A DNA stretch of 38,816 nucleotides, taken from IMG/VR virus record IMGVR_UViG_3300037264_002724, positions 1 through 38,816 of that record. One strand, written 5' to 3'. A model generated the notes under the pieces. It worked only from the letters and a program-made list of their open reading frames with translations. It ran no database searches and was not told where the DNA came from. Origin of the DNA: a virus. The number at the start of each line of letters is the position of its first letter. Positions within the stretch are counted from its first letter, which is position 1. A program made the position numbers and the translations under genes. Of the stretch, positions 1 to 38,816 are shown piece after piece.

Positions 1-213
1 TACAGGCGCACCAAGCCTTAAGAGAACCAAGTCCTTAATTTGCTCAATGATTTTCTCACGGCATGGGCGTTTGCCAATTTTAGGACAACAGCCTGCTGGT
101 GGTGCTATCAGGCCACTATCAGTATTACATCCACTGTTGGCGCAACAAGCGTTTGCTGCTTGCTGAGAGGGGCGACTAAGAAACAGGGTGTTATTACTAC
201 ATACAGTTGACAT
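1..213 (-). CDS. Virion neck-like protein, N-terminal part (truncated by window edge)
   Basis: An ATG at 213 on the minus strand opens 71 codons that run off the left edge without a stop. The first 50 residues are unusually rich in cysteine (CC pairs at about residues 23-24 and 46-47, plus single Cys). They are followed by a helix ending in LVLLRLGAPV. A segment of the form 'LRxLGAPVxxVE(L/I)' occurs near the N-terminus of T4-type neck/virion proteins of the gp13 group, which suggests, but does not prove, a neck protein. The Cys-rich leader could bind metal or form disulfides. The gene is transcribed away from the 1,112-residue gene on the plus strand. A GATAAATA octamer lies 6 bases upstream of the ATG; no Shine-Dalgarno is visible. 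Confidence 0.45.
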   Translation of the reverse strand, partial: MSTVCSNNTLFLSRPSQQAANACCANSGCNTDSGLIAPPAGCCPKIGKRPCREKIIEQIKDLVLLRLGAPV

Positions 214-282
214 AAGTGTATTTATCCAAACCAGTGTTAAAACTTGAGAGGTGTTAATATATATTTAAAAGGTAAAGAAGCT

Positions 283-3200
283 ATGAGATTTAGTCAATAT
301 GTGAACAATAATTTGGACTGGAAGGAATATTGCCATTCCTTAGCAATTGCTGCTCAAGTGAAAGTTACCCATTTGGTTGAAATGGCGATGGGTACACAAG
401 AAATTAACGATCCGAAGCAGATGATTTTTCATGATGCAGACGATTACAAGTTTTTGAGTCAGTTCCCATATCAGGTTGGCACGAACGCAATCTGGACCGC
501 AGCCCTTAATTGGAGATATAACCAGGGTTTGCGAGACATGATGAGAAAAGCAAGAAGTAAAACCCACATTCCTCAAGGGTGGGATTGGACTAATCACCTT
601 GTTATTCCTTTAGGAAATGGGAAGCACTTTATTCTCGGCAGTCCAGACAATCCAGAAAAAAACATCTACATGGGGCTATCTCAGTTGGCAATGAAACTTA
701 CGAAGCCAGCGAAGGGCGACACTGATAGTTTCACTGGCCATCCAGAGCATCCAGAAGAACCAACTATGGCCCACCCACATTGGGCGGGGCAAGGTCCAAG
801 TTTGCAGGAAATTGATCCTAAACAAACCGATCCAAACCACCACCAGCACACAAAGAACTACAAACATGGTTTGTATAACTTTGACTTGTCGGATATGGCA
901 GAAATTACTGACGAAGATATTGATGAGATTGAAGATGTAGAAATACATCAATGGCTAGATTACCCTCTTAATTCATATCCAGTAAGAAGTCCAGAAGTCC
1001 AAGAGGCAATTAAGAAAATACGCGCAAGGATGAAAAAGGTCAAAAAACACACATTTGCAGGATATGATGTACCACAGAAAGAAGTTAGTGCAACAAATGT
1101 ATCTGACTGGATAACTGCAAATTCAATGCCAACTGCAACAGGTAAGCCTGGAGTTGGAATGTTTGGGGAACACCCAACAAATTATAGAGACACACTAAAC
1201 GTAGATGAGAAAACTGGTCATCCTAAAGATCATAAAGTCCATTACTTAACTCCACAAGAAGCAAGTAAAAATATTGGCCACTTCTTAAGCAAGGCTGATG
1301 TGGAAAGTGGACAGCAGAGCAGAAAGCATAGTGTGCCAGCTATCACTAAACACATGCAGTTCTCTATCATTGATGAAAAACATCAAGATAAGGAAGGTAA
1401 CGCTAAAAAGACCAACTACGATCAAGACTTTACAATCCCTGTTCTTAACCCACAAAAAGCTATACCGCAGTTGCCAGGACAACCTAAGAGGGTATCAAAG
1501 AAGGGCGGGCAAGAAGAACCAGAAGTTGTTGAACCAACTCCTGAAGAATTAGAGCAAGAAAGAGAAGAGTTGGGACTAAGCAAAGAAGATTTCAGTGCAT
1601 TAAGATTGTCGAATACACAACAGGCTGAATTTGCGCGTAGAACCAAGCGTAAAGGTGGTGAAATCTTTGACTGGAATCCTGCGATGGAAAGCAAAGCAGA
1701 AGCCAAAAAAAGGTTTGGCAAGGACGGTGCTGCATTCATTAATGCAACCCGACCAGGGACATTACAGAGATTTTTAAACAATTGGGATATATTAACTCCA
1801 CAGCAGCAAGAGTGGGTTGAAAAGAACGTGAAATCGGCGCATGAAGTGGCAAGACAGGTCCATTCAGGTGACAAGAGTGACAAGCTTTCAAAGCCACAAA
1901 ATTTATATGCAGCCGCACCACGACCAAATTACAAATCAGTATCACAGGGCAACCTACAGGTGCCGCCAAGCAAGATGGAAGACTTCATTAAGAAGTATAA
2001 GGGGAAGGTCTATTCAGAACTTATGGGTGACTGGACTGCTGGCACTGGACAAGGCTATCAAAGCAATTCTCCAATGGAGAAATACCTTCGCGGAATGGCG
2101 GCAAGTGGAAAAATCCCAGCCCAAGTAGTTATAGCTTTAAGAGACAATTTGGATAAATTGGCAGAATTTGCCGCTTATAACATCCTTACGTTCCTTAATG
2201 ACAAACGATTTGCGTTTGGGCAGGATGATGAATTTAACTTGCTCAGTAATGTTTATGATCCAGATATAGACGATGATGCAAACAAAGATAGAAGGTTAGA
2301 AAAAGGTAAAGTATTCCTTTGGAATGCTGGTGCTATTGCCTTTAAAGACGCAATTTCTAGAAGAATGAGAGAAAAGCATGGTGTTCATGGCATTAGCGAT
2401 ATTGACGCGCCAACCAAAAGTGGGAAAAGCGGTGCAGGAGAAGTTGCTGAAGGATCACAGAAAGACAGGATTCAGCATATTAATCTTCATTCTACCAGAC
2501 GTTGGCTTAATTCTGACCACGGGGCCGAAGAAGAGAGGGAAGATGTATCTCCATTTGCCCGTGCAGGACACAAAGTACATGCAGGCATTGTAAAGACCGC
2601 ACAAGCACCTGAATTTTTCAGAATGAGAAGAAACCAAATTTTAGCCAAATTAGGTGATTCGCCTACAGCAGCGGCAGCATTAAATTCTGCTCAGAAGAAG
2701 CTTACGGAAGGAATCGAAATGGCGATTGAGGTATATCAGAAATACGAAACAGAGCTTGAAGCAAGTATTCCTGATCCAAAGAAGCGAGAAGCAGTGGTTC
2801 TTCAGCATGTTCATGATGCTTTGAAACAAGGTGGCACCTACAGTGATAGAGAAGCGGAAGATATTGCACAAAGAGCAAGAACATTAGCAACCGCTGATAA
2901 ACCATCTGAGTATGACAATTACATCAGGCGCGAGATGGATTCTTTTATGGACAAGTTTATTAAGACAGAGCAACCTATGAATTTGCCACACTATAATCCA
3001 ATGTCTAATGAAATTGAAGAAACTCCAAAGAAAATGAGTCCAGCAAGTCTACATCCAAACCCGACGATGGCGGCGATCTTTATTAAAGGTTTGTATGTAT
3101 ATAACAATTTGACAAGAGAAGCATTAAAGAAATGGGGTTATCACCTTTATGATGCAATAGTAAGCAGTCATAACATACAAAAAGATGAAGAAGTAGTCCG

Positions 3201-3621
3201 CGCAGAGTGGGAAAAAGAAGAACAGCAACAGTTGGCTGGCTTGGCGGGTCCAGGTACTACCCAAGTACAAGAAAAACCAGCTACACCATCCCCACAACGA
3301 CTATCACCACAGCAACAGCAGGCACAAGGCCAAGCTCAAGCTGCAAGACTTACGGCAGAGCCATTGCAAACATTGCTTGGCATGGCTAATTCGATTGGTA
3401 ACTTGGACGATATGATAAAGCTTGGGACAGCGTTATTGGGCAAGAAACAGGAATTAATGGCGATGCCAGGTGCGGGTCATGTATTGCAAAAGGCACTCGA
3501 TACGTTAAGACAACGTAGAATGAAGTTTTTGCATGATCCAGCTACATCAGAAGAACGTGATCTATACCTTAGACAATTGCCAGCCTTGGTTAAACAGCTT
3601 AACCAAACGACGAATCAATAA
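283..3621 (+). CDS. Large uncharacterised protein, probably virion-associated (1,112 aa)
   Basis: I do not recognise a family. The frame is open from a TTG at 244, but the ATG at 283 (MRFSQYVNNNLDW) is preferred because it follows AAAAGG and a TATATATT box and gives an N-terminus like the phage's other 'M-(K/R)-x-F' proteins. The first 200 residues are aromatic-rich and look folded. Residues about 200-480 are hydrophilic and charged, with acidic runs and histidine-rich stretches. The C-terminal 150 residues contain a Q/P-rich linker (QQQQ region) followed by a predicted helical tail. There is no transmembrane segment or obvious catalytic motif. It precedes two small genes and the neck/tail genes, so a head, portal-vertex or injected protein is plausible. 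That is inference from position only. Confidence 0.7.
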   Translation: MRFSQYVNNNLDWKEYCHSLAIAAQVKVTHLVEMAMGTQEINDPKQMIFHDADDYKFLSQFPYQVGTNAIWTAALNWRYNQGLRDMMRKARSKTHIPQGWDWTNHLVIPLGNGKHFILGSPDNPEKNIYMGLSQLAMKLTKPAKGDTDSFTGHPEHPEEPTMAHPHWAGQGPSLQEIDPKQTDPNHHQHTKNYKHGLYNFDLSDMAEITDEDIDEIEDVEIHQWLDYPLNSYPVRSPEVQEAIKKIRARMKKVKKHTFAGYDVPQKEVSATNVSDWITANSMPTATGKPGVGMFGEHPTNYRDTLNVDEKTGHPKDHKVHYLTPQEASKNIGHFLSKADVESGQQSRKHSVPAITKHMQFSIIDEKHQDKEGNAKKTNYDQDFTIPVLNPQKAIPQLPGQPKRVSKKGGQEEPEVVEPTPEELEQEREELGLSKEDFSALRLSNTQQAEFARRTKRKGGEIFDWNPAMESKAEAKKRFGKDGAAFINATRPGTLQRFLNNWDILTPQQQEWVEKNVKSAHEVARQVHSGDKSDKLSKPQNLYAAAPRPNYKSVSQGNLQVPPSKMEDFIKKYKGKVYSELMGDWTAGTGQGYQSNSPMEKYLRGMAASGKIPAQVVIALRDNLDKLAEFAAYNILTFLNDKRFAFGQDDEFNLLSNVYDPDIDDDANKDRRLEKGKVFLWNAGAIAFKDAISRRMREKHGVHGISDIDAPTKSGKSGAGEVAEGSQKDRIQHINLHSTRRWLNSDHGAEEEREDVSPFARAGHKVHAGIVKTAQAPEFFRMRRNQILAKLGDSPTAAAALNSAQKKLTEGIEMAIEVYQKYETELEASIPDPKKREAVVLQHVHDALKQGGTYSDREAEDIAQRARTLATADKPSEYDNYIRREMDSFMDKFIKTEQPMNLPHYNPMSNEIEETPKKMSPASLHPNPTMAAIFIKGLYVYNNLTREALKKWGYHLYDAIVSSHNIQKDEEVVRAEWEKEEQQQLAGLAGPGTTQVQEKPATPSPQRLSPQQQQAQGQAQAARLTAEPLQTLLGMANSIGNLDDMIKLGTALLGKKQELMAMPGAGHVLQKALDTLRQRRMKFLHDPATSEERDLYLRQLPALVKQLNQTTNQ

Positions 3622-3629
3622 AGGATTTT

Positions 3630-3779
3630 ATGAAGCTGTCTTTCAAAGAATGGTTCAAGAAAGTAACGGAAATGGTGGGAACATCAGCTATTGTAGGTAG
3701 TTGTAAGCCCACCGCCGATTACCAAGTATGGGGCGCGTGCAGTGATTTAAAACCTAGAAAGAAAAAAAAGAAAAAATGA
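3630..3779 (+). CDS. Small basic protein with capsid-targeting-like N-terminus (49 aa)
   Basis: ATG at 3630, eight bases after the large gene's stop, with AAGGA just upstream. The product starts MKLSFKEWFKKVTEM and ends in a run of basic residues (KPRKKKKKK). Its stop TGA overlaps the next gene's ATG (ATGA), a normal sign of translational coupling. The N-terminus resembles the short amphipathic capsid-targeting sequence of T4 internal proteins (MKTYQEFIAE), which ends at a glutamate cleaved by the prohead protease; here VTE would be the equivalent site. A small, very basic, DNA-neutralising internal head protein would fit. The inference rests on N-terminal pattern and position. Confidence 0.55.
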   Translation: MKLSFKEWFKKVTEMVGTSAIVGSCKPTADYQVWGACSDLKPRKKKKKK

Positions 3780-4042
3780 GCAATCAGTTTGCACAAATGA
3801 TGCAAAATCCTAAGAGCATTGCACTTAAGAAGTTTATGTCTCATGTTATAGGTGAAAAAGTTGGTCTTTACGATGACATTTTGACCAGACTCAGTGTTTC
3901 TATAGTTACGGACAGCGATCTTAAAGTGTTTGGCGAAATGATTAACGACGTTCTAGGAACTGGTTATCGTAAAGCTGTTGATGATTATAGAAGTCAGTTA
4001 AATAAATTAGGAATAGAAGTCAGTTTGATATCCAAAGACTAG
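3776..4042 (+). CDS. Small hypothetical protein, late module (88 aa)
   Basis: Starts at an ATG overlapping the previous stop by four bases and ends at TAG (4040-4042), overlapping the 3' end of the opposite-strand gene by four bases. The product is mixed helical (MSNQFAQMMQNPKSIALKKF...), soluble, with no Cys and no motif I recognise. Coupling to the basic 49-residue protein and a position before the neck genes suggest a head or neck accessory protein. No function is assigned. Confidence 0.6.
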   Translation: MSNQFAQMMQNPKSIALKKFMSHVIGEKVGLYDDILTRLSVSIVTDSDLKVFGEMINDVLGTGYRKAVDDYRSQLNKLGIEVSLISKD

Positions 4043-4623
4043 CCGCCAAAATTAGGTTGGTAGTCACTAATCATGGCAAGATATACATTGTAGCCTTGAA
4101 CCTCCTTGGAATCCTTTATTTTCCACCATCTGCGGTTCTTCATTTTAGGGAAAATAACCGATTCTGGTTGAAGTTTCACATCTACCTCTGTAACAAATTC
4201 AATATGCAAGTCCTCCAATTCTAATAACTTTGCTCTAAACGTAAACTTCTCTCCGTACTTGACATTGGCATAACTTTCATCATAAAGAGGATCAATATTC
4301 TCTGTATATTCAAGGCAAGGCAAACACCACACTTCAACAATATCTTCACTAATAGGCTTGGGTTTTTTTGACTCTTCAATAGCCTGAACAATCTTAACTT
4401 CATCATTGTGTTGCTTTGCAATATCTTTGAAATCAATAATTTTAATCTCTTTGGGAGAAATGGGTGTAGGTTCTGGTACTTTCATGTTTGCTCTGAAAAA
4501 TTTCTCACCAAACTTGTTATGGAATATAATTTTTTCGGTTTTATCCCAAAAGGATTGTTGTTCCATTACTGGTGCTGGTTTAGACAAACTATATGTTGAC
4601 CCGTCTTTGTTTTTGATAGCCAT
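4039..4623 (-). CDS. Uncharacterised neck-associated protein related at its N-terminus to the gp14-like neighbour
   Basis: 194 residues, transcribed away from the gp14-like gene with only 15 bases between the two start codons. Its N-terminus (MAIKNKDGSTYSLS) closely resembles that of the neighbour (MTIRNCDGTPYKLS), and both contain an IDPLY segment in the middle (ENIDPLYDES here, QTIDPLYRED there). The two genes probably derive from one ancestor or share an assembly-docking N-terminus. The C-terminal half (about 110-194) is beta-rich, ending near WWKIKDSKEVQGYNVYLAM, similar in layout to the neighbour's fold. ATAGG upstream of the ATG may serve as a weak ribosome site. The minus-strand placement inside a plus-strand late block is odd. 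Confidence 0.6.
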   Translation of the reverse strand: MAIKNKDGSTYSLSKPAPVMEQQSFWDKTEKIIFHNKFGEKFFRANMKVPEPTPISPKEIKIIDFKDIAKQHNDEVKIVQAIEESKKPKPISEDIVEVWCLPCLEYTENIDPLYDESYANVKYGEKFTFRAKLLELEDLHIEFVTEVDVKLQPESVIFPKMKNRRWWKIKDSKEVQGYNVYLAMISDYQPNFGG

Positions 4624-4638
4624 AACCTATATATTATT
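4624..4638. promoter_or_regulatory. 15-bp divergent intergenic spacer with near-palindromic AT core
   Basis: The spacer between the two divergent ATGs contains CCTATATATTATT, whose centre (TATATA) reads the same on both strands. It is too short to hold two standard promoters plus leaders, so transcripts for each gene must either start here and be nearly leaderless, or originate inside the opposite gene. Late T4-type promoters are single AT-only octamers, so one dyad-symmetric octamer could in principle serve both directions. This is inference. Confidence 0.3.
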
Positions 4639-5250
4639 ATGACAATTAGGAATTGTGACGGAACACCCTACAAGCTGTCTGGATCATTGAATACTTTTGA
4701 CCCGACCAATCCAGAGCATTTCCTGCTTAATTCTTTCGATGCTGAAATAGTTGAAATAGCAGGTACACCAATACTCTATTTTGAAGTTTTTATACAACCG
4801 CAGACCATTGATCCACTTTATCGTGAAGACCGTGGCAAACTATTCTCTAACAACCCAATTACCTTGAATGGCTACTATGAACCTATACCATCACAGAACT
4901 ATATGAATATGTTTGGTATAGACGCGCCTGATGAAGTTCAGTTTCAGTTTAATTACAGGGCTGTGCTAAAAGCAATTGGCCATCCACCAAGAATAGGTTC
5001 CAGGCTTTACACTCCTCACAAGGGAGAAAATTGGGTTGTCATTCAGCGTAATGTTGGCGACTTTTATCTTTGGGGAGAATTAAGATTAACAATTATTGCT
5101 CAGAGATTTCAGGAATCTGTTACTACTGGCGAGGGTCGTGTTACTCAGGCCACGTCCGCAGCACAGAAAAAGATTAACACTAATGAGGGACCAATGTTTG
5201 GGACATTGCCAGGTGGCAATAGTGATAATGTTAAACCTTGTCCACAATAA
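4639..5250 (+). CDS. 14: Neck protein, T4 gp14-like
   Basis: 203 residues. The order of features matches T4 gp14 by eye: a beta segment (ILYFEVFIQP), an 'xIDPLYxED' turn, a central region ending MFGIDAPDEVQFQFNYR (T4: FGMQVQDEVTLSINP), a 'G-D/R-L-I/Y-x-P' strand (GSRLYTPHKGENWVVIQR), and 'YLWGELRLTIIAQRFQESVTTGEG' layout (T4: YQLG...ITAGKFIYSGEE). gp14 and gp13 close the filled head and provide the tail attachment surface. The family is usually about 250 residues, so this is a compact version. It is followed by gp15-like, sheath and tube genes in the T4 order of function. The assignment is by pattern, not alignment score. Confidence 0.55.
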   Translation: MTIRNCDGTPYKLSGSLNTFDPTNPEHFLLNSFDAEIVEIAGTPILYFEVFIQPQTIDPLYREDRGKLFSNNPITLNGYYEPIPSQNYMNMFGIDAPDEVQFQFNYRAVLKAIGHPPRIGSRLYTPHKGENWVVIQRNVGDFYLWGELRLTIIAQRFQESVTTGEGRVTQATSAAQKKINTNEGPMFGTLPGGNSDNVKPCPQ

Positions 5251-5276
5251 CTCAAGTAGTTATTGGAGATATAATT

Positions 5277-6314
5277 ATGACAAACATGAAAGAAGTAAAC
5301 ACGGAGAAGTCATTAGTAGACTGCAATCCGCGTGATGGCATAAATCCAGATAACATCGACCCTGTACCAAAGATGTGCGATGACGATTGTTGGCCGTCGC
5401 AAAAGCGTGTCCCTGTTCAGCCACCGAAAGATTGGAACCGAAGAAAGACCTTTAACAAGCTGGGCTTGGGTCAGCACTGGCTTTGTGATCCTATTCAAAC
5501 TGGCCAAATCATTAATGACTTAGATACACCAAATAGAGATGTAATCTATCGTTACTCTAGGTCTATACGCGCCTGCGATGAAGCGATGCTCGACATGTTT
5601 AGGAACGTAATGGTTTTAGATGAGCAAGGCAAACAACATACGGTTCCTATCATATGGGCGAGTCAGGAAAAAGCGGTCGCTGCCATCCTTCAGGACAACG
5701 TAAGAAAAGACAATTCATTGGTCGTAGATCGCATTAGGCTTCCGATCATTTCGATCTGGAATGCTGGGATGCAGTTTGACCAGAGCCGCTTCACTTATCA
5801 GAAAGCTTATTCTTTGCTGCCGTGGCTAAGCCAAGATGGTAAATCGCCAGGCTTTACCAAACAGGAAAAATATTACAAAGATACGTTCTTTGGTGTTACG
5901 CGAGGCATTCCAGTAAACATAAGTTATACATTATATATGTGGACTCTTTATGAAGAGGACATGAATCAGATACTAGAGCAGGCGTTTCAAAAATTTTCTC
6001 CAGTTGCATACTTACAGATAAAGGGTATTTGGTGGGAGGTCATTGTTACTTTAGATAGCACTACTAATAACATTGACTTGGAGCCTGGAGATGCCAAAGT
6101 TAGAGTTCTAAAATATCAATTTAACATGACGGCAAAAAGCTATATCGCTCAGCCAATTTATAGAATTAAGGAACTTCCAAAAAGCATTTGTGAAGAACGT
6201 GATCCAAATACGACAATTGAAGAACCTAACTTCATGACAGATGAAGAAATACAAAGTTCTATTGATGAACTTAAGAAAAGTGTAATAGAACTAGAAGAAT
6301 CAATGAAGAAATAA
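5277..6314 (+). CDS. 15: Tail completion / sheath stabilising protein, T4 gp15-like (tail terminator)
   Basis: 345 residues. The ATG at 5277 is chosen because GGAG lies 11 bases upstream; the open frame extends further 5' without a better start. Residues about 90-260 follow T4 gp15: a helix plus 'MLDMFRNVMVLDEQ', the strand 'HTVPIIWASQEKAVAA' (T4 IRVPITYASKEHFMM), 'RLPIISIWNAG', then 'VNISYTLYMWTLYEEDMNQILEQ' layout (T4 IKMIYELSIFTRYEDDMFQIVEQ) and 'QKFSPVAYLQI'. gp15 caps the completed tail and joins it to the neck. An extra N-terminal tail of about 65 residues with Cys and Pro, and a C-terminal acidic coiled segment, are not in T4. The sheath gene follows after one base. Confidence 0.65.
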   Translation: MTNMKEVNTEKSLVDCNPRDGINPDNIDPVPKMCDDDCWPSQKRVPVQPPKDWNRRKTFNKLGLGQHWLCDPIQTGQIINDLDTPNRDVIYRYSRSIRACDEAMLDMFRNVMVLDEQGKQHTVPIIWASQEKAVAAILQDNVRKDNSLVVDRIRLPIISIWNAGMQFDQSRFTYQKAYSLLPWLSQDGKSPGFTKQEKYYKDTFFGVTRGIPVNISYTLYMWTLYEEDMNQILEQAFQKFSPVAYLQIKGIWWEVIVTLDSTTNNIDLEPGDAKVRVLKYQFNMTAKSYIAQPIYRIKELPKSICEERDPNTTIEEPNFMTDEEIQSSIDELKKSVIELEESMKK

Positions 6315-6315
6315 T

Positions 6316-7557
6316 ATGAGATCAGCAGCAATTATAGGTTATACAGGAAAAGGATTATTCAATACACCTACAAAAATAGATAACGTAAAGGATTTACATA
6401 CAACTTTTGGAAAGAAATCAAATCTGACAGCAGTGGCGGAACAGCTTATCTATAGCGATTTTAGTCCACTTGTCGTGAGAATAGAAGAAGATACTGAAAC
6501 AGCCAGTTGTTACTTAGTAGACGAGGACGACACAATTTGCATGGTAATAAGCGCAGACTCACCAGGATTCGTTGGTAGTCTAACCGTTGTTGAAATTGCA
6601 AAAGAAGACAATAACACGTTTAGCATTTTAGTAACAAACAGTGGTGAAATGACAGAGTTTTGGGGCAATTTAACACCCGCCAACGCAGGAGAAACAGTTA
6701 ATTTGGCTTCTAAGTGGATTACAGTTTCGGTAATGACTAAAGCTATTCCAGCAGTAGGTAGAACAGAATTACAACTAAATAATAAAAAGCCATCAGAAAT
6801 AAAATTAAAAGCAATCTTGGATGCAGTTAAATCGGTGGAGGATGTGGACATTGAGTTTATATCTCTGCCAGACTGTGATTCGCCAGAGATAATTAACGTT
6901 GTATTACAATATTTGGAAGAGGATAGACCAGACGTAATGTTAGTGATTGACCCGCCTTGGGAATGTGATCTTTTACAGACTTACAAATGGTGTAAAGAGT
7001 TAATTCCATCTGAACAGGGTGTAATATTTTGGCCTTGGTTAAATCATGAGAGAAAAAGTATCCCGCCATCGGGTCCAGTTCTTGTAGCGCTTTTGAATTG
7101 GCCGTTCATTTGGAAACCAGTTAGGACTAAGCTTGCAGGCGTTTCTAGTGCTGCATTCAATATCCACCACGATGAATTAGCCTATCTGTCGAAACAAGAA
7201 CATTTTATTAATATAGCCACTAAGAAAAACGATTCTCTTGTGCTAGAGACTAGGGTTTTAACTCTCGCTGGGTCAAAGCTTTCTGATAGAAGGTTGTTTA
7301 ATTATATAAAGAGCAAAATTAGTAAGGTTGGTAAAGAGTTATTAAGATCGTATGACCCCGTAAGCAACAAGTTTAGGCATAATTTTATAGAATGTACTGA
7401 CTATATACTCAAACCGATCAAGGACGATCAAGGGCTTAATAACTATGTGGTCCAGGTGAACGAATTCTGTAAGCCACAGGAGTTTGAAATTGATTTGGAA
7501 CTGTCAATAAAGGATAGTGTTGAAATTGTAAATATATGTTTTAAATTTGCAAAGTAA
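6316..7557 (+). CDS. 18: Contractile tail sheath protein, T4 gp18-like
   Basis: 413 residues, ATG one base after the gp15-like stop, weak ribosome site. The C-terminal third has the sheath-family pattern: GPVLVALLN, AGVSSAAFNIHHDELAYLS, 'VLTLAGSKLSDRRLFNYIKSK', then a final beta unit with IECTDYILKPIKDDQG and VVQVNEFCKPQEFEI. These correspond to the conserved handshake domain that interlocks subunits. The N-terminal part (IIGYTGKGLFNTPTKI, about residues 6-21) matches the family's start, where a strand reaches the neighbouring subunit. T4 gp18 is 659 residues because of surface insertions; this version is close to the minimal core. Its neighbours gp15-like and tube confirm the call. Confidence 0.88.
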   Translation: MRSAAIIGYTGKGLFNTPTKIDNVKDLHTTFGKKSNLTAVAEQLIYSDFSPLVVRIEEDTETASCYLVDEDDTICMVISADSPGFVGSLTVVEIAKEDNNTFSILVTNSGEMTEFWGNLTPANAGETVNLASKWITVSVMTKAIPAVGRTELQLNNKKPSEIKLKAILDAVKSVEDVDIEFISLPDCDSPEIINVVLQYLEEDRPDVMLVIDPPWECDLLQTYKWCKELIPSEQGVIFWPWLNHERKSIPPSGPVLVALLNWPFIWKPVRTKLAGVSSAAFNIHHDELAYLSKQEHFINIATKKNDSLVLETRVLTLAGSKLSDRRLFNYIKSKISKVGKELLRSYDPVSNKFRHNFIECTDYILKPIKDDQGLNNYVVQVNEFCKPQEFEIDLELSIKDSVEIVNICFKFAK

Positions 7558-7585
7558 AGAGTAAATAAATTTAAGGAGAAGTAAG

Positions 7586-8266
7586 ATGCCAATTTGTAAC
7601 GAACAACTGCCTTTAAATAAAGCTAATATTTTAGAAGACCTTGCTTTCGGCACCCCTTGCGGGAACGGCACTCAGTTGCCTATGGGTCTTGGGGCTATAG
7701 GTAATGGTAAGGTTATTTTCAAAAGGAAGTTTCGTTGGACGTTTGAAGTCGAGTTTTGTTGTGATCCAGGTCCACCAAAGGTTGTTGCAAGAGAATTTGT
7801 TAAGATTGGTGCGCGTCCACAGATAGATTTTGAAGAAGTTGAAATTAACTACCTCAACGGCAAGATGTGGATTCCTGGCAAGGGTACTTGGCAGACAATG
7901 ACAGTAACATATTATGATGTTGCTGGGGCTACTGATAATAATGTAAACACATCAACGGTTCTTGCTTGGATTGCTACAATTTATGATTTTAACGACCCTG
8001 TATGTTTACAAATGAACAGTGTTCCTGCGCAATATGAAGGTATTGCTCGTCTAGTTCTTTGGGATGGTTGCGGTAATCCGCTTGAAGGCTGGATATTGCG
8101 TCACGTTTGGCCACAGTCGGTCAATTGGGGCGATTTGGATATGTCAAGCTCCGAAGAATGTACGGTAGAACTCACCTTACGATATAGTGAAGTAAGTTAT
8201 CAAAACTTCTGCGGTCCAACTGCAACGAAGTGTCCATGCGGGCCATGTCCTGTTGCAACACAGTAA
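7586..8266 (+). CDS. 19: Tail tube protein 1, T4 gp19-like
   Basis: 226 residues with a strong AAGGAG nine bases before the ATG. The core (residues about 45-205) has the tube-family layout: an RKFRWTFEVEF strand, 'ARPQIDFEEVEINYLNG', 'PGKGTWQTMTVTYYD', a surface loop, then 'LWDGCGNPLEGWILRHVWPQS' and 'NWGDLDMSSSEECTVELTLRYS', the closing hairpins of the gp19 barrel that stacks as hexamers under the sheath. The N-terminal 40 residues and the Cys-rich tail (CGPTATKCPCGPCP) are extensions. A hairpin terminator follows, so this gene may be the end of a transcript with the sheath. It is probably the major tube subunit because it directly follows the sheath. Confidence 0.88.
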   Translation: MPICNEQLPLNKANILEDLAFGTPCGNGTQLPMGLGAIGNGKVIFKRKFRWTFEVEFCCDPGPPKVVAREFVKIGARPQIDFEEVEINYLNGKMWIPGKGTWQTMTVTYYDVAGATDNNVNTSTVLAWIATIYDFNDPVCLQMNSVPAQYEGIARLVLWDGCGNPLEGWILRHVWPQSVNWGDLDMSSSEECTVELTLRYSEVSYQNFCGPTATKCPCGPCPVATQ

Positions 8267-8280
8267 TCAAAATAAAAATC

Positions 8281-8312
8281 AAAAAGAGGGGGATTTCTTC
8301 CCCCTCTTTTTT
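8281..8312 (+). terminator. Rho-independent terminator after tail tube 1
   Basis: A 13-bp stem (8281-8293 with 8299-8311; AAAAAGAGGGGGA / TCCCCCTCTTTTT), a five-base loop and a T tract. It lies 15 bases after the tube stop and 25 bases before the second tube gene, separating transcription of the two paralogues. Confidence 0.9.
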
Positions 8313-8336
8313 CATATATACATAGAGGTTTATAAT

Positions 8337-9092
8337 ATGGCTTGCACAGGCGAACCGATGGGCTTTTTCCGTCCTGAATGGGGTGGAACAGGTAATGCTG
8401 GGACAGTAAAAAGAAAATTCCGTTGGCTTTTCAATATACAGAACATTACTCTTGGTCACAATACAGCTTTGCCATGTATGAAAGCTGGTCGTCCAAAGAT
8501 CAACTTTAGAGAAATGCAGGCAGAGCATTTGAATGAAACAATCAGTTATCCTAGTAAACCAGAATGGCAACCAATCCAGCTATCTCTTTACGACAGATGC
8601 ATTAATGTTCAAAACCCCATTTTCACATGGTTAAAACAGCAATACAATCCAGTGCCAACGACTGATGAATTTTTGGCTGGTTGTAGCGACTGGTATCCTT
8701 GCATAGATGACTTGTCATTTAAACCATGTTGTGATTTACAGTTACTTGACGGTTGTGGCAACATATTAGAAGCATGGACCCTGGAGCATTGCTATCCCCA
8801 AAACATTGATTGGGGAGAACTAGACATGAATAGTATGGAAATCGTCACTGTTGATTTTAGTCTAAGATATGATAGAGCATTTCAGACATTGCCAGCAAAC
8901 GATCATGAAATATACAAAAAAACAGAATGTGCTAGTTGCGTTGATCCTAAAGATTGCGGAGCGGATGGCGAGGAGAGTATGAGTTCAATGAACATAACCG
9001 CCATGTTAAGAAATGCAAACATGAGCGTAACGGTCCAAAATGATTTCAGAAGTTTAAACCTCGATGCACCTGATTTTGTAATGATAATTTAA
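8337..9092 (+). CDS. Tail tube paralogue 2 (gp19-like fold, probable baseplate or tail-end tube protein)
   Basis: 251 residues. ATG 8337 is chosen (AGAGG nine bases upstream); upstream codons in frame lie in the terminator. The protein repeats the tube pattern of its neighbour: KRKFRWLFNIQNI, GRPKINFREMQAEHLNETI, 'PSKPEWQPIQLSLYDR', LQLLDGCGNILEAWTLEHCYPQN and 'IDWGELDMNSMEIVTVDFSLRYDRA'. It has insertions with several Cys (CSDWYPCIDD, CASCVDPKDCG) and a 50-residue C-terminal extension. Many myoviruses carry extra tube-like proteins such as T4 gp48/gp54 that start the tube on the baseplate or end it, so a specialised ring is more likely than a second main tube. Its own expression unit follows the terminator. 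Confidence 0.78.
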   Translation: MACTGEPMGFFRPEWGGTGNAGTVKRKFRWLFNIQNITLGHNTALPCMKAGRPKINFREMQAEHLNETISYPSKPEWQPIQLSLYDRCINVQNPIFTWLKQQYNPVPTTDEFLAGCSDWYPCIDDLSFKPCCDLQLLDGCGNILEAWTLEHCYPQNIDWGELDMNSMEIVTVDFSLRYDRAFQTLPANDHEIYKKTECASCVDPKDCGADGEESMSSMNITAMLRNANMSVTVQNDFRSLNLDAPDFVMII

Positions 9093-9328
9093 CCTTCAAA
9101 CAGGTCAGGGAAAACACAGCGACACTCTTCAATAATGTCCTCTAGTTGTTTTGTTTTCCAACCGAGAACGCGACAAGCTCCACTCTTATTGAGTCGTCCC
9201 TTTTTAGTATAGACTTTGGCTTCATTCATCAATAAAGCATCAATAAATTTGGCTATCAGTGGCGACCTTTCGGTTAGTTTCTGAATAAGCTCTTGTTGTT
9301 CTAAAACTTCCGTTAAATTCTTGCTCAT
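9089..9328 (-). CDS. Small HTH-like protein next to gp55, candidate late-transcription co-activator (gp33-like)
   Basis: 79 residues. The last two-thirds form a predicted helix-turn-helix (NKSGACRVLGWKTKQLEDIIEEC). The extreme C-terminus, VFPDLFEG, is hydrophobic and acidic, like the clamp-binding tails at the ends of T4 gp43, gp33 and gp55. It is 20 bases downstream of the gp55-like sigma factor on the same strand. In T4, gp33 bridges polymerase flap and sliding clamp so that gp55 promoters fire late. A gp33-like role is inference from size, neighbour and tail. A plain DNA-binding repressor is the main alternative. TATACAAT sits upstream of the ATG. Confidence 0.4.
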   Translation of the reverse strand: MSKNLTEVLEQQELIQKLTERSPLIAKFIDALLMNEAKVYTKKGRLNKSGACRVLGWKTKQLEDIIEECRCVFPDLFEG

Positions 9329-9348
9329 ATTTTAATTGTATACTAAGA

Positions 9349-9879
9349 TTACCCTTTTACAACATAATTATTAGTATTTTGTGGTTTGTGTCTCAGTAAA
9401 ACCTTCTCCACTTGGTTTTGCAGGAAATCGTGATATTTCTTCTTTAGTTCATTATAATTTCTAGCGGTTCGATAGAGTTGTCTATAATGATTAAGGATAC
9501 AAGTCGTCATATAGTTGAATGCTTTGCCTTTTTGGGGATCAAAGCGATCAATCTTCTCGAAACAGATCATTACGCCTTCTTGGATAGCATCATCTATGTC
9601 AATGAGATTAAATTTAGCATATCTGACTATGTTTTCCGACAATGTAAGAAAAGCAAGAGCCAATTGTTGTTGAGTTTCAACATAAGCTGAACTAGCAAAT
9701 TTATGCATGTTTGAAAATCTGTCTAATCGTAGGATAAAATCCACACAATCATTGCCGCGATTGATCGCGCCTTGCAAATCTTCAATACAAATCTCATATT
9801 TGCTCTTTTCCCTCTTGGACTGTTGAAACCTGGCAATAACTTCTTCGAAAATCTTGTTATTTAAATACTCCGTACTCAA
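9349..9879 (-). CDS. 55: Late-transcription RNA polymerase sigma factor, T4 gp55-like
   Basis: 176 residues. A TTG start is preferred because AAGGAG lies a few bases upstream. The central part has a minimal sigma region 2: FNLIDIDDAIQEGVMICFEKIDRFDP followed by KGKAFNYMTTCILNHYRQLYR, which corresponds to core binding and -10 recognition helices. There is no region 4, as in T4 gp55, which recognises only the TATAAATA octamer and relies on the clamp. The C-terminal 40 residues are basic with a short hydrophobic tail. The divergent placement beside tail genes and adjacency to a candidate co-activator fit a late regulator. Confidence 0.72.
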   Translation of the reverse strand: MSTEYLNNKIFEEVIARFQQSKREKSKYEICIEDLQGAINRGNDCVDFILRLDRFSNMHKFASSAYVETQQQLALAFLTLSENIVRYAKFNLIDIDDAIQEGVMICFEKIDRFDPQKGKAFNYMTTCILNHYRQLYRTARNYNELKKKYHDFLQNQVEKVLLRHKPQNTNNYVVKG

Positions 9880-9905
9880 AGCACTCCTTAGAAAAAAATA
9901 GAATC

Positions 9906-10784
9906 TTATCTATGCTCACCGTTTAAAGATTTTTTATAATCTTCTGTTCGCCATGCAGCTATTCTTTCAAGTGCCTCATTTCTTGCATCCCCAAACCATT
10001 CTTTTGCTTTCTTAAAATACTCTGGACTGTAAAGCTTTCCAGAAGTGTAACTCCTTATATGATCTATGTTTTCGTCAGTTTGCCTTGAAAAGTTTTCTTC
10101 ATGTCCAATAAGATGTGGTTTAATTTTTTGATATCGGAGAATATAATTGCCTAAAATTTCAGTATCTGGCCAATTTGGGCGTAGAGGACTAGGTTTGTAG
10201 TCTCTGATGTTATACATGTTACATAATCTGCGAAGGCTCCAACCGAATCCGATCTTATCCATTGTTGGCATGTGATAAATCGTTGCGGTATGGGAAACCA
10301 TGCCTTTCCAGTCACTATGCGCTCTTTCAGACATTTCGTACCCAACAACAGGGGAAATTTCTTTGGCCATAGTCAGCAATTCAGATAGAAATGTTCTTTT
10401 TTTAAGGAAACAGTCTGCATGTGTAGCAAATATAAATTCTGTTCTGCACATGGCAAAGGCTATATCCATAGCCATTGCTGGGAAGTCGGAGGGATGTTGA
10501 ACCGCATTTAATTGAAGAAAATGTATTTCAATATCGGGAGCTTGCAGTTTCCTCATTCTTTCAAGCTGTTCTCCACGGCTCCCTGTATCAATTATCAGAA
10601 TATAAGGGCGTTCAGTCTGCAACCTCAACAGTTCTATGCAAATTTCAAGCGTTTCAGATGTGTCTAAAGCAGGAATGGCAGCAGTGATTTTATAGTCCCA
10701 AGGTTTTTTTCTATCACTTCCTTCCCACGGAGCAGTGGTCGTATTAACGCCTAATCCACGAAGCGGTGCAATATCTTCTTTCAT
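9906..10784 (-). CDS. Glycosyltransferase, family 2-like (GT-A fold)
   Basis: 292 residues. N-terminal Rossmann-like pattern KITAAIPALDTSETLEICIELL, then the strand YILIIDTGS, then the metal/nucleotide site EFIFATHADCFLKKRTFL (HAD in place of the usual DxD). A conserved acidic residue near WPDTEILGNY could be the catalytic base. Length and order match GT2 enzymes. The acceptor cannot be told: virion protein, tail-fibre or cell-surface sugar modification are all possible. It shares the minus strand with gp55, 26 bases upstream of that gene, and a second protein with glycosyltransferase-like N-terminus lies just across on the plus strand. Confidence 0.65.
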   Translation of the reverse strand: MKEDIAPLRGLGVNTTTAPWEGSDRKKPWDYKITAAIPALDTSETLEICIELLRLQTERPYILIIDTGSRGEQLERMRKLQAPDIEIHFLQLNAVQHPSDFPAMAMDIAFAMCRTEFIFATHADCFLKKRTFLSELLTMAKEISPVVGYEMSERAHSDWKGMVSHTATIYHMPTMDKIGFGWSLRRLCNMYNIRDYKPSPLRPNWPDTEILGNYILRYQKIKPHLIGHEENFSRQTDENIDHIRSYTSGKLYSPEYFKKAKEWFGDARNEALERIAAWRTEDYKKSLNGEHR

Positions 10785-10803
10785 ATTTTACTCACTTAAC
10801 CTT

Positions 10804-10986
10804 ATGCAAATAATTGAACTATTATATAAAATAGTAGGAACCCCTAAGTCTTCCGAGAATTACCTTAAATTAAAAGAATATTTCACTCAAAATAACATGG
10901 TTGAGTTATCTGAGGCGTTTGACCATCTGCTTAAAGTAAAATATGCATCCACTCACAGTAATCCTCCTGAACAAGACAAATCCTAA
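10804..10986 (+). CDS. Small hypothetical helical protein (60 aa)
   Basis: ATG 10804 (MQIIELLYKIVGTP); an upstream in-frame ATG would put the start inside the opposite gene. The protein looks entirely helical apart from the last ten residues, with a 44-base overlap into the next gene, a common coupling arrangement. No family recognised. It divides from the glycosyltransferase on the other strand with 19 bases between starts. Confidence 0.5.
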   Translation: MQIIELLYKIVGTPKSSENYLKLKEYFTQNNMVELSEAFDHLLKVKYASTHSNPPEQDKS

Positions 10987-11884
10987 CAATACCTTAAAGT
11001 CCGTACTTGAACTTCAACCACAACAAATTCTGTTAGGCACCTTCCTGCCCATCGACATTCACCATAAATCAGTGGCTGTTATAAAGCTAGAAGATAAGAA
11101 CAATTATAGTCAAGCATTACTTGAGTTGCAAGATTTAGCTCAAACCGAGTGGATTTTGTATCTAAAAGACACAGAAACTATACTTCAGTTCAACGAACAT
11201 TTGCTCAATCTATTCATTAATCCAAAGGAAGTCTACGGATTCCAGGTTCTACAAGAGGATGTTATGCTTAAAGAACCTAGATTGTGGAATAAAAAAGTTA
11301 ATAAGGTTGTTTTCAAAAATCCAATTTTTGAAAAACCCAATATAGAACCTACCAAAATTATAGATGTAATTTTATATCAATATAAATTAAATGATCCATC
11401 TATTGCTAACAAACTTAATCATTGGAGGAAAACAGCACCATTGTCTGTAGATGCAGCTTATTACAAGGCTTTTAGTGTTTTAGCAGATAGGAATTTCATA
11501 GAGTTTAAAAGAATAATGGCTCAATACCTTTTTAACACTAATAGAAATGACGTGCCAAGCGTCATGGCCCGTTACTATTTAGCTTTAGTTCAAGGTGTTG
11601 TGGAAAACAATGCAAATGAAGCAATCAAGAATGTAATAATATGTTTGGCAGAGAACCCATTGATGGCGGAATTCTGGTGTTTACTTGGCGATATCTACAC
11701 CAAGGCAGAGAGATTTCAAGAGGCGATTGAGTTTTATGAAAATGGTATTATTTTAGGGAGCAGACGATTAAATTCAGACCTTTGGCCTATGCATATTTCA
11801 AAATATGACGCCTATCCAAAGGAAATGATAGATAAGTGTAAACAAGCAATATCAACCGCAGAAGTCTACCGATCAAACATCTAA
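10943..11884 (+). CDS. TPR-like protein with glycosyltransferase-like N-terminal part
   Basis: 313 residues. The first 110 (LTVILLNKTNPNNTLKSVLELQ...; EWILYLKDTETILQFNEHLL) follow the layout of a GT2 domain, including a KDTE in place of the DxD, which may leave it inactive. Residues about 170-300 form helical pairs with a typical TPR unit near the end (AEFWCLLGDIYTKAERFQEAIEFYENGI). TPR-fused glycosyltransferase-like proteins are common in phages and bacteria and often modify or bind surface sugars. The substrate is unknown. It may act with the glycosyltransferase on the opposite strand. Its 3' end overlaps the convergent minus gene by 12 bases. Confidence 0.5.
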   Translation: MHPLTVILLNKTNPNNTLKSVLELQPQQILLGTFLPIDIHHKSVAVIKLEDKNNYSQALLELQDLAQTEWILYLKDTETILQFNEHLLNLFINPKEVYGFQVLQEDVMLKEPRLWNKKVNKVVFKNPIFEKPNIEPTKIIDVILYQYKLNDPSIANKLNHWRKTAPLSVDAAYYKAFSVLADRNFIEFKRIMAQYLFNTNRNDVPSVMARYYLALVQGVVENNANEAIKNVIICLAENPLMAEFWCLLGDIYTKAERFQEAIEFYENGIILGSRRLNSDLWPMHISKYDAYPKEMIDKCKQAISTAEVYRSNI

Positions 11885-12244
11885 ATCATTGATGATTACT
11901 GTAGCCTGTTCTTCATAACGAGCGACGAAAATTTGTTTTCGCCCTGGTCCCGTCTTTTTCAAATGCCCTTCAATTTCATGAACGGTACAATTGATTACGG
12001 TCCAGCTATTTTCCTGTAAGGGTGGCAATTCCGTATCTGGATTTATGATTTCTTTATCAGGATAATACTCTTTAAGTTGTTTGGCCCCCAACTTTAGAAT
12101 ATTACGATAAACGTCCAAATTGCATGGGCAATTTGGATTTTGTTCATATTTCTTAATATCATCATTGAGTTCGGGTGGTAGGGAGAGTCTAAATTTAGAG
12201 TCTCTCAAAGCCTCCTTGACCTCCTGTAGCGATATCTTTGTCAT
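11873..12244 (-). CDS. Hypothetical protein with CPCN motif (conserved in T4-like phages, provisional)
   Basis: About 123 residues. ATG 12244 is used; it overlaps the upstream gene by 50 bases. An in-frame TTG at 12208 behind two purine-rich GGAGG sites is an equally possible start. The segment LPPELNDDIKKYEQNPNCPCN followed by VYRNILKLGAKQLKEYYP has the look of a small helical domain that I associate with hypothetical proteins of T4-like phages, without known function. The C-terminal part is beta-rich (NSWTVINCTVHEIE...KQIFVARYEEQATVIIND). Last gene of a four-gene minus-strand operon. Confidence 0.55.
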   Translation of the reverse strand: MTKISLQEVKEALRDSKFRLSLPPELNDDIKKYEQNPNCPCNLDVYRNILKLGAKQLKEYYPDKEIINPDTELPPLQENSWTVINCTVHEIEGHLKKTGPGRKQIFVARYEEQATVIINDLDV

Positions 12245-12503
12245 AAGTGATCTTGGTTTTATCTTCAAGTTCTGGTTCCTTAAGTTTTCTAGGAGAAATT
12301 AGTCTACCGCATTTCGGACATTTGTATTTCTTGGGCAATGTAAGCCAAGTGGATTCGACCGTTTTCCCCGTTGTTGGGTCCAATTTTGGTATTTCTTTCT
12401 GAACTTTAGACCTTTTGTATTCAACTAAATTAGTATTAGAACCATCTGTTATTGAGTTATATCCACAAATTTCACAATTTAATCTATAGTATTTCAGGGC
12501 CAT
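12195..12503 (-). CDS. Zinc-ribbon-like small protein (102 aa)
   Basis: Two Cys pairs, CEICGY near residue 10 and CPKCGR near residue 61, form a plausible four-cysteine zinc site. Its ATG overlaps the preceding stop (TAATG) and follows AGAGG, so it is translationally coupled. Such proteins can be nucleic-acid or protein adaptors; no specific function is evident. Confidence 0.6.
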   Translation of the reverse strand: MALKYYRLNCEICGYNSITDGSNTNLVEYKRSKVQKEIPKLDPTTGKTVESTWLTLPKKYKCPKCGRLISPRKLKEPELEDKTKITYDKDIATGGQGGFERL

Positions 12504-12814
12504 TATTCCTCTTTATGTTCCAGATTAATTATTGTTCTAGCCTCCAAATAATTCATGTAAATAGCCATGAAGTTAGCCAGGAGACTGCCAGCGCAACCAG
12601 CTAAAAATATTTGGGACAAAGTTAGATTGGTAAATGCGGCCCATCCGCAAAATCCACCACACCAAAATCCAGTACACTGATAGCAGTGTATCAATTTAGA
12701 AACTTTTTCAGGTAGGTGCTTATCCATATAATCACGGAGCCATTGAAAGATACTGGCGTCCACAATGATATGAGTCATCCCAACCACTCCGAGAATAAAC
12801 AAAATAATTTCCAT
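12503..12814 (-). CDS. Small membrane protein with CYQCTGFWCG motif (DUF1360-like)
   Basis: 103 residues with three hydrophobic segments (MEIILFILGVVGMTHIIV; FWCGGFCGWAAFTNL; IFLAGCAGSLLANFMAIY). The motif CYQCTGFWCGG after the first segment is the hallmark of the DUF1360 group of small membrane proteins found in phages and bacteria (CxxCxGFWxG). The ATG at 12814 follows GGAGG, which overlaps the stop of the upstream gene; an in-frame GTG at 12829 is less likely. The function of the family is not known. Confidence 0.6.
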   Translation of the reverse strand: MEIILFILGVVGMTHIIVDASIFQWLRDYMDKHLPEKVSKLIHCYQCTGFWCGGFCGWAAFTNLTLSQIFLAGCAGSLLANFMAIYMNYLEARTIINLEHKEE

Positions 12815-12819
12815 AAAAA

Positions 12820-13188
12820 TTACCTCCACATGGTTATATAAACTTGATTAGCACTTCTGCTCAAAGCAATATTAGTATAACTCCCATGTTTTGTCAATTC
12901 CCTCTCGATGGATTCATTTGTGGAAAAATTTATATTCTTCACGATATGGTGATCCAGTTTTTCAATGTACACCATATCACCGAACAACCTCGCTAGTTTT
13001 TCTACATGTGGTCCATCGAGAGCATTTAACAAATCTATTATGGTTTGTTTCCGCATTGTGTCCAAAGCTGGGAATCTATAGCTAAGTAGCCACTGGTCAA
13101 ACAAGTGCCTTAAGTCTGGAAATAAGGATTTTACCTTGGGATTTTTAAATACTAACTCTTCTATATTTTTCAGATTTATGTTAATCAT
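12820..13188 (-). CDS. Hypothetical protein (122 aa)
   Basis: First gene of the minus-strand operon that faces away from the gp26-like gene. ATG 13188 is chosen over a TTG two codons upstream. The product is mostly helical (LFPDLRHLFDQWLLSYRFPALDTMRKQTIIDLLNAL...) with a positively charged C-terminus. No motif recognised. Similar size and location to structural chaperones in tailed phages, but that is only position. Confidence 0.5.
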   Translation of the reverse strand: MININLKNIEELVFKNPKVKSLFPDLRHLFDQWLLSYRFPALDTMRKQTIIDLLNALDGPHVEKLARLFGDMVYIEKLDHHIVKNINFSTNESIERELTKHGSYTNIALSRSANQVYITMWR

Positions 13189-13217
13189 ACTCAATTATTT
13201 AAGTTAAAGGAGATAAT

Positions 13218-14324
13218 ATGTCAGAAGAAATTATTCGTCAAGAAAATCGTGACCCTGCCGCTGTGAGCGAGAATGCAATCAGATTCATGGGAAAAGTACC
13301 GCCACAGTTCCATGAAGCTTTAAAACAAGTGAAACAAGAAAAAACAACTGGTGGTGCGGATGCTAAATTAGCAAACCAAAAAGACCCGTTTGCAGATTTA
13401 GGGCCAGTTGAACCAGCAATTGAACAGCCTAAGTCTCAGCCTAAAGCGCGGCCACAAACTGCTAAGTTACAGGGCAAGGTTCGTTCTGTAGGCAGTCCTC
13501 AATTAGAAGGAATCCTTGAACAACTGCGCGGGCAAGCTTTTATCTATGACGAAGTGACCTTGCCATCCAAGGGCGCATTTTATAATGGTGGTGATGGGCC
13601 AACGGATGGCGTAATTCATGTTCGCCCAATGACAGGCGAAGAGGAACAAATTCTAGCTACCCCAAGATATGTTAAGAGGGGCACTGCTATTAACATGATT
13701 TTCCAAAGATGTATTAAAGAAACCATCAAGGCTGACGAACTCCTTTCCATCGACAGAACCTATCTCCTAATAGCATTAAGAAGTATTTCATATGGCCATG
13801 AATATGAAGTAGAAATTAAATGTCCAGACTGTGACAAGAAATTTAACTATACAATCAGGCTCGATCAATTGATGGTAAATTATTGTCCTCCTGAACTTCA
13901 AACACCTTTAACTGACGTATTGCCTAAATCTAATCTTAATTTTGTTTGGCATTTTCCACGGGGCAAAGATGAAATAGCAGTTACAGATTATCGTGAGAAA
14001 AGAGTAAAAGAATATAATGACGCTGCTATAGACGACAGTTTACTATATCGAATTGCGTTAATGTTAGACAGTGTTGAAGGCGTTGATGATAAGATAGAGT
14101 TAATGATTTTGCTAAAGAAACTTCCAATTCAGGATGTTTCTTATCTAAGGGGTTTGGTTGTTGATCCTCCATTCGGCGTAGATACAAAATGCGAAATCAC
14201 TTGTCCTTTGTGTTTCCATGATTTTGATGTTGATTTGCCACTTGAAGCAGGTTTTTTCTTCCCACGGCACAGGAAAAAGAAGGGGGAGGAACCGACGATG
14301 GACTCGGATTCTGGCACTACCTAA
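13218..14324 (+). CDS. 26: Baseplate hub subunit, T4 gp26-like
   Basis: 368 residues; strong AAAGGAG before the ATG. After a disordered N-terminal 100 residues (Pro/Gln/Ala-rich) comes LPSKGAFYNGG and 'HVRPMTGEEEQILATPRYVKRG', a signature of T4-type baseplate hub proteins of the gp26 group, followed by 'FQRCIKETIKADELLSIDRTYLLIALRSISYG'. Two CxxC pairs (CPDCDKKF and CPLCFHDF) form a likely zinc site in the second half. T4 gp26 is 208 residues, so the family domain here is extended at both ends. The 3' end overlaps a small open frame in the -1 frame (see next entry and findings). Confidence 0.68.
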   Translation: MSEEIIRQENRDPAAVSENAIRFMGKVPPQFHEALKQVKQEKTTGGADAKLANQKDPFADLGPVEPAIEQPKSQPKARPQTAKLQGKVRSVGSPQLEGILEQLRGQAFIYDEVTLPSKGAFYNGGDGPTDGVIHVRPMTGEEEQILATPRYVKRGTAINMIFQRCIKETIKADELLSIDRTYLLIALRSISYGHEYEVEIKCPDCDKKFNYTIRLDQLMVNYCPPELQTPLTDVLPKSNLNFVWHFPRGKDEIAVTDYREKRVKEYNDAAIDDSLLYRIALMLDSVEGVDDKIELMILLKKLPIQDVSYLRGLVVDPPFGVDTKCEITCPLCFHDFDVDLPLEAGFFFPRHRKKKGEEPTMDSDSGTT

Positions 14325-14479
14325 TGGATGAGCAATTCTTTTTCTTGTACCATCTTCATGTAGGGCGTCGTGAATTTTTACAATATCCTATTAATGAGCG
14401 TAAATACTTAATTAAGAAATTCATAGACCAGAAAGAGAAAGAAAATGAGCATATCGAGAAAGCAAGACGCGGAAAATAA
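14324..14479 (+). CDS. Small protein coupled to gp26-like gene, possible baseplate assembly factor (51 aa) or -1 frameshift extension
   Basis: ATG overlaps the gp26-like stop (TAATG). Product: MDEQFFFLYHLHVGRREFL followed by a short basic helix and KxxxKE-rich tail. Similar short proteins with 'FxxxYHLxxxxxE...P..KRxxLIxxFxxQKExE' follow hub genes in several T4-related phages and act in hub assembly (gp51 position). The same frame is open upstream without a stop from 14246 and reads coherently (GLGFWHYL) into the ATG, so a fusion made by -1 frameshifting is possible. It overlaps the next gene by 35 bases. Confidence 0.6.
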   Translation: MDEQFFFLYHLHVGRREFLQYPINERKYLIKKFIDQKEKENEHIEKARRGK

Positions 14480-14669
14480 TTGGTTATTAATTGAGGAGAA
14501 ATTCGTCCTACAATATCACTTGGTTGAAGAAAAAAGAAGCCTTAAAAACCACTGGCTTCAGAAGAAAGAAATCAAAGATCAAGCCAGAGAGCGAAGTGCC
14601 AAAATTGATGATATTGCCAAGTTTGTTACTAAATACATAAACAGTAGAAAATCTCAAAGTAAGGGGTAA
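14445..14669 (+). CDS. Small charged helical protein (74 aa)
   Basis: Starts within the preceding gene's 3' end; purine-rich GAGAAAGAAA before the ATG. The protein is rich in Lys, Glu and Arg and predicted to be one long helix (about residues 8-70), possibly a coiled coil. No family recognised. Located between hub and tube-like genes, so an assembly factor is plausible. Confidence 0.5.
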   Translation: MSISRKQDAENNWLLIEEKFVLQYHLVEEKRSLKNHWLQKKEIKDQARERSAKIDDIAKFVTKYINSRKSQSKG

Positions 14670-14672
14670 AGT

Positions 14673-15422
14673 GTGGCTGCATTAAAAGACCGATATCAAA
14701 ACCCAACAATTGGTGATACAGTAAGGCTAAAATTCTTTGTCTCAAATTCCAACATGACTGCCGAAGTGCAAACTATTAATGAGATAAGAATATACTATTT
14801 AGATCAAGATGTTTGCAAGTGCGACCCTGTTACAATGGGAAGAGTGCTAGTACAAACCATACCAGCGTCAAGCGTCGTTAATCCTGCTCAGGGTGAATAT
14901 TACATTGATTTATACTTAGACCCAATAATTTACACCAAACTAGGTCGTTATGTAGATGAATGGGAAGTTGTGTTTCAGCCTGGCGATACCCCAGCCAATC
15001 ATGACCAGCTATTTCAGGTTTTTTCTGAATTGTGGTACACAACCCCCATCCCTATAGTTTATGACTTTAGTTTCTATTTCCAGCCAAATAAGATGAGATT
15101 TGGTGAAGTAAAGTCTATTGAAATAGAAATTATACCTAACGTGCCAAGAGCTACTGATTTATGCACTTATTATGAGAACCTAGCCATTTCAGCCCAGCTT
15201 TTTGTGTTTATAAGTCAGCGATGCGGTGATTGTCTGCCTTGTGAAAGTGATTTGAGGTTAGTGGTTGACAGGCAACCAACTGATTATAGAGAAAAAAATA
15301 GAGGTTTTTATAAGATAGACACAAGGAAATTTGACTGTGGAATATATGATATATGGTTTGAGTTAGATTTTGGAACGAACATCTATATATCGGACACAAA
15401 CCAATTCCAAATTTATTCTTAA
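14673..15422 (+). CDS. Beta-rich virion protein, unknown (249 aa)
   Basis: GTG start at 14673 with AAGGGG upstream. The sequence alternates strands and turns in a two-domain pattern, each reading like an immunoglobulin-type sandwich (TVRLKFFVSNSNMTAEVQTI..., then DFSFYFQPNKMRFGEVKSIEIEII). A CGDCLPC pair near residue 190 may bind metal or form disulfides. There is no signal peptide. Ig-like folds in phage tails are usually surface decorations or baseplate connectors. Unrecognised beyond that. Confidence 0.55.
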   Translation: MAALKDRYQNPTIGDTVRLKFFVSNSNMTAEVQTINEIRIYYLDQDVCKCDPVTMGRVLVQTIPASSVVNPAQGEYYIDLYLDPIIYTKLGRYVDEWEVVFQPGDTPANHDQLFQVFSELWYTTPIPIVYDFSFYFQPNKMRFGEVKSIEIEIIPNVPRATDLCTYYENLAISAQLFVFISQRCGDCLPCESDLRLVVDRQPTDYREKNRGFYKIDTRKFDCGIYDIWFELDFGTNIYISDTNQFQIYS

Positions 15423-15432
15423 AAGGAGACGA

Positions 15433-15888
15433 ATGGATAGAGAGGTAAGATGTAGTATTAAGGAAAAGAAAATTGAAAAAGCAAAAGTCGATATGCAAGG
15501 ACACCCAGCACACTCGCCAAATATAATAATCCCAAGAACTTTCAGATGGACGTTAACTAACGAAAATTATCCAGATATTCATTACTGGATGAAATCCATC
15601 AAAACTGAATACGCTGGGAAAAGAATTATTATTGAGGTCTTTGACGATGCTAAAGGTGCAGTTTTCAGTTGGATTCAAGCTTTAGTAGATGAAAACAAAA
15701 ATGCTGCCACCGCTACTTTAACACATCTAGATGGATGTGGAATCCCAATTTCATTAATTAATTTCATTGGACTGAAAATAGCAGACCACTCGACCGCATA
15801 TGATTACGGAAGCAGCGAAATTCTCACACATAAAGTCGTAATCACATATAACAATGTAAAAAGAATCAACCAATTTAACTTGGTTTAA
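15433..15888 (+). CDS. Tail tube paralogue 3, short tube-like protein
   Basis: 151 residues; strong AAAAGGAG before ATG 15433. Core pattern again matches the tube family: PRTFRWTLTNE, a middle 'RIIIEVFDDAKGAVFSWI', then LTHLDGCGIPISLINFIGLK and YGSSEILTHKVVITYNNVK. It lacks the long insertions of the other two. It is last in the hub gene cluster, so it may be a baseplate-proximal tube protein (role of T4 gp54/gp48). The similarity to the other tube proteins is by eye. Confidence 0.6.
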   Translation: MDREVRCSIKEKKIEKAKVDMQGHPAHSPNIIIPRTFRWTLTNENYPDIHYWMKSIKTEYAGKRIIIEVFDDAKGAVFSWIQALVDENKNAATATLTHLDGCGIPISLINFIGLKIADHSTAYDYGSSEILTHKVVITYNNVKRINQFNLV

Positions 15889-15898
15889 GCCAAAGCTT

Positions 15899-15967
15899 TA
15901 CGTCAAAATCCGCCATTGAAAAAGCAAATTCTACGATTTCTGCTTACCAATGGCGGATTTTGACGTA
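15899..15967. repeat. Perfect 20-bp inverted repeat, 29-nt loop
   Basis: Left arm 15899-15918 (TACGTCAAAATCCGCCATTG), right arm 15948-15967 its exact reverse complement. The loop can pair internally (AAGCA/TGCTT). No T run follows, so it is not a standard terminator. It marks the boundary between the AT-rich tail genes and the GC-richer ParB-like/AAA+ island. Confidence 0.9.
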
Positions 15968-16091
15968 TGATAGGGAATCGGTTGTGGCTGAAACTAAAAT
16001 TTCTGCAAAAAGGATTTTGCGAATCCACAAAAAAGTAGTAAATTAAATCATGACGACTAAGCCAGACGGACCAAAAGACTTTGGAGGTACA

Positions 16092-17348
16092 ATGTCTAAG
16101 AAGTCCCGACAGAGAAAATGGCGGCGGGTTGAAGCACAGAAACGTCAGATTGCGCTGAATCCAGACGTGAGTGATGGTGGAATGAGTGAAAACTCCATCG
16201 GTGATCTTAGGTTACTGCTGACGAAGATGGGTGTCGCTAAGTCTGTTGAGGGTGCGGCGACCGTCCCAAGTCAGGTTGCTCTCGCCACATCGAACCTTCC
16301 TGTTGCTCCCGCTCCTGTTACGCCGCCTGCTCCGCAAGTGATCCTTCTGCCTGGGCCTGCGCATTGGCCAGTCTGTCCTACAAGCTGTGATGCCGCTGAA
16401 TGGCGTCGGGCGATGGAACACTACGATTACTACTTACAATGCGCTGAGAAGGATAAGAACGCAAAGCCGTGGTTCCAGTACCCGCGCGTGAGCCATCAGT
16501 ATAGCGAATTCGTCTATATCACACCTGAAATGGCTCAGAAGTTGCTGGACTACAACCCCATAAACCGCAAGATTAAAATGGGGCATGTGGAAGGTCTAAA
16601 GCGGGATATTCAGAACCACCGCTGGCTGCAAACGCATGAATCCATCGCCGTTAATAAGCTCGGCAATATGCACGATGGACAGCATCGCGCGCTGGCTATT
16701 ATCAAGGCGGGGGCTGGTTGGCCAATCTATGTGACGTGGAACGTGCCGCCAGAAGGCATTTATGCGACTGACAGCGGCGACAAGCGGCCTATCAACGAAA
16801 AGTTGGGGTTCCTATTCCCCGACTTGAAGATGACTCACAAGACGGCGGCGCTCTGCCGTTCTATGATGTGGGGATTGAGCAATCGCGGCCTTCGCTACAC
16901 GGAGTCTGAGATTGCTACGTTCATGCTCAAGCATCAGCGGATTATTAACTGGATCATGACTAACGTGCGCAGCAAGTACGTTAATTACCGCGCTGACTTG
17001 CAAGCAGTCATCGGCAAGGGCATGTTGTGGTGGGGCGAGGAAATCGTCGGGCCGTTTGTGGAGCGATTGCGGACAGTGCAATTCTGTGGTGAAGGCGATC
17101 CCGCAAAGGCGCTGTATCTTTGGCTGCAAAACGCCAAGAAACAGGGACGGCGAACCTCCTATGTTTCGCCAATCATCTACTACAAGAAGGCGCTGGCCGC
17201 TATTCACGCACACGCTCAGAAGCGTGACGCCAAGCGCATCACCTCGAAAGAACAGGATATTTTCGAGTGGTTGCCTGGGTGGAATGTTCCAGACGACGCA
17301 CCTGGCGCGGGCAAAGTTTTCATCCACAGTGACGAAAACCAGCCCTGA
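16092..17348 (+). CDS. ParB/Srx-like domain protein with extra C-terminal domain
   Basis: 418 residues. ATG 16092 is chosen because TTTGGAGG lies four bases upstream; an in-frame ATG at 16050 has none. Basic N-terminus, then a Pro/Val/Ala linker (about 55-90), then the ParB-like fold: VYITPEMAQKLLDY, 'HVEGLKRDIQNHRW', and the family's catalytic/nucleotide segment NMHDGQHRALAII (about 192-204). The C-terminal 170 residues are homologous to the separate protein at 20207-20791 (shared G-K-x-x-L-W-x-G, PFVE, F-x-G-x-GDP, DIFEW). GC content and codon use are clearly higher than in the tail genes. ParB-fold proteins of phages can be CTPase/clamp or nuclease-like; the activity here is unknown. A promoter-like TTGCGA/TAAATT pair sits upstream. 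Confidence 0.65.
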   Translation: MSKKSRQRKWRRVEAQKRQIALNPDVSDGGMSENSIGDLRLLLTKMGVAKSVEGAATVPSQVALATSNLPVAPAPVTPPAPQVILLPGPAHWPVCPTSCDAAEWRRAMEHYDYYLQCAEKDKNAKPWFQYPRVSHQYSEFVYITPEMAQKLLDYNPINRKIKMGHVEGLKRDIQNHRWLQTHESIAVNKLGNMHDGQHRALAIIKAGAGWPIYVTWNVPPEGIYATDSGDKRPINEKLGFLFPDLKMTHKTAALCRSMMWGLSNRGLRYTESEIATFMLKHQRIINWIMTNVRSKYVNYRADLQAVIGKGMLWWGEEIVGPFVERLRTVQFCGEGDPAKALYLWLQNAKKQGRRTSYVSPIIYYKKALAAIHAHAQKRDAKRITSKEQDIFEWLPGWNVPDDAPGAGKVFIHSDENQP

Positions 17349-17362
17349 GTGTAACTAAGACG

Positions 17363-17410
17363 AACAGGAAAAGAATGGTGGACACAAGTTCACCATTCTT
17401 TTCCTGTTTT
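17363..17410 (+). terminator. Terminator-like 18-bp hairpin after ParB-like gene
   Basis: Perfect 18-bp stem (17363-17380 with 17391-17408, AACAGGAAAAGAATGGTG and its complement), ten-base loop GACACAAGTT, ending in TTTT. It lies 14 bases after the stop and insulates the AAA+/VWA operon from the ParB-like gene. It can also work in the reverse direction because both arms are A- or T-rich at the ends. Confidence 0.82.
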
Positions 17411-17435
17411 ACTTTCGCCTAATTTGTAGTATAGT
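17408..17435 (+). promoter_or_regulatory. Candidate sigma70-type promoter for AAA+/VWA operon
   Basis: TTTACT (17408-17413), 16-base spacer, TATAGT (17430-17435). The next gene's ATG is 31 bases downstream with GGAG at 17461. The -35 match is moderate. Confidence 0.45.
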
Positions 17436-17465
17436 AAGGGAGGACCACTCAAACAAAGTTGGAGC

Positions 17466-18953
17466 ATGGCTATGCAAGTGATGCGGGAATTAAGGGATGA
17501 AAAACTTGATTTCTGGATTAAGAATAATCTCAACGTTCTTTTCGTCGGTCATTATGGCGCGGGCAAAACGACACGAATCATAGAAGCCTTTAAGAGAAAC
17601 AATCTAAAGTTTAAGCCTTATAGTGCTGCCACGATGGACCCGTGGTGTGACTTCATCGGCGTGCCGAAAGTCGTCAATGACGATAAGGGTCCATATCTTG
17701 ATTACATTCTCCCCCGCGACCTACGCGACGATACGATTGAAGCAATTTTCATGGATGAATTCAACCGCTCCCACAAGAAAGTGCGGAATGCGGTTATGGA
17801 GTTACTTCAGTACAAAAGCATTAATGGAAGACCATTTAAAAATCTTCGTTTCATTTGGGCCTCAATTAATCCAGAAGATGAAGGTGATTATCAGGTCGAA
17901 GCTCTAGACAAGGCACAAAAGGACCGCTTTGAAGTCCAGGTTGGCGTTCCTTATGAACCAAAACTAGCCTACTTTGCAAGTAAATTTGATGCTCGCCAAG
18001 CTAAAGCAGCAGTTGGATGGTGGCAATCACTGACTCCTGAACAACAGATGGAAGTAAGCCCGCGTCGTCTTGAATATGCGCTTAAGATGTTCAACATCCC
18101 TGGCGGCGATATCAAAGACGTGCTACCGCATTCTACAAACCCTTCCAAGCTAAGTAATTTACTCAAGACTGGTCCCGTTGATGAACGCTTGAAAGATTTG
18201 TTCAATAAAAATGATCTGGATGCCGCTAGAAAGTATCTGCAAGTTGAAAACAACTACGCGGCTGCATCAAGGTATCTTATTGGTCATATTCCAGAAGATG
18301 TAGACACGCACGAATGGATGCTGTTTTTCTTACAATCTATCACCACAGAAAAATTGGCATCCATGTTGGCTAGCAATGAAGCTGCCTATAACTTCATTGT
18401 TGCCAATTGTGATAAAGTGACAATCTTCTCGCGGCTAATCAGAGACGCCTTGAAGACAAATACTGATAAGATTCTGGTCCGAAGACTGAAGAAAGAAATC
18501 GACAACAATAAGTTGTTGACGGCGGTGTTCGGAAATAATGCCGCAACCAACACGGCAGAGAAACCTTATTTTAGCCACCGTATTACGGCGGTTCAGTGGT
18601 CAACTCGTATCGCTGGCTGGCTCTCTCAGCCACTAGATACAACGCCACAACGCACAAAAGTCTATGATGATCTTGTGGAAAATATTCCACAGACTCTGAC
18701 ACTCAACGAAGCAGTTGATACTTTGGAAATGATTAACATGCTGGCATGTCGCTCACATGCGGACACCATTACAAAACTCCGTCATTTGGTTGGCATTGTT
18801 AATCATTGCGTTGACAGGATCAATCAGGCAAGTGGGTTATCTTGGAATGAAATTTTGACTAACTATGGTCAAAAATTCAGCGGTCTTTTAGACAAGATGC
18901 GGGACAATGGCTTGGAAAAGAAGCTATATTGTCCTGTAAAAAAGGCTAACTAA
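17466..18953 (+). CDS. MoxR-like AAA+ ATPase
   Basis: 495 residues; GGAG six bases before ATG. Walker A GHYGAGKT (28-35), Walker B IEAIFMDEF (91-99), sensor 1 WASINP with N135, arginine finger in DKAQKDRF (R154) and sensor 2 SPRRL (about 198-202). This order is that of the MoxR/RavA group, which remodels or loads partners that carry VWA domains. The C-terminal 280 residues are helical and specific to this protein. The next gene, with a VWA domain, starts on the overlapping TAATG, so the pair is made together. The ATPase probably powers maturation or metal insertion of a target. MoxR plus VWA pairs are common in bacteria; this one is phage-borne. Confidence 0.8.
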   Translation: MAMQVMRELRDEKLDFWIKNNLNVLFVGHYGAGKTTRIIEAFKRNNLKFKPYSAATMDPWCDFIGVPKVVNDDKGPYLDYILPRDLRDDTIEAIFMDEFNRSHKKVRNAVMELLQYKSINGRPFKNLRFIWASINPEDEGDYQVEALDKAQKDRFEVQVGVPYEPKLAYFASKFDARQAKAAVGWWQSLTPEQQMEVSPRRLEYALKMFNIPGGDIKDVLPHSTNPSKLSNLLKTGPVDERLKDLFNKNDLDAARKYLQVENNYAAASRYLIGHIPEDVDTHEWMLFFLQSITTEKLASMLASNEAAYNFIVANCDKVTIFSRLIRDALKTNTDKILVRRLKKEIDNNKLLTAVFGNNAATNTAEKPYFSHRITAVQWSTRIAGWLSQPLDTTPQRTKVYDDLVENIPQTLTLNEAVDTLEMINMLACRSHADTITKLRHLVGIVNHCVDRINQASGLSWNEILTNYGQKFSGLLDKMRDNGLEKKLYCPVKKAN

Positions 18954-20197
18954 TGATTACTCATGCCGAGTGGATGGAGATTAGTCTTGCCCTAGAAGAC
19001 CACCATGCCATATTCTATGAATTGTGGCACATGGGTCGTCCATTCTTTACTGATGAAATTGAAACCGCTGCCGTCCGCTTCGCGGGCAGTAGCGGTGAAT
19101 TCGTTGAATTCCTATTCAACCCCGATTATTGGAACAACCTTACGCCTTATGAACGTCTGTTCGTAATTTCACACGAATGCCTACATGTCGTCTTAAATCA
19201 TGGCATCCGAACCACAAAAGGCAAGGACGCACCACGAATTAACACGGCGCTGGATATCGTCGTCAATCACCTGTTGGTAAATGCATTCGGATTTGACCGC
19301 TCACGGATCAGGGATGAAGATGTATTGTGCTGGACAGACACAACCTTCAAGGATGATCCAAAGATGGCAGAGATTCCTACGAATGAATCGTATGAATATT
19401 ATTATCAGAAAATACCAGAGTCAATGGTGATTAATGTATTCACGATTGACGATCATTCCTTCCTGAATGGGGACGTGGATACCATTATAGGCAAGTTGGA
19501 TAGCAGACTTACCCAAGAAGAAAAAGATAGTATTAAGGACATAATTAAGAAACATTACACCAAAGAGAGAGTGGAATGTGAAAACGAACATGGTGGATAC
19601 GGTTGTGGCAACTGGTCCTTTATCAACGTGGCTCCAGTTGCAGCGAAAAAGAAATGGGAGACTGTGATATTCAAATGGAGTCAAAAATACATGCGGTCAG
19701 GTTTGGATGAACATGAACAATGGGCGCGAGTGGCCCGTCGTTTTGAATTGCTACCGCAAGAAATCATCCTGCCAAGTGAAATGGAGGATGAATCAAAGGA
19801 TTTCGACCGCATACCTATCCACCTGTACATGGACACGTCTGGTTCTTGTGTAAAGTACAAAGACCGATTTTTTCGGGCGGCTATGTCCTTACCAAAGGAT
19901 AGATTTGTAGTAAGATTGTTTTGTTTCGACGTTGCGGTTCATGAAACAACGCTTGTCTCCCGTAAAATTTACGGTGGCGGTGGCACTTGTTTTAATATCA
20001 TCGAACGAAATATTCAAAACGTCATGAAGGCTGAAAAATCAGCCTATCCAGAAGCTGTTTTCTTAATTACAGATGGGAAGGGGAGTCCTGTTGTGCCAAA
20101 ATTCCCTGAACGTTGGCACTGGTTCATGACTAGGAATGCTTCGTCTGCTTATATTCCAGACAAAAGCAAAACTTACAAACTCGACAACTTTGAATAG
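18953..20197 (+). CDS. VWA-domain protein with HExxH metallopeptidase-like N-terminus (DUF2201-type)
   Basis: 414 residues. N-terminal part has SHECLH (HExxH at 74-78) and TALDIVVNHLL (99-109), the layout of the DUF2201-type predicted metallopeptidase with the third ligand in the second motif. The C-terminal part is a von Willebrand A fold with intact MIDAS: DTSGS (294-298), GGGGT (T345) and LITDG (D374). A Cys/His/Gly-rich insert lies between. MIDAS proteins bind a divalent metal and usually carry a substrate to the MoxR ATPase, whose gene overlaps this one by one base. Function in a phage is unknown; target remodelling or proteolysis of a host or virion protein are options. Stop TAG. Confidence 0.8.
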   Translation: MITHAEWMEISLALEDHHAIFYELWHMGRPFFTDEIETAAVRFAGSSGEFVEFLFNPDYWNNLTPYERLFVISHECLHVVLNHGIRTTKGKDAPRINTALDIVVNHLLVNAFGFDRSRIRDEDVLCWTDTTFKDDPKMAEIPTNESYEYYYQKIPESMVINVFTIDDHSFLNGDVDTIIGKLDSRLTQEEKDSIKDIIKKHYTKERVECENEHGGYGCGNWSFINVAPVAAKKKWETVIFKWSQKYMRSGLDEHEQWARVARRFELLPQEIILPSEMEDESKDFDRIPIHLYMDTSGSCVKYKDRFFRAAMSLPKDRFVVRLFCFDVAVHETTLVSRKIYGGGGTCFNIIERNIQNVMKAEKSAYPEAVFLITDGKGSPVVPKFPERWHWFMTRNASSAYIPDKSKTYKLDNFE

Positions 20198-20206
20198 GAG
20201 GAAATG

Positions 20207-20791
20207 ATGGGTCGCATTACAGCCAGGGGCAACCGATTCGATGGCATTGCAAACCAAATGATGAAAGGTTGCAATGGTAGAGTCAAAGCCAATAACGTTG
20301 CTGGAACCCAGCACGAAATGGAGGACTTTAAGAGAGTTTACAATGACACAATCACTTATCTTCAAAGCACTCTACCAAAAGATTTAAGTGTGGCGGTCTG
20401 TGGCGCACTTGGCAAGGCGATCCTCTGGCATGGTAAGAAAACCATGCAGCCGTTTGTAGAAGCGGTTGCAAATCGTGAATTCAAAGGCCACGGTGATCCA
20501 TGCTTGGCACTGTGGGAATGGCTCATTCGATATAACAAGCGCAACAACACGGAAGAAATTTACCGTCGAACCGTCACAGCCATTCGTATTTTTTTGCGGG
20601 GCGGAACCTTCAAAGGTCATTTGAAACCCGCCTTGGATGACCTTTTTGAATGGCAGAATAACTATCGCGTTATGTGTCAACCAAAGAGGAATCAACATAC
20701 AGTTGATGCAAGTTCAAAATCACCGACGAAACAATCTGATGAAGCGATCTTGGCCGACGTAGAAGATGCGCTCAGTGGTTCACCCACTTAA
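20207..20791 (+). CDS. C-terminal-only paralogue of the ParB-like protein
   Basis: 194 residues. ATG 20207 is chosen because AGGAGG is five bases upstream (the ATG at 20204 has only two bases of spacing). Residues about 60-155 align with the C-terminus of the protein at 16092-17348: LGKAILWHGKKTMQPFVEAV vs IGKGMLWWGEEIVGPFVERL, FKGHGDPCLALWEWL vs FCGEGDPAKALYLWL, DDLFEW vs DIFEW. The ParB-like domain is absent. The protein follows the VWA gene by nine bases, suggesting one operon. It could be a partner or antagonist that shares an interaction surface with the full-length protein. Confidence 0.65.
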   Translation: MGRITARGNRFDGIANQMMKGCNGRVKANNVAGTQHEMEDFKRVYNDTITYLQSTLPKDLSVAVCGALGKAILWHGKKTMQPFVEAVANREFKGHGDPCLALWEWLIRYNKRNNTEEIYRRTVTAIRIFLRGGTFKGHLKPALDDLFEWQNNYRVMCQPKRNQHTVDASSKSPTKQSDEAILADVEDALSGSPT

Positions 20792-20794
20792 AAT

Positions 20795-20841
20795 TTACAG
20801 AACGTTACTGTAATAGTAATGAGGACAACCCCTTATTACTA
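20795..20841 (+). promoter_or_regulatory. Two small hairpins immediately upstream of the bS21-like gene
   Basis: First dyad TTACAG (20795-20800) with CTGTAA (20808-20813). Second, 11-bp stem TAGTAATGAGG (20814-20824) with CCTTATTACTA (20831-20841), one G.U pair and loop ACAACC. The second ends two bases before ATG 20843 and contains the only GAGG. The only visible ribosome site is therefore inside the stem, which suggests control of translation by this structure, possibly autoregulation as in ribosomal-protein genes. Hairpins are seen; the role is inferred. Confidence 0.5.
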
Positions 20842-20842
20842 A

Positions 20843-21070
20843 ATGTCAAATATAGTTCGGTTGAGAGTAGAGCGTAAAGATGGACCCGACGCTTTCAAAA
20901 ACATGCTCAAAGCGTGGAAACGACAAAAAAAATGGATTGATAAGGAACACAAAATTCATAGTTCCTTCGAAACTGAATCCCAAAAGAAGCGCCGTCGGCG
21001 GCGGCGAAATTGGATCAAGAAACAACAAGAATTAAATTGTGAACCAGAATTTGTTGTCTTCCTTGAGTAA
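20843..21070 (+). CDS. rpsU: bS21-like ribosomal protein (phage-encoded)
   Basis: 75 residues. N-terminus MSNIVRLRVERKDGPDAFKN, then AWKRQKKWIDKEHKIHSSFE, then a polybasic helix KKRRRRRRNWIKKQQE. Bacterial bS21 is about 70 residues with the layout 'VRxxExxDxALRRFKRxxxxxGxxxExRRRxFYEKPxxKRxRxxxxAxxRxxKK', and the positions of the central acidic/aromatic segment and the arginine block match. bS21 sits next to the anti-Shine-Dalgarno on the 30S and affects start choice; phage copies are known in large phage genomes. The C-terminal VVFLE tail is extra. It overlaps the 3' end of the convergent nuclease gene by 39 bases. Confidence 0.6.
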   Translation: MSNIVRLRVERKDGPDAFKNMLKAWKRQKKWIDKEHKIHSSFETESQKKRRRRRRNWIKKQQELNCEPEFVVFLE

Positions 21071-21562
21071 TTCATCGAAGCTAACAATCGACCACGTTTT
21101 ATAGGTCAATTTAAACTCCCAATCACGGGAGGGAAGGTCCGTCGTCCGTATAATGCCAAGCATAGGCTTGCGGTTTTTCTTCCAGACCACCATCGGCTTC
21201 TTCTTACAGCCGTCCGCATCAAACTGCGCCTGCGCCAAGAATTCGTCAATCTGTCCGTGGCCACCATCGAAAACAGACACCAAATCTACATCGTCGTAGC
21301 CACCCTTGCTCTCAATACTGAAAGCAAAGTTTTCAGGTGTTACCAAGTCGCCTGAGAAGGTATCCTGCGCGTGCTTCGGCAAGAAAGTAACCTGTTTGGT
21401 TCGATTGCCAGAGCCAATCGTCCGCGAGAACCCCCCACCAAAACGTTCATTAAGAATCTTGGCCACCTCGCGTTCACGTCGCTTACCTTTTCGACCAGTG
21501 TTTATTCTCTTCTTTTTCTTAGGCATTAAGAACTCATCTTCCACAAAAAAATCTTCGTCCAT
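21032..21562 (-). CDS. PD-(D/E)XK nuclease, Holliday-junction-resolvase-like
   Basis: 176 residues. After a basic stretch (PKKKKRINTGRKGKRR) come REREVAKILNERFGG (glutamate of motif I), the SRTIGSGNR basic patch, SGDLVTP (metal-binding Asp) and FSIESKGG (the ExK of the nuclease motif). The spacing and the N-terminal basic segment resemble phage/archaeal Hjc-type resolvases; a general PD-(D/E)XK endonuclease is the alternative. T4-like phages need a resolvase before packaging, and no gp49-type gene is seen in this window. ATG 21562 has no clear ribosome site; an ATG 12 codons later (MPKKKKR) is possible. Confidence 0.55.
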   Translation of the reverse strand: MDEDFFVEDEFLMPKKKKRINTGRKGKRREREVAKILNERFGGGFSRTIGSGNRTKQVTFLPKHAQDTFSGDLVTPENFAFSIESKGGYDDVDLVSVFDGGHGQIDEFLAQAQFDADGCKKKPMVVWKKNRKPMLGIIRTTDLPSRDWEFKLTYKTWSIVSFDELLKEDNKFWFTI

Positions 21563-21623
21563 GAAGTTAAATTAGTTCAAATTATACTATTCTTAAATTA
21601 TTTTGTCAACTATAAATAAATCG

Positions 21624-22112
21624 GTGACAAATGACGACAGAACTTTTGGCGAGAGAATAGCAGATGACGTAGCGACCTTCGCAGGATCGTGGAAGTTCAT
21701 CATTCTATTCGGCACAATCCTGCTGAGTTGGATTGTATTTAACTCGTTAGAATACCTCAAGCCCTATCATTTTGACCCTTACCCTTTTATTTTGCTCAAT
21801 TTAGTCCTTAGTTTTGTGGCTGCATTTCAGGCTCCATTCATTATGATGAGCCAAAACAGATCAGAAAAGAAACAAGATATAGCTTACAGAACAATTTTTA
21901 TAGAACTAAAAGAGTTGCTTGAACAGGATATAGCTCATGAAGAAGAAATTAAAGGACTAGAAAGGCAAATACAAACAGATTTGGAAAGATTGATTGCCAC
22001 GCAAAACAAATTGCTGGAAGCCCTCAGTCAAGCAGTCAAGATAGGTCAGTTAACAAGTGAAGGAATTGCAGAAGTTTTGGAACACTTAGAAGATGAGACT
22101 ACTGAGCAGTAA
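21624..22112 (+). CDS. DUF1003-family small membrane protein
   Basis: About 162 residues. GTG 21624 is used; a TTG at 21603 extends the frame by seven residues, and TATAAATA (21611-21618) lies between the two. Pattern: GERIADDVATFAGSWKFII, two transmembrane helices (FIILFGTILLSWIVFNSL; FILLNLVLSFVAAFQAPFI), then MMSQNRSEKKQDIAYRT, the family signature at the cytoplasmic end. The rest is a long acidic coiled coil. DUF1003 proteins are inner-membrane proteins with no proven function, common in bacteria; a phage copy is notable. It could act on the host envelope. Confidence 0.72.
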   Translation: MTNDDRTFGERIADDVATFAGSWKFIILFGTILLSWIVFNSLEYLKPYHFDPYPFILLNLVLSFVAAFQAPFIMMSQNRSEKKQDIAYRTIFIELKELLEQDIAHEEEIKGLERQIQTDLERLIATQNKLLEALSQAVKIGQLTSEGIAEVLEHLEDETTEQ

Positions 22113-22536
22113 CTTCTTTTTTAAGCCATTTATCTAATCTTTTGAACGCGCCTGGAAAGTTTCGCTTTGTAAAATAAGAGTCTATAATTTTATACATGTC
22201 ATCATAATCCATTTTTATATCTTCAAAATTAGCTTTTTCTATTTTGCCAAATATGCTCTCCAATAATTTCATAGCTTCTGCTGTTTCTGCGTTGCTTTTC
22301 TTTTTCCTACGACGGCCCATATCCTGATAATATAGATCATCCCAATATTTGGGGAAAATTATGCCCGCCAATGTACTATCCAAATACCTTAATTGATGGA
22401 TAAGACCGCAACTGCAAAACGGGCGCGGTGCAGAGTGAATTTCACAATCCCCATAATGAAGGAACTGTTTTCTTGACTCAACCCAATATCGCTTAATTAA
22501 TATACCTAGTTTGTGTATCTCTGAAGCTACTTGCAT
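22099..22536 (-). CDS. Hypothetical protein with Cys/His pattern CxIHSAPRPFCSC
   Basis: 145 residues. The segment DCEIHSAPRPFCSCGLIHQL, near residue 30, is a possible metal site (C, H, C, C, H). A basic loop RRRKKK follows near residue 75, then a helical C-terminus. No family recognised. Last in a run of minus-strand genes after pyrG and the CTS-like protein; overlaps the DUF1003 3' end by 14 bases. No ribosome site is visible. Confidence 0.5.
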   Translation of the reverse strand: MQVASEIHKLGILIKRYWVESRKQFLHYGDCEIHSAPRPFCSCGLIHQLRYLDSTLAGIIFPKYWDDLYYQDMGRRRKKKSNAETAEAMKLLESIFGKIEKANFEDIKMDYDDMYKIIDSYFTKRNFPGAFKRLDKWLKKEVTAQ

Positions 22537-22538
22537 GT

Positions 22539-23012
22539 TTATTGTCCCAATGACCCCATATCAGCTACTTGCTGATTGATTGGTGGACTCTGCGGTTCAG
22601 GCGGCGGGCCTTCTGCCTTTGCACCAGGCGGCGGGCCTTCAGGCCGTTTTGGAGTCTCTTCCCTGCCTGTTCCAAGCTTGTTGGCTGGAATACGCAACTT
22701 GTGGCTCAGCTTTTCCAACTCGGCCCTTACGCTGTTGAACACGTCTGGCAAGTCCCCTTTATCCTCGATGGCTTTCATCAAAGCAACACCACATTGTTGT
22801 AAAACTTTGAGATGCTTATGCTCAGATCGTGGCCAACTTGTGTGGAGAACTTTACGAATTTGATTCGCAACATCCTCCGCATTCCTTACCATCTGTTTCG
22901 CACCCATTTGCTTTTTGGCTGCGAGCAACTCATGAATACCAGTAAGTATATTATTGACTCTATTAGCGAAATACTCTTTCTGTTCCGTAAGCAAAAAACT
23001 CTTAAATTCCAT
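22539..23012 (-). CDS. Head-protein candidate with capsid-targeting-like N-terminus and Pro-rich tail (157 aa)
   Basis: Starts MEFKSFLLTEQKEYF, an amphipathic segment with a possible prohead-protease site after LTE, like T4 internal proteins. The middle is helical. The last 45 residues are Pro/Gly/Glu-rich (PPPGAKAEGPPPEPQSPP), probably disordered. It starts six bases after the pyrG stop. Function is inferred only from the N-terminus; the tail resembles linkers of structural proteins. Confidence 0.5.
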   Translation of the reverse strand: MEFKSFLLTEQKEYFANRVNNILTGIHELLAAKKQMGAKQMVRNAEDVANQIRKVLHTSWPRSEHKHLKVLQQCGVALMKAIEDKGDLPDVFNSVRAELEKLSHKLRIPANKLGTGREETPKRPEGPPPGAKAEGPPPEPQSPPINQQVADMGSLGQ

Positions 23013-23018
23013 AATACA

Positions 23019-24659
23019 TTATGTAGTATTTGGAAGATTTTTTTCCGATTTCGATTTAATAGCAGCTTGAATTAAACCATTAAACAATGGGGCAGGACCA
23101 CCTAATCTACTTTTAAATTCAGGATGTGCTTGTGTAGCTACAAAGAATGGATGCACAGCCCGATCCAACTCCATCATTTCGATTAGCTTAGTATCAGGAT
23201 TAACTCCAGAGGTTACAAATTGAACCTTCTCAAGATGACCAACATACTCAGCGTTTACTTCATAGCGATGGCGGTGCCTTTCACTGATTGTAGTCTTCTT
23301 ATACAATTCATGTATGATACTCCCTTTAACCAATTCACAATCAAAAGCACCCAACCGCATTGTCCCTGACTTCTTTCTGATCTTCTCCTGCCCTTCTACA
23401 AAGTGAATTACAGGATGCTTGGTATCTTTGTCGAACTCAACACTGTTAGCCCCCTCCAGGTGACAAAGATTACGAGCAATCTCAATAACAGCACATTGTA
23501 GACCCAAACAAATACCCAAGAAAGGGATTTTCTTCTCTCTTACATACCTAATAGCTCTAATCTTGCCTTCCACACCAGATGAATCAAACCCGCCTGGAAC
23601 AATAACACCGTCTATATCTTCAAAATACTTCCAGACGCCACGCATATCCTTGGCTTGTTCAAGCTCTTTAGCATTAATCCATTTGATATCAGCCCTGACT
23701 TCATGTTCAACCGCAGCATGATATACAGCTTCTTTTAAAGATAAATAAGCTTCATCACAGTTGTCATACTTACCCACAATGCCTATATTAACAACAGGCA
23801 TATCGGCATGATCGACGTATTTTTCCACTAGGTCACGATATTTGTGGATACGGCAACCATTTCGTTTCAAATGGAATTTATCAGCAATCAAATCGTCAAT
23901 ATGTCGGTTATAGAACTCAATGGGCACTTGATAGATAGTTTTAACGTCAGGGGCGTCAAAGACGGCTTCACGGGGCACATTGGTTAAATGGGCAATTTTA
24001 TCAAGCATTTTAGTAGGCATTTCACGATCAATACGACATAGTAAAATATCAGGCTGTAAACCAAAAGACTGCATTTCCTTGACACTATTTTGCAATGGTT
24101 TTGTCTTAAACTCTTTGATTGTTGGAATCCACAGGATAGGAGCGACCAACATAATTAAAACATCATCCCAATTCTTCTGTTTGAATTGACGTATAGCTTC
24201 TAGATAAGGACCGCTTTCCAGATCGCCAACGGTCCCACCAATCTCACAAATTACAATTTCTGCGTCTTTACCCAATTCCTTTAAACGGTTTTGTATTTTA
24301 TCGGTTAAATGTGGTATAACTTGAACTGTTTGACCGAGATATTTACCTTCCTCTTCTTCTGCCAGTAATTCTTTATAGAGTGTACCACTGGTCATGATAT
24401 TCTTGCCTGATACTGGTACACCAATAATACGTTCATAATGTCCTAAATCTAAATCAGTTTCGCTGCCGTCATCACATAAAAACACTTCGCCATGCTCTCT
24501 AGGGGCGAGAACTCCTGCGTTTGTGTTGAAATAAGGGTCAAACTTAATTGGCTGAACCTTATGGCCACGCAAACTCAATAGAAATCCAATGGAAGCAGCG
24601 GAAATGCCTTTTCCTGTGCCACTAATAACACCCCCAAGAATTGCTATGTATTTAGCCAT
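23019..24659 (-). CDS. pyrG: CTP synthase (PyrG)
   Basis: 546 residues, full length for the family (about 535-550). It makes CTP from UTP, ATP and glutamine. The N-terminal synthetase domain has GGVISGTGKGISAASIG, the ATP-binding loop, here SGTGKG where bacteria usually have SSLGKG. It also has the ICEIGGTVGDLE metal/UTP site and PIKFDPYFNTNAG. The C-terminal glutaminase has the oxyanion loop IVPGGFDSSG, nucleophile C384 in GICLGLQCA, and the His-Glu pair in AHPEF (about 512-514). All catalytic residues are intact. ATG 24659 has GGAG upstream, and its first base overlaps the preceding gene's end. CTP supply for an AT-rich genome plus DNA repair fits the RNR genes nearby. Confidence 0.95.
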   Translation of the reverse strand: MAKYIAILGGVISGTGKGISAASIGFLLSLRGHKVQPIKFDPYFNTNAGVLAPREHGEVFLCDDGSETDLDLGHYERIIGVPVSGKNIMTSGTLYKELLAEEEEGKYLGQTVQVIPHLTDKIQNRLKELGKDAEIVICEIGGTVGDLESGPYLEAIRQFKQKNWDDVLIMLVAPILWIPTIKEFKTKPLQNSVKEMQSFGLQPDILLCRIDREMPTKMLDKIAHLTNVPREAVFDAPDVKTIYQVPIEFYNRHIDDLIADKFHLKRNGCRIHKYRDLVEKYVDHADMPVVNIGIVGKYDNCDEAYLSLKEAVYHAAVEHEVRADIKWINAKELEQAKDMRGVWKYFEDIDGVIVPGGFDSSGVEGKIRAIRYVREKKIPFLGICLGLQCAVIEIARNLCHLEGANSVEFDKDTKHPVIHFVEGQEKIRKKSGTMRLGAFDCELVKGSIIHELYKKTTISERHRHRYEVNAEYVGHLEKVQFVTSGVNPDTKLIEMMELDRAVHPFFVATQAHPEFKSRLGGPAPLFNGLIQAAIKSKSEKNLPNTT

Positions 24660-24907
24660 CAGTAACTCCACTGATTATAATTTCCGATAGTCTTTAATTC
24701 CTCTATCGTATAAGATTTTCTAGAACAGGAATAACAAAAGTCAATTGATCTTATGTGTTTTTGGAAATTGCCTTCTTCGGTATATCTGCTAAAGCTTACT
24801 TCAACAGCAATATAGCCATCTTTGGCCTTGTTATAAACATGTTCCATTAATCCGTCAAACCTCTCTGTCTCCCTACCGCAAATACAGCAAATTGAATTAT
24901 ATTTCAT
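24659..24907 (-). CDS. Small zinc-finger-like protein (82 aa)
   Basis: Cys pairs CCICGRE (N-terminus) and CYSCSR (near residue 59) can hold one zinc. The ATG lies inside the end of the methyltransferase gene (11-base overlap), and the stop overlaps the pyrG start, so the three genes are translationally linked. No further function is visible. Confidence 0.6.
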   Translation of the reverse strand: MKYNSICCICGRETERFDGLMEHVYNKAKDGYIAVEVSFSRYTEEGNFQKHIRSIDFCYSCSRKSYTIEELKTIGNYNQWSY

Positions 24908-25562
24908 TCACTAATTGAGTTTCTTCTATTCGCTTTTTCGCTATTGCCGCATATTCTTCGCTGAGTTCAAAAGCCAGGTATTGCCTTCCCTCTAATTTTG
25001 CAGCTACAAGAGTTGTGCCGCTACCAACACATGGATCAAAAACAATATCTCCCACGCTAGAGCTAACTTTAACAAGATACCGAAATAGATCAAGTGGTTT
25101 CTGTGTGGGATGTAGTTGTTTTCTCACCACAGGATAACGCCATACTGTATTTTTGCAGTGTTCATTAAATACTGCCTTCTTTTTCTTGCCATAAACGCAA
25201 CATTCAACGCCAGAAAGCCATAAATATTGACCATTTACAGGACTTGGGTTGGTTTTTTCCCATATACACAATCTTGTTGACAATCCATATTTAATTAATT
25301 CTGCTCTCAGAAAACTGACTTGTTCCGTTGAACAAAAGATATAAATACTGCCTTTTGTTACACGAACCACTTCTGCAACAAATACATCCAAATCAAAGGT
25401 TTTATCGTCAGCATTCGTCTTGTCAAAGTTTCGTAATCCATTTGAATCTCGATTTACCACGTCGTAAGGAATATCAGTTAAAGTCAATTCCACCGAATCT
25501 GACACCATTTGTTTCATCAATTCTATGCAATTGCCAGCAGTGATTTTGTTCATTTGTTCCAT
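24897..25562 (-). CDS. DNA methyltransferase (N4-C/N6-A, beta-class order)
   Basis: 221 residues. Motif IV TDIPYD near residue 29 (DIPY in place of DPPY), a middle region with IYIFCSTEQVSFL, then HPTQKPLDLFRYL and motif I DPCVGSGTTLVAAK near the C-terminus. This order is typical of the beta group, which methylate adenine N6 or cytosine N4. The target site cannot be read. It starts 10 bases from the divergent papain-like gene, and the nuclease-like gene 26296-26970 lies beyond it, so a self-protection or modification role is possible. Two start ATGs (25562, 25553) are both possible; no ribosome site is visible. Confidence 0.78.
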   Translation of the reverse strand: MEQMNKITAGNCIELMKQMVSDSVELTLTDIPYDVVNRDSNGLRNFDKTNADDKTFDLDVFVAEVVRVTKGSIYIFCSTEQVSFLRAELIKYGLSTRLCIWEKTNPSPVNGQYLWLSGVECCVYGKKKKAVFNEHCKNTVWRYPVVRKQLHPTQKPLDLFRYLVKVSSSVGDIVFDPCVGSGTTLVAAKLEGRQYLAFELSEEYAAIAKKRIEETQLVNEI

Positions 25563-25572
25563 AGATAGTTAC

Positions 25573-26334
25573 ATGAGTAAAAATACAAAAAAGGGTTATG
25601 GCTGGAAAAACAGTATTCCAGACTTTCGTGATTTTCATTATGCAGCACCAATGAACCTTACGGCCACGCCACCGTTGGTTGATTTAAGACCTGGATGCCC
25701 AGCGGTTTATGACCAAGGTAGTCTTGGTTCCTGCACAGCACAAGCCATTGCTGCATTAGTTGCATATTTGAAAAAGAAACAAAATAAACAAGTATTTACA
25801 CCTTCCAGATTGTTCATTTATTACAACGAAAGGGCATTAGAGGGAACAATCCAAGAAGACGCTGGGGCTACCATTCGTAGCGGGTTCAAAGTTGTGTCTC
25901 AATTAGGTAATCCACACGAAGCCCTTTGGTGGTATAATATCAGTAAGTTTGCTGTAAAACCAAATAGAAAAGTTTATGTAGATGGGTTAAACCATCAAAT
26001 TTTACGTTACACCCGTGTTGACAATTCTAGATTAGAAGACATGAAAACATGTCTTGCAAGCGGGTTCCCAATTGTAGGCGGTTTTGCCGTTTATAGTTCA
26101 TTTGAGACTTCTACAGTTGCCAACACTGGCATGGTTCCTATGCCATACCGCAACGAAAGAATGCTTGGTGGTCACGCAATTGTAGTCGTTGGTTATGATG
26201 ACGCCAAACAACGATTTATAGTCCGTAATAGTTGGGGCATGTGGGGGGATAGAGGCTATTGCTATATGCCATATGCTTATCTTTGCAACATGCAACTAGC
26301 AGACGATTTCTGGACTGCTACATTTGTTGAGTAA
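25573..26334 (+). CDS. Papain-like (C1A) cysteine protease
   Basis: 253 residues. All catalytic elements are visible: VYDQGSLGSCTAQA (oxyanion Gln and nucleophile Cys), GGHAIVVVGYD (His), RNSWGMWGDRGY (Asn). No signal peptide and no long propeptide: the mature-type domain starts within 40 residues. ATG 25573 is used; an in-frame upstream ATG would start inside the divergent gene. C1A proteases are found in a minority of large phages; possible roles are virion maturation or cleaving a host protein. It ends 39 bases inside the convergent nuclease gene. Confidence 0.85.
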   Translation: MSKNTKKGYGWKNSIPDFRDFHYAAPMNLTATPPLVDLRPGCPAVYDQGSLGSCTAQAIAALVAYLKKKQNKQVFTPSRLFIYYNERALEGTIQEDAGATIRSGFKVVSQLGNPHEALWWYNISKFAVKPNRKVYVDGLNHQILRYTRVDNSRLEDMKTCLASGFPIVGGFAVYSSFETSTVANTGMVPMPYRNERMLGGHAIVVVGYDDAKQRFIVRNSWGMWGDRGYCYMPYAYLCNMQLADDFWTATFVE

Positions 26335-26970
26335 AGGTAAAAATAGAATTATACTATCTTTACCTTTCTTTTTCTTTCTTTTGCCAAAAGAAGGATCACG
26401 CGGCACTGCATATATGCAATTTTGTCTCATTTTGTCTTTACCAGCTTGGTTTAAATAAGAAGTTGGCGTTCTACTACTGCCTTCTTTTCTGCCGCTATAA
26501 TTCCAATCACCCATGACTAATTCATTTGCATACACCTCAGTAAATCTAAATGGGGATTTATCAAATCCAAAGATGACAAAGTACCCATTCTTGGCACTAT
26601 GCCCCAAAGATGCATTAAGTCCAGTTGATGTGCATTTAATTTCACATCCATCTCCATGCTTAACACTATTGTTTTCATACATGCCCATAGGAAGCAAATC
26701 AGGATATCCATTATTATATGTGTTCCTGAACATTTTTACACACCAAATACTCATAAAGGTAAGCAGAGTGTTATGAATATAAGTGCTAAAATGGGTGGAG
26801 TCCTGCACAACATCCACGGTTGGCCAATCGTGTGCCTCATGGAAATCATTAGTTGCTTGCAAATAGTTCAAACAATCTGTCATTGATTGTTTTATAACTA
26901 AAGTTGTTATTCCATGAAGTAAAATCGCCTTATCATTAAAAAAGTTCAAATCAAGTGGTATTATTGTCAT
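26296..26970 (-). CDS. PD-(D/E)XK nuclease-like protein, possible type II restriction-enzyme relative
   Basis: 224 residues. The segment NGYPDLLPMG (about 87-96), then 15-20 residues, then GDGCEIKCTST (EIK at about 110-112) is the PD...(E)xK catalytic pattern of many restriction enzymes. After it come a core strand YFVIFGFD and ELVMGDWNYSGRKEGSSRTPTS, a region that I associate with type II enzymes of the 'DWNYSGR' kind. It ends with a basic tail. The neighbouring methyltransferase makes a modification/restriction pair plausible; the papain-like gene lies between them on the other strand. It may also be a host-DNA-degrading or recombination nuclease. The assignment is by eye. Confidence 0.5.
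   Translation of the reverse strand: MTIIPLDLNFFNDKAILLHGITTLVIKQSMTDCLNYLQATNDFHEAHDWPTVDVVQDSTHFSTYIHNTLLTFMSIWCVKMFRNTYNNGYPDLLPMGMYENNSVKHGDGCEIKCTSTGLNASLGHSAKNGYFVIFGFDKSPFRFTEVYANELVMGDWNYSGRKEGSSRTPTSYLNQAGKDKMRQNCIYAVPRDPSFGKRKKKKGKDSIILFLPLLNKCSSPEIVC
26333..26367 (+). terminator. Hairpin with T-rich tail after the papain-like gene
   Basis: Nine-bp stem AAAGGTAAA (26333-26341) with TTTACCTTT (26359-26367), loop 17 bases, then CTTTTTCTTTC. It overlaps the 3' coding end of the convergent gene. Stem is AU-rich, so the strength is uncertain. Confidence 0.5.
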
Positions 26971-26973
26971 TAT

Positions 26974-28620
26974 TTACGCCTCACAACTCGCACAAGCTAG
27001 AATATTTCTTGCGAACGCTTGTGCAGCATTGACACTATATTGATAATAAAATGATTTGATGCCCATGCGCCATCCCTCTATAATCAAAGCATTTACGTCC
27101 TTGATCGGAACAGATGGGTGCAGCATCAGGTTTAAACTTTGTCCCTGGTCAATGTACTTCTGTCGCTGTGCAGCCTGAACAACAATTTCTTTCGGGCTAA
27201 TCTCAGCGAATGTCTTAAACACATCCTTCTCATGCTTGCTCAAGAACTCAAGATGCTGAACGCTGCCGCCATGCTTCAAAATATCAAGCCACGTTGGTTC
27301 ATCGTTCTTGCCATACTGCTCAAGCACTGTTTCTAAGTAAGTATTTCGCATCGTATACTTACCCTTCTGCAAGTCCTTGACAACTATGTTTGTACGGTTA
27401 GGCTCAGTGTTTTCAGAAACCTGGCCGAGAATAAAGGCAGAAGATTTTGTTGGTGCAATCGCTAACAAAACGGAGTGTCTGCGACCATAACCCTTCAATA
27501 CTTCTGGCTCACCGTATTCTTGTGCCATTTTCATTGAAGCTTTATACGCAGCTTCTTTGATGTTCTTGGCAACAGCAGCATTAGCGTATTTGGCTTCCAT
27601 ACTCTCAAATGGAATCATCTTGCTCTGCAAATAGCTGTGATAGCCAAGCCAACCAATACCAAGTGCGCGGTGTCTCTCTGCAAAACGGACAGGCCGTGAC
27701 ATGAAATCAACCTTCTTGCCCTTCTCAATAAACTCCGTCATTACAGCATCGAGAAAATATACTAACAATTCGACAGCATTTGTATCTTTCCACTCATCAA
27801 AATAGAGGATGTTCATGCTGGACAAATCACATACAAATGATTCGTCTGTTGTATCAGGCAACATAATCTCCGTACAAAGATTGGAATGCGTAATTTGCAT
27901 TCCTTTGTCTTTGTAGCAATCAACGGTGTTTTTATTCACATTGTCTGTGAAGAAAATGTAAGGGAACCCTTTATTAGCACGACTTTCTAATACTTTAGCC
28001 CAAATCACTCGCTTATTTTTATCACCATCAATCATTGACTGCATCCAGTCATCAGAAACACAGACACCAAAGGATAGGTCTTGAATCATATGGCCTTCAT
28101 TACGAATGCCAATAAATTCAACAACATCTTTATGGTCAATGGGCAAGTAGGCGGCGAAATTACCCCTGCGTGTAGTCCCCTGACTCACGACATTGATGAG
28201 GTTCTCGAACATAGACATGAAATGAACGGAACCTGAACTTTCACCATTCTTCTTTATGGGTGAACCACGACCTCGTAGTTTGCCAAAATATGCGGACGTA
28301 CCCCCGCCGTGTTTAGTCATCATGCCGACTTCGGCGTGAGTATAAAGAATACTCTCCATTGTGTCTTCGATCATGGAACCGAAGCAACTGATGGGAAGCC
28401 CGCGAGCAGTGCCAAAATTAGACCATATTGGACTACTAAGAGAGTACCAACCTTTTTTCAAATTGTCTTTGAATGCTTTGGCAAAACCAGGCTTCTTTAA
28501 GATTCGTTCTGCTGTATCACATATTACATCGACTCTCTCTTCTACCGTCTGACCATCTACTAAATAATCCCTTTCTAAAAACTGTCTGGAGAGATCGGTC
28601 AACCATCTATATTCACTCAT
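26974..28620 (-). CDS. nrdA: Ribonucleoside-diphosphate reductase large subunit (NrdA, class I)
   Basis: 548 residues, without the N-terminal ATP-cone found in E. coli NrdA (761 residues), so dATP inhibition is probably absent. Active-site features: PISCFG (first redox Cys), SNLCTEI (Asn, thiyl Cys, Glu), VCDLSSMN (second redox Cys), IAPTKSSAF (substrate phosphate site) and GIKSFYYQYS (tyrosine pair for radical transfer). The last residues CASCEA carry the C-terminal shuttle cysteines. It reduces NDPs to dNDPs with NrdB, encoded 13 bases upstream on the same strand. All key residues are present. Confidence 0.93.
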   Translation of the reverse strand: MSEYRWLTDLSRQFLERDYLVDGQTVEERVDVICDTAERILKKPGFAKAFKDNLKKGWYSLSSPIWSNFGTARGLPISCFGSMIEDTMESILYTHAEVGMMTKHGGGTSAYFGKLRGRGSPIKKNGESSGSVHFMSMFENLINVVSQGTTRRGNFAAYLPIDHKDVVEFIGIRNEGHMIQDLSFGVCVSDDWMQSMIDGDKNKRVIWAKVLESRANKGFPYIFFTDNVNKNTVDCYKDKGMQITHSNLCTEIMLPDTTDESFVCDLSSMNILYFDEWKDTNAVELLVYFLDAVMTEFIEKGKKVDFMSRPVRFAERHRALGIGWLGYHSYLQSKMIPFESMEAKYANAAVAKNIKEAAYKASMKMAQEYGEPEVLKGYGRRHSVLLAIAPTKSSAFILGQVSENTEPNRTNIVVKDLQKGKYTMRNTYLETVLEQYGKNDEPTWLDILKHGGSVQHLEFLSKHEKDVFKTFAEISPKEIVVQAAQRQKYIDQGQSLNLMLHPSVPIKDVNALIIEGWRMGIKSFYYQYSVNAAQAFARNILACASCEA

Positions 28621-28632
28621 TATTCTATTTCC

Positions 28633-29607
28633 TTAAAATATATCATCTGCTTTTATTGATTTTGTTTTCTTAGAGTATGTCACTGGTTTCTTGTGAAAGA
28701 AGTCAGTATTTACTTCTGCATAAATTTCATCGTTAAACCATTTAACGTGTTGTAATTTTGCCTCATCAACTTCAAATACTTTCTCACCACCTATCATTTC
28801 AACACTTTCATTGAACCTGTTCTTTATGAATTCTTTGACAACATCTTTTGGCAGAAATGCTAATTCCCCTTGTTCAAAAATCCAATCAATGATATTGCAT
28901 TCTGCAATATATGCCTTTTTACACGCTCTGTATAATTTGTCATAAAAATGCTCATTAAACCAATCAGGGTATTCTTTTTCTACAATCTTAATTAATGCGA
29001 CACCAAACAGTGCGTGTACCAATTCTTCCTTCTGCGTTGCTTGAACGACATTATCAATGTCTTTCAAAATATTCATATGCTTGTTGAAAGACTTAATAAT
29101 CAAGAACTGTGAGAATAGACTTACATTTTCAATAAAAATAGCAAACAATGTTAGAGTTAGGGTATAGTTTTCATTACTATTTTCTGAAGCACCTTTGAGG
29201 TACTTGGTTAGATAATCAACACGTCCTTGGATCACTGGATTCTCCAACAACAGTGCAAAATCATCATTTAGACCCAGGACTTCTAACAAGTGAGAATAAG
29301 CATCACTATGTCTAACTTCACTTTCACCAAATGTAACACCAACTTGTTCGAACTCAGCTTTGGGGAATCGGTCGCCAAGTTTAGTCCAGAATTTTTTCAC
29401 AGATACTTCAATCTGTGAGATGGCTAGCATAGCATTTTTAATAGCATTCTTTTCCACGCCGCCTAACTTGACATTAAAATCATGAACATCACCAATGAAA
29501 TTCCATTCACTAACAAGCCAATAACTATGATTTATTGAGTTTTTATACTCCAAAATCTCTGGATATTCAAAAGGCTTAAAAGCAACACGCTTATCGAAGA
29601 CGCCCAT
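28633..29607 (-). CDS. nrdB: Ribonucleoside-diphosphate reductase small subunit (NrdB, class I)
   Basis: 324 residues. Di-iron ligands: GDVHDFN Asp, SEVRH (ExxH), then IFIEN (Glu) and EELVH (ExxH). The radical tyrosine is HSDAYSH, four after the histidine, as in E. coli (H118-Y122). The C-terminal tail SIKADDIF carries the large-subunit docking end. AGGAG precedes the ATG. The operon continues to nrdA; an 87-base gap separates it from the gp46 gene upstream. Full-length, so active. Confidence 0.93.
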   Translation of the reverse strand: MGVFDKRVAFKPFEYPEILEYKNSINHSYWLVSEWNFIGDVHDFNVKLGGVEKNAIKNAMLAISQIEVSVKKFWTKLGDRFPKAEFEQVGVTFGESEVRHSDAYSHLLEVLGLNDDFALLLENPVIQGRVDYLTKYLKGASENSNENYTLTLTLFAIFIENVSLFSQFLIIKSFNKHMNILKDIDNVVQATQKEELVHALFGVALIKIVEKEYPDWFNEHFYDKLYRACKKAYIAECNIIDWIFEQGELAFLPKDVVKEFIKNRFNESVEMIGGEKVFEVDEAKLQHVKWFNDEIYAEVNTDFFHKKPVTYSKKTKSIKADDIF

Positions 29608-29694
29608 TCTTATTCTCCTATTTCTACCGAGGGAATATATGTAAGTGTTATGAACTAATTTTTTCTTGTTATTAATTTGGGGAGGAAAATAATA

Positions 29695-31722
29695 TCAGTT
29701 ACTACCACAAGTGTCAACAACTTTTGTACTAATCTCGTCCTGCATTTCCAAGTAGATTGTATCACATCCATCCAACATTTGTAACAGGGTTTCATTGTGG
29801 TCAATCACAAATACCTGTTTTTCTTTTGCCAATTCACAAATCATTCTGAAGATGCCTTGAATGCCAACAATATCCATATTCATTGTAACTTCGTCAAGGA
29901 AAATAGTCGATGGGGATGCACCAGAATTGAGTGCAGAGATAAATGCCCACGCTGCGGCCACAGTCAAATTCAATCGTCGCCGCTGACCACCTGACATACC
30001 GTGGTAAACGTAAGGTCTGCCGTTGAAAGGATAACGGTCAATTGTTTCTTGTAATTCATTATCAAACGTTAATTTGATCTTATTATCAATCAGAAATTGC
30101 AGCCAGTATTCAATGCGATCATTTAGTGTCGGAATAATACCATCAATAACGTACTTTCTAATACCGCTATCGCCAAACGCCTTTACCCAAAATTCGTAAT
30201 AAGGAGCATCTTTCTCAATTTTCTTAATTTCTTCCTTCTTGTCATCACAGTCCTTAATTTTCTGTGCCAGGTCCGAAACGGCAGTCCCCTTAATGTCAAC
30301 AAAAGGCGTATCGCCGTCAAGTTGTTCCTGTTTTTCAACAGACTGCTTCTTCAATGATTCGACCTGTTCCCCAATAAGCAATTCAGTTACATCTATATCT
30401 GGTTTCTGAATTTTAGATAGTTTAGAAATTTCAAAATGAACGTCACTTAACTCTTTCGTTGCTGTGTTTAACTTGTTTTTACGCTCTACAAACGCATTAT
30501 CTAGTTTCTTTTTAAGATCAGAGAAACTAGACTTTTTAGTTTTCAATGCCTCGTATTGACTTTTCAAGTCTTCGAAACCTACTGATTTATCATCAACAAT
30601 ACCTTTTGCCTTGTTGATAATATCAGCAAAATTTGCTTCATCCACCACGCTGTAACAGTAAGGACATTCCTTCCCTGTCTTGTTTTCTACATCCTCAATT
30701 ATCTTCTTATTTTTGCTTATGATATTATCGGATTCTAAATACTGCTGCTCCACCGACTTATGTTCAGTATCACAATCCAAGGTCAATTTCTCAAGTTCCG
30801 CACCTTTAGTTTTTAGGAAATCTATGGAAGTATTGGCAGCTTGCTGCGCACCTTCCAATATCTTAGCCTTATCTTGTAGATCAACAATCTGTTCTTGAGC
30901 ATCCTGATAGATCATCAGGGCAGTACCAGTCTTAGACTTCTCTAATTCATCCCGCTTCTTCCTGATTTCATTTAGGAGACTGGTAAGCTCTTTCTTCCTG
31001 GCATCATACCAGTCTTTTTCCTGCTTCTCTATCTGTGTGATTCTTACCGTTGCTGCTTCCTTCTGTGCGACAAAGGATTCATAGTCTTTCGTCAGGTCTT
31101 TGATCTTGTCTTTCAGGTCTTTCAATAAGTCTTTGGCAGATTGAGAATAGTTACGATACTTCTCAAGTGAAAGTAAATTTTCAACTATTTCCCTTTTGGT
31201 CGGGCCATCACATTCCAAAAATGGCAACGTGTTATCATCGCTGAATATGAAGATGTTTATAAATGCTTCATAGGTCAAACCAATCTTTCTCTCGACTTCT
31301 TTTTGCGTAGTAGGCACGCCACCTATAGTAATTTCAGTATCTTTATTCCAGACACCTTTTTCACTTTCCCAAAGTCTCAAAGTCCCCTTGTTATTAGCAT
31401 CCCTGGTGCGGACCAAACGATATTTGTCCCAAATTAATTCAACCATTAGGTTGTTACCAGATTTGTTATTGATAATATCAGGGTGGGAGAGCTTCTTGGG
31501 CTTCTTGATGGTCTTGCCAAACAGCGCATACACAATAATTTCTGGTACGCTACTCTTACCACTGCCGTTGCTCGCAATGGTTCCATCTTCATTGTTAACA
31601 TCAAAGTTTTTTCCCTTTATGCAAACAATGTTCCCATATTGCTCAAAATTAATTTCAACACCTTCTTCACCAAAGCAAAGAAAATTTACAGCCCTGGCAT
31701 ATCTGAATTTTAGATTTCTCAT
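29695..31722 (-). CDS. 46: Recombination nuclease subunit, T4 gp46 / SbcC-Rad50-like ATPase
   Basis: 675 residues. Walker A SNGSGKSS (51-58), long coiled coils on both sides of a zinc-hook CPYC (353-356), ABC signature MSGGQRRR (576-583), Walker B TIFLDE (606-611), H-loop VIDHNE (about 639-644). This is the full SMC/Rad50 layout; T4 gp46 is 560 residues, so the arms are longer here. With gp47 it resects DNA ends for recombination-dependent replication and repair. Its start is eight bases after the gp47 stop on the same strand. Confidence 0.92.
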   Translation of the reverse strand: MRNLKFRYARAVNFLCFGEEGVEINFEQYGNIVCIKGKNFDVNNEDGTIASNGSGKSSVPEIIVYALFGKTIKKPKKLSHPDIINNKSGNNLMVELIWDKYRLVRTRDANNKGTLRLWESEKGVWNKDTEITIGGVPTTQKEVERKIGLTYEAFINIFIFSDDNTLPFLECDGPTKREIVENLLSLEKYRNYSQSAKDLLKDLKDKIKDLTKDYESFVAQKEAATVRITQIEKQEKDWYDARKKELTSLLNEIRKKRDELEKSKTGTALMIYQDAQEQIVDLQDKAKILEGAQQAANTSIDFLKTKGAELEKLTLDCDTEHKSVEQQYLESDNIISKNKKIIEDVENKTGKECPYCYSVVDEANFADIINKAKGIVDDKSVGFEDLKSQYEALKTKKSSFSDLKKKLDNAFVERKNKLNTATKELSDVHFEISKLSKIQKPDIDVTELLIGEQVESLKKQSVEKQEQLDGDTPFVDIKGTAVSDLAQKIKDCDDKKEEIKKIEKDAPYYEFWVKAFGDSGIRKYVIDGIIPTLNDRIEYWLQFLIDNKIKLTFDNELQETIDRYPFNGRPYVYHGMSGGQRRRLNLTVAAAWAFISALNSGASPSTIFLDEVTMNMDIVGIQGIFRMICELAKEKQVFVIDHNETLLQMLDGCDTIYLEMQDEISTKVVDTCGSN

Positions 31723-31730
31723 AATTGTTC

Positions 31731-32801
31731 CTATGCAGTTGTAGATTTGTTACAAATAAACTTGCCGATATCGACCAGATAAGGCTTCTCCATATCGCCT
31801 GTATCCACTTCTTTAACGTATGTCTCTAACATCTCGTCTTCTTTATTCAAAATAGCTTTTGCATCCTCTACAACCTGTTTCTGCTCCTTCTTAGGCTTTT
31901 GAACAATCTCTAAAGTGCCAGGCTTTTTCTCCTGAATACTTTTCCTTAAGTCTAATATGTCAATTGACTTACGATTCTCAACGCTGAGTCGTACAAAATT
32001 ATTTTCCACATTATATTTATGAACATCATCCTCCGACACAATTAAATGTTTCGGACTAAATTCATTGGCGATATATTCTTTATTTCCAGTTTTCAAATCA
32101 TAAACGATTAGATGCTTCTCTTGAAACGCCTCGCCAAAAGTTAGTTGTAGCGGTGAGCCAATGTATTCAATATTTTCCATTTCCTGCGCACCATGATAAT
32201 GACCCAAAAACACTTTGTCCCAAGCTTTAAAGTGTTCTGGACCCACTTTTACCATGTCGCCATCATGTTCTAAAACAACATCAGCAAGTGTGTGATAAAG
32301 AGCATTTAACTCCGCACCATGCACAGCAAGATGCCCAACAAGGATTTTTAAGCCCTTGCGTTGTTTAGCAGCCATGCCTAGCTCAGTTAAATGTTCAATT
32401 GGGTTACGAATATAAGGAAGGAAATCAATTTCCTTGCCGTTAATTTCAAGCGTGCAAGCTTTGGTAATTACCGTTACATTCGGCAGTGCGGAGAAAGGAA
32501 GGACACTACTGATATCCCATTTGTCGTGATACCACATGTCGTGGTTGCCTAGCAACAACCAGAGATTGATGCTGCCATCGCAGTGTTTGAAAAGAACGTC
32601 AAACGTGAGGCTGTAAGTTGCTACGTCGATCTTTTGTCGATCTTGGAACAAGTCGCCAGCGAACACAATATCTTTAATTTTATGAGCTTTCGCTGTTTCG
32701 AAAGCCCACTCTAAAGCGGTCAAACAATCTTTCAAACGGTCGAACGATTTCTTGTGCGCGTGAACATGCGCATCTGAAAATAGAAGAATCTTGCTGTTCA
32801 T
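31731..32801 (-). CDS. 47: Recombination nuclease subunit, T4 gp47 / SbcD-Mre11-like phosphoesterase
   Basis: 356 residues. ATG 32801 is preferred (MNSKILLFSDAHVHAHK); a GTG at 32834 extends the frame by 11 residues. Metal motifs: SDAHVH, VFAGDLFQDR, LLLGNHDMW, VGHLAVHG, FLGHYHGAQ, in the order of Mre11/SbcD nucleases. The C-terminal 100 residues include charged linker and a short segment that can bind gp46. A strong promoter-like TTGTGC-17-TATAAT overlaps the upstream codons, so transcripts may start at or near the ATG. Confidence 0.9.
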   Translation of the reverse strand: MNSKILLFSDAHVHAHKKSFDRLKDCLTALEWAFETAKAHKIKDIVFAGDLFQDRQKIDVATYSLTFDVLFKHCDGSINLWLLLGNHDMWYHDKWDISSVLPFSALPNVTVITKACTLEINGKEIDFLPYIRNPIEHLTELGMAAKQRKGLKILVGHLAVHGAELNALYHTLADVVLEHDGDMVKVGPEHFKAWDKVFLGHYHGAQEMENIEYIGSPLQLTFGEAFQEKHLIVYDLKTGNKEYIANEFSPKHLIVSEDDVHKYNVENNFVRLSVENRKSIDILDLRKSIQEKKPGTLEIVQKPKKEQKQVVEDAKAILNKEDEMLETYVKEVDTGDMEKPYLVDIGKFICNKSTTA

Positions 32802-32807
32802 CAAATG

Positions 32808-32836
32808 ATTATAGCAAGATTCCCGCAGAAGCACAA
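32808..32836 (-). promoter_or_regulatory. Sigma70-type promoter for gp47/gp46/RNR genes
   Basis: On the minus strand TTGTGC (32831-32836), exactly 17 bases, then TATAAT (32808-32813), a consensus -10. The likely start point is about the ATG at 32801, so the mRNA would be leaderless unless the upstream GTG is used. It is the best sigma70 match I found and suits early expression. Confidence 0.55.
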
Positions 32837-33181
32837 TTACTGTTTTTTAGTTTCATGACCTGAAAGTAATTTTTCCAATATTTTCCACACATCAACTTCA
32901 GGTAACTTTATAATTCCACCAGCGCCAGGCATTCCACCTGGAGCGCCACCCATTGGTGGACCGCCCATCGGAGGTGGACCGCCACCACCACCACCCATTG
33001 GAGGAGGAGGTGGAGCGCCACCTGGCCCGCCGAGTGGTGGACCACCTGGAGGTAATCCAGCAGGCGCACCCAAACCTCCACCACCTGGCGGCGGTGGACC
33101 ACCCATTGGTGGACCGCCCATCGGAGGCGGCTGTTCATTTAACAATGAAAATTCATTCAAAAACTTACGAAACGTTCTCAT
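32837..33181 (-). CDS. Gly/Pro/Met-rich low-complexity protein with capsid-targeting-like N-terminus (114 aa)
   Basis: Starts MRTFRKFLNEFSLLNEQ, a T4-like capsid-targeting pattern with two possible cleavage glutamates (LNE). The middle 70 residues are almost only G, P, M, A and L in blocks (PPMGGPPMGG, GGPPMGG). The end, IIKLPEVDVWKILEKLLSG, is a hydrophobic helix. It is first in the minus-strand operon that continues with gp47. A flexible linker or scaffold is likely; the DNA carries direct repeats. Confidence 0.6.
   Translation of the reverse strand: MRTFRKFLNEFSLLNEQPPPMGGPPMGGPPPPGGGGLGAPAGLPPGGPPLGGPGGAPPPPPMGGGGGGPPPMGGPPMGGAPGGMPGAGGIIKLPEVDVWKILEKLLSGHETKKQ
32946..33127. repeat. Low-complexity G/P/M-coding region with a 29-bp exact direct repeat
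   Basis: The 29-bp unit at 32946-32974 recurs exactly at 33099-33127 and codes PPMGGPPMGG-type segments. Between them are shorter GGTGGACC-type repeats. Recombination between copies would keep the frame only if lengths match in threes; the distance (153 bp) is a multiple of three, so in-frame deletion is possible. Confidence 0.8.
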
Positions 33182-33209
33182 TTAAGTTATATAGTCGAAA
33201 GAGGTTAAA

Positions 33210-34064
33210 ATGTACAATATGAAACTAGGCCCGTTATCCTTTAGTTTACACAGGACAGTAAGGGTCGCCGCCAATCAAAAACCTGCTAATTTACCGCCGA
33301 GTTTAGGTAATTTTGAGCTTTACAAGGTATCAGATTATAAATGTCCTGAATCCTGGGACAAAGATGCATACTTCATTGCCATGCATTCTAAAGAAGCAAT
33401 GTGGATCAGCTTCCAAACCTGTGAACCAATTGCAGTTATGATCGGGGCTGGCAGTATCAATGCCTTGGATGGCAAACCTTTTAATGAGAAATTAGAAAAA
33501 GATAATTATTTAGTAACGCCACCGCAACCTTGGTTAGATGGCTGGAAAACCGAGGACGGCAGTGTTTATCAATTTGTTGCCACGGAAGCAGGTGAAAATA
33601 AAACAATAGGTGAACAGCTAGCACAAACGAAAGATCATGCGATAGTATTTTCAGTTTACGAGTCTAAGAATCCAGAAAAATTACAATCTTGTAGAGTACA
33701 ACAAACATGGGGAGATTCTGAAGCTGGTAATTTAGACTTTGAAGTAATGAGCGACTGCTTTGAAGGGTTCCCACCTATGCGTTGTTGTAGTTTTGGAACA
33801 GAAATGGGTTTAGGAAAAGGTGGAAAAATAATTCAGAAGATATACGACGACCCACATGGAATTGAAGAATGGAAAGAATCTCCAACAAAAACCATGAGGG
33901 TCTACTTAATTAATGCTTCTGAGTTCTCAGAGATTACTGGTAAGGAATTGCCACCGCCTGCAACTGAAGAAAATTACAATGGCGTTTGGTACGGACTAGA
34001 GGATGAACACCTGAAAGATATTAATGGAACTAAGGTCTTTGATAAATTGAAAGATGCAATATAG
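33210..34064 (+). CDS. Uncharacterised protein, PPQPWLDGWK family (284 aa)
   Basis: ATG 33210 with GAGG upstream. The segment 'IGAGSINALDGKPFNEKLEKDNYLVTPPQPWLDGWK' layout, followed by 'DGSVYQFVATEAGENKTIGEQL', resembles a conserved uncharacterised bacterial family with 'GxxNAxTGxPWDxxLxxxxxDYLVxPPQPWLDGI...RQFVAxPxGxGYTVExQ'. Its function is unknown to me. No signal peptide or transmembrane segment. It leads a three-gene plus-strand unit and diverges from the Gly/Pro-rich gene with 28 bases between starts. Such a chromosomal-type gene may be a recent host acquisition. Confidence 0.55.
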   Translation: MYNMKLGPLSFSLHRTVRVAANQKPANLPPSLGNFELYKVSDYKCPESWDKDAYFIAMHSKEAMWISFQTCEPIAVMIGAGSINALDGKPFNEKLEKDNYLVTPPQPWLDGWKTEDGSVYQFVATEAGENKTIGEQLAQTKDHAIVFSVYESKNPEKLQSCRVQQTWGDSEAGNLDFEVMSDCFEGFPPMRCCSFGTEMGLGKGGKIIQKIYDDPHGIEEWKESPTKTMRVYLINASEFSEITGKELPPPATEENYNGVWYGLEDEHLKDINGTKVFDKLKDAI

Positions 34065-34072
34065 GAGGAATT

Positions 34073-34420
34073 ATGAAGAGTATTTTAAGTACGATTGCGT
34101 GTTTATTGATTTGTGGTAGTGTTCTGGCTGATGAGAAAAAAATTGAAATAGAGAAGGTAAAGGTATTGCCGAAAGTCGGCGTAGCTGTACGAGTGGTCAG
34201 GCCGTCACCAGGCAACTATTACTGGCGTCATCCGACATATGGATGGGGGTATTGGTATTACCCAGCACCAAGAGTGGCAGTCCCAACGAACTACTATCTT
34301 GATGAATTTGGCAGAGTAGTCCCAAGTGGTTATGGCTACGATGTTTATGGCAATTTGGTGCCGTTGCGAGTAGCACCATATTATCAGGGCTATTACCGAA
34401 GATGGGGTTATTGGCGGTAA
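34073..34420 (+). CDS. Exported Tyr/Trp/Gly-rich small protein (115 aa)
   Basis: AGGAGG before ATG 34073. Signal peptide: MKS, hydrophobic ILSTIACLLICGSVL, cleavage-like A-D at about residue 20. The rest is rich in Tyr, Trp, Gly, Pro and Arg (YYWRHPTYGWGYWYYPAPR), with no transmembrane segment. Eight bases after the upstream stop, so an operon. Function is unknown. An exported, aromatic-rich protein from a phage could coat or alter the envelope. Confidence 0.65.
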   Translation: MKSILSTIACLLICGSVLADEKKIEIEKVKVLPKVGVAVRVVRPSPGNYYWRHPTYGWGYWYYPAPRVAVPTNYYLDEFGRVVPSGYGYDVYGNLVPLRVAPYYQGYYRRWGYWR

Positions 34421-34426
34421 TCTATG

Positions 34427-34469
34427 CCCCTTTTTCCTTTCAAGTGTTGCTTGTAAGGGTAGAAAGGGG
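34427..34469 (+). promoter_or_regulatory. Hairpin that can cover the ribosome site of the next gene
   Basis: CCCCTTT (34427-34433) is complementary to AAAGGGG (34463-34469), the purine-rich ribosome site seven bases before ATG 34476. Translation of the 65-residue gene could be controlled by opening this stem, or the stem could end the exported protein's transcript. Hairpin seen, function inferred. Confidence 0.4.
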
Positions 34470-34475
34470 TGAAGA

Positions 34476-34673
34476 ATGACCAAAAGCCAACGTAGACTAT
34501 TGCAGAAGTTCTACGAGTTAGCCTTTAGTTTGGGCTATCATTGTTGTGAGAAGATGGATACAATGCCGTTCAGAATGTATGAGCGGGATTTTGCTGAGAA
34601 GGAACTTCGGAAGGTTACGGCAAAATTGGAAAATCTTCTTGACAATGGATTTTTTCGTGGTATTGTAGAGTAG
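34476..34673 (+). CDS. Small helical protein (65 aa)
   Basis: ATG 34476 behind AAAGGGG. Sequence MTKSQRRLLQKFYELAFSLGYHCCEK then a charged helix to EGIVE-type end; one CC pair. No recognised family. Stop TAG. It is the last ORF before the RNA-rich region. Confidence 0.5.
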   Translation: MTKSQRRLLQKFYELAFSLGYHCCEKMDTMPFRMYERDFAEKELRKVTAKLENLLDNGFFRGIVE

Positions 34674-34742
34674 TCGATATTTTTGTCGGAAAAATTTGCA
34701 GCTTGCTGCATATATTATCAAAAGGAACTTTAAGGTGCATAC

Positions 34743-34828
34743 TTTCTCCGCTAGCTTACTGCTGTCCAGTTATTATTCGCTCCTCTCATTGTCGAGCGCA
34801 CGAAGATGGACCAATTAGGCTTAGCGGA
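34743..34828 (+). ncRNA. Structured small RNA candidate ahead of the tRNA array
   Basis: The stretch between the last ORF and the terminator has three nested or adjacent stems: TCCGCTAGC (34747-34755) with GC-T-TAGCGGA (34819-34828, one bulged T), GTCCA (34764-34768) with TGGAC (34807-34811), and CGCTC (34778-34782) with GAGCG (34794-34798). A strong terminator follows 11 bases later. There is no ORF. Together these suggest an independent, terminated small RNA of about 100-140 bases. A dyad TGCAGC-TT-GCTGCA (34697-34710) lies upstream and may be an operator. Class not recognised. Confidence 0.5.
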
Positions 34829-34838
34829 AACAGGGTAG

Positions 34839-34882
34839 AAAACCCGCCGTGGCTGAAAGGTCACGGCGGGTTTTCTTTTTTT
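34839..34882 (+). terminator. Rho-independent terminator before the tRNA array
   Basis: A 13-bp GC-rich stem, AAAACCCGCCGTG (34839-34851) with CACGGCGGGTTTT (34862-34874), ten-base loop, then CTTTTTTT. It ends the small-RNA unit and separates it from the tRNA array. Confidence 0.92.
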
Positions 34883-34942
34883 ATACACAGCGAATTGCGG
34901 TTGTACTGAAAAGTTTGATCTTTGAAAATTTGGTTTGCCATT

Positions 34943-35031
34943 GGAAACGATTGAAAGTGGCTATTCTACCTAGTTTGCTAAACTAGCAGGCGGGGAAACC
35001 CGCCTTGTGGGTTCGACGCCCACCGTTTCCG
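34943..35031 (+). tRNA. tRNA-Ser (anticodon GCT), long variable arm
   Basis: GGAAACG/CGTTTCC acceptor, anticodon stem CTAGT/ACTAG with loop TTGCTAA, a long variable arm (GGCGGG...CCCGCC), T arm GTGGG/CCCAC, discriminator G. No encoded CCA; followed by CT. Reads AGC/AGU. Confidence 0.93.
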
Positions 35032-35032
35032 C

Positions 35033-35147
35033 TTGGTGGTGTGGCGGTTCGCACGCGAGCAATAGGGTGCGGACGGCTGGCCTGGCGGTGAAATTCCGTC
35101 TGAAAAACAAGGTCATAGTCCGAGTAGCACTTTAAGCCTACCACCAA
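35033..35147 (+). ncRNA. Structured 115-nt spacer RNA between tRNA-Ser and tRNA-Leu
   Basis: Outer stem TTGGTGGT (35033-35040) with ACCACCAA (35140-35147), perfect eight pairs. Inside: GCAC/GTGC (about 35051/35067), GGAC/GTCC enclosing TGGCCT/AGGTCA (one G.U), which encloses GGCGG/CCGTC. It starts right after the CT trailer and ends two bases before the next tRNA. There is no ORF. It does not fit the tRNA fold, and the outermost pairing argues against an HDV-like ribozyme layout. T4 also has stable non-tRNA RNAs in its tRNA cluster. Class unknown. Confidence 0.5.
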
Positions 35148-35149
35148 AT

Positions 35150-35231
35150 GGTCATGTGGCGGAATTGGTATACGCGCGAGTCTTAGAAACTCGTTCCGAA
35201 AGGAGTGTGGGTTCGACTCCCACCATGACCA
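35150..35231 (+). tRNA. tRNA-Leu (anticodon TAG), long variable arm
   Basis: GGTCATG/CATGACC, anticodon stem CGAGT/ACTCG, loop CTTAGAA, variable arm TTCCGAAAGGAGT, T arm GTGGG/CCCAC, discriminator A, then CT. Normal class II Leu; reads CUA. Confidence 0.92.
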
Positions 35232-35237
35232 CTGTTA

Positions 35238-35320
35238 GGGTGTACTACGACTGTGGGAAGCGAAATCGGCTGTAACCCGATTGTACTCAGTGCTAAGGGG
35301 TTCGAATCCTCATACACCCA
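35238..35320 (+). tRNA. tRNA-Tyr (anticodon GTA), copy 1
   Basis: GGGTGTA/TACACCC, anticodon stem ATCGG/CCGAT, loop CTGTAAC, variable arm GTACTCAGTGCTA region, discriminator A, then CT. D arm and T stem are weak (4 bp with a mismatch), so function is less certain than copy 2. Confidence 0.78.
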
Positions 35321-35325
35321 CTCAT

Positions 35326-35409
35326 GTAGCGTTTGGACATTGGCAAGTCCACTTGGCTGTAACCCAAGCGCCCTTTTGGGCATTGCAGGTTCAACTCCTG
35401 CACGCTACA
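35326..35409 (+). tRNA. tRNA-Tyr (anticodon GTA), copy 2
   Basis: GTAGCGT/ACGCTAC, D stem GGAC/GTCC, anticodon stem CTTGG/CCAAG, loop CTGTAAC, variable arm GCCC/GGGC, T arm GCAGG/CCTGC, discriminator A, then CT. Perfect stems. Five bases after copy 1; sequences differ, so not a recent tandem duplicate. Confidence 0.92.
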
Positions 35410-35411
35410 CT

Positions 35412-35495
35412 AGCGATGATTGATGTAGTCCGCGTAAATTCGGGGTGCCCTCAATTAAAGTGAATAAGGGCGACTTTCGGCTTTATTCAGTCGCT
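35412..35495 (+). ncRNA. Structured spacer RNA after tRNA-Tyr copy 2
   Basis: Closing stem AGCGA (35412-35416) with TCGCT (35491-35495); inner 8-bp stem GAATAAGG/CTTTATTC with one G.U. No ORF. It begins after the CT trailer and ends five bases before the next tRNA. Confidence 0.4.
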
Positions 35496-35500
35496 TATAT

Positions 35501-35575
35501 GGCACGGTAGACCAATTGGTAGGAGTCGCCACGCTCAGAACGTGGACAGTGTGGGTTCGAATCCCTCCCGTGCTA
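35501..35575 (+). tRNA. tRNA with Leu anticodon CAG, short (class I) variable loop
   Basis: 75 nt. GGCACGG/CCGTGCT (G1.U72 wobble), anticodon stem CCACG/CGTGG, loop CTCAGAA, variable loop only ACAGT, T stem GTGGG/CCCTC with one U-U mismatch, discriminator A, then CT. Bacterial tRNA-Leu normally has a long arm, so decoding of CUG is by anticodon only; the charged amino acid is uncertain. Confidence 0.85.
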
Positions 35576-35577
35576 CT

Positions 35578-35724
35578 ATGAAAGAAGTTTTAACCAACAG
35601 AGATAAGGTTTTAGCTCCACGGCTAGGAAAAGGCTGGTGTATCTGCGATAGGGCAATTGTGTATCATTACCAGAAATGCCCTATTTGCAAGCGAAGAAAC
35701 GGTAGGAAAAGATTCAAGAAATAA
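35578..35724 (+). CDS. Small zinc-finger-like protein between tRNAs (48 aa)
   Basis: ATG exactly two bases after the tRNA (CTATG). Product MKEVLTNRDKVLAPRLGKGW, then CICD and CPICKRR: a CxC/CPIC four-cysteine metal site, then a very basic end (RNGRKRFKK). Stop TAA two bases before the next tRNA. No ribosome site, because upstream is the tRNA's 3' arm. Basic zinc proteins of this size can bind RNA; unproven. Confidence 0.6.
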   Translation: MKEVLTNRDKVLAPRLGKGWCICDRAIVYHYQKCPICKRRNGRKRFKK

Positions 35725-35726
35725 AT

Positions 35727-35801
35727 GGCACGGTAGACCAACTGGCAGGAGTCGCCACGCTTAGAACGTGGACAGTGTGGGTTCGAATCCCTCCCGTGCT
35801 A
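35727..35801 (+). tRNA. tRNA with Leu anticodon TAG, short variable loop
   Basis: Almost identical to the tRNA at 35501: GGCACGG/CCGTGCT, stem CCACG/CGTGG, loop CTTAGAA, variable loop ACAGT, discriminator A, then CT. Reads CUA. A duplicate with one anticodon change. Confidence 0.85.
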
Positions 35802-35821
35802 CTGAATGGCGGGATTTAAAA

Positions 35822-36370
35822 ATGGATCGACTTAATATAGTCTGGAATGCGGCGGATGGGGAAGTTGCTACCAGAAACAAGCTAGAAGATAGGTTGCTTT
35901 TGTTTTCACTTGTTTATGGTTTAAAACCTCAAAAATGTTTGGACATAGGGACATATAAAGGGGGGTCAGCACAAGTAATAGTTACGGCTTTGGATGAATG
36001 TGAAGAAGGAAGTGTGATATCCATTGATCCTAACCCACAAGTCAACGAAGAAGTTTGGAATAGCATTAAGCATCGCTGCACGATAATTGTGGGGCATTCA
36101 CCGCAAGACATTCCAGAAGAAACTTTTGATTTTGTGTTTATTGACGGAAACCATAATGATGTTTACAGCGACCTAAAAGCACTATATCCAAAACTGAACA
36201 CAGGAGCTTATATCTTGTGTCATGATTGCTATTATCACAATGTTGCGAAAGGAATAGAAAGAATTTTGCGAGAAACTGACCTGATTGACTGCGGAATACT
36301 TAGTAAAAAGACATTTGAAGCACGGGGTCATAAGTTTCTCGGATCAAGGTTATTAAGAACGGCCACCTAG
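35822..36370 (+). CDS. SAM-dependent methyltransferase (Rossmann class I) inside the tRNA array
   Basis: 182 residues. ATG 35822 is used; the frame is open 5' through the tRNA. Motif I is KCLDIGTYKGGSAQV, motif II-like SVISIDPNPQV, motif IV FDFVFIDGNHNDVYSDL, with a C-terminal Cys/His region (HDCYYHN). The pattern is that of the Methyltransf_24-type group, which acts on sugars or small molecules as well as RNA. The stop TAG lies inside the next tRNA (10-base overlap). Within a tRNA array a tRNA-modification role is a tempting inference, not shown. Confidence 0.72.
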   Translation: MDRLNIVWNAADGEVATRNKLEDRLLLFSLVYGLKPQKCLDIGTYKGGSAQVIVTALDECEEGSVISIDPNPQVNEEVWNSIKHRCTIIVGHSPQDIPEETFDFVFIDGNHNDVYSDLKALYPKLNTGAYILCHDCYYHNVAKGIERILRETDLIDCGILSKKTFEARGHKFLGSRLLRTAT

Positions 36371-36435
36371 ACCAACTGGTAGGAGTCGTACCTCTCAAAA
36401 GGGTAACAGTGTGGGTTCGAATCCCACGGTGGCTA
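36361..36435 (+). tRNA. tRNA with Leu anticodon CAA, short variable loop
   Basis: GGCCACC/GGTGGCT (G1.U72), anticodon stem TACCT/GGGTA (last pair T.G), loop CTCAAAA, variable loop ACAGT, perfect T stem GTGGG/CCCAC, discriminator A, then CT. Reads UUG. First 10 bases are also the end of the methyltransferase gene. Confidence 0.83.
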
Positions 36436-36437
36436 CT

Positions 36438-36578
36438 ATGATTACAAGTATTGAATGGCACAATAGACTTTGGAAAAAAATGACCTTTTGGCAGAAGACT
36501 AAAAGCGTAATCTTTTATACTGGATTGTTTATTGTGCTAAGTATATGGGACTGTTATGATCGTGCGCGAGGTAAATAA
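36438..36578 (+). CDS. Small membrane protein between tRNAs (46 aa)
   Basis: ATG two bases after the tRNA (CTATG). MITSIEWHNRLWKKMTFWQKT then a single hydrophobic segment SVIFYTGLFIVLSIW and a charged end. Stop TAA one base before the next tRNA. One predicted transmembrane helix; function unknown. Confidence 0.5.
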   Translation: MITSIEWHNRLWKKMTFWQKTKSVIFYTGLFIVLSIWDCYDRARGK

Positions 36579-36579
36579 T

Positions 36580-36665
36580 GGAAGGTTTGGGCATTGGCAA
36601 GCCCCCTCGGTTGGAAGCCGAGTACACCCGCAAGGGTGTGGAGGGTTCGACTCCCTCACCTTCCG
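36580..36665 (+). tRNA. tRNA-Ser (anticodon GGA), long variable arm
   Basis: GGAAGGT/ACCTTCC, D stem GGGC/GCCC, anticodon stem CTCGG/CCGAG, loop TTGGAAG, variable arm CACCCGCAAGGGTG, T arm GAGGG/CCCTC, discriminator G, then CT. Reads UCC/UCU. Confidence 0.93.
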
Positions 36666-36668
36666 CTT

Positions 36669-36757
36669 GGAGAGTTTGGGCATGTGGCAGGCCCACCCGT
36701 TTCGAAAACGGACAAGCCCTGAAAGGGGCTTGGAGGGTTCGACTCCCTCACTCTCCG
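36669..36757 (+). tRNA. tRNA-Ser (anticodon CGA), long variable arm
   Basis: GGAGAGT/ACTCTCC, anticodon stem CCGT/ACGG, loop TTCGAAA, variable arm AAGCCCTGAAAGGGGCTT, T arm GAGGG/CCCTC, discriminator G, then CT. Reads UCG. Three bases after the previous tRNA. Confidence 0.91.
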
Positions 36758-36761
36758 CTTT

Positions 36762-36841
36762 GGAAAGGTTGGGCTAATGGAAAGCCGCGCCATCCTAAGA
36801 TGGTCCTGAAAAGGTTGTGGGTTCGATTCCCATTCTTTCCG
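36762..36841 (+). tRNA. Ser-type tRNA with abnormal anticodon loop (CCT or CTA?)
   Basis: 80 nt. GGAAAGG/TCTTTCC acceptor, D arm as in the Ser tRNAs next to it, variable arm CCTGAAAAGG, T arm GTGGG/CCCAT, discriminator G, then CT. The anticodon arm pairs GCCAT/ATGGT, leaving only six loop bases (CCTAAG), or four pairs with eight (TCCTAAGA); no standard seven-base loop forms. If U33 is the T before CC the anticodon is CCT (Arg AGG); if the loop is shifted it is CTA (amber). Body is serine-like. Identity open. Confidence 0.65.
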
Positions 36842-36843
36842 CT

Positions 36844-37011
36844 ATGAAAGAAGATTATTGGGTTGAAAAAATTAAGGGAGATTGGTGGTGTGTATATCAC
36901 GAAACAATGGAAAAACCACTAGCCTGTTTCCCAAAGAAAAAACAAGCTGTTGCTTTTATGGGGAAAGAGATTAAAAAACATGAAATGGTTATGGTGCCAG
37001 CTAATACATAG
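36844..37011 (+). CDS. Small DUF2188-like protein (55 aa)
   Basis: ATG two bases after the tRNA's CT. MKEDYWVEKIKGDWWCVYHE then KPLACFPKKKQAVAFMGKEIK and a final beta segment: the layout of small DUF2188-like proteins (W-x-V-x-x-x-G...A...T/K...A...A). Stop TAG overlaps the next small ORF by 32 bases. Function unknown. Confidence 0.5.
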   Translation: MKEDYWVEKIKGDWWCVYHETMEKPLACFPKKKQAVAFMGKEIKKHEMVMVPANT

Positions 37012-37093
37012 ATGGTTTTGTTGGCAAAAATTGGGTTTGGTACGTTGGGGAATTAGATGCAATAAATGCGGTTGGATAGTGAAGCATAATTAA
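36980..37093 (+). CDS. Trp-rich mini-protein with CNKCGW zinc-like site (37 aa)
   Basis: MKWLWCQLIHRWFCWQKLG then RCNKCGWIVKHN. Nine aromatic residues in 37, one CxxC pair plus other Cys/His. Starts inside the previous ORF in another frame. The stop TAA lies directly against the first base of the next tRNA, the same zero-to-two-base rule followed by the other ORFs here, which supports its being real. Confidence 0.4.
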   Translation: MKWLWCQLIHRWFCWQKLGLVRWGIRCNKCGWIVKHN

Positions 37094-37178
37094 GGACTGG
37101 ATTGAAAGTGGCTATTCTACCTAGTTTTGAAAACTAGCGAGCCGTAAGGCTCTGTGGGTTCGACTCCCACCCTTTCCG
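37094..37178 (+). tRNA. tRNA-Ser (anticodon TGA), long variable arm, imperfect acceptor stem
   Basis: Anticodon stem CTAGT/ACTAG with loop TTTGAAA, variable arm GAGCCGTAAGGCTC, T arm GTGGG/CCCAC, discriminator G, then CT. The acceptor GGACTGG/CCTTTCC has two mismatches (positions 4 and 5). The D-arm and anticodon body match the tRNA-Ser(GCT) at 34943. Reads UCA; may be partly degenerate. Confidence 0.82.
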
Positions 37179-37180
37179 CT

Positions 37181-37348
37181 ATGGGCAAGAAGAGAACTAG
37201 ATACTGTGTAAGAACCAACCCGCCCAAAGGTTGGCAGATATGGGATCGAAAAATGGAAAAATGGTGGGGCAAACCTACCAAAGAATTCCCTTCTGTAATC
37301 ATTGACCGTTTGAACCAGGGCGGTGATAAGTCTGACATGAAGTATTAA
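37181..37348 (+). CDS. Small basic protein between tRNAs (55 aa)
   Basis: ATG two bases after the tRNA (CTATG). MGKKRTRYCVRTNPPKGWQIWDRKMEKWW, then EFPSVIIDRLNQGG. Basic and aromatic; no family recognised. Stop TAA one base before the next tRNA. Confidence 0.5.
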   Translation: MGKKRTRYCVRTNPPKGWQIWDRKMEKWWGKPTKEFPSVIIDRLNQGGDKSDMKY

Positions 37349-37349
37349 T

Positions 37350-37425
37350 GGCACGGTAGACCAACTGGCAGGAGTCGCCACACTTAAAACGTGGACAGTG
37401 ATGGGTTCGAATCCCTCCCGTGCTA
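37350..37425 (+). tRNA. tRNA with Leu anticodon TAA, short variable loop
   Basis: GGCACGG/CCGTGCT (G1.U72), anticodon stem CCACA/CGTGG with one A-C mismatch, loop CTTAAAA, short variable loop (one extra base before the T stem), discriminator A, then CT. Reads UUA. The fourth short Leu tRNA. Confidence 0.8.
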
Positions 37426-37427
37426 CT

Positions 37428-37607
37428 ATGAATAAATTTGGAATGTTAAACCATCCTGGGTTCTATAGGTTTGTTCGCAGGAAAATGGTCAAAGAATGCG
37501 AGTTTAAAACTCGCAATAAAGAGCGGTTGGGATATCGTGGTCAAAAACAACGATACTCAGTGTGGCGAGCAGAATACAATAAGAAATGGGAAGAATTAGG
37601 TTTATAA
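37428..37607 (+). CDS. Small basic protein between tRNAs (59 aa)
   Basis: ATG two bases after the tRNA (CTATG). MNKFGMLNHPGFYRFVRRKMVKECEF then RLGYRGQKQRYSVWRAEYNKKWEE. Strongly basic, one Cys, helical; unrecognised. Basic mini-proteins next to tRNAs could be RNA-binding, as inference. Confidence 0.5.
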   Translation: MNKFGMLNHPGFYRFVRRKMVKECEFKTRNKERLGYRGQKQRYSVWRAEYNKKWEELGL

Positions 37608-37645
37608 ATCCTCCATTTTTACCGATACTAAGGTATTAGGAGGAT
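37608..37645 (+). promoter_or_regulatory. Hairpin that hides the ribosome site of the next mini-ORF
   Basis: ATCCTCC (37608-37614) pairs exactly with GGAGGAT (37639-37645), the ribosome site four bases before ATG 37649. TACC (37620-37623) with GGTA (37632-37635) extends the fold. A translational switch is likely if the ORF is real. Confidence 0.55.
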
Positions 37646-37648
37646 ACA

Positions 37649-37714
37649 ATGACGCCAAAAGAGATACAAAAACGAAGTTGTCGGAATGCTCGAAAATCTT
37701 TTTCGATGAAGTAA
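37649..37714 (+). CDS. Mini-ORF (21 aa) with sequestered ribosome site
   Basis: MTPKEIQKRSCRNARKSFSMK, GGAGG before the ATG and a stop two bases before the next tRNA. Very short; support comes from its strong ribosome site, the covering hairpin and its fit to the pattern of the array. Confidence 0.35.
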   Translation: MTPKEIQKRSCRNARKSFSMK

Positions 37715-37716
37715 AT

Positions 37717-37800
37717 GCGGTAGTGTCGTAACTGGTAGCCGAGCAAGGTTGAGAGCCTTGTGCCCGCAAGGGCGTGTGGGTTCGACTCCCACCTACCGCA
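37717..37800 (+). tRNA. tRNA-Leu (anticodon GAG), long variable arm
   Basis: GCGGTAG/CTACCGC, anticodon stem CAAGG/CCTTG, loop TTGAGAG, variable arm GCCCGCAAGGGC, T arm GTGGG/CCCAC, discriminator A, then CT. Reads CUC/CUU. Confidence 0.93.
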
Positions 37801-37802
37801 CT

Positions 37803-37864
37803 GAATGCGATGAAAGAAGCTGAAAAGTCACTGTAAGGGGTGAAAGTCCTAATAAATCGCATTC
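37803..37864 (+). ncRNA. Structured spacer RNA after tRNA-Leu(GAG)
   Basis: Closing stem GAATGCGAT (37803-37811) with ATCGCATTC (37856-37864), nine perfect pairs beginning right after the CT trailer; inner part A/G-rich with GTCAC/GGTGA. No ORF of note. It ends four bases before the next tRNA. Confidence 0.5.
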
Positions 37865-37868
37865 TTAT

Positions 37869-37956
37869 GGCCCAATGGCGGAATTTAAACTGGTATACGC
37901 GCGAGTCTCAGAAACTCGTTCCTTCGGGAGTGTGGGTTCGAATCCCACTTGGGCCA
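37869..37956 (+). tRNA. tRNA-Leu (anticodon CAG), long variable arm
   Basis: GGCCCAA/TTGGGCC, anticodon stem CGAGT/ACTCG, loop CTCAGAA, variable arm TTCCTTCGGGAGT, T arm GTGGG/CCCAC, discriminator A, then CT. The D loop is slightly enlarged (GGAATTTAAACTGG). Reads CUG; canonical counterpart of the short tRNA at 35501. Confidence 0.92.
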
Positions 37957-37959
37957 CTG

Positions 37960-38010
37960 TGGAACGTTCCATAAGACTTTCGGTGGGTGGATATTGCGAC
38001 TTCAACCGAA
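37960..38010 (+). ncRNA. Structured spacer before tRNA-Leu(TAA)
   Basis: Palindrome TGGAACGTTCCA (37960-37971), then stem TTCGGT (37979-37984) with ACCGAA (38005-38010). No ORF. Two simple hairpins in a short spacer. Confidence 0.35.
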
Positions 38011-38014
38011 TCGT

Positions 38015-38096
38015 GGCCGTGTGGCGAAATTGGCATACGCGCTTGACTTAAGATCAAGTTCCGAAAGGATTGGGGGTTCAAGTCCCTCCACGGCTA
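38015..38096 (+). tRNA. tRNA-Leu (anticodon TAA), long variable arm
   Basis: GGCCGTG/CACGGCT (G1.U72), anticodon stem CTTGA/TCAAG, loop CTTAAGA, variable arm TTCCGAAAGGA, T stem GGGGG/CCCTC (one mismatch), discriminator A, then CT. Reads UUA. Its last three bases overlap the stop of the convergent protease gene. Confidence 0.9.
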
Positions 38097-38660
38097 CTTA
38101 ATTTTCTTAACTTTATGTAAATCTTGGCGTTTTACTGCCGTAGGACTCCAAATAGCAATACCATAACGATTAAGCTGTATCCCATCAGCTTCCTCATCGT
38201 GCCAACGCCCAATGAATTCGTCATTTGGTAAAAATCCACGATGGCCTTTGATGGAAGGGTCCATAAAGTAAATTTTGTCATAGGTATAGCCAATTGCGAC
38301 TACATAATGACCGCTATGGTTATTTTCGGTGTATTTTTTCTGGTTGCCCCAGGCTTGAATAGAGCAAATTACAGGGATTCCATCGTCAAGATATTCGTGA
38401 AGGTCTTTGATTGACATTTTTGATTTAGTTACTACGGTCAAGCCAAGTTCACGGGCGACACGAATGATATCTTTTGGGTGTGTGCCATTTTTATATGTTG
38501 TATTACATTTGTCAATGTAAAACTGTTCGTTATTAGGGCCAACATTGAAGTGGACAGCGATGGCCCTCAAAGCGGAAGCACCGCAGGAAAAGCTTTTGGG
38601 TTGTCTGACTGACGGTAACTTGACTTTTATGTGCGATTTTGGTACATTGAAAATCTCCAT
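38094..38660 (-). CDS. C39-like papain-fold cysteine protease
   Basis: 188 residues. ATG 38660 is chosen because AGGGGGTGG precedes it. Motif QPKSFSCGASALRAIA (oxyanion Gln and nucleophile Cys), GHYVVAIGYTYDKIYFMDPS (His and Asp). This is the layout of the peptidase C39-like group (bacteriocin leader or small-peptide cleaving). There is no transporter domain and no signal peptide. It is the second papain-fold protease of the window, unrelated in sequence to the first. Confidence 0.75.
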   Translation of the reverse strand: MEIFNVPKSHIKVKLPSVRQPKSFSCGASALRAIAVHFNVGPNNEQFYIDKCNTTYKNGTHPKDIIRVARELGLTVVTKSKMSIKDLHEYLDDGIPVICSIQAWGNQKKYTENNHSGHYVVAIGYTYDKIYFMDPSIKGHRGFLPNDEFIGRWHDEEADGIQLNRYGIAIWSPTAVKRQDLHKVKKIK

Positions 38661-38714
38661 AAACCACCCCCTAAAATTCAACATGCTGATATATAGGGGT
38701 AATAGAATGGTAAA

Positions 38715-38763
38715 AATATTAGAATATTGAACTGGAAGATTTCCCATGCAATACTCTAATATT
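38715..38763. repeat. 15-bp inverted repeat, 19-nt loop, at the start of the edge gene
   Basis: AATATTAGAATATTG (38715-38729) with CAATACTCTAATATT (38749-38763), one mismatch (A.C / G.U). It lies between the divergent C39 gene and the HNH-like gene and ends two bases before the latter's ATG. Possible shared operator or RNA hairpin. Confidence 0.7.
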
Positions 38764-38765
38764 GT

Positions 38766-38816
38766 ATGGAAAGACATAAATATACTAAAGAATTATTAGA
38801 GGCTATATCTAAGGAC
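38766..38816 (+). CDS. HNH-type homing endonuclease-like gene, 5' end only (truncated by window edge)
   Basis: 17 codons, MERHKYTKELLEAISKD, open at the right edge. 'KYTKELLEEAVxxSxSxxxVLRxLG' is the usual N-terminal DNA-binding start of phage HNH endonucleases found beside tRNA and RNR genes. The call is tentative because so little is visible. Confidence 0.4.
   Translation, partial: MERHKYTKELLEAISKD

Follow-up and report, generated by a model that had tools for sequence, protein, structure and literature searches.

In a viral contig of 38,816 nucleotides (IMG/VR record IMGVR_UViG_3300037264_002724, analysed at its full length and referred to here as the window), genes for a MoxR-type AAA+ ATPase and a VWA protein are found between a gene for a ParB-like protein and a shorter paralogue of it. 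This arrangement raises the question of what the ATPase and its VWA partner do for the virus, and whether the ParB-like neighbours belong to the same machine. We refer to the four genes, in their order along the sequence, as A, B, C and D. The source is a very large (huge) bacterial virus carrying a known kind of ATP-driven two-part remodelling machine. Genes B and C form this already known pair; the less expected element is the ParB-fold gene A.

All four open reading frames listed in a preliminary description of this DNA are present, and every motif named there could be located. They lie on the + strand: gene A (16092..17348) encodes an N-terminal extension, a ParB/sulfiredoxin-fold domain and a helical C-terminal domain; gene B (17466..18953) encodes the MoxR-type AAA+ ATPase; gene C (18953..20197) encodes a DUF2201-type HExxH metallopeptidase together with a VWA domain that has an intact MIDAS; and gene D (20204..20791) is a stand-alone copy of the C-terminal domain of A. 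The reported TAATG overlap can be seen at 18953, where B ends and C starts. The longest ORF of gene A opens at the first ATG, at 16050, and the start at 16092 appears to be the most likely one, because GGAGGT is found just 5' of it and the relatives in loci L001 and L003 open with the same MSK(K/R)SRQ. The four genes had been placed in a GC-richer island, which is true of gene A (53.5% GC, with a third-position GC of 61%) and not of B-D (43-46%; window 40.6%). In six out of six A-carrying relatives checked, gene A likewise has a higher GC content than its own locus.

A strong hairpin followed by a T-rich tail lies between A and B on the + strand (17363..17408; folding z -6.6), in agreement with the terminator proposed earlier. 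Of ten loci folded, nine have a hairpin between the two genes, and its sequence varies from locus to locus (L001, L125, L128, L130, L136, L138, L141 and L149 have hairpins of different sequence at the same place). Since the hairpin is present in most loci, gene A is probably transcribed on its own and B-C-D as the following unit; for the same reason, a single A-B-C-D operon is unsupported. The inverted repeat that had been noted 5' of gene A is a perfect 20-bp repeat with a 29-nt loop (15899..15967), which is identical in L002 and shorter in L003. No further copy of its arm was found in the window, and it is possible that the repeat acts as a terminator of the tail unit or as an operator for A. 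The suggested promoter is less well supported: promoter-like sites in the region numbered 13 against 8.5 expected (sd 2.8), which is not clearly more than chance.

Gene B carries the Walker A motif GHYGAGKTT and the Walker B motif IFMDEF, and none of its core residues varies in 14 relatives, among them gp24 of phage N4. The protein matches phrog_1297 (ATPase; E 1e-11), the MoxR-type family AAA_3 is matched by 10 of its 14 relatives, and the B profile matches Midasin (E 8e-10) and 2r44 (E 4e-5), which we take to be a MoxR-like structure. The N-terminal domain of C corresponds to the DUF2201 putative metallopeptidase (PF13203, E 2e-8), its VWA domain was recognized by a structural match (Z 11.6), and the protein aligns with phrog_1314 over nearly its full length (E 5e-31). 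Both the HExxH motif (HECLH, residues 74-78) and the MIDAS (DTSGS, T345 and D374) are intact in C, as had been claimed. In 32 diverse viral sequences, residues H74, E75, H78, N97, D101 and N105 are invariant, as are the MIDAS residues D294, S296, S298, T345 and D374. Judged from these motifs, B is predicted to have ATPase activity and C to have protease activity. Foldseek listed no match for the metallopeptidase domain of C or for the C-terminal domain of A as a whole, each of which was folded only within a larger model, and we do not regard these missing matches as evidence for new folds. The database label HNH endonuclease is attached to both N4 gp25 (L028:2165-3307) and phrog_1314 despite their DUF2201-type metallopeptidase and VWA sequence; we consider the nuclease label of the C family to be a misannotation, the sequence being that of a zincin plus VWA.

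The B-C pair almost certainly belongs to the known phage family of MoxR / metallopeptidase-VWA pairs. It has all the sequence features of such a pair (Walker A and B motifs, MIDAS, fused HExxH, adjacency, and homology to N4 and jumbo-phage proteins), and almost all of the approximately 100 viral loci fetched have B and C close to each other. Phage MoxR/VWA genes had been thought to be rarely described, which is contradicted by the core genes gp24 and gp25 of Escherichia phage N4 (PMC4193335) and by the metallopeptidase-VWA version in jumbo phages, as set out in the passages of PMC7824862 that treat it. The products of gp24 (AAA ATPase) and gp25 (vWFA) are encoded by two of the 14 core genes of N4-like phages (Schitoviridae), with function unassigned (PMC4193335; PMC2784036), and these are middle rather than late genes (PMC4193335). 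They are adjacent and in the same order as B-C, and gp25 aligns with C from end to end, including the HExxH motif, N97/D101/N105, RR and the MIDAS. They differ in sharing 15-22% identity with their counterparts, in being podovirus middle genes, in the HNH endonuclease label of gp25, and in having no ParB-like neighbour annotated nearby, unlike the A gene seen here. The C profile recovers N4 gp25, which is itself a member of the profile, and finds an independent protein of the Agrobacterium jumbo phage Atu_ph07 (E 2e-23).

Group 2.2 jumbo phages carry a MoxR / metallopeptidase-vWA pair of the same domain architecture, and in the same type of phage, as B-C; the passages of the survey dealing with this pair propose that it acts in virion assembly, with processing of peptides, and differ from our case in mentioning no ParB-like gene alongside (Iyer et al., 2021; PMC7824862). 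Another viral MoxR-VWA pair, p618 (MoxR) and p892 (VWA) of Acidianus two-tailed virus, has been experimentally linked to tail development (PMC4124505), but it belongs to an archaeal virus and, according to the same passages, is without the metallopeptidase domain (PMC7824862). The pairing of MoxR with a ParB-like protein was not found described in the open-licence papers examined, some of them in excerpt.

Structure matches with modest scores support the ParB-like fold that had been attributed to A. A matches phrog_5931, a phage family without an assigned function, over almost its full length (E 5e-31), and its ParB/sulfiredoxin-fold domain, which contains the motif DGQHR, covers approximately residues 150-245 (in the numbering of the ORF that opens at 16050). 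Residues 147-245 of the AlphaFold model, which has a mean pLDDT of 71 and is most confident from residue 110 to residue 230, match CDP-bound ParB, Noc, PadC and sulfiredoxin. The top Foldseek matches are ParB-CDP and Noc (best E 6.6e-3), and structural comparison with Srx, PadC and ParB gives modest Z scores of 4.6-5.4. In ParB the CTPase fold is followed by a helix-turn-helix domain; in A the C-terminal part is helical, and the Noc and KorB alignments extend weakly into it (Z ~4). No significant relative was found when the A sequence profile was compared with the PDB. The canonical CTP-binding motif of ParB is GERR, and the corresponding motif is [DN]G[QR]HR in 12 of 12 aligned A relatives, so that the CTP sensing earlier suggested for A is doubtful. 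ParB-fold proteins are able to bind CTP, ATP or GTP (PMC12704722), which by analogy makes nucleotide binding by A plausible. With its phrog_5931 match, its ParB/PadC/Srx fold and its DGQHR-type motif, A resembles the ParB-sulfiredoxin superfamily (ParB, DndB, SerK, Srx; surveyed in PMC12704722), from which it is set apart by an N-terminal extension of ~100 residues, GxHR in place of GERR, and its MoxR-VWA neighbours.

Gene D corresponds to the C-terminal domain of A only, as proposed: it matches the C-terminal half of A (E 1.4e-9), the LW.G, PFVE, GDP and D(I/L)FEW motifs of the two proteins align, and D covers positions 138-244 of phrog_5931. Strict joint loss of A and D was considered and rejected, since in L004, where neither is present at the locus, the contig carries a distant A-like gene at another place. 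We also observed a variable accessory-gene block between A (or C) and D in two loci (L127:8230-11476 and L041:6293-10637), both loci encoding visibly similar proteins of ~380 aa and of 376/485 aa.

According to the preliminary description, the neighbourhood would be coincidental if homologues of these genes never occurred together. A search for the same gene order found A-B-C(-D) repeatedly in huge phages of diverse kinds, including L146 and L149, whose tail-side neighbours are different. We examined 21 loci with a full A homologue that could be judged, near-identical loci being counted once. In 18 of these, the first of the other three genes to follow A in the 3' direction is B, on the same strand; this count includes L134, where B is found ~1 kb from A. 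The A loci without B-C nearby are L127, L129/L131 and L133. B-C is also widespread without A or D. When 66 C proteins, clustered at 90% identity, were placed on a tree, 65 lineages could be scored for A; 13 of them carry it and 52 do not. Five changes of its presence are needed on this tree, at least four of which are forced by well supported branches. The link between A and B-C is not obligatory, because most B-C lineages are without A and three A loci have no B-C nearby. A functional tie of A to B-C nevertheless seems to us somewhat favoured.

One alternative is that A and D, as accessory genes unconnected with B-C, came to rest in a hotspot bounded by the tail cluster and the resolvase gene, and that their closeness to B-C is functionless. 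This could explain why L033/L035 (the same contigs as L129/L131; fragments of 46.9 and 85 kb) keep A-D with no B-C found, and why the genes enclosed by A and D in L127 are unrelated ones. It could also explain the setting of the A relatives in five cultured phages, where they are surrounded by DNA-metabolism genes or by unannotated sequence and where no annotated MoxR/VWA genes adjoin them in the records examined. The hairpin between A and B fits the same explanation. However, functionless closeness agrees less well with the retention of B 3' of A in most A loci, with L146 and L149, which keep the order A-B-C-D-resolvase with no tail gene detected upstream, and with the repeated changes of state of the A/B-C association on the C tree. 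We consider its probability to be a little short of even.

The genes 5' of A in the window make up a contractile-tail cluster; their products comprise a head closure-like protein, the tail sheath stabilizer, the sheath, two tail tubes, the baseplate hub and another, weakly tube-like protein. A late sigma-like factor is encoded at 9349-9879. The two tail-tube-like genes are arranged in tandem (7586-9092), and the third, weaker tube-like protein is encoded just before A (15370-15888). In most close and middle-distance relatives, B-C lies between the conserved gene T14673, which adjoins the baseplate gene, and a resolvase-like gene, whether or not A/D are present. Within the phage collection, LR756511, a 595-kb uncultured phage genome, is the closest relative. 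Among distant loci, B-C directly follows the tail sheath stabilizer gene in L069 and L071, with the sheath gene next in L071, while other distant pairs adjoin PhoH, SbcCD, DNA polymerase or exonuclease genes (L061, L083 and L093). The link of B-C to the tail is suggestive but not general, because several distant pairs are located beside DNA-metabolism genes and N4 gp24/gp25 are middle genes.

These latter observations raise the possibility that B-C targets a host or phage protein in early or middle infection (takeover, transcription or replication) and not the virion, its tail-side place being an accident of lineage. The middle expression class of the N4 pair (PMC4193335) and the distant pairs adjoining replication or repair genes both point in this direction. 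The synteny of B-C with the tail cluster nevertheless holds for most members of the near clade, whether they have A or not, and two distant lineages have B-C beside tail sheath genes; we therefore regard a role in early or middle infection as doubtful.

Conflict genes usually turn over fast; the B-C core is a phage gene pair that has been kept over a long time. That A-D form a conflict or superinfection-exclusion system with A as sensor, similar to the bacterial MoxR-vWA ternary systems (peptidase effectors and a sensing third component) proposed to counter invaders (PMC7159879; PMC12839542), is improbable: no positive evidence for a conflict role was found, there is no PADLOC match, A and D have no Pfam or PADLOC match to a third component of such systems (VMAP, iSTAND or beta-propeller) in libraries from which models for them may be missing, the neighbouring genes are those of a tail cluster, and virion assembly is the role proposed in the passages on the jumbo-phage pair (PMC7824862). 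The overall interpretation given in the preliminary description is partly supported: the locus recurs and the ParB-like fold stands, and the rarity of MoxR/VWA, CTP sensing and conflict do not hold.

Several other genes in the window are recorded here as separate observations. A DUF1003 gene (21603-22112; PF06210, E 2e-26) is kept beside the resolvase gene in near relatives, and a papain-family cysteine protease gene is found at 25525-26331 (PF00112, E 1e-10). The phage CTP synthase (23019-24671) has 63-98% identity among the relatives compared and is conserved both in loci with A and D and in loci without them, on which ground it was rejected as a partner of A. An array of 14 tRNA genes lies at 34943-38097. 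Anticodons could be called for 13 of them: seven specify Leu, four Ser and two Tyr, and these are the three amino acids whose tRNAs have a long variable arm.

We give an even chance to the reading in which B-C is a remodelling or processing machine for a tail or virion protein, with A as a nucleotide- or DNA-binding regulator or adaptor; an assembly role of B-C, taken by itself, appears equally balanced. In the assembly model, an ATP-powered hexamer of B would change the conformation of a client protein that C presents, the VWA domain of C would dock on B via its MIDAS, and the HExxH domain could possibly clip the client. The likeliest client would be a tail or other virion protein, because B-C ends the contractile-tail cluster here and in most close relatives. 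Gene A, expressed from a separate transcript, would encode a protein that binds a nucleotide and probably DNA and serves the B-C machine as a regulator or adaptor, and D may be a spare copy of its C-terminal domain.

A bolder version of this model, in which A is a ParB/sulfiredoxin-fold nucleotide switch that controls or recruits the MoxR-metallopeptidase-VWA machine in many huge phages, with D helping, is put forward tentatively and is on present evidence rather unlikely. If true, A together with B-C would constitute a viral MoxR-VWA system of a kind not yet described, equipped with a component of its own for sensing nucleotide or DNA. The N4 pair gp24/gp25 is core across a phage family, yet its function is unassigned. 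Huge phages that carry B-C beside tail genes, often with a linked ParB-fold gene, allow naturally occurring loci with and without it to be compared and suggest a specific partner for testing.

Follow-up and report, generated by a model that had tools for sequence, protein, structure and literature searches.

A tRNA array in a genome fragment of a large phage carries four genes that very probably encode functional leucine tRNAs lacking the long variable arm. On the sequence evidence, they would be charged by leucyl-tRNA synthetase (LeuRS) and would decode CUG, CUA, UUG and UUA as leucine. The textbook bacterial tRNA-Leu has a long arm, and the same phage carries long-arm leucine tRNAs as well; the unusual feature is this pairing of a long and a short set in one genome.

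Short and long leucine tRNA genes in one array

The window, the whole 38.8-kb stretch of DNA that was analysed, is a phage fragment with contractile tail genes (tail sheath, tail tube and baseplate hub) that also encodes its own CTP synthase and ribonucleotide reductase. Its final 3.2 kb hold a tRNA array made up of Leu, Ser and Tyr tRNAs and one unnamed Ser-like gene. The Leu genes comprise four with variable loops of 5-6 nt (CAG, TAG, CAA and TAA) and four with long arms (TAG, GAG, CAG and TAA):

35150..35231, + strand, long-arm tRNA-Leu(UAG) with a 13-nt variable arm (ARAGORN, Rfam RF00005)
35501..35575, + strand, short tRNA-Leu(CAG) (ARAGORN; Rfam RF00005, 53.4 bits)
35727..35801, + strand, short tRNA-Leu(UAG) (ARAGORN; Rfam RF00005, 51.1 bits)
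36361..36435, + strand, short tRNA-Leu(CAA) (ARAGORN; Rfam RF00005, 49.5 bits)
37350..37425, + strand, short tRNA-Leu(UAA) (ARAGORN; Rfam RF00005, 37.4 bits)
37717..37800, + strand, long-arm tRNA-Leu(GAG) (ARAGORN, Rfam RF00005)
37869..37956, + strand, long-arm tRNA-Leu(CAG) (Rfam, 31 bits over 37874-37950; sequence)
38015..38096, + strand, long-arm tRNA-Leu(UAA) (ARAGORN, Rfam RF00005)

The four short genes, which a preliminary description of the sequence had picked out, were called by both ARAGORN and Rfam RF00005, and their loops of 5-6 nt set them apart from class II tRNAs, in which the variable arm spans at least about 12 nt. Each has the G1-U72 pair and the A73 that had been described. 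The T-stem U-U mismatch reported for three of the four is U50-U64 in the CAG, TAG and TAA genes and is absent from the CAA gene, whose T stem is complete and which is the only CAA (UUG-reading) tRNA in the window. The short CAG tRNA has the 5-nt variable loop ACAGU, and the short UAG gene is 96% identical to it; the pair is an anticodon switch on one scaffold. The variable loop of the short UAA tRNA is 6 nt as parsed, with one extra base adjoining the T stem.

Long-arm twins were confirmed for TAG, CAG and TAA, and we found in addition the long GAG gene at 37717, which had not been listed. The long CAG gene was not called by ARAGORN, probably because its D loop has about 6 extra bases. The long tRNA-Leu(CAG) is perhaps defective, and such a defect may leave CUG to the short CAG tRNA.

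Fold and anticodon register of the short tRNAs

Because single-sequence RNA folding gave no cloverleaf for three of the four short tRNAs, we relied on comparative evidence, using 234 distinct short Leu tRNAs, drawn from bacterial genomes as well as phage contigs, that align without gaps. The cloverleaf pairs are kept in 98.1% of cells, compared with a mean of 62% after the 3' letters were redealt, a figure that is not to be read as a probability since the sequences are kin. The controls in which the stem is slid preserve this kinship and still fail: the anticodon stem is paired in 96% of cells in register and in 32-35% when slid by 1-3 bases. U33 is present in the anticodon loop of 227 of the 234 relatives, and the short tRNAs hold their Leu anticodons in a proper 7-nt loop with U33. 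A wrong register of this stem had been named beforehand as a way in which the description could fail; since the stem pairs in register and fails when slid, the anticodons are correctly read. The D-arm motif of the scaffold was found four times in the window, compared with 0.06 matches expected from shuffles.

Leucylation determinants in the short tRNAs

In E. coli, the determinants of leucine identity are A73, A15-U48, G18G19, A20a and the contacts between the D loop and the T loop, while the anticodon and the long arm are not crucial; variants of E. coli tRNA-Leu that have lost both the anticodon arm and the long variable arm stay active (PMC9976931). The short CAG, TAG and CAA tRNAs keep U8, A14, A15-U48, G18G19, A20a and A73, and so does the short TAA tRNA, with U48 in place if its extra base is assigned to the T stem. 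A73 stands in all four short window tRNAs and has a frequency of 1.00 in every short Leu group that we scored. To avoid bias from the search motif, the determinants were also scored on 116 viral short Leu tRNAs without the D-arm motif, and 92% of these have all five scored features together (U8, A14, A15-U48, A20a and A73), compared with 85% of long Leu tRNAs and at most 25% of any other isotype (25% being Ala). With a Leu anticodon, a 5-nt loop and the LeuRS determinants, the four short genes have the make-up of a short-arm tRNA-Leu, the TAA gene with one extra base. The short form retains just those LeuRS determinants that in-vitro selection found to matter.

The motif TAGNCCAAYYGGYAGGAGNC was searched in GTDB genomes and IMG/VR, and at least 216 tRNAs carry it (at least 89 cellular and at least 127 viral). 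Among the matches listed, the anticodon was a Leu anticodon in 216 of 216 (CAG, UAG, GAG, CAA, UAA and two AAG) and the variable loop had 5-6 nt in 214 of 216. One scaffold with many anticodons indicates that the charging enzyme ignores the anticodon. AlaRS requires G3-U70, and SerRS requires the long arm and G73. The short tRNAs of the window have no G3-U70, no long arm and no G73, which leaves LeuRS by elimination. A phage-encoded class I synthetase was considered as the charger, and none (PF00133) was found in the window, in the 340-kb sister phage G001 or in LR756511.

When the anticodon and the variable loop were masked, long Leu was the commonest best match, yet for only about one third of the short tRNAs, and the others scattered over isotypes; the masked bodies are not clearly Leu, a point against the leucine reading. 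Descent from another isotype was also considered, and the masked-body profile classification pointed to no single other isotype. Of 242 viral short Leu tRNAs, 122 have the G1-U72 wobble, which is less frequent in long Leu tRNAs (16 of 62) and in other isotypes (about 13%). The likeliest reading of the sequences is that the short tRNAs are ordinary tRNAs for leucine that lack the variable arm.

We therefore propose, as the most probable model, that the host LeuRS charges the short tRNAs through A73 and the corner formed by the D loop and the T loop (U8-A14, A15-U48, G18G19 and A20a), independently of the anticodon and of the variable arm. With an enzyme that needs neither, copies of a single short scaffold could take on altered anticodons and so read CUG, CUA, UUG and UUA. 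The short tRNAs, once expressed, would decode these codons as leucine alongside the long-arm Leu tRNAs of the phage.

CUG, CUA, UUG and UUA still mean leucine

The preliminary description offered, as one option, that another synthetase charges the short tRNAs, so that CUG, CUA, UUG and UUA would be read differently in phage genes. An unusual body under a Leu anticodon and the G1-U72 pair could be taken as signs of such recoding. We aligned the window genes to their orthologs in G001, most of whose proteins are 65-94% identical to those of the window, and a few also to fetched parts of LR756511; the comparison rests mainly on G001, itself a carrier of the short set. Leucine is kept at 76% of CTG, 79% of CTA, 87% of TTG and 83% of TTA codons, and in the same comparison at 82% of CTT and 75% of CTC, codons that are not matched by the short set of the window. 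In the sister phages, CUG, CUA, UUG and UUA swap freely with CUU and CUC, and the replacements are mostly I, M, V or F. CTP synthase and NrdA, compared with solved cellular homologs, agree with the leucine reading, with few CUG codons to go by (3 of 12 at Leu, and 10 of 12 within I/L/M/V/F).

Free exchange with CUU and CUC indicates that the four codons still mean leucine, and none of them is out of line with its standard residue as the target of a recoding tRNA would be. The genetic code is unchanged in this phage and recoding is not supported. The LeuRS determinants kept in most of the short tRNAs and the lack of a PF00133 match in the three sequences searched also speak against it, and we consider recoding through a non-LeuRS enzyme highly improbable.

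Short leucine tRNAs in other phages

The same scaffold, for which a search in other phages had been suggested, was found there. A BLAST search with the short CAG gene matched 112 named phage records, some of which were verified as short, with hosts that include Streptomyces, Erwinia, Mycobacterium, Gordonia, Pseudomonas, Pectobacterium, Synechococcus and others. Wherever the scaffold matches in named phages are annotated, they are annotated as tRNA-Leu. The matches in Streptomyces phage Tomas, Gordonia phage Sixama and Microcystis phage Mwe-JY26 are short by ARAGORN, and tRNAs of Erwinia phage vB_Eam-MM7 and Synechococcus phage S-CRM01 match the short scaffold of the window.

Among tRNA-rich phage loci, sampled as those collected for holding a short Leu tRNA, most Leu anticodons are served by the short form alone. 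Some of the large arrays have only short Leu tRNAs, such as L251, which has 41 tRNAs and a short one for each of the five Leu anticodons. Having long and short forms for several anticodons, as the window and G001 do, is rare among these loci. The only CAG tRNA found in G001 is short, and the short set is therefore not purely redundant. In six short Leu tRNAs the D arm is still of the kind usual in long ones. Since the Streptomyces chromosomal tRNAs described below also have bodies unlike the phage scaffold, loss of the arm probably happened on more than one occasion.

Short leucine tRNAs on actinobacterial chromosomes

A long arm had been taken as the rule for bacterial tRNA-Leu, a premise that fails for many actinobacteria as well as for phages. 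Four genomes out of five (a Mycolicibacterium, two Streptomyces and a Streptomonospora) gave a short Leu(CAA) as the sole leucine tRNA with that anticodon, and the CAA leucine tRNA of one Nocardia is long. Of 41 Streptomyces genomes, 15 have a short and 14 a long UAG leucine tRNA, none shows both, and the other 12 gave no clear match. Short and long were scored here by match length, with 17 verified by ARAGORN and at least 16 genomes rechecked with a looser pattern; 'sole' or 'only' for a chromosomal CAA or UAG tRNA means the only one found, as the pattern may miss a gene with an odd loop.

These chromosomal tRNAs resemble the window set in having a 5-nt loop, often ACAGU, together with A73 and a Leu anticodon. 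Unlike the window, the genomes that carry them yielded no long counterpart with the same anticodon, and the Streptomyces UAG and CAA bodies differ in sequence from the phage and window scaffold. The exact D-arm motif occurred in one of 296 actinobacterial genomes, the query itself; its presence throughout the phylum was thus rejected, the motif being rare there though short Leu tRNAs are not. A conserved gene partner of the chromosomal TAG tRNA was also sought, and none is claimed, for the ORFs in the largest neighbouring cluster overlap or abut the tRNA and resemble spurious translation products. A study of M. tuberculosis singles out three Leu tRNAs as long-looped (PMC11541572), which suggests that its remaining Leu tRNAs do not have a long loop.

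A further suggestion was that the short RNAs are uncharged or regulatory tRNA-like decoys absorbing host nucleases, for which the redundancy of their anticodons with the long set of the window would speak. Yet the leucylation determinants and U33 are conserved, the short form supplies the sole Leu tRNAs in many phage arrays and the sole CAA or UAG leucine tRNAs found in several actinobacterial chromosomes, and G001 yielded no CAG tRNA other than a short one. It is very unlikely that the short tRNAs are decoys. What stands of the preliminary description is a real second set of leucine tRNAs with a different structure, without its recoding and decoy readings.

Relation to known short leucine tRNAs

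A 2019 study reported a short-loop tRNA-Leu(TAG) from a horizontally transferred tRNA cluster in Mycobacterium mucogenicum/phocaicum, where the normal long form is also present (PMC6582537). As in the window, a mobile tRNA cluster holds a short-loop tRNA next to a long isoacceptor, which is chromosomal in that case. That cluster has the short form for one anticodon only, compared with four in the window, and it was mentioned in passing with its identity untested there (PMC6582537). Animal mitochondrial tRNA-Leu(UUR) likewise has no long arm and is leucylated mainly through A73 and A14; it is served by the mitochondrial LeuRS and belongs to an unrelated lineage, and the likeness is drawn from a review rather than from sequence (PMC9976931). 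We found no description of the phage-wide or the chromosomal pattern in the open-licence literature, and no phage paper describing the short Leu form. Contrary to the textbook long arm, the short form occurs widely, both on the chromosomes of actinobacteria and in phages whose hosts are unrelated. Because Streptomyces species differ in whether their UAG tRNA is short or long, natural variation offers a test of what the arm does.

Possible reasons for carrying both sets

The simplest answer to why the window phage carries both sets is a larger supply of tRNA, a gain in dose. Another possible advantage, which we put forward only tentatively, is resistance: the arm would have been lost under selection by host toxins or nucleases that recognise class II tRNAs by their long arm, and the short set would sustain leucine decoding while the long set is attacked. 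Such a role would supplement, and not contradict, charging and decoding as leucine. The occurrence of both sets in the window and G001 fits it, and phage tRNAs escape tRNA-cleaving defences in other systems (PMC11555353). The mycobacterial toxin MenT3 prefers tRNA-Ser and no longer makes its long extensions once the variable loop is deleted (PMC11541572); wild-type tRNA-Leu, however, is not preferred by MenT3. In most phages with short Leu tRNAs, the anticodon concerned is not also carried by a long-arm copy, and the use of short ones on actinobacterial chromosomes means that loss of the arm needs no defence as its cause. Moreover, the short and long CAG tRNAs have identical anticodon loops (CUCAGAA), so that nucleases reading the loop would not be evaded there.

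In its general form, this idea would have phages repeatedly adopt armless Leu tRNAs, and the present lineage keep both kinds, because host effectors read the long arm. We regard the general form as unlikely. If true, it would amount to a structural, arm-based escape from defence, distinct from the known route through the anticodon loop, and a phage with both forms provides a test of the arm as a defence target.

Other features of the tRNA arrays

In both related phages the tRNAs are sorted by class. G001 (loci L084-L100) has little besides Leu, Ser and Tyr tRNAs, the exception being one other class I tRNA (Glu). In LR756511 (L039, L101-L103), a related phage of 595 kb, the Leu, Ser and Tyr tRNAs lie together at about 429-443 kb, and some 50 class I tRNAs are located at 176-291 kb. 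Its CUA-anticodon tRNA (LR756511.1, 179588-179661), called Pyl by ARAGORN, is a possible amber suppressor or sign of TAG recoding.

In the window, the gene at 36762-36842 has a Ser-like tRNA body (G73) with an anticodon loop of only 6 bases (CCUAAG), for which ARAGORN named no anticodon; it is either a broken gene or an unusual decoder. All 15 tRNA genes of the window (34943-38100), short and long, have CT directly after base 73 and none has CCA, and small ORFs in this region often begin with ATG right after that CT. Between tRNA-Ser(GCT) and tRNA-Leu(TAG) lies a strongly folded RNA (35033-35147, z -3.6), which has no Rfam match at the gathering threshold and is 95% identical in G001 (L089). 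A second folded element between tRNA genes (37803-37864, z -3.1) has a 9-bp terminal stem and no relative beyond the window among the fetched loci. The array also includes a gene of the Methyltransf_24 family at 35813-36370.
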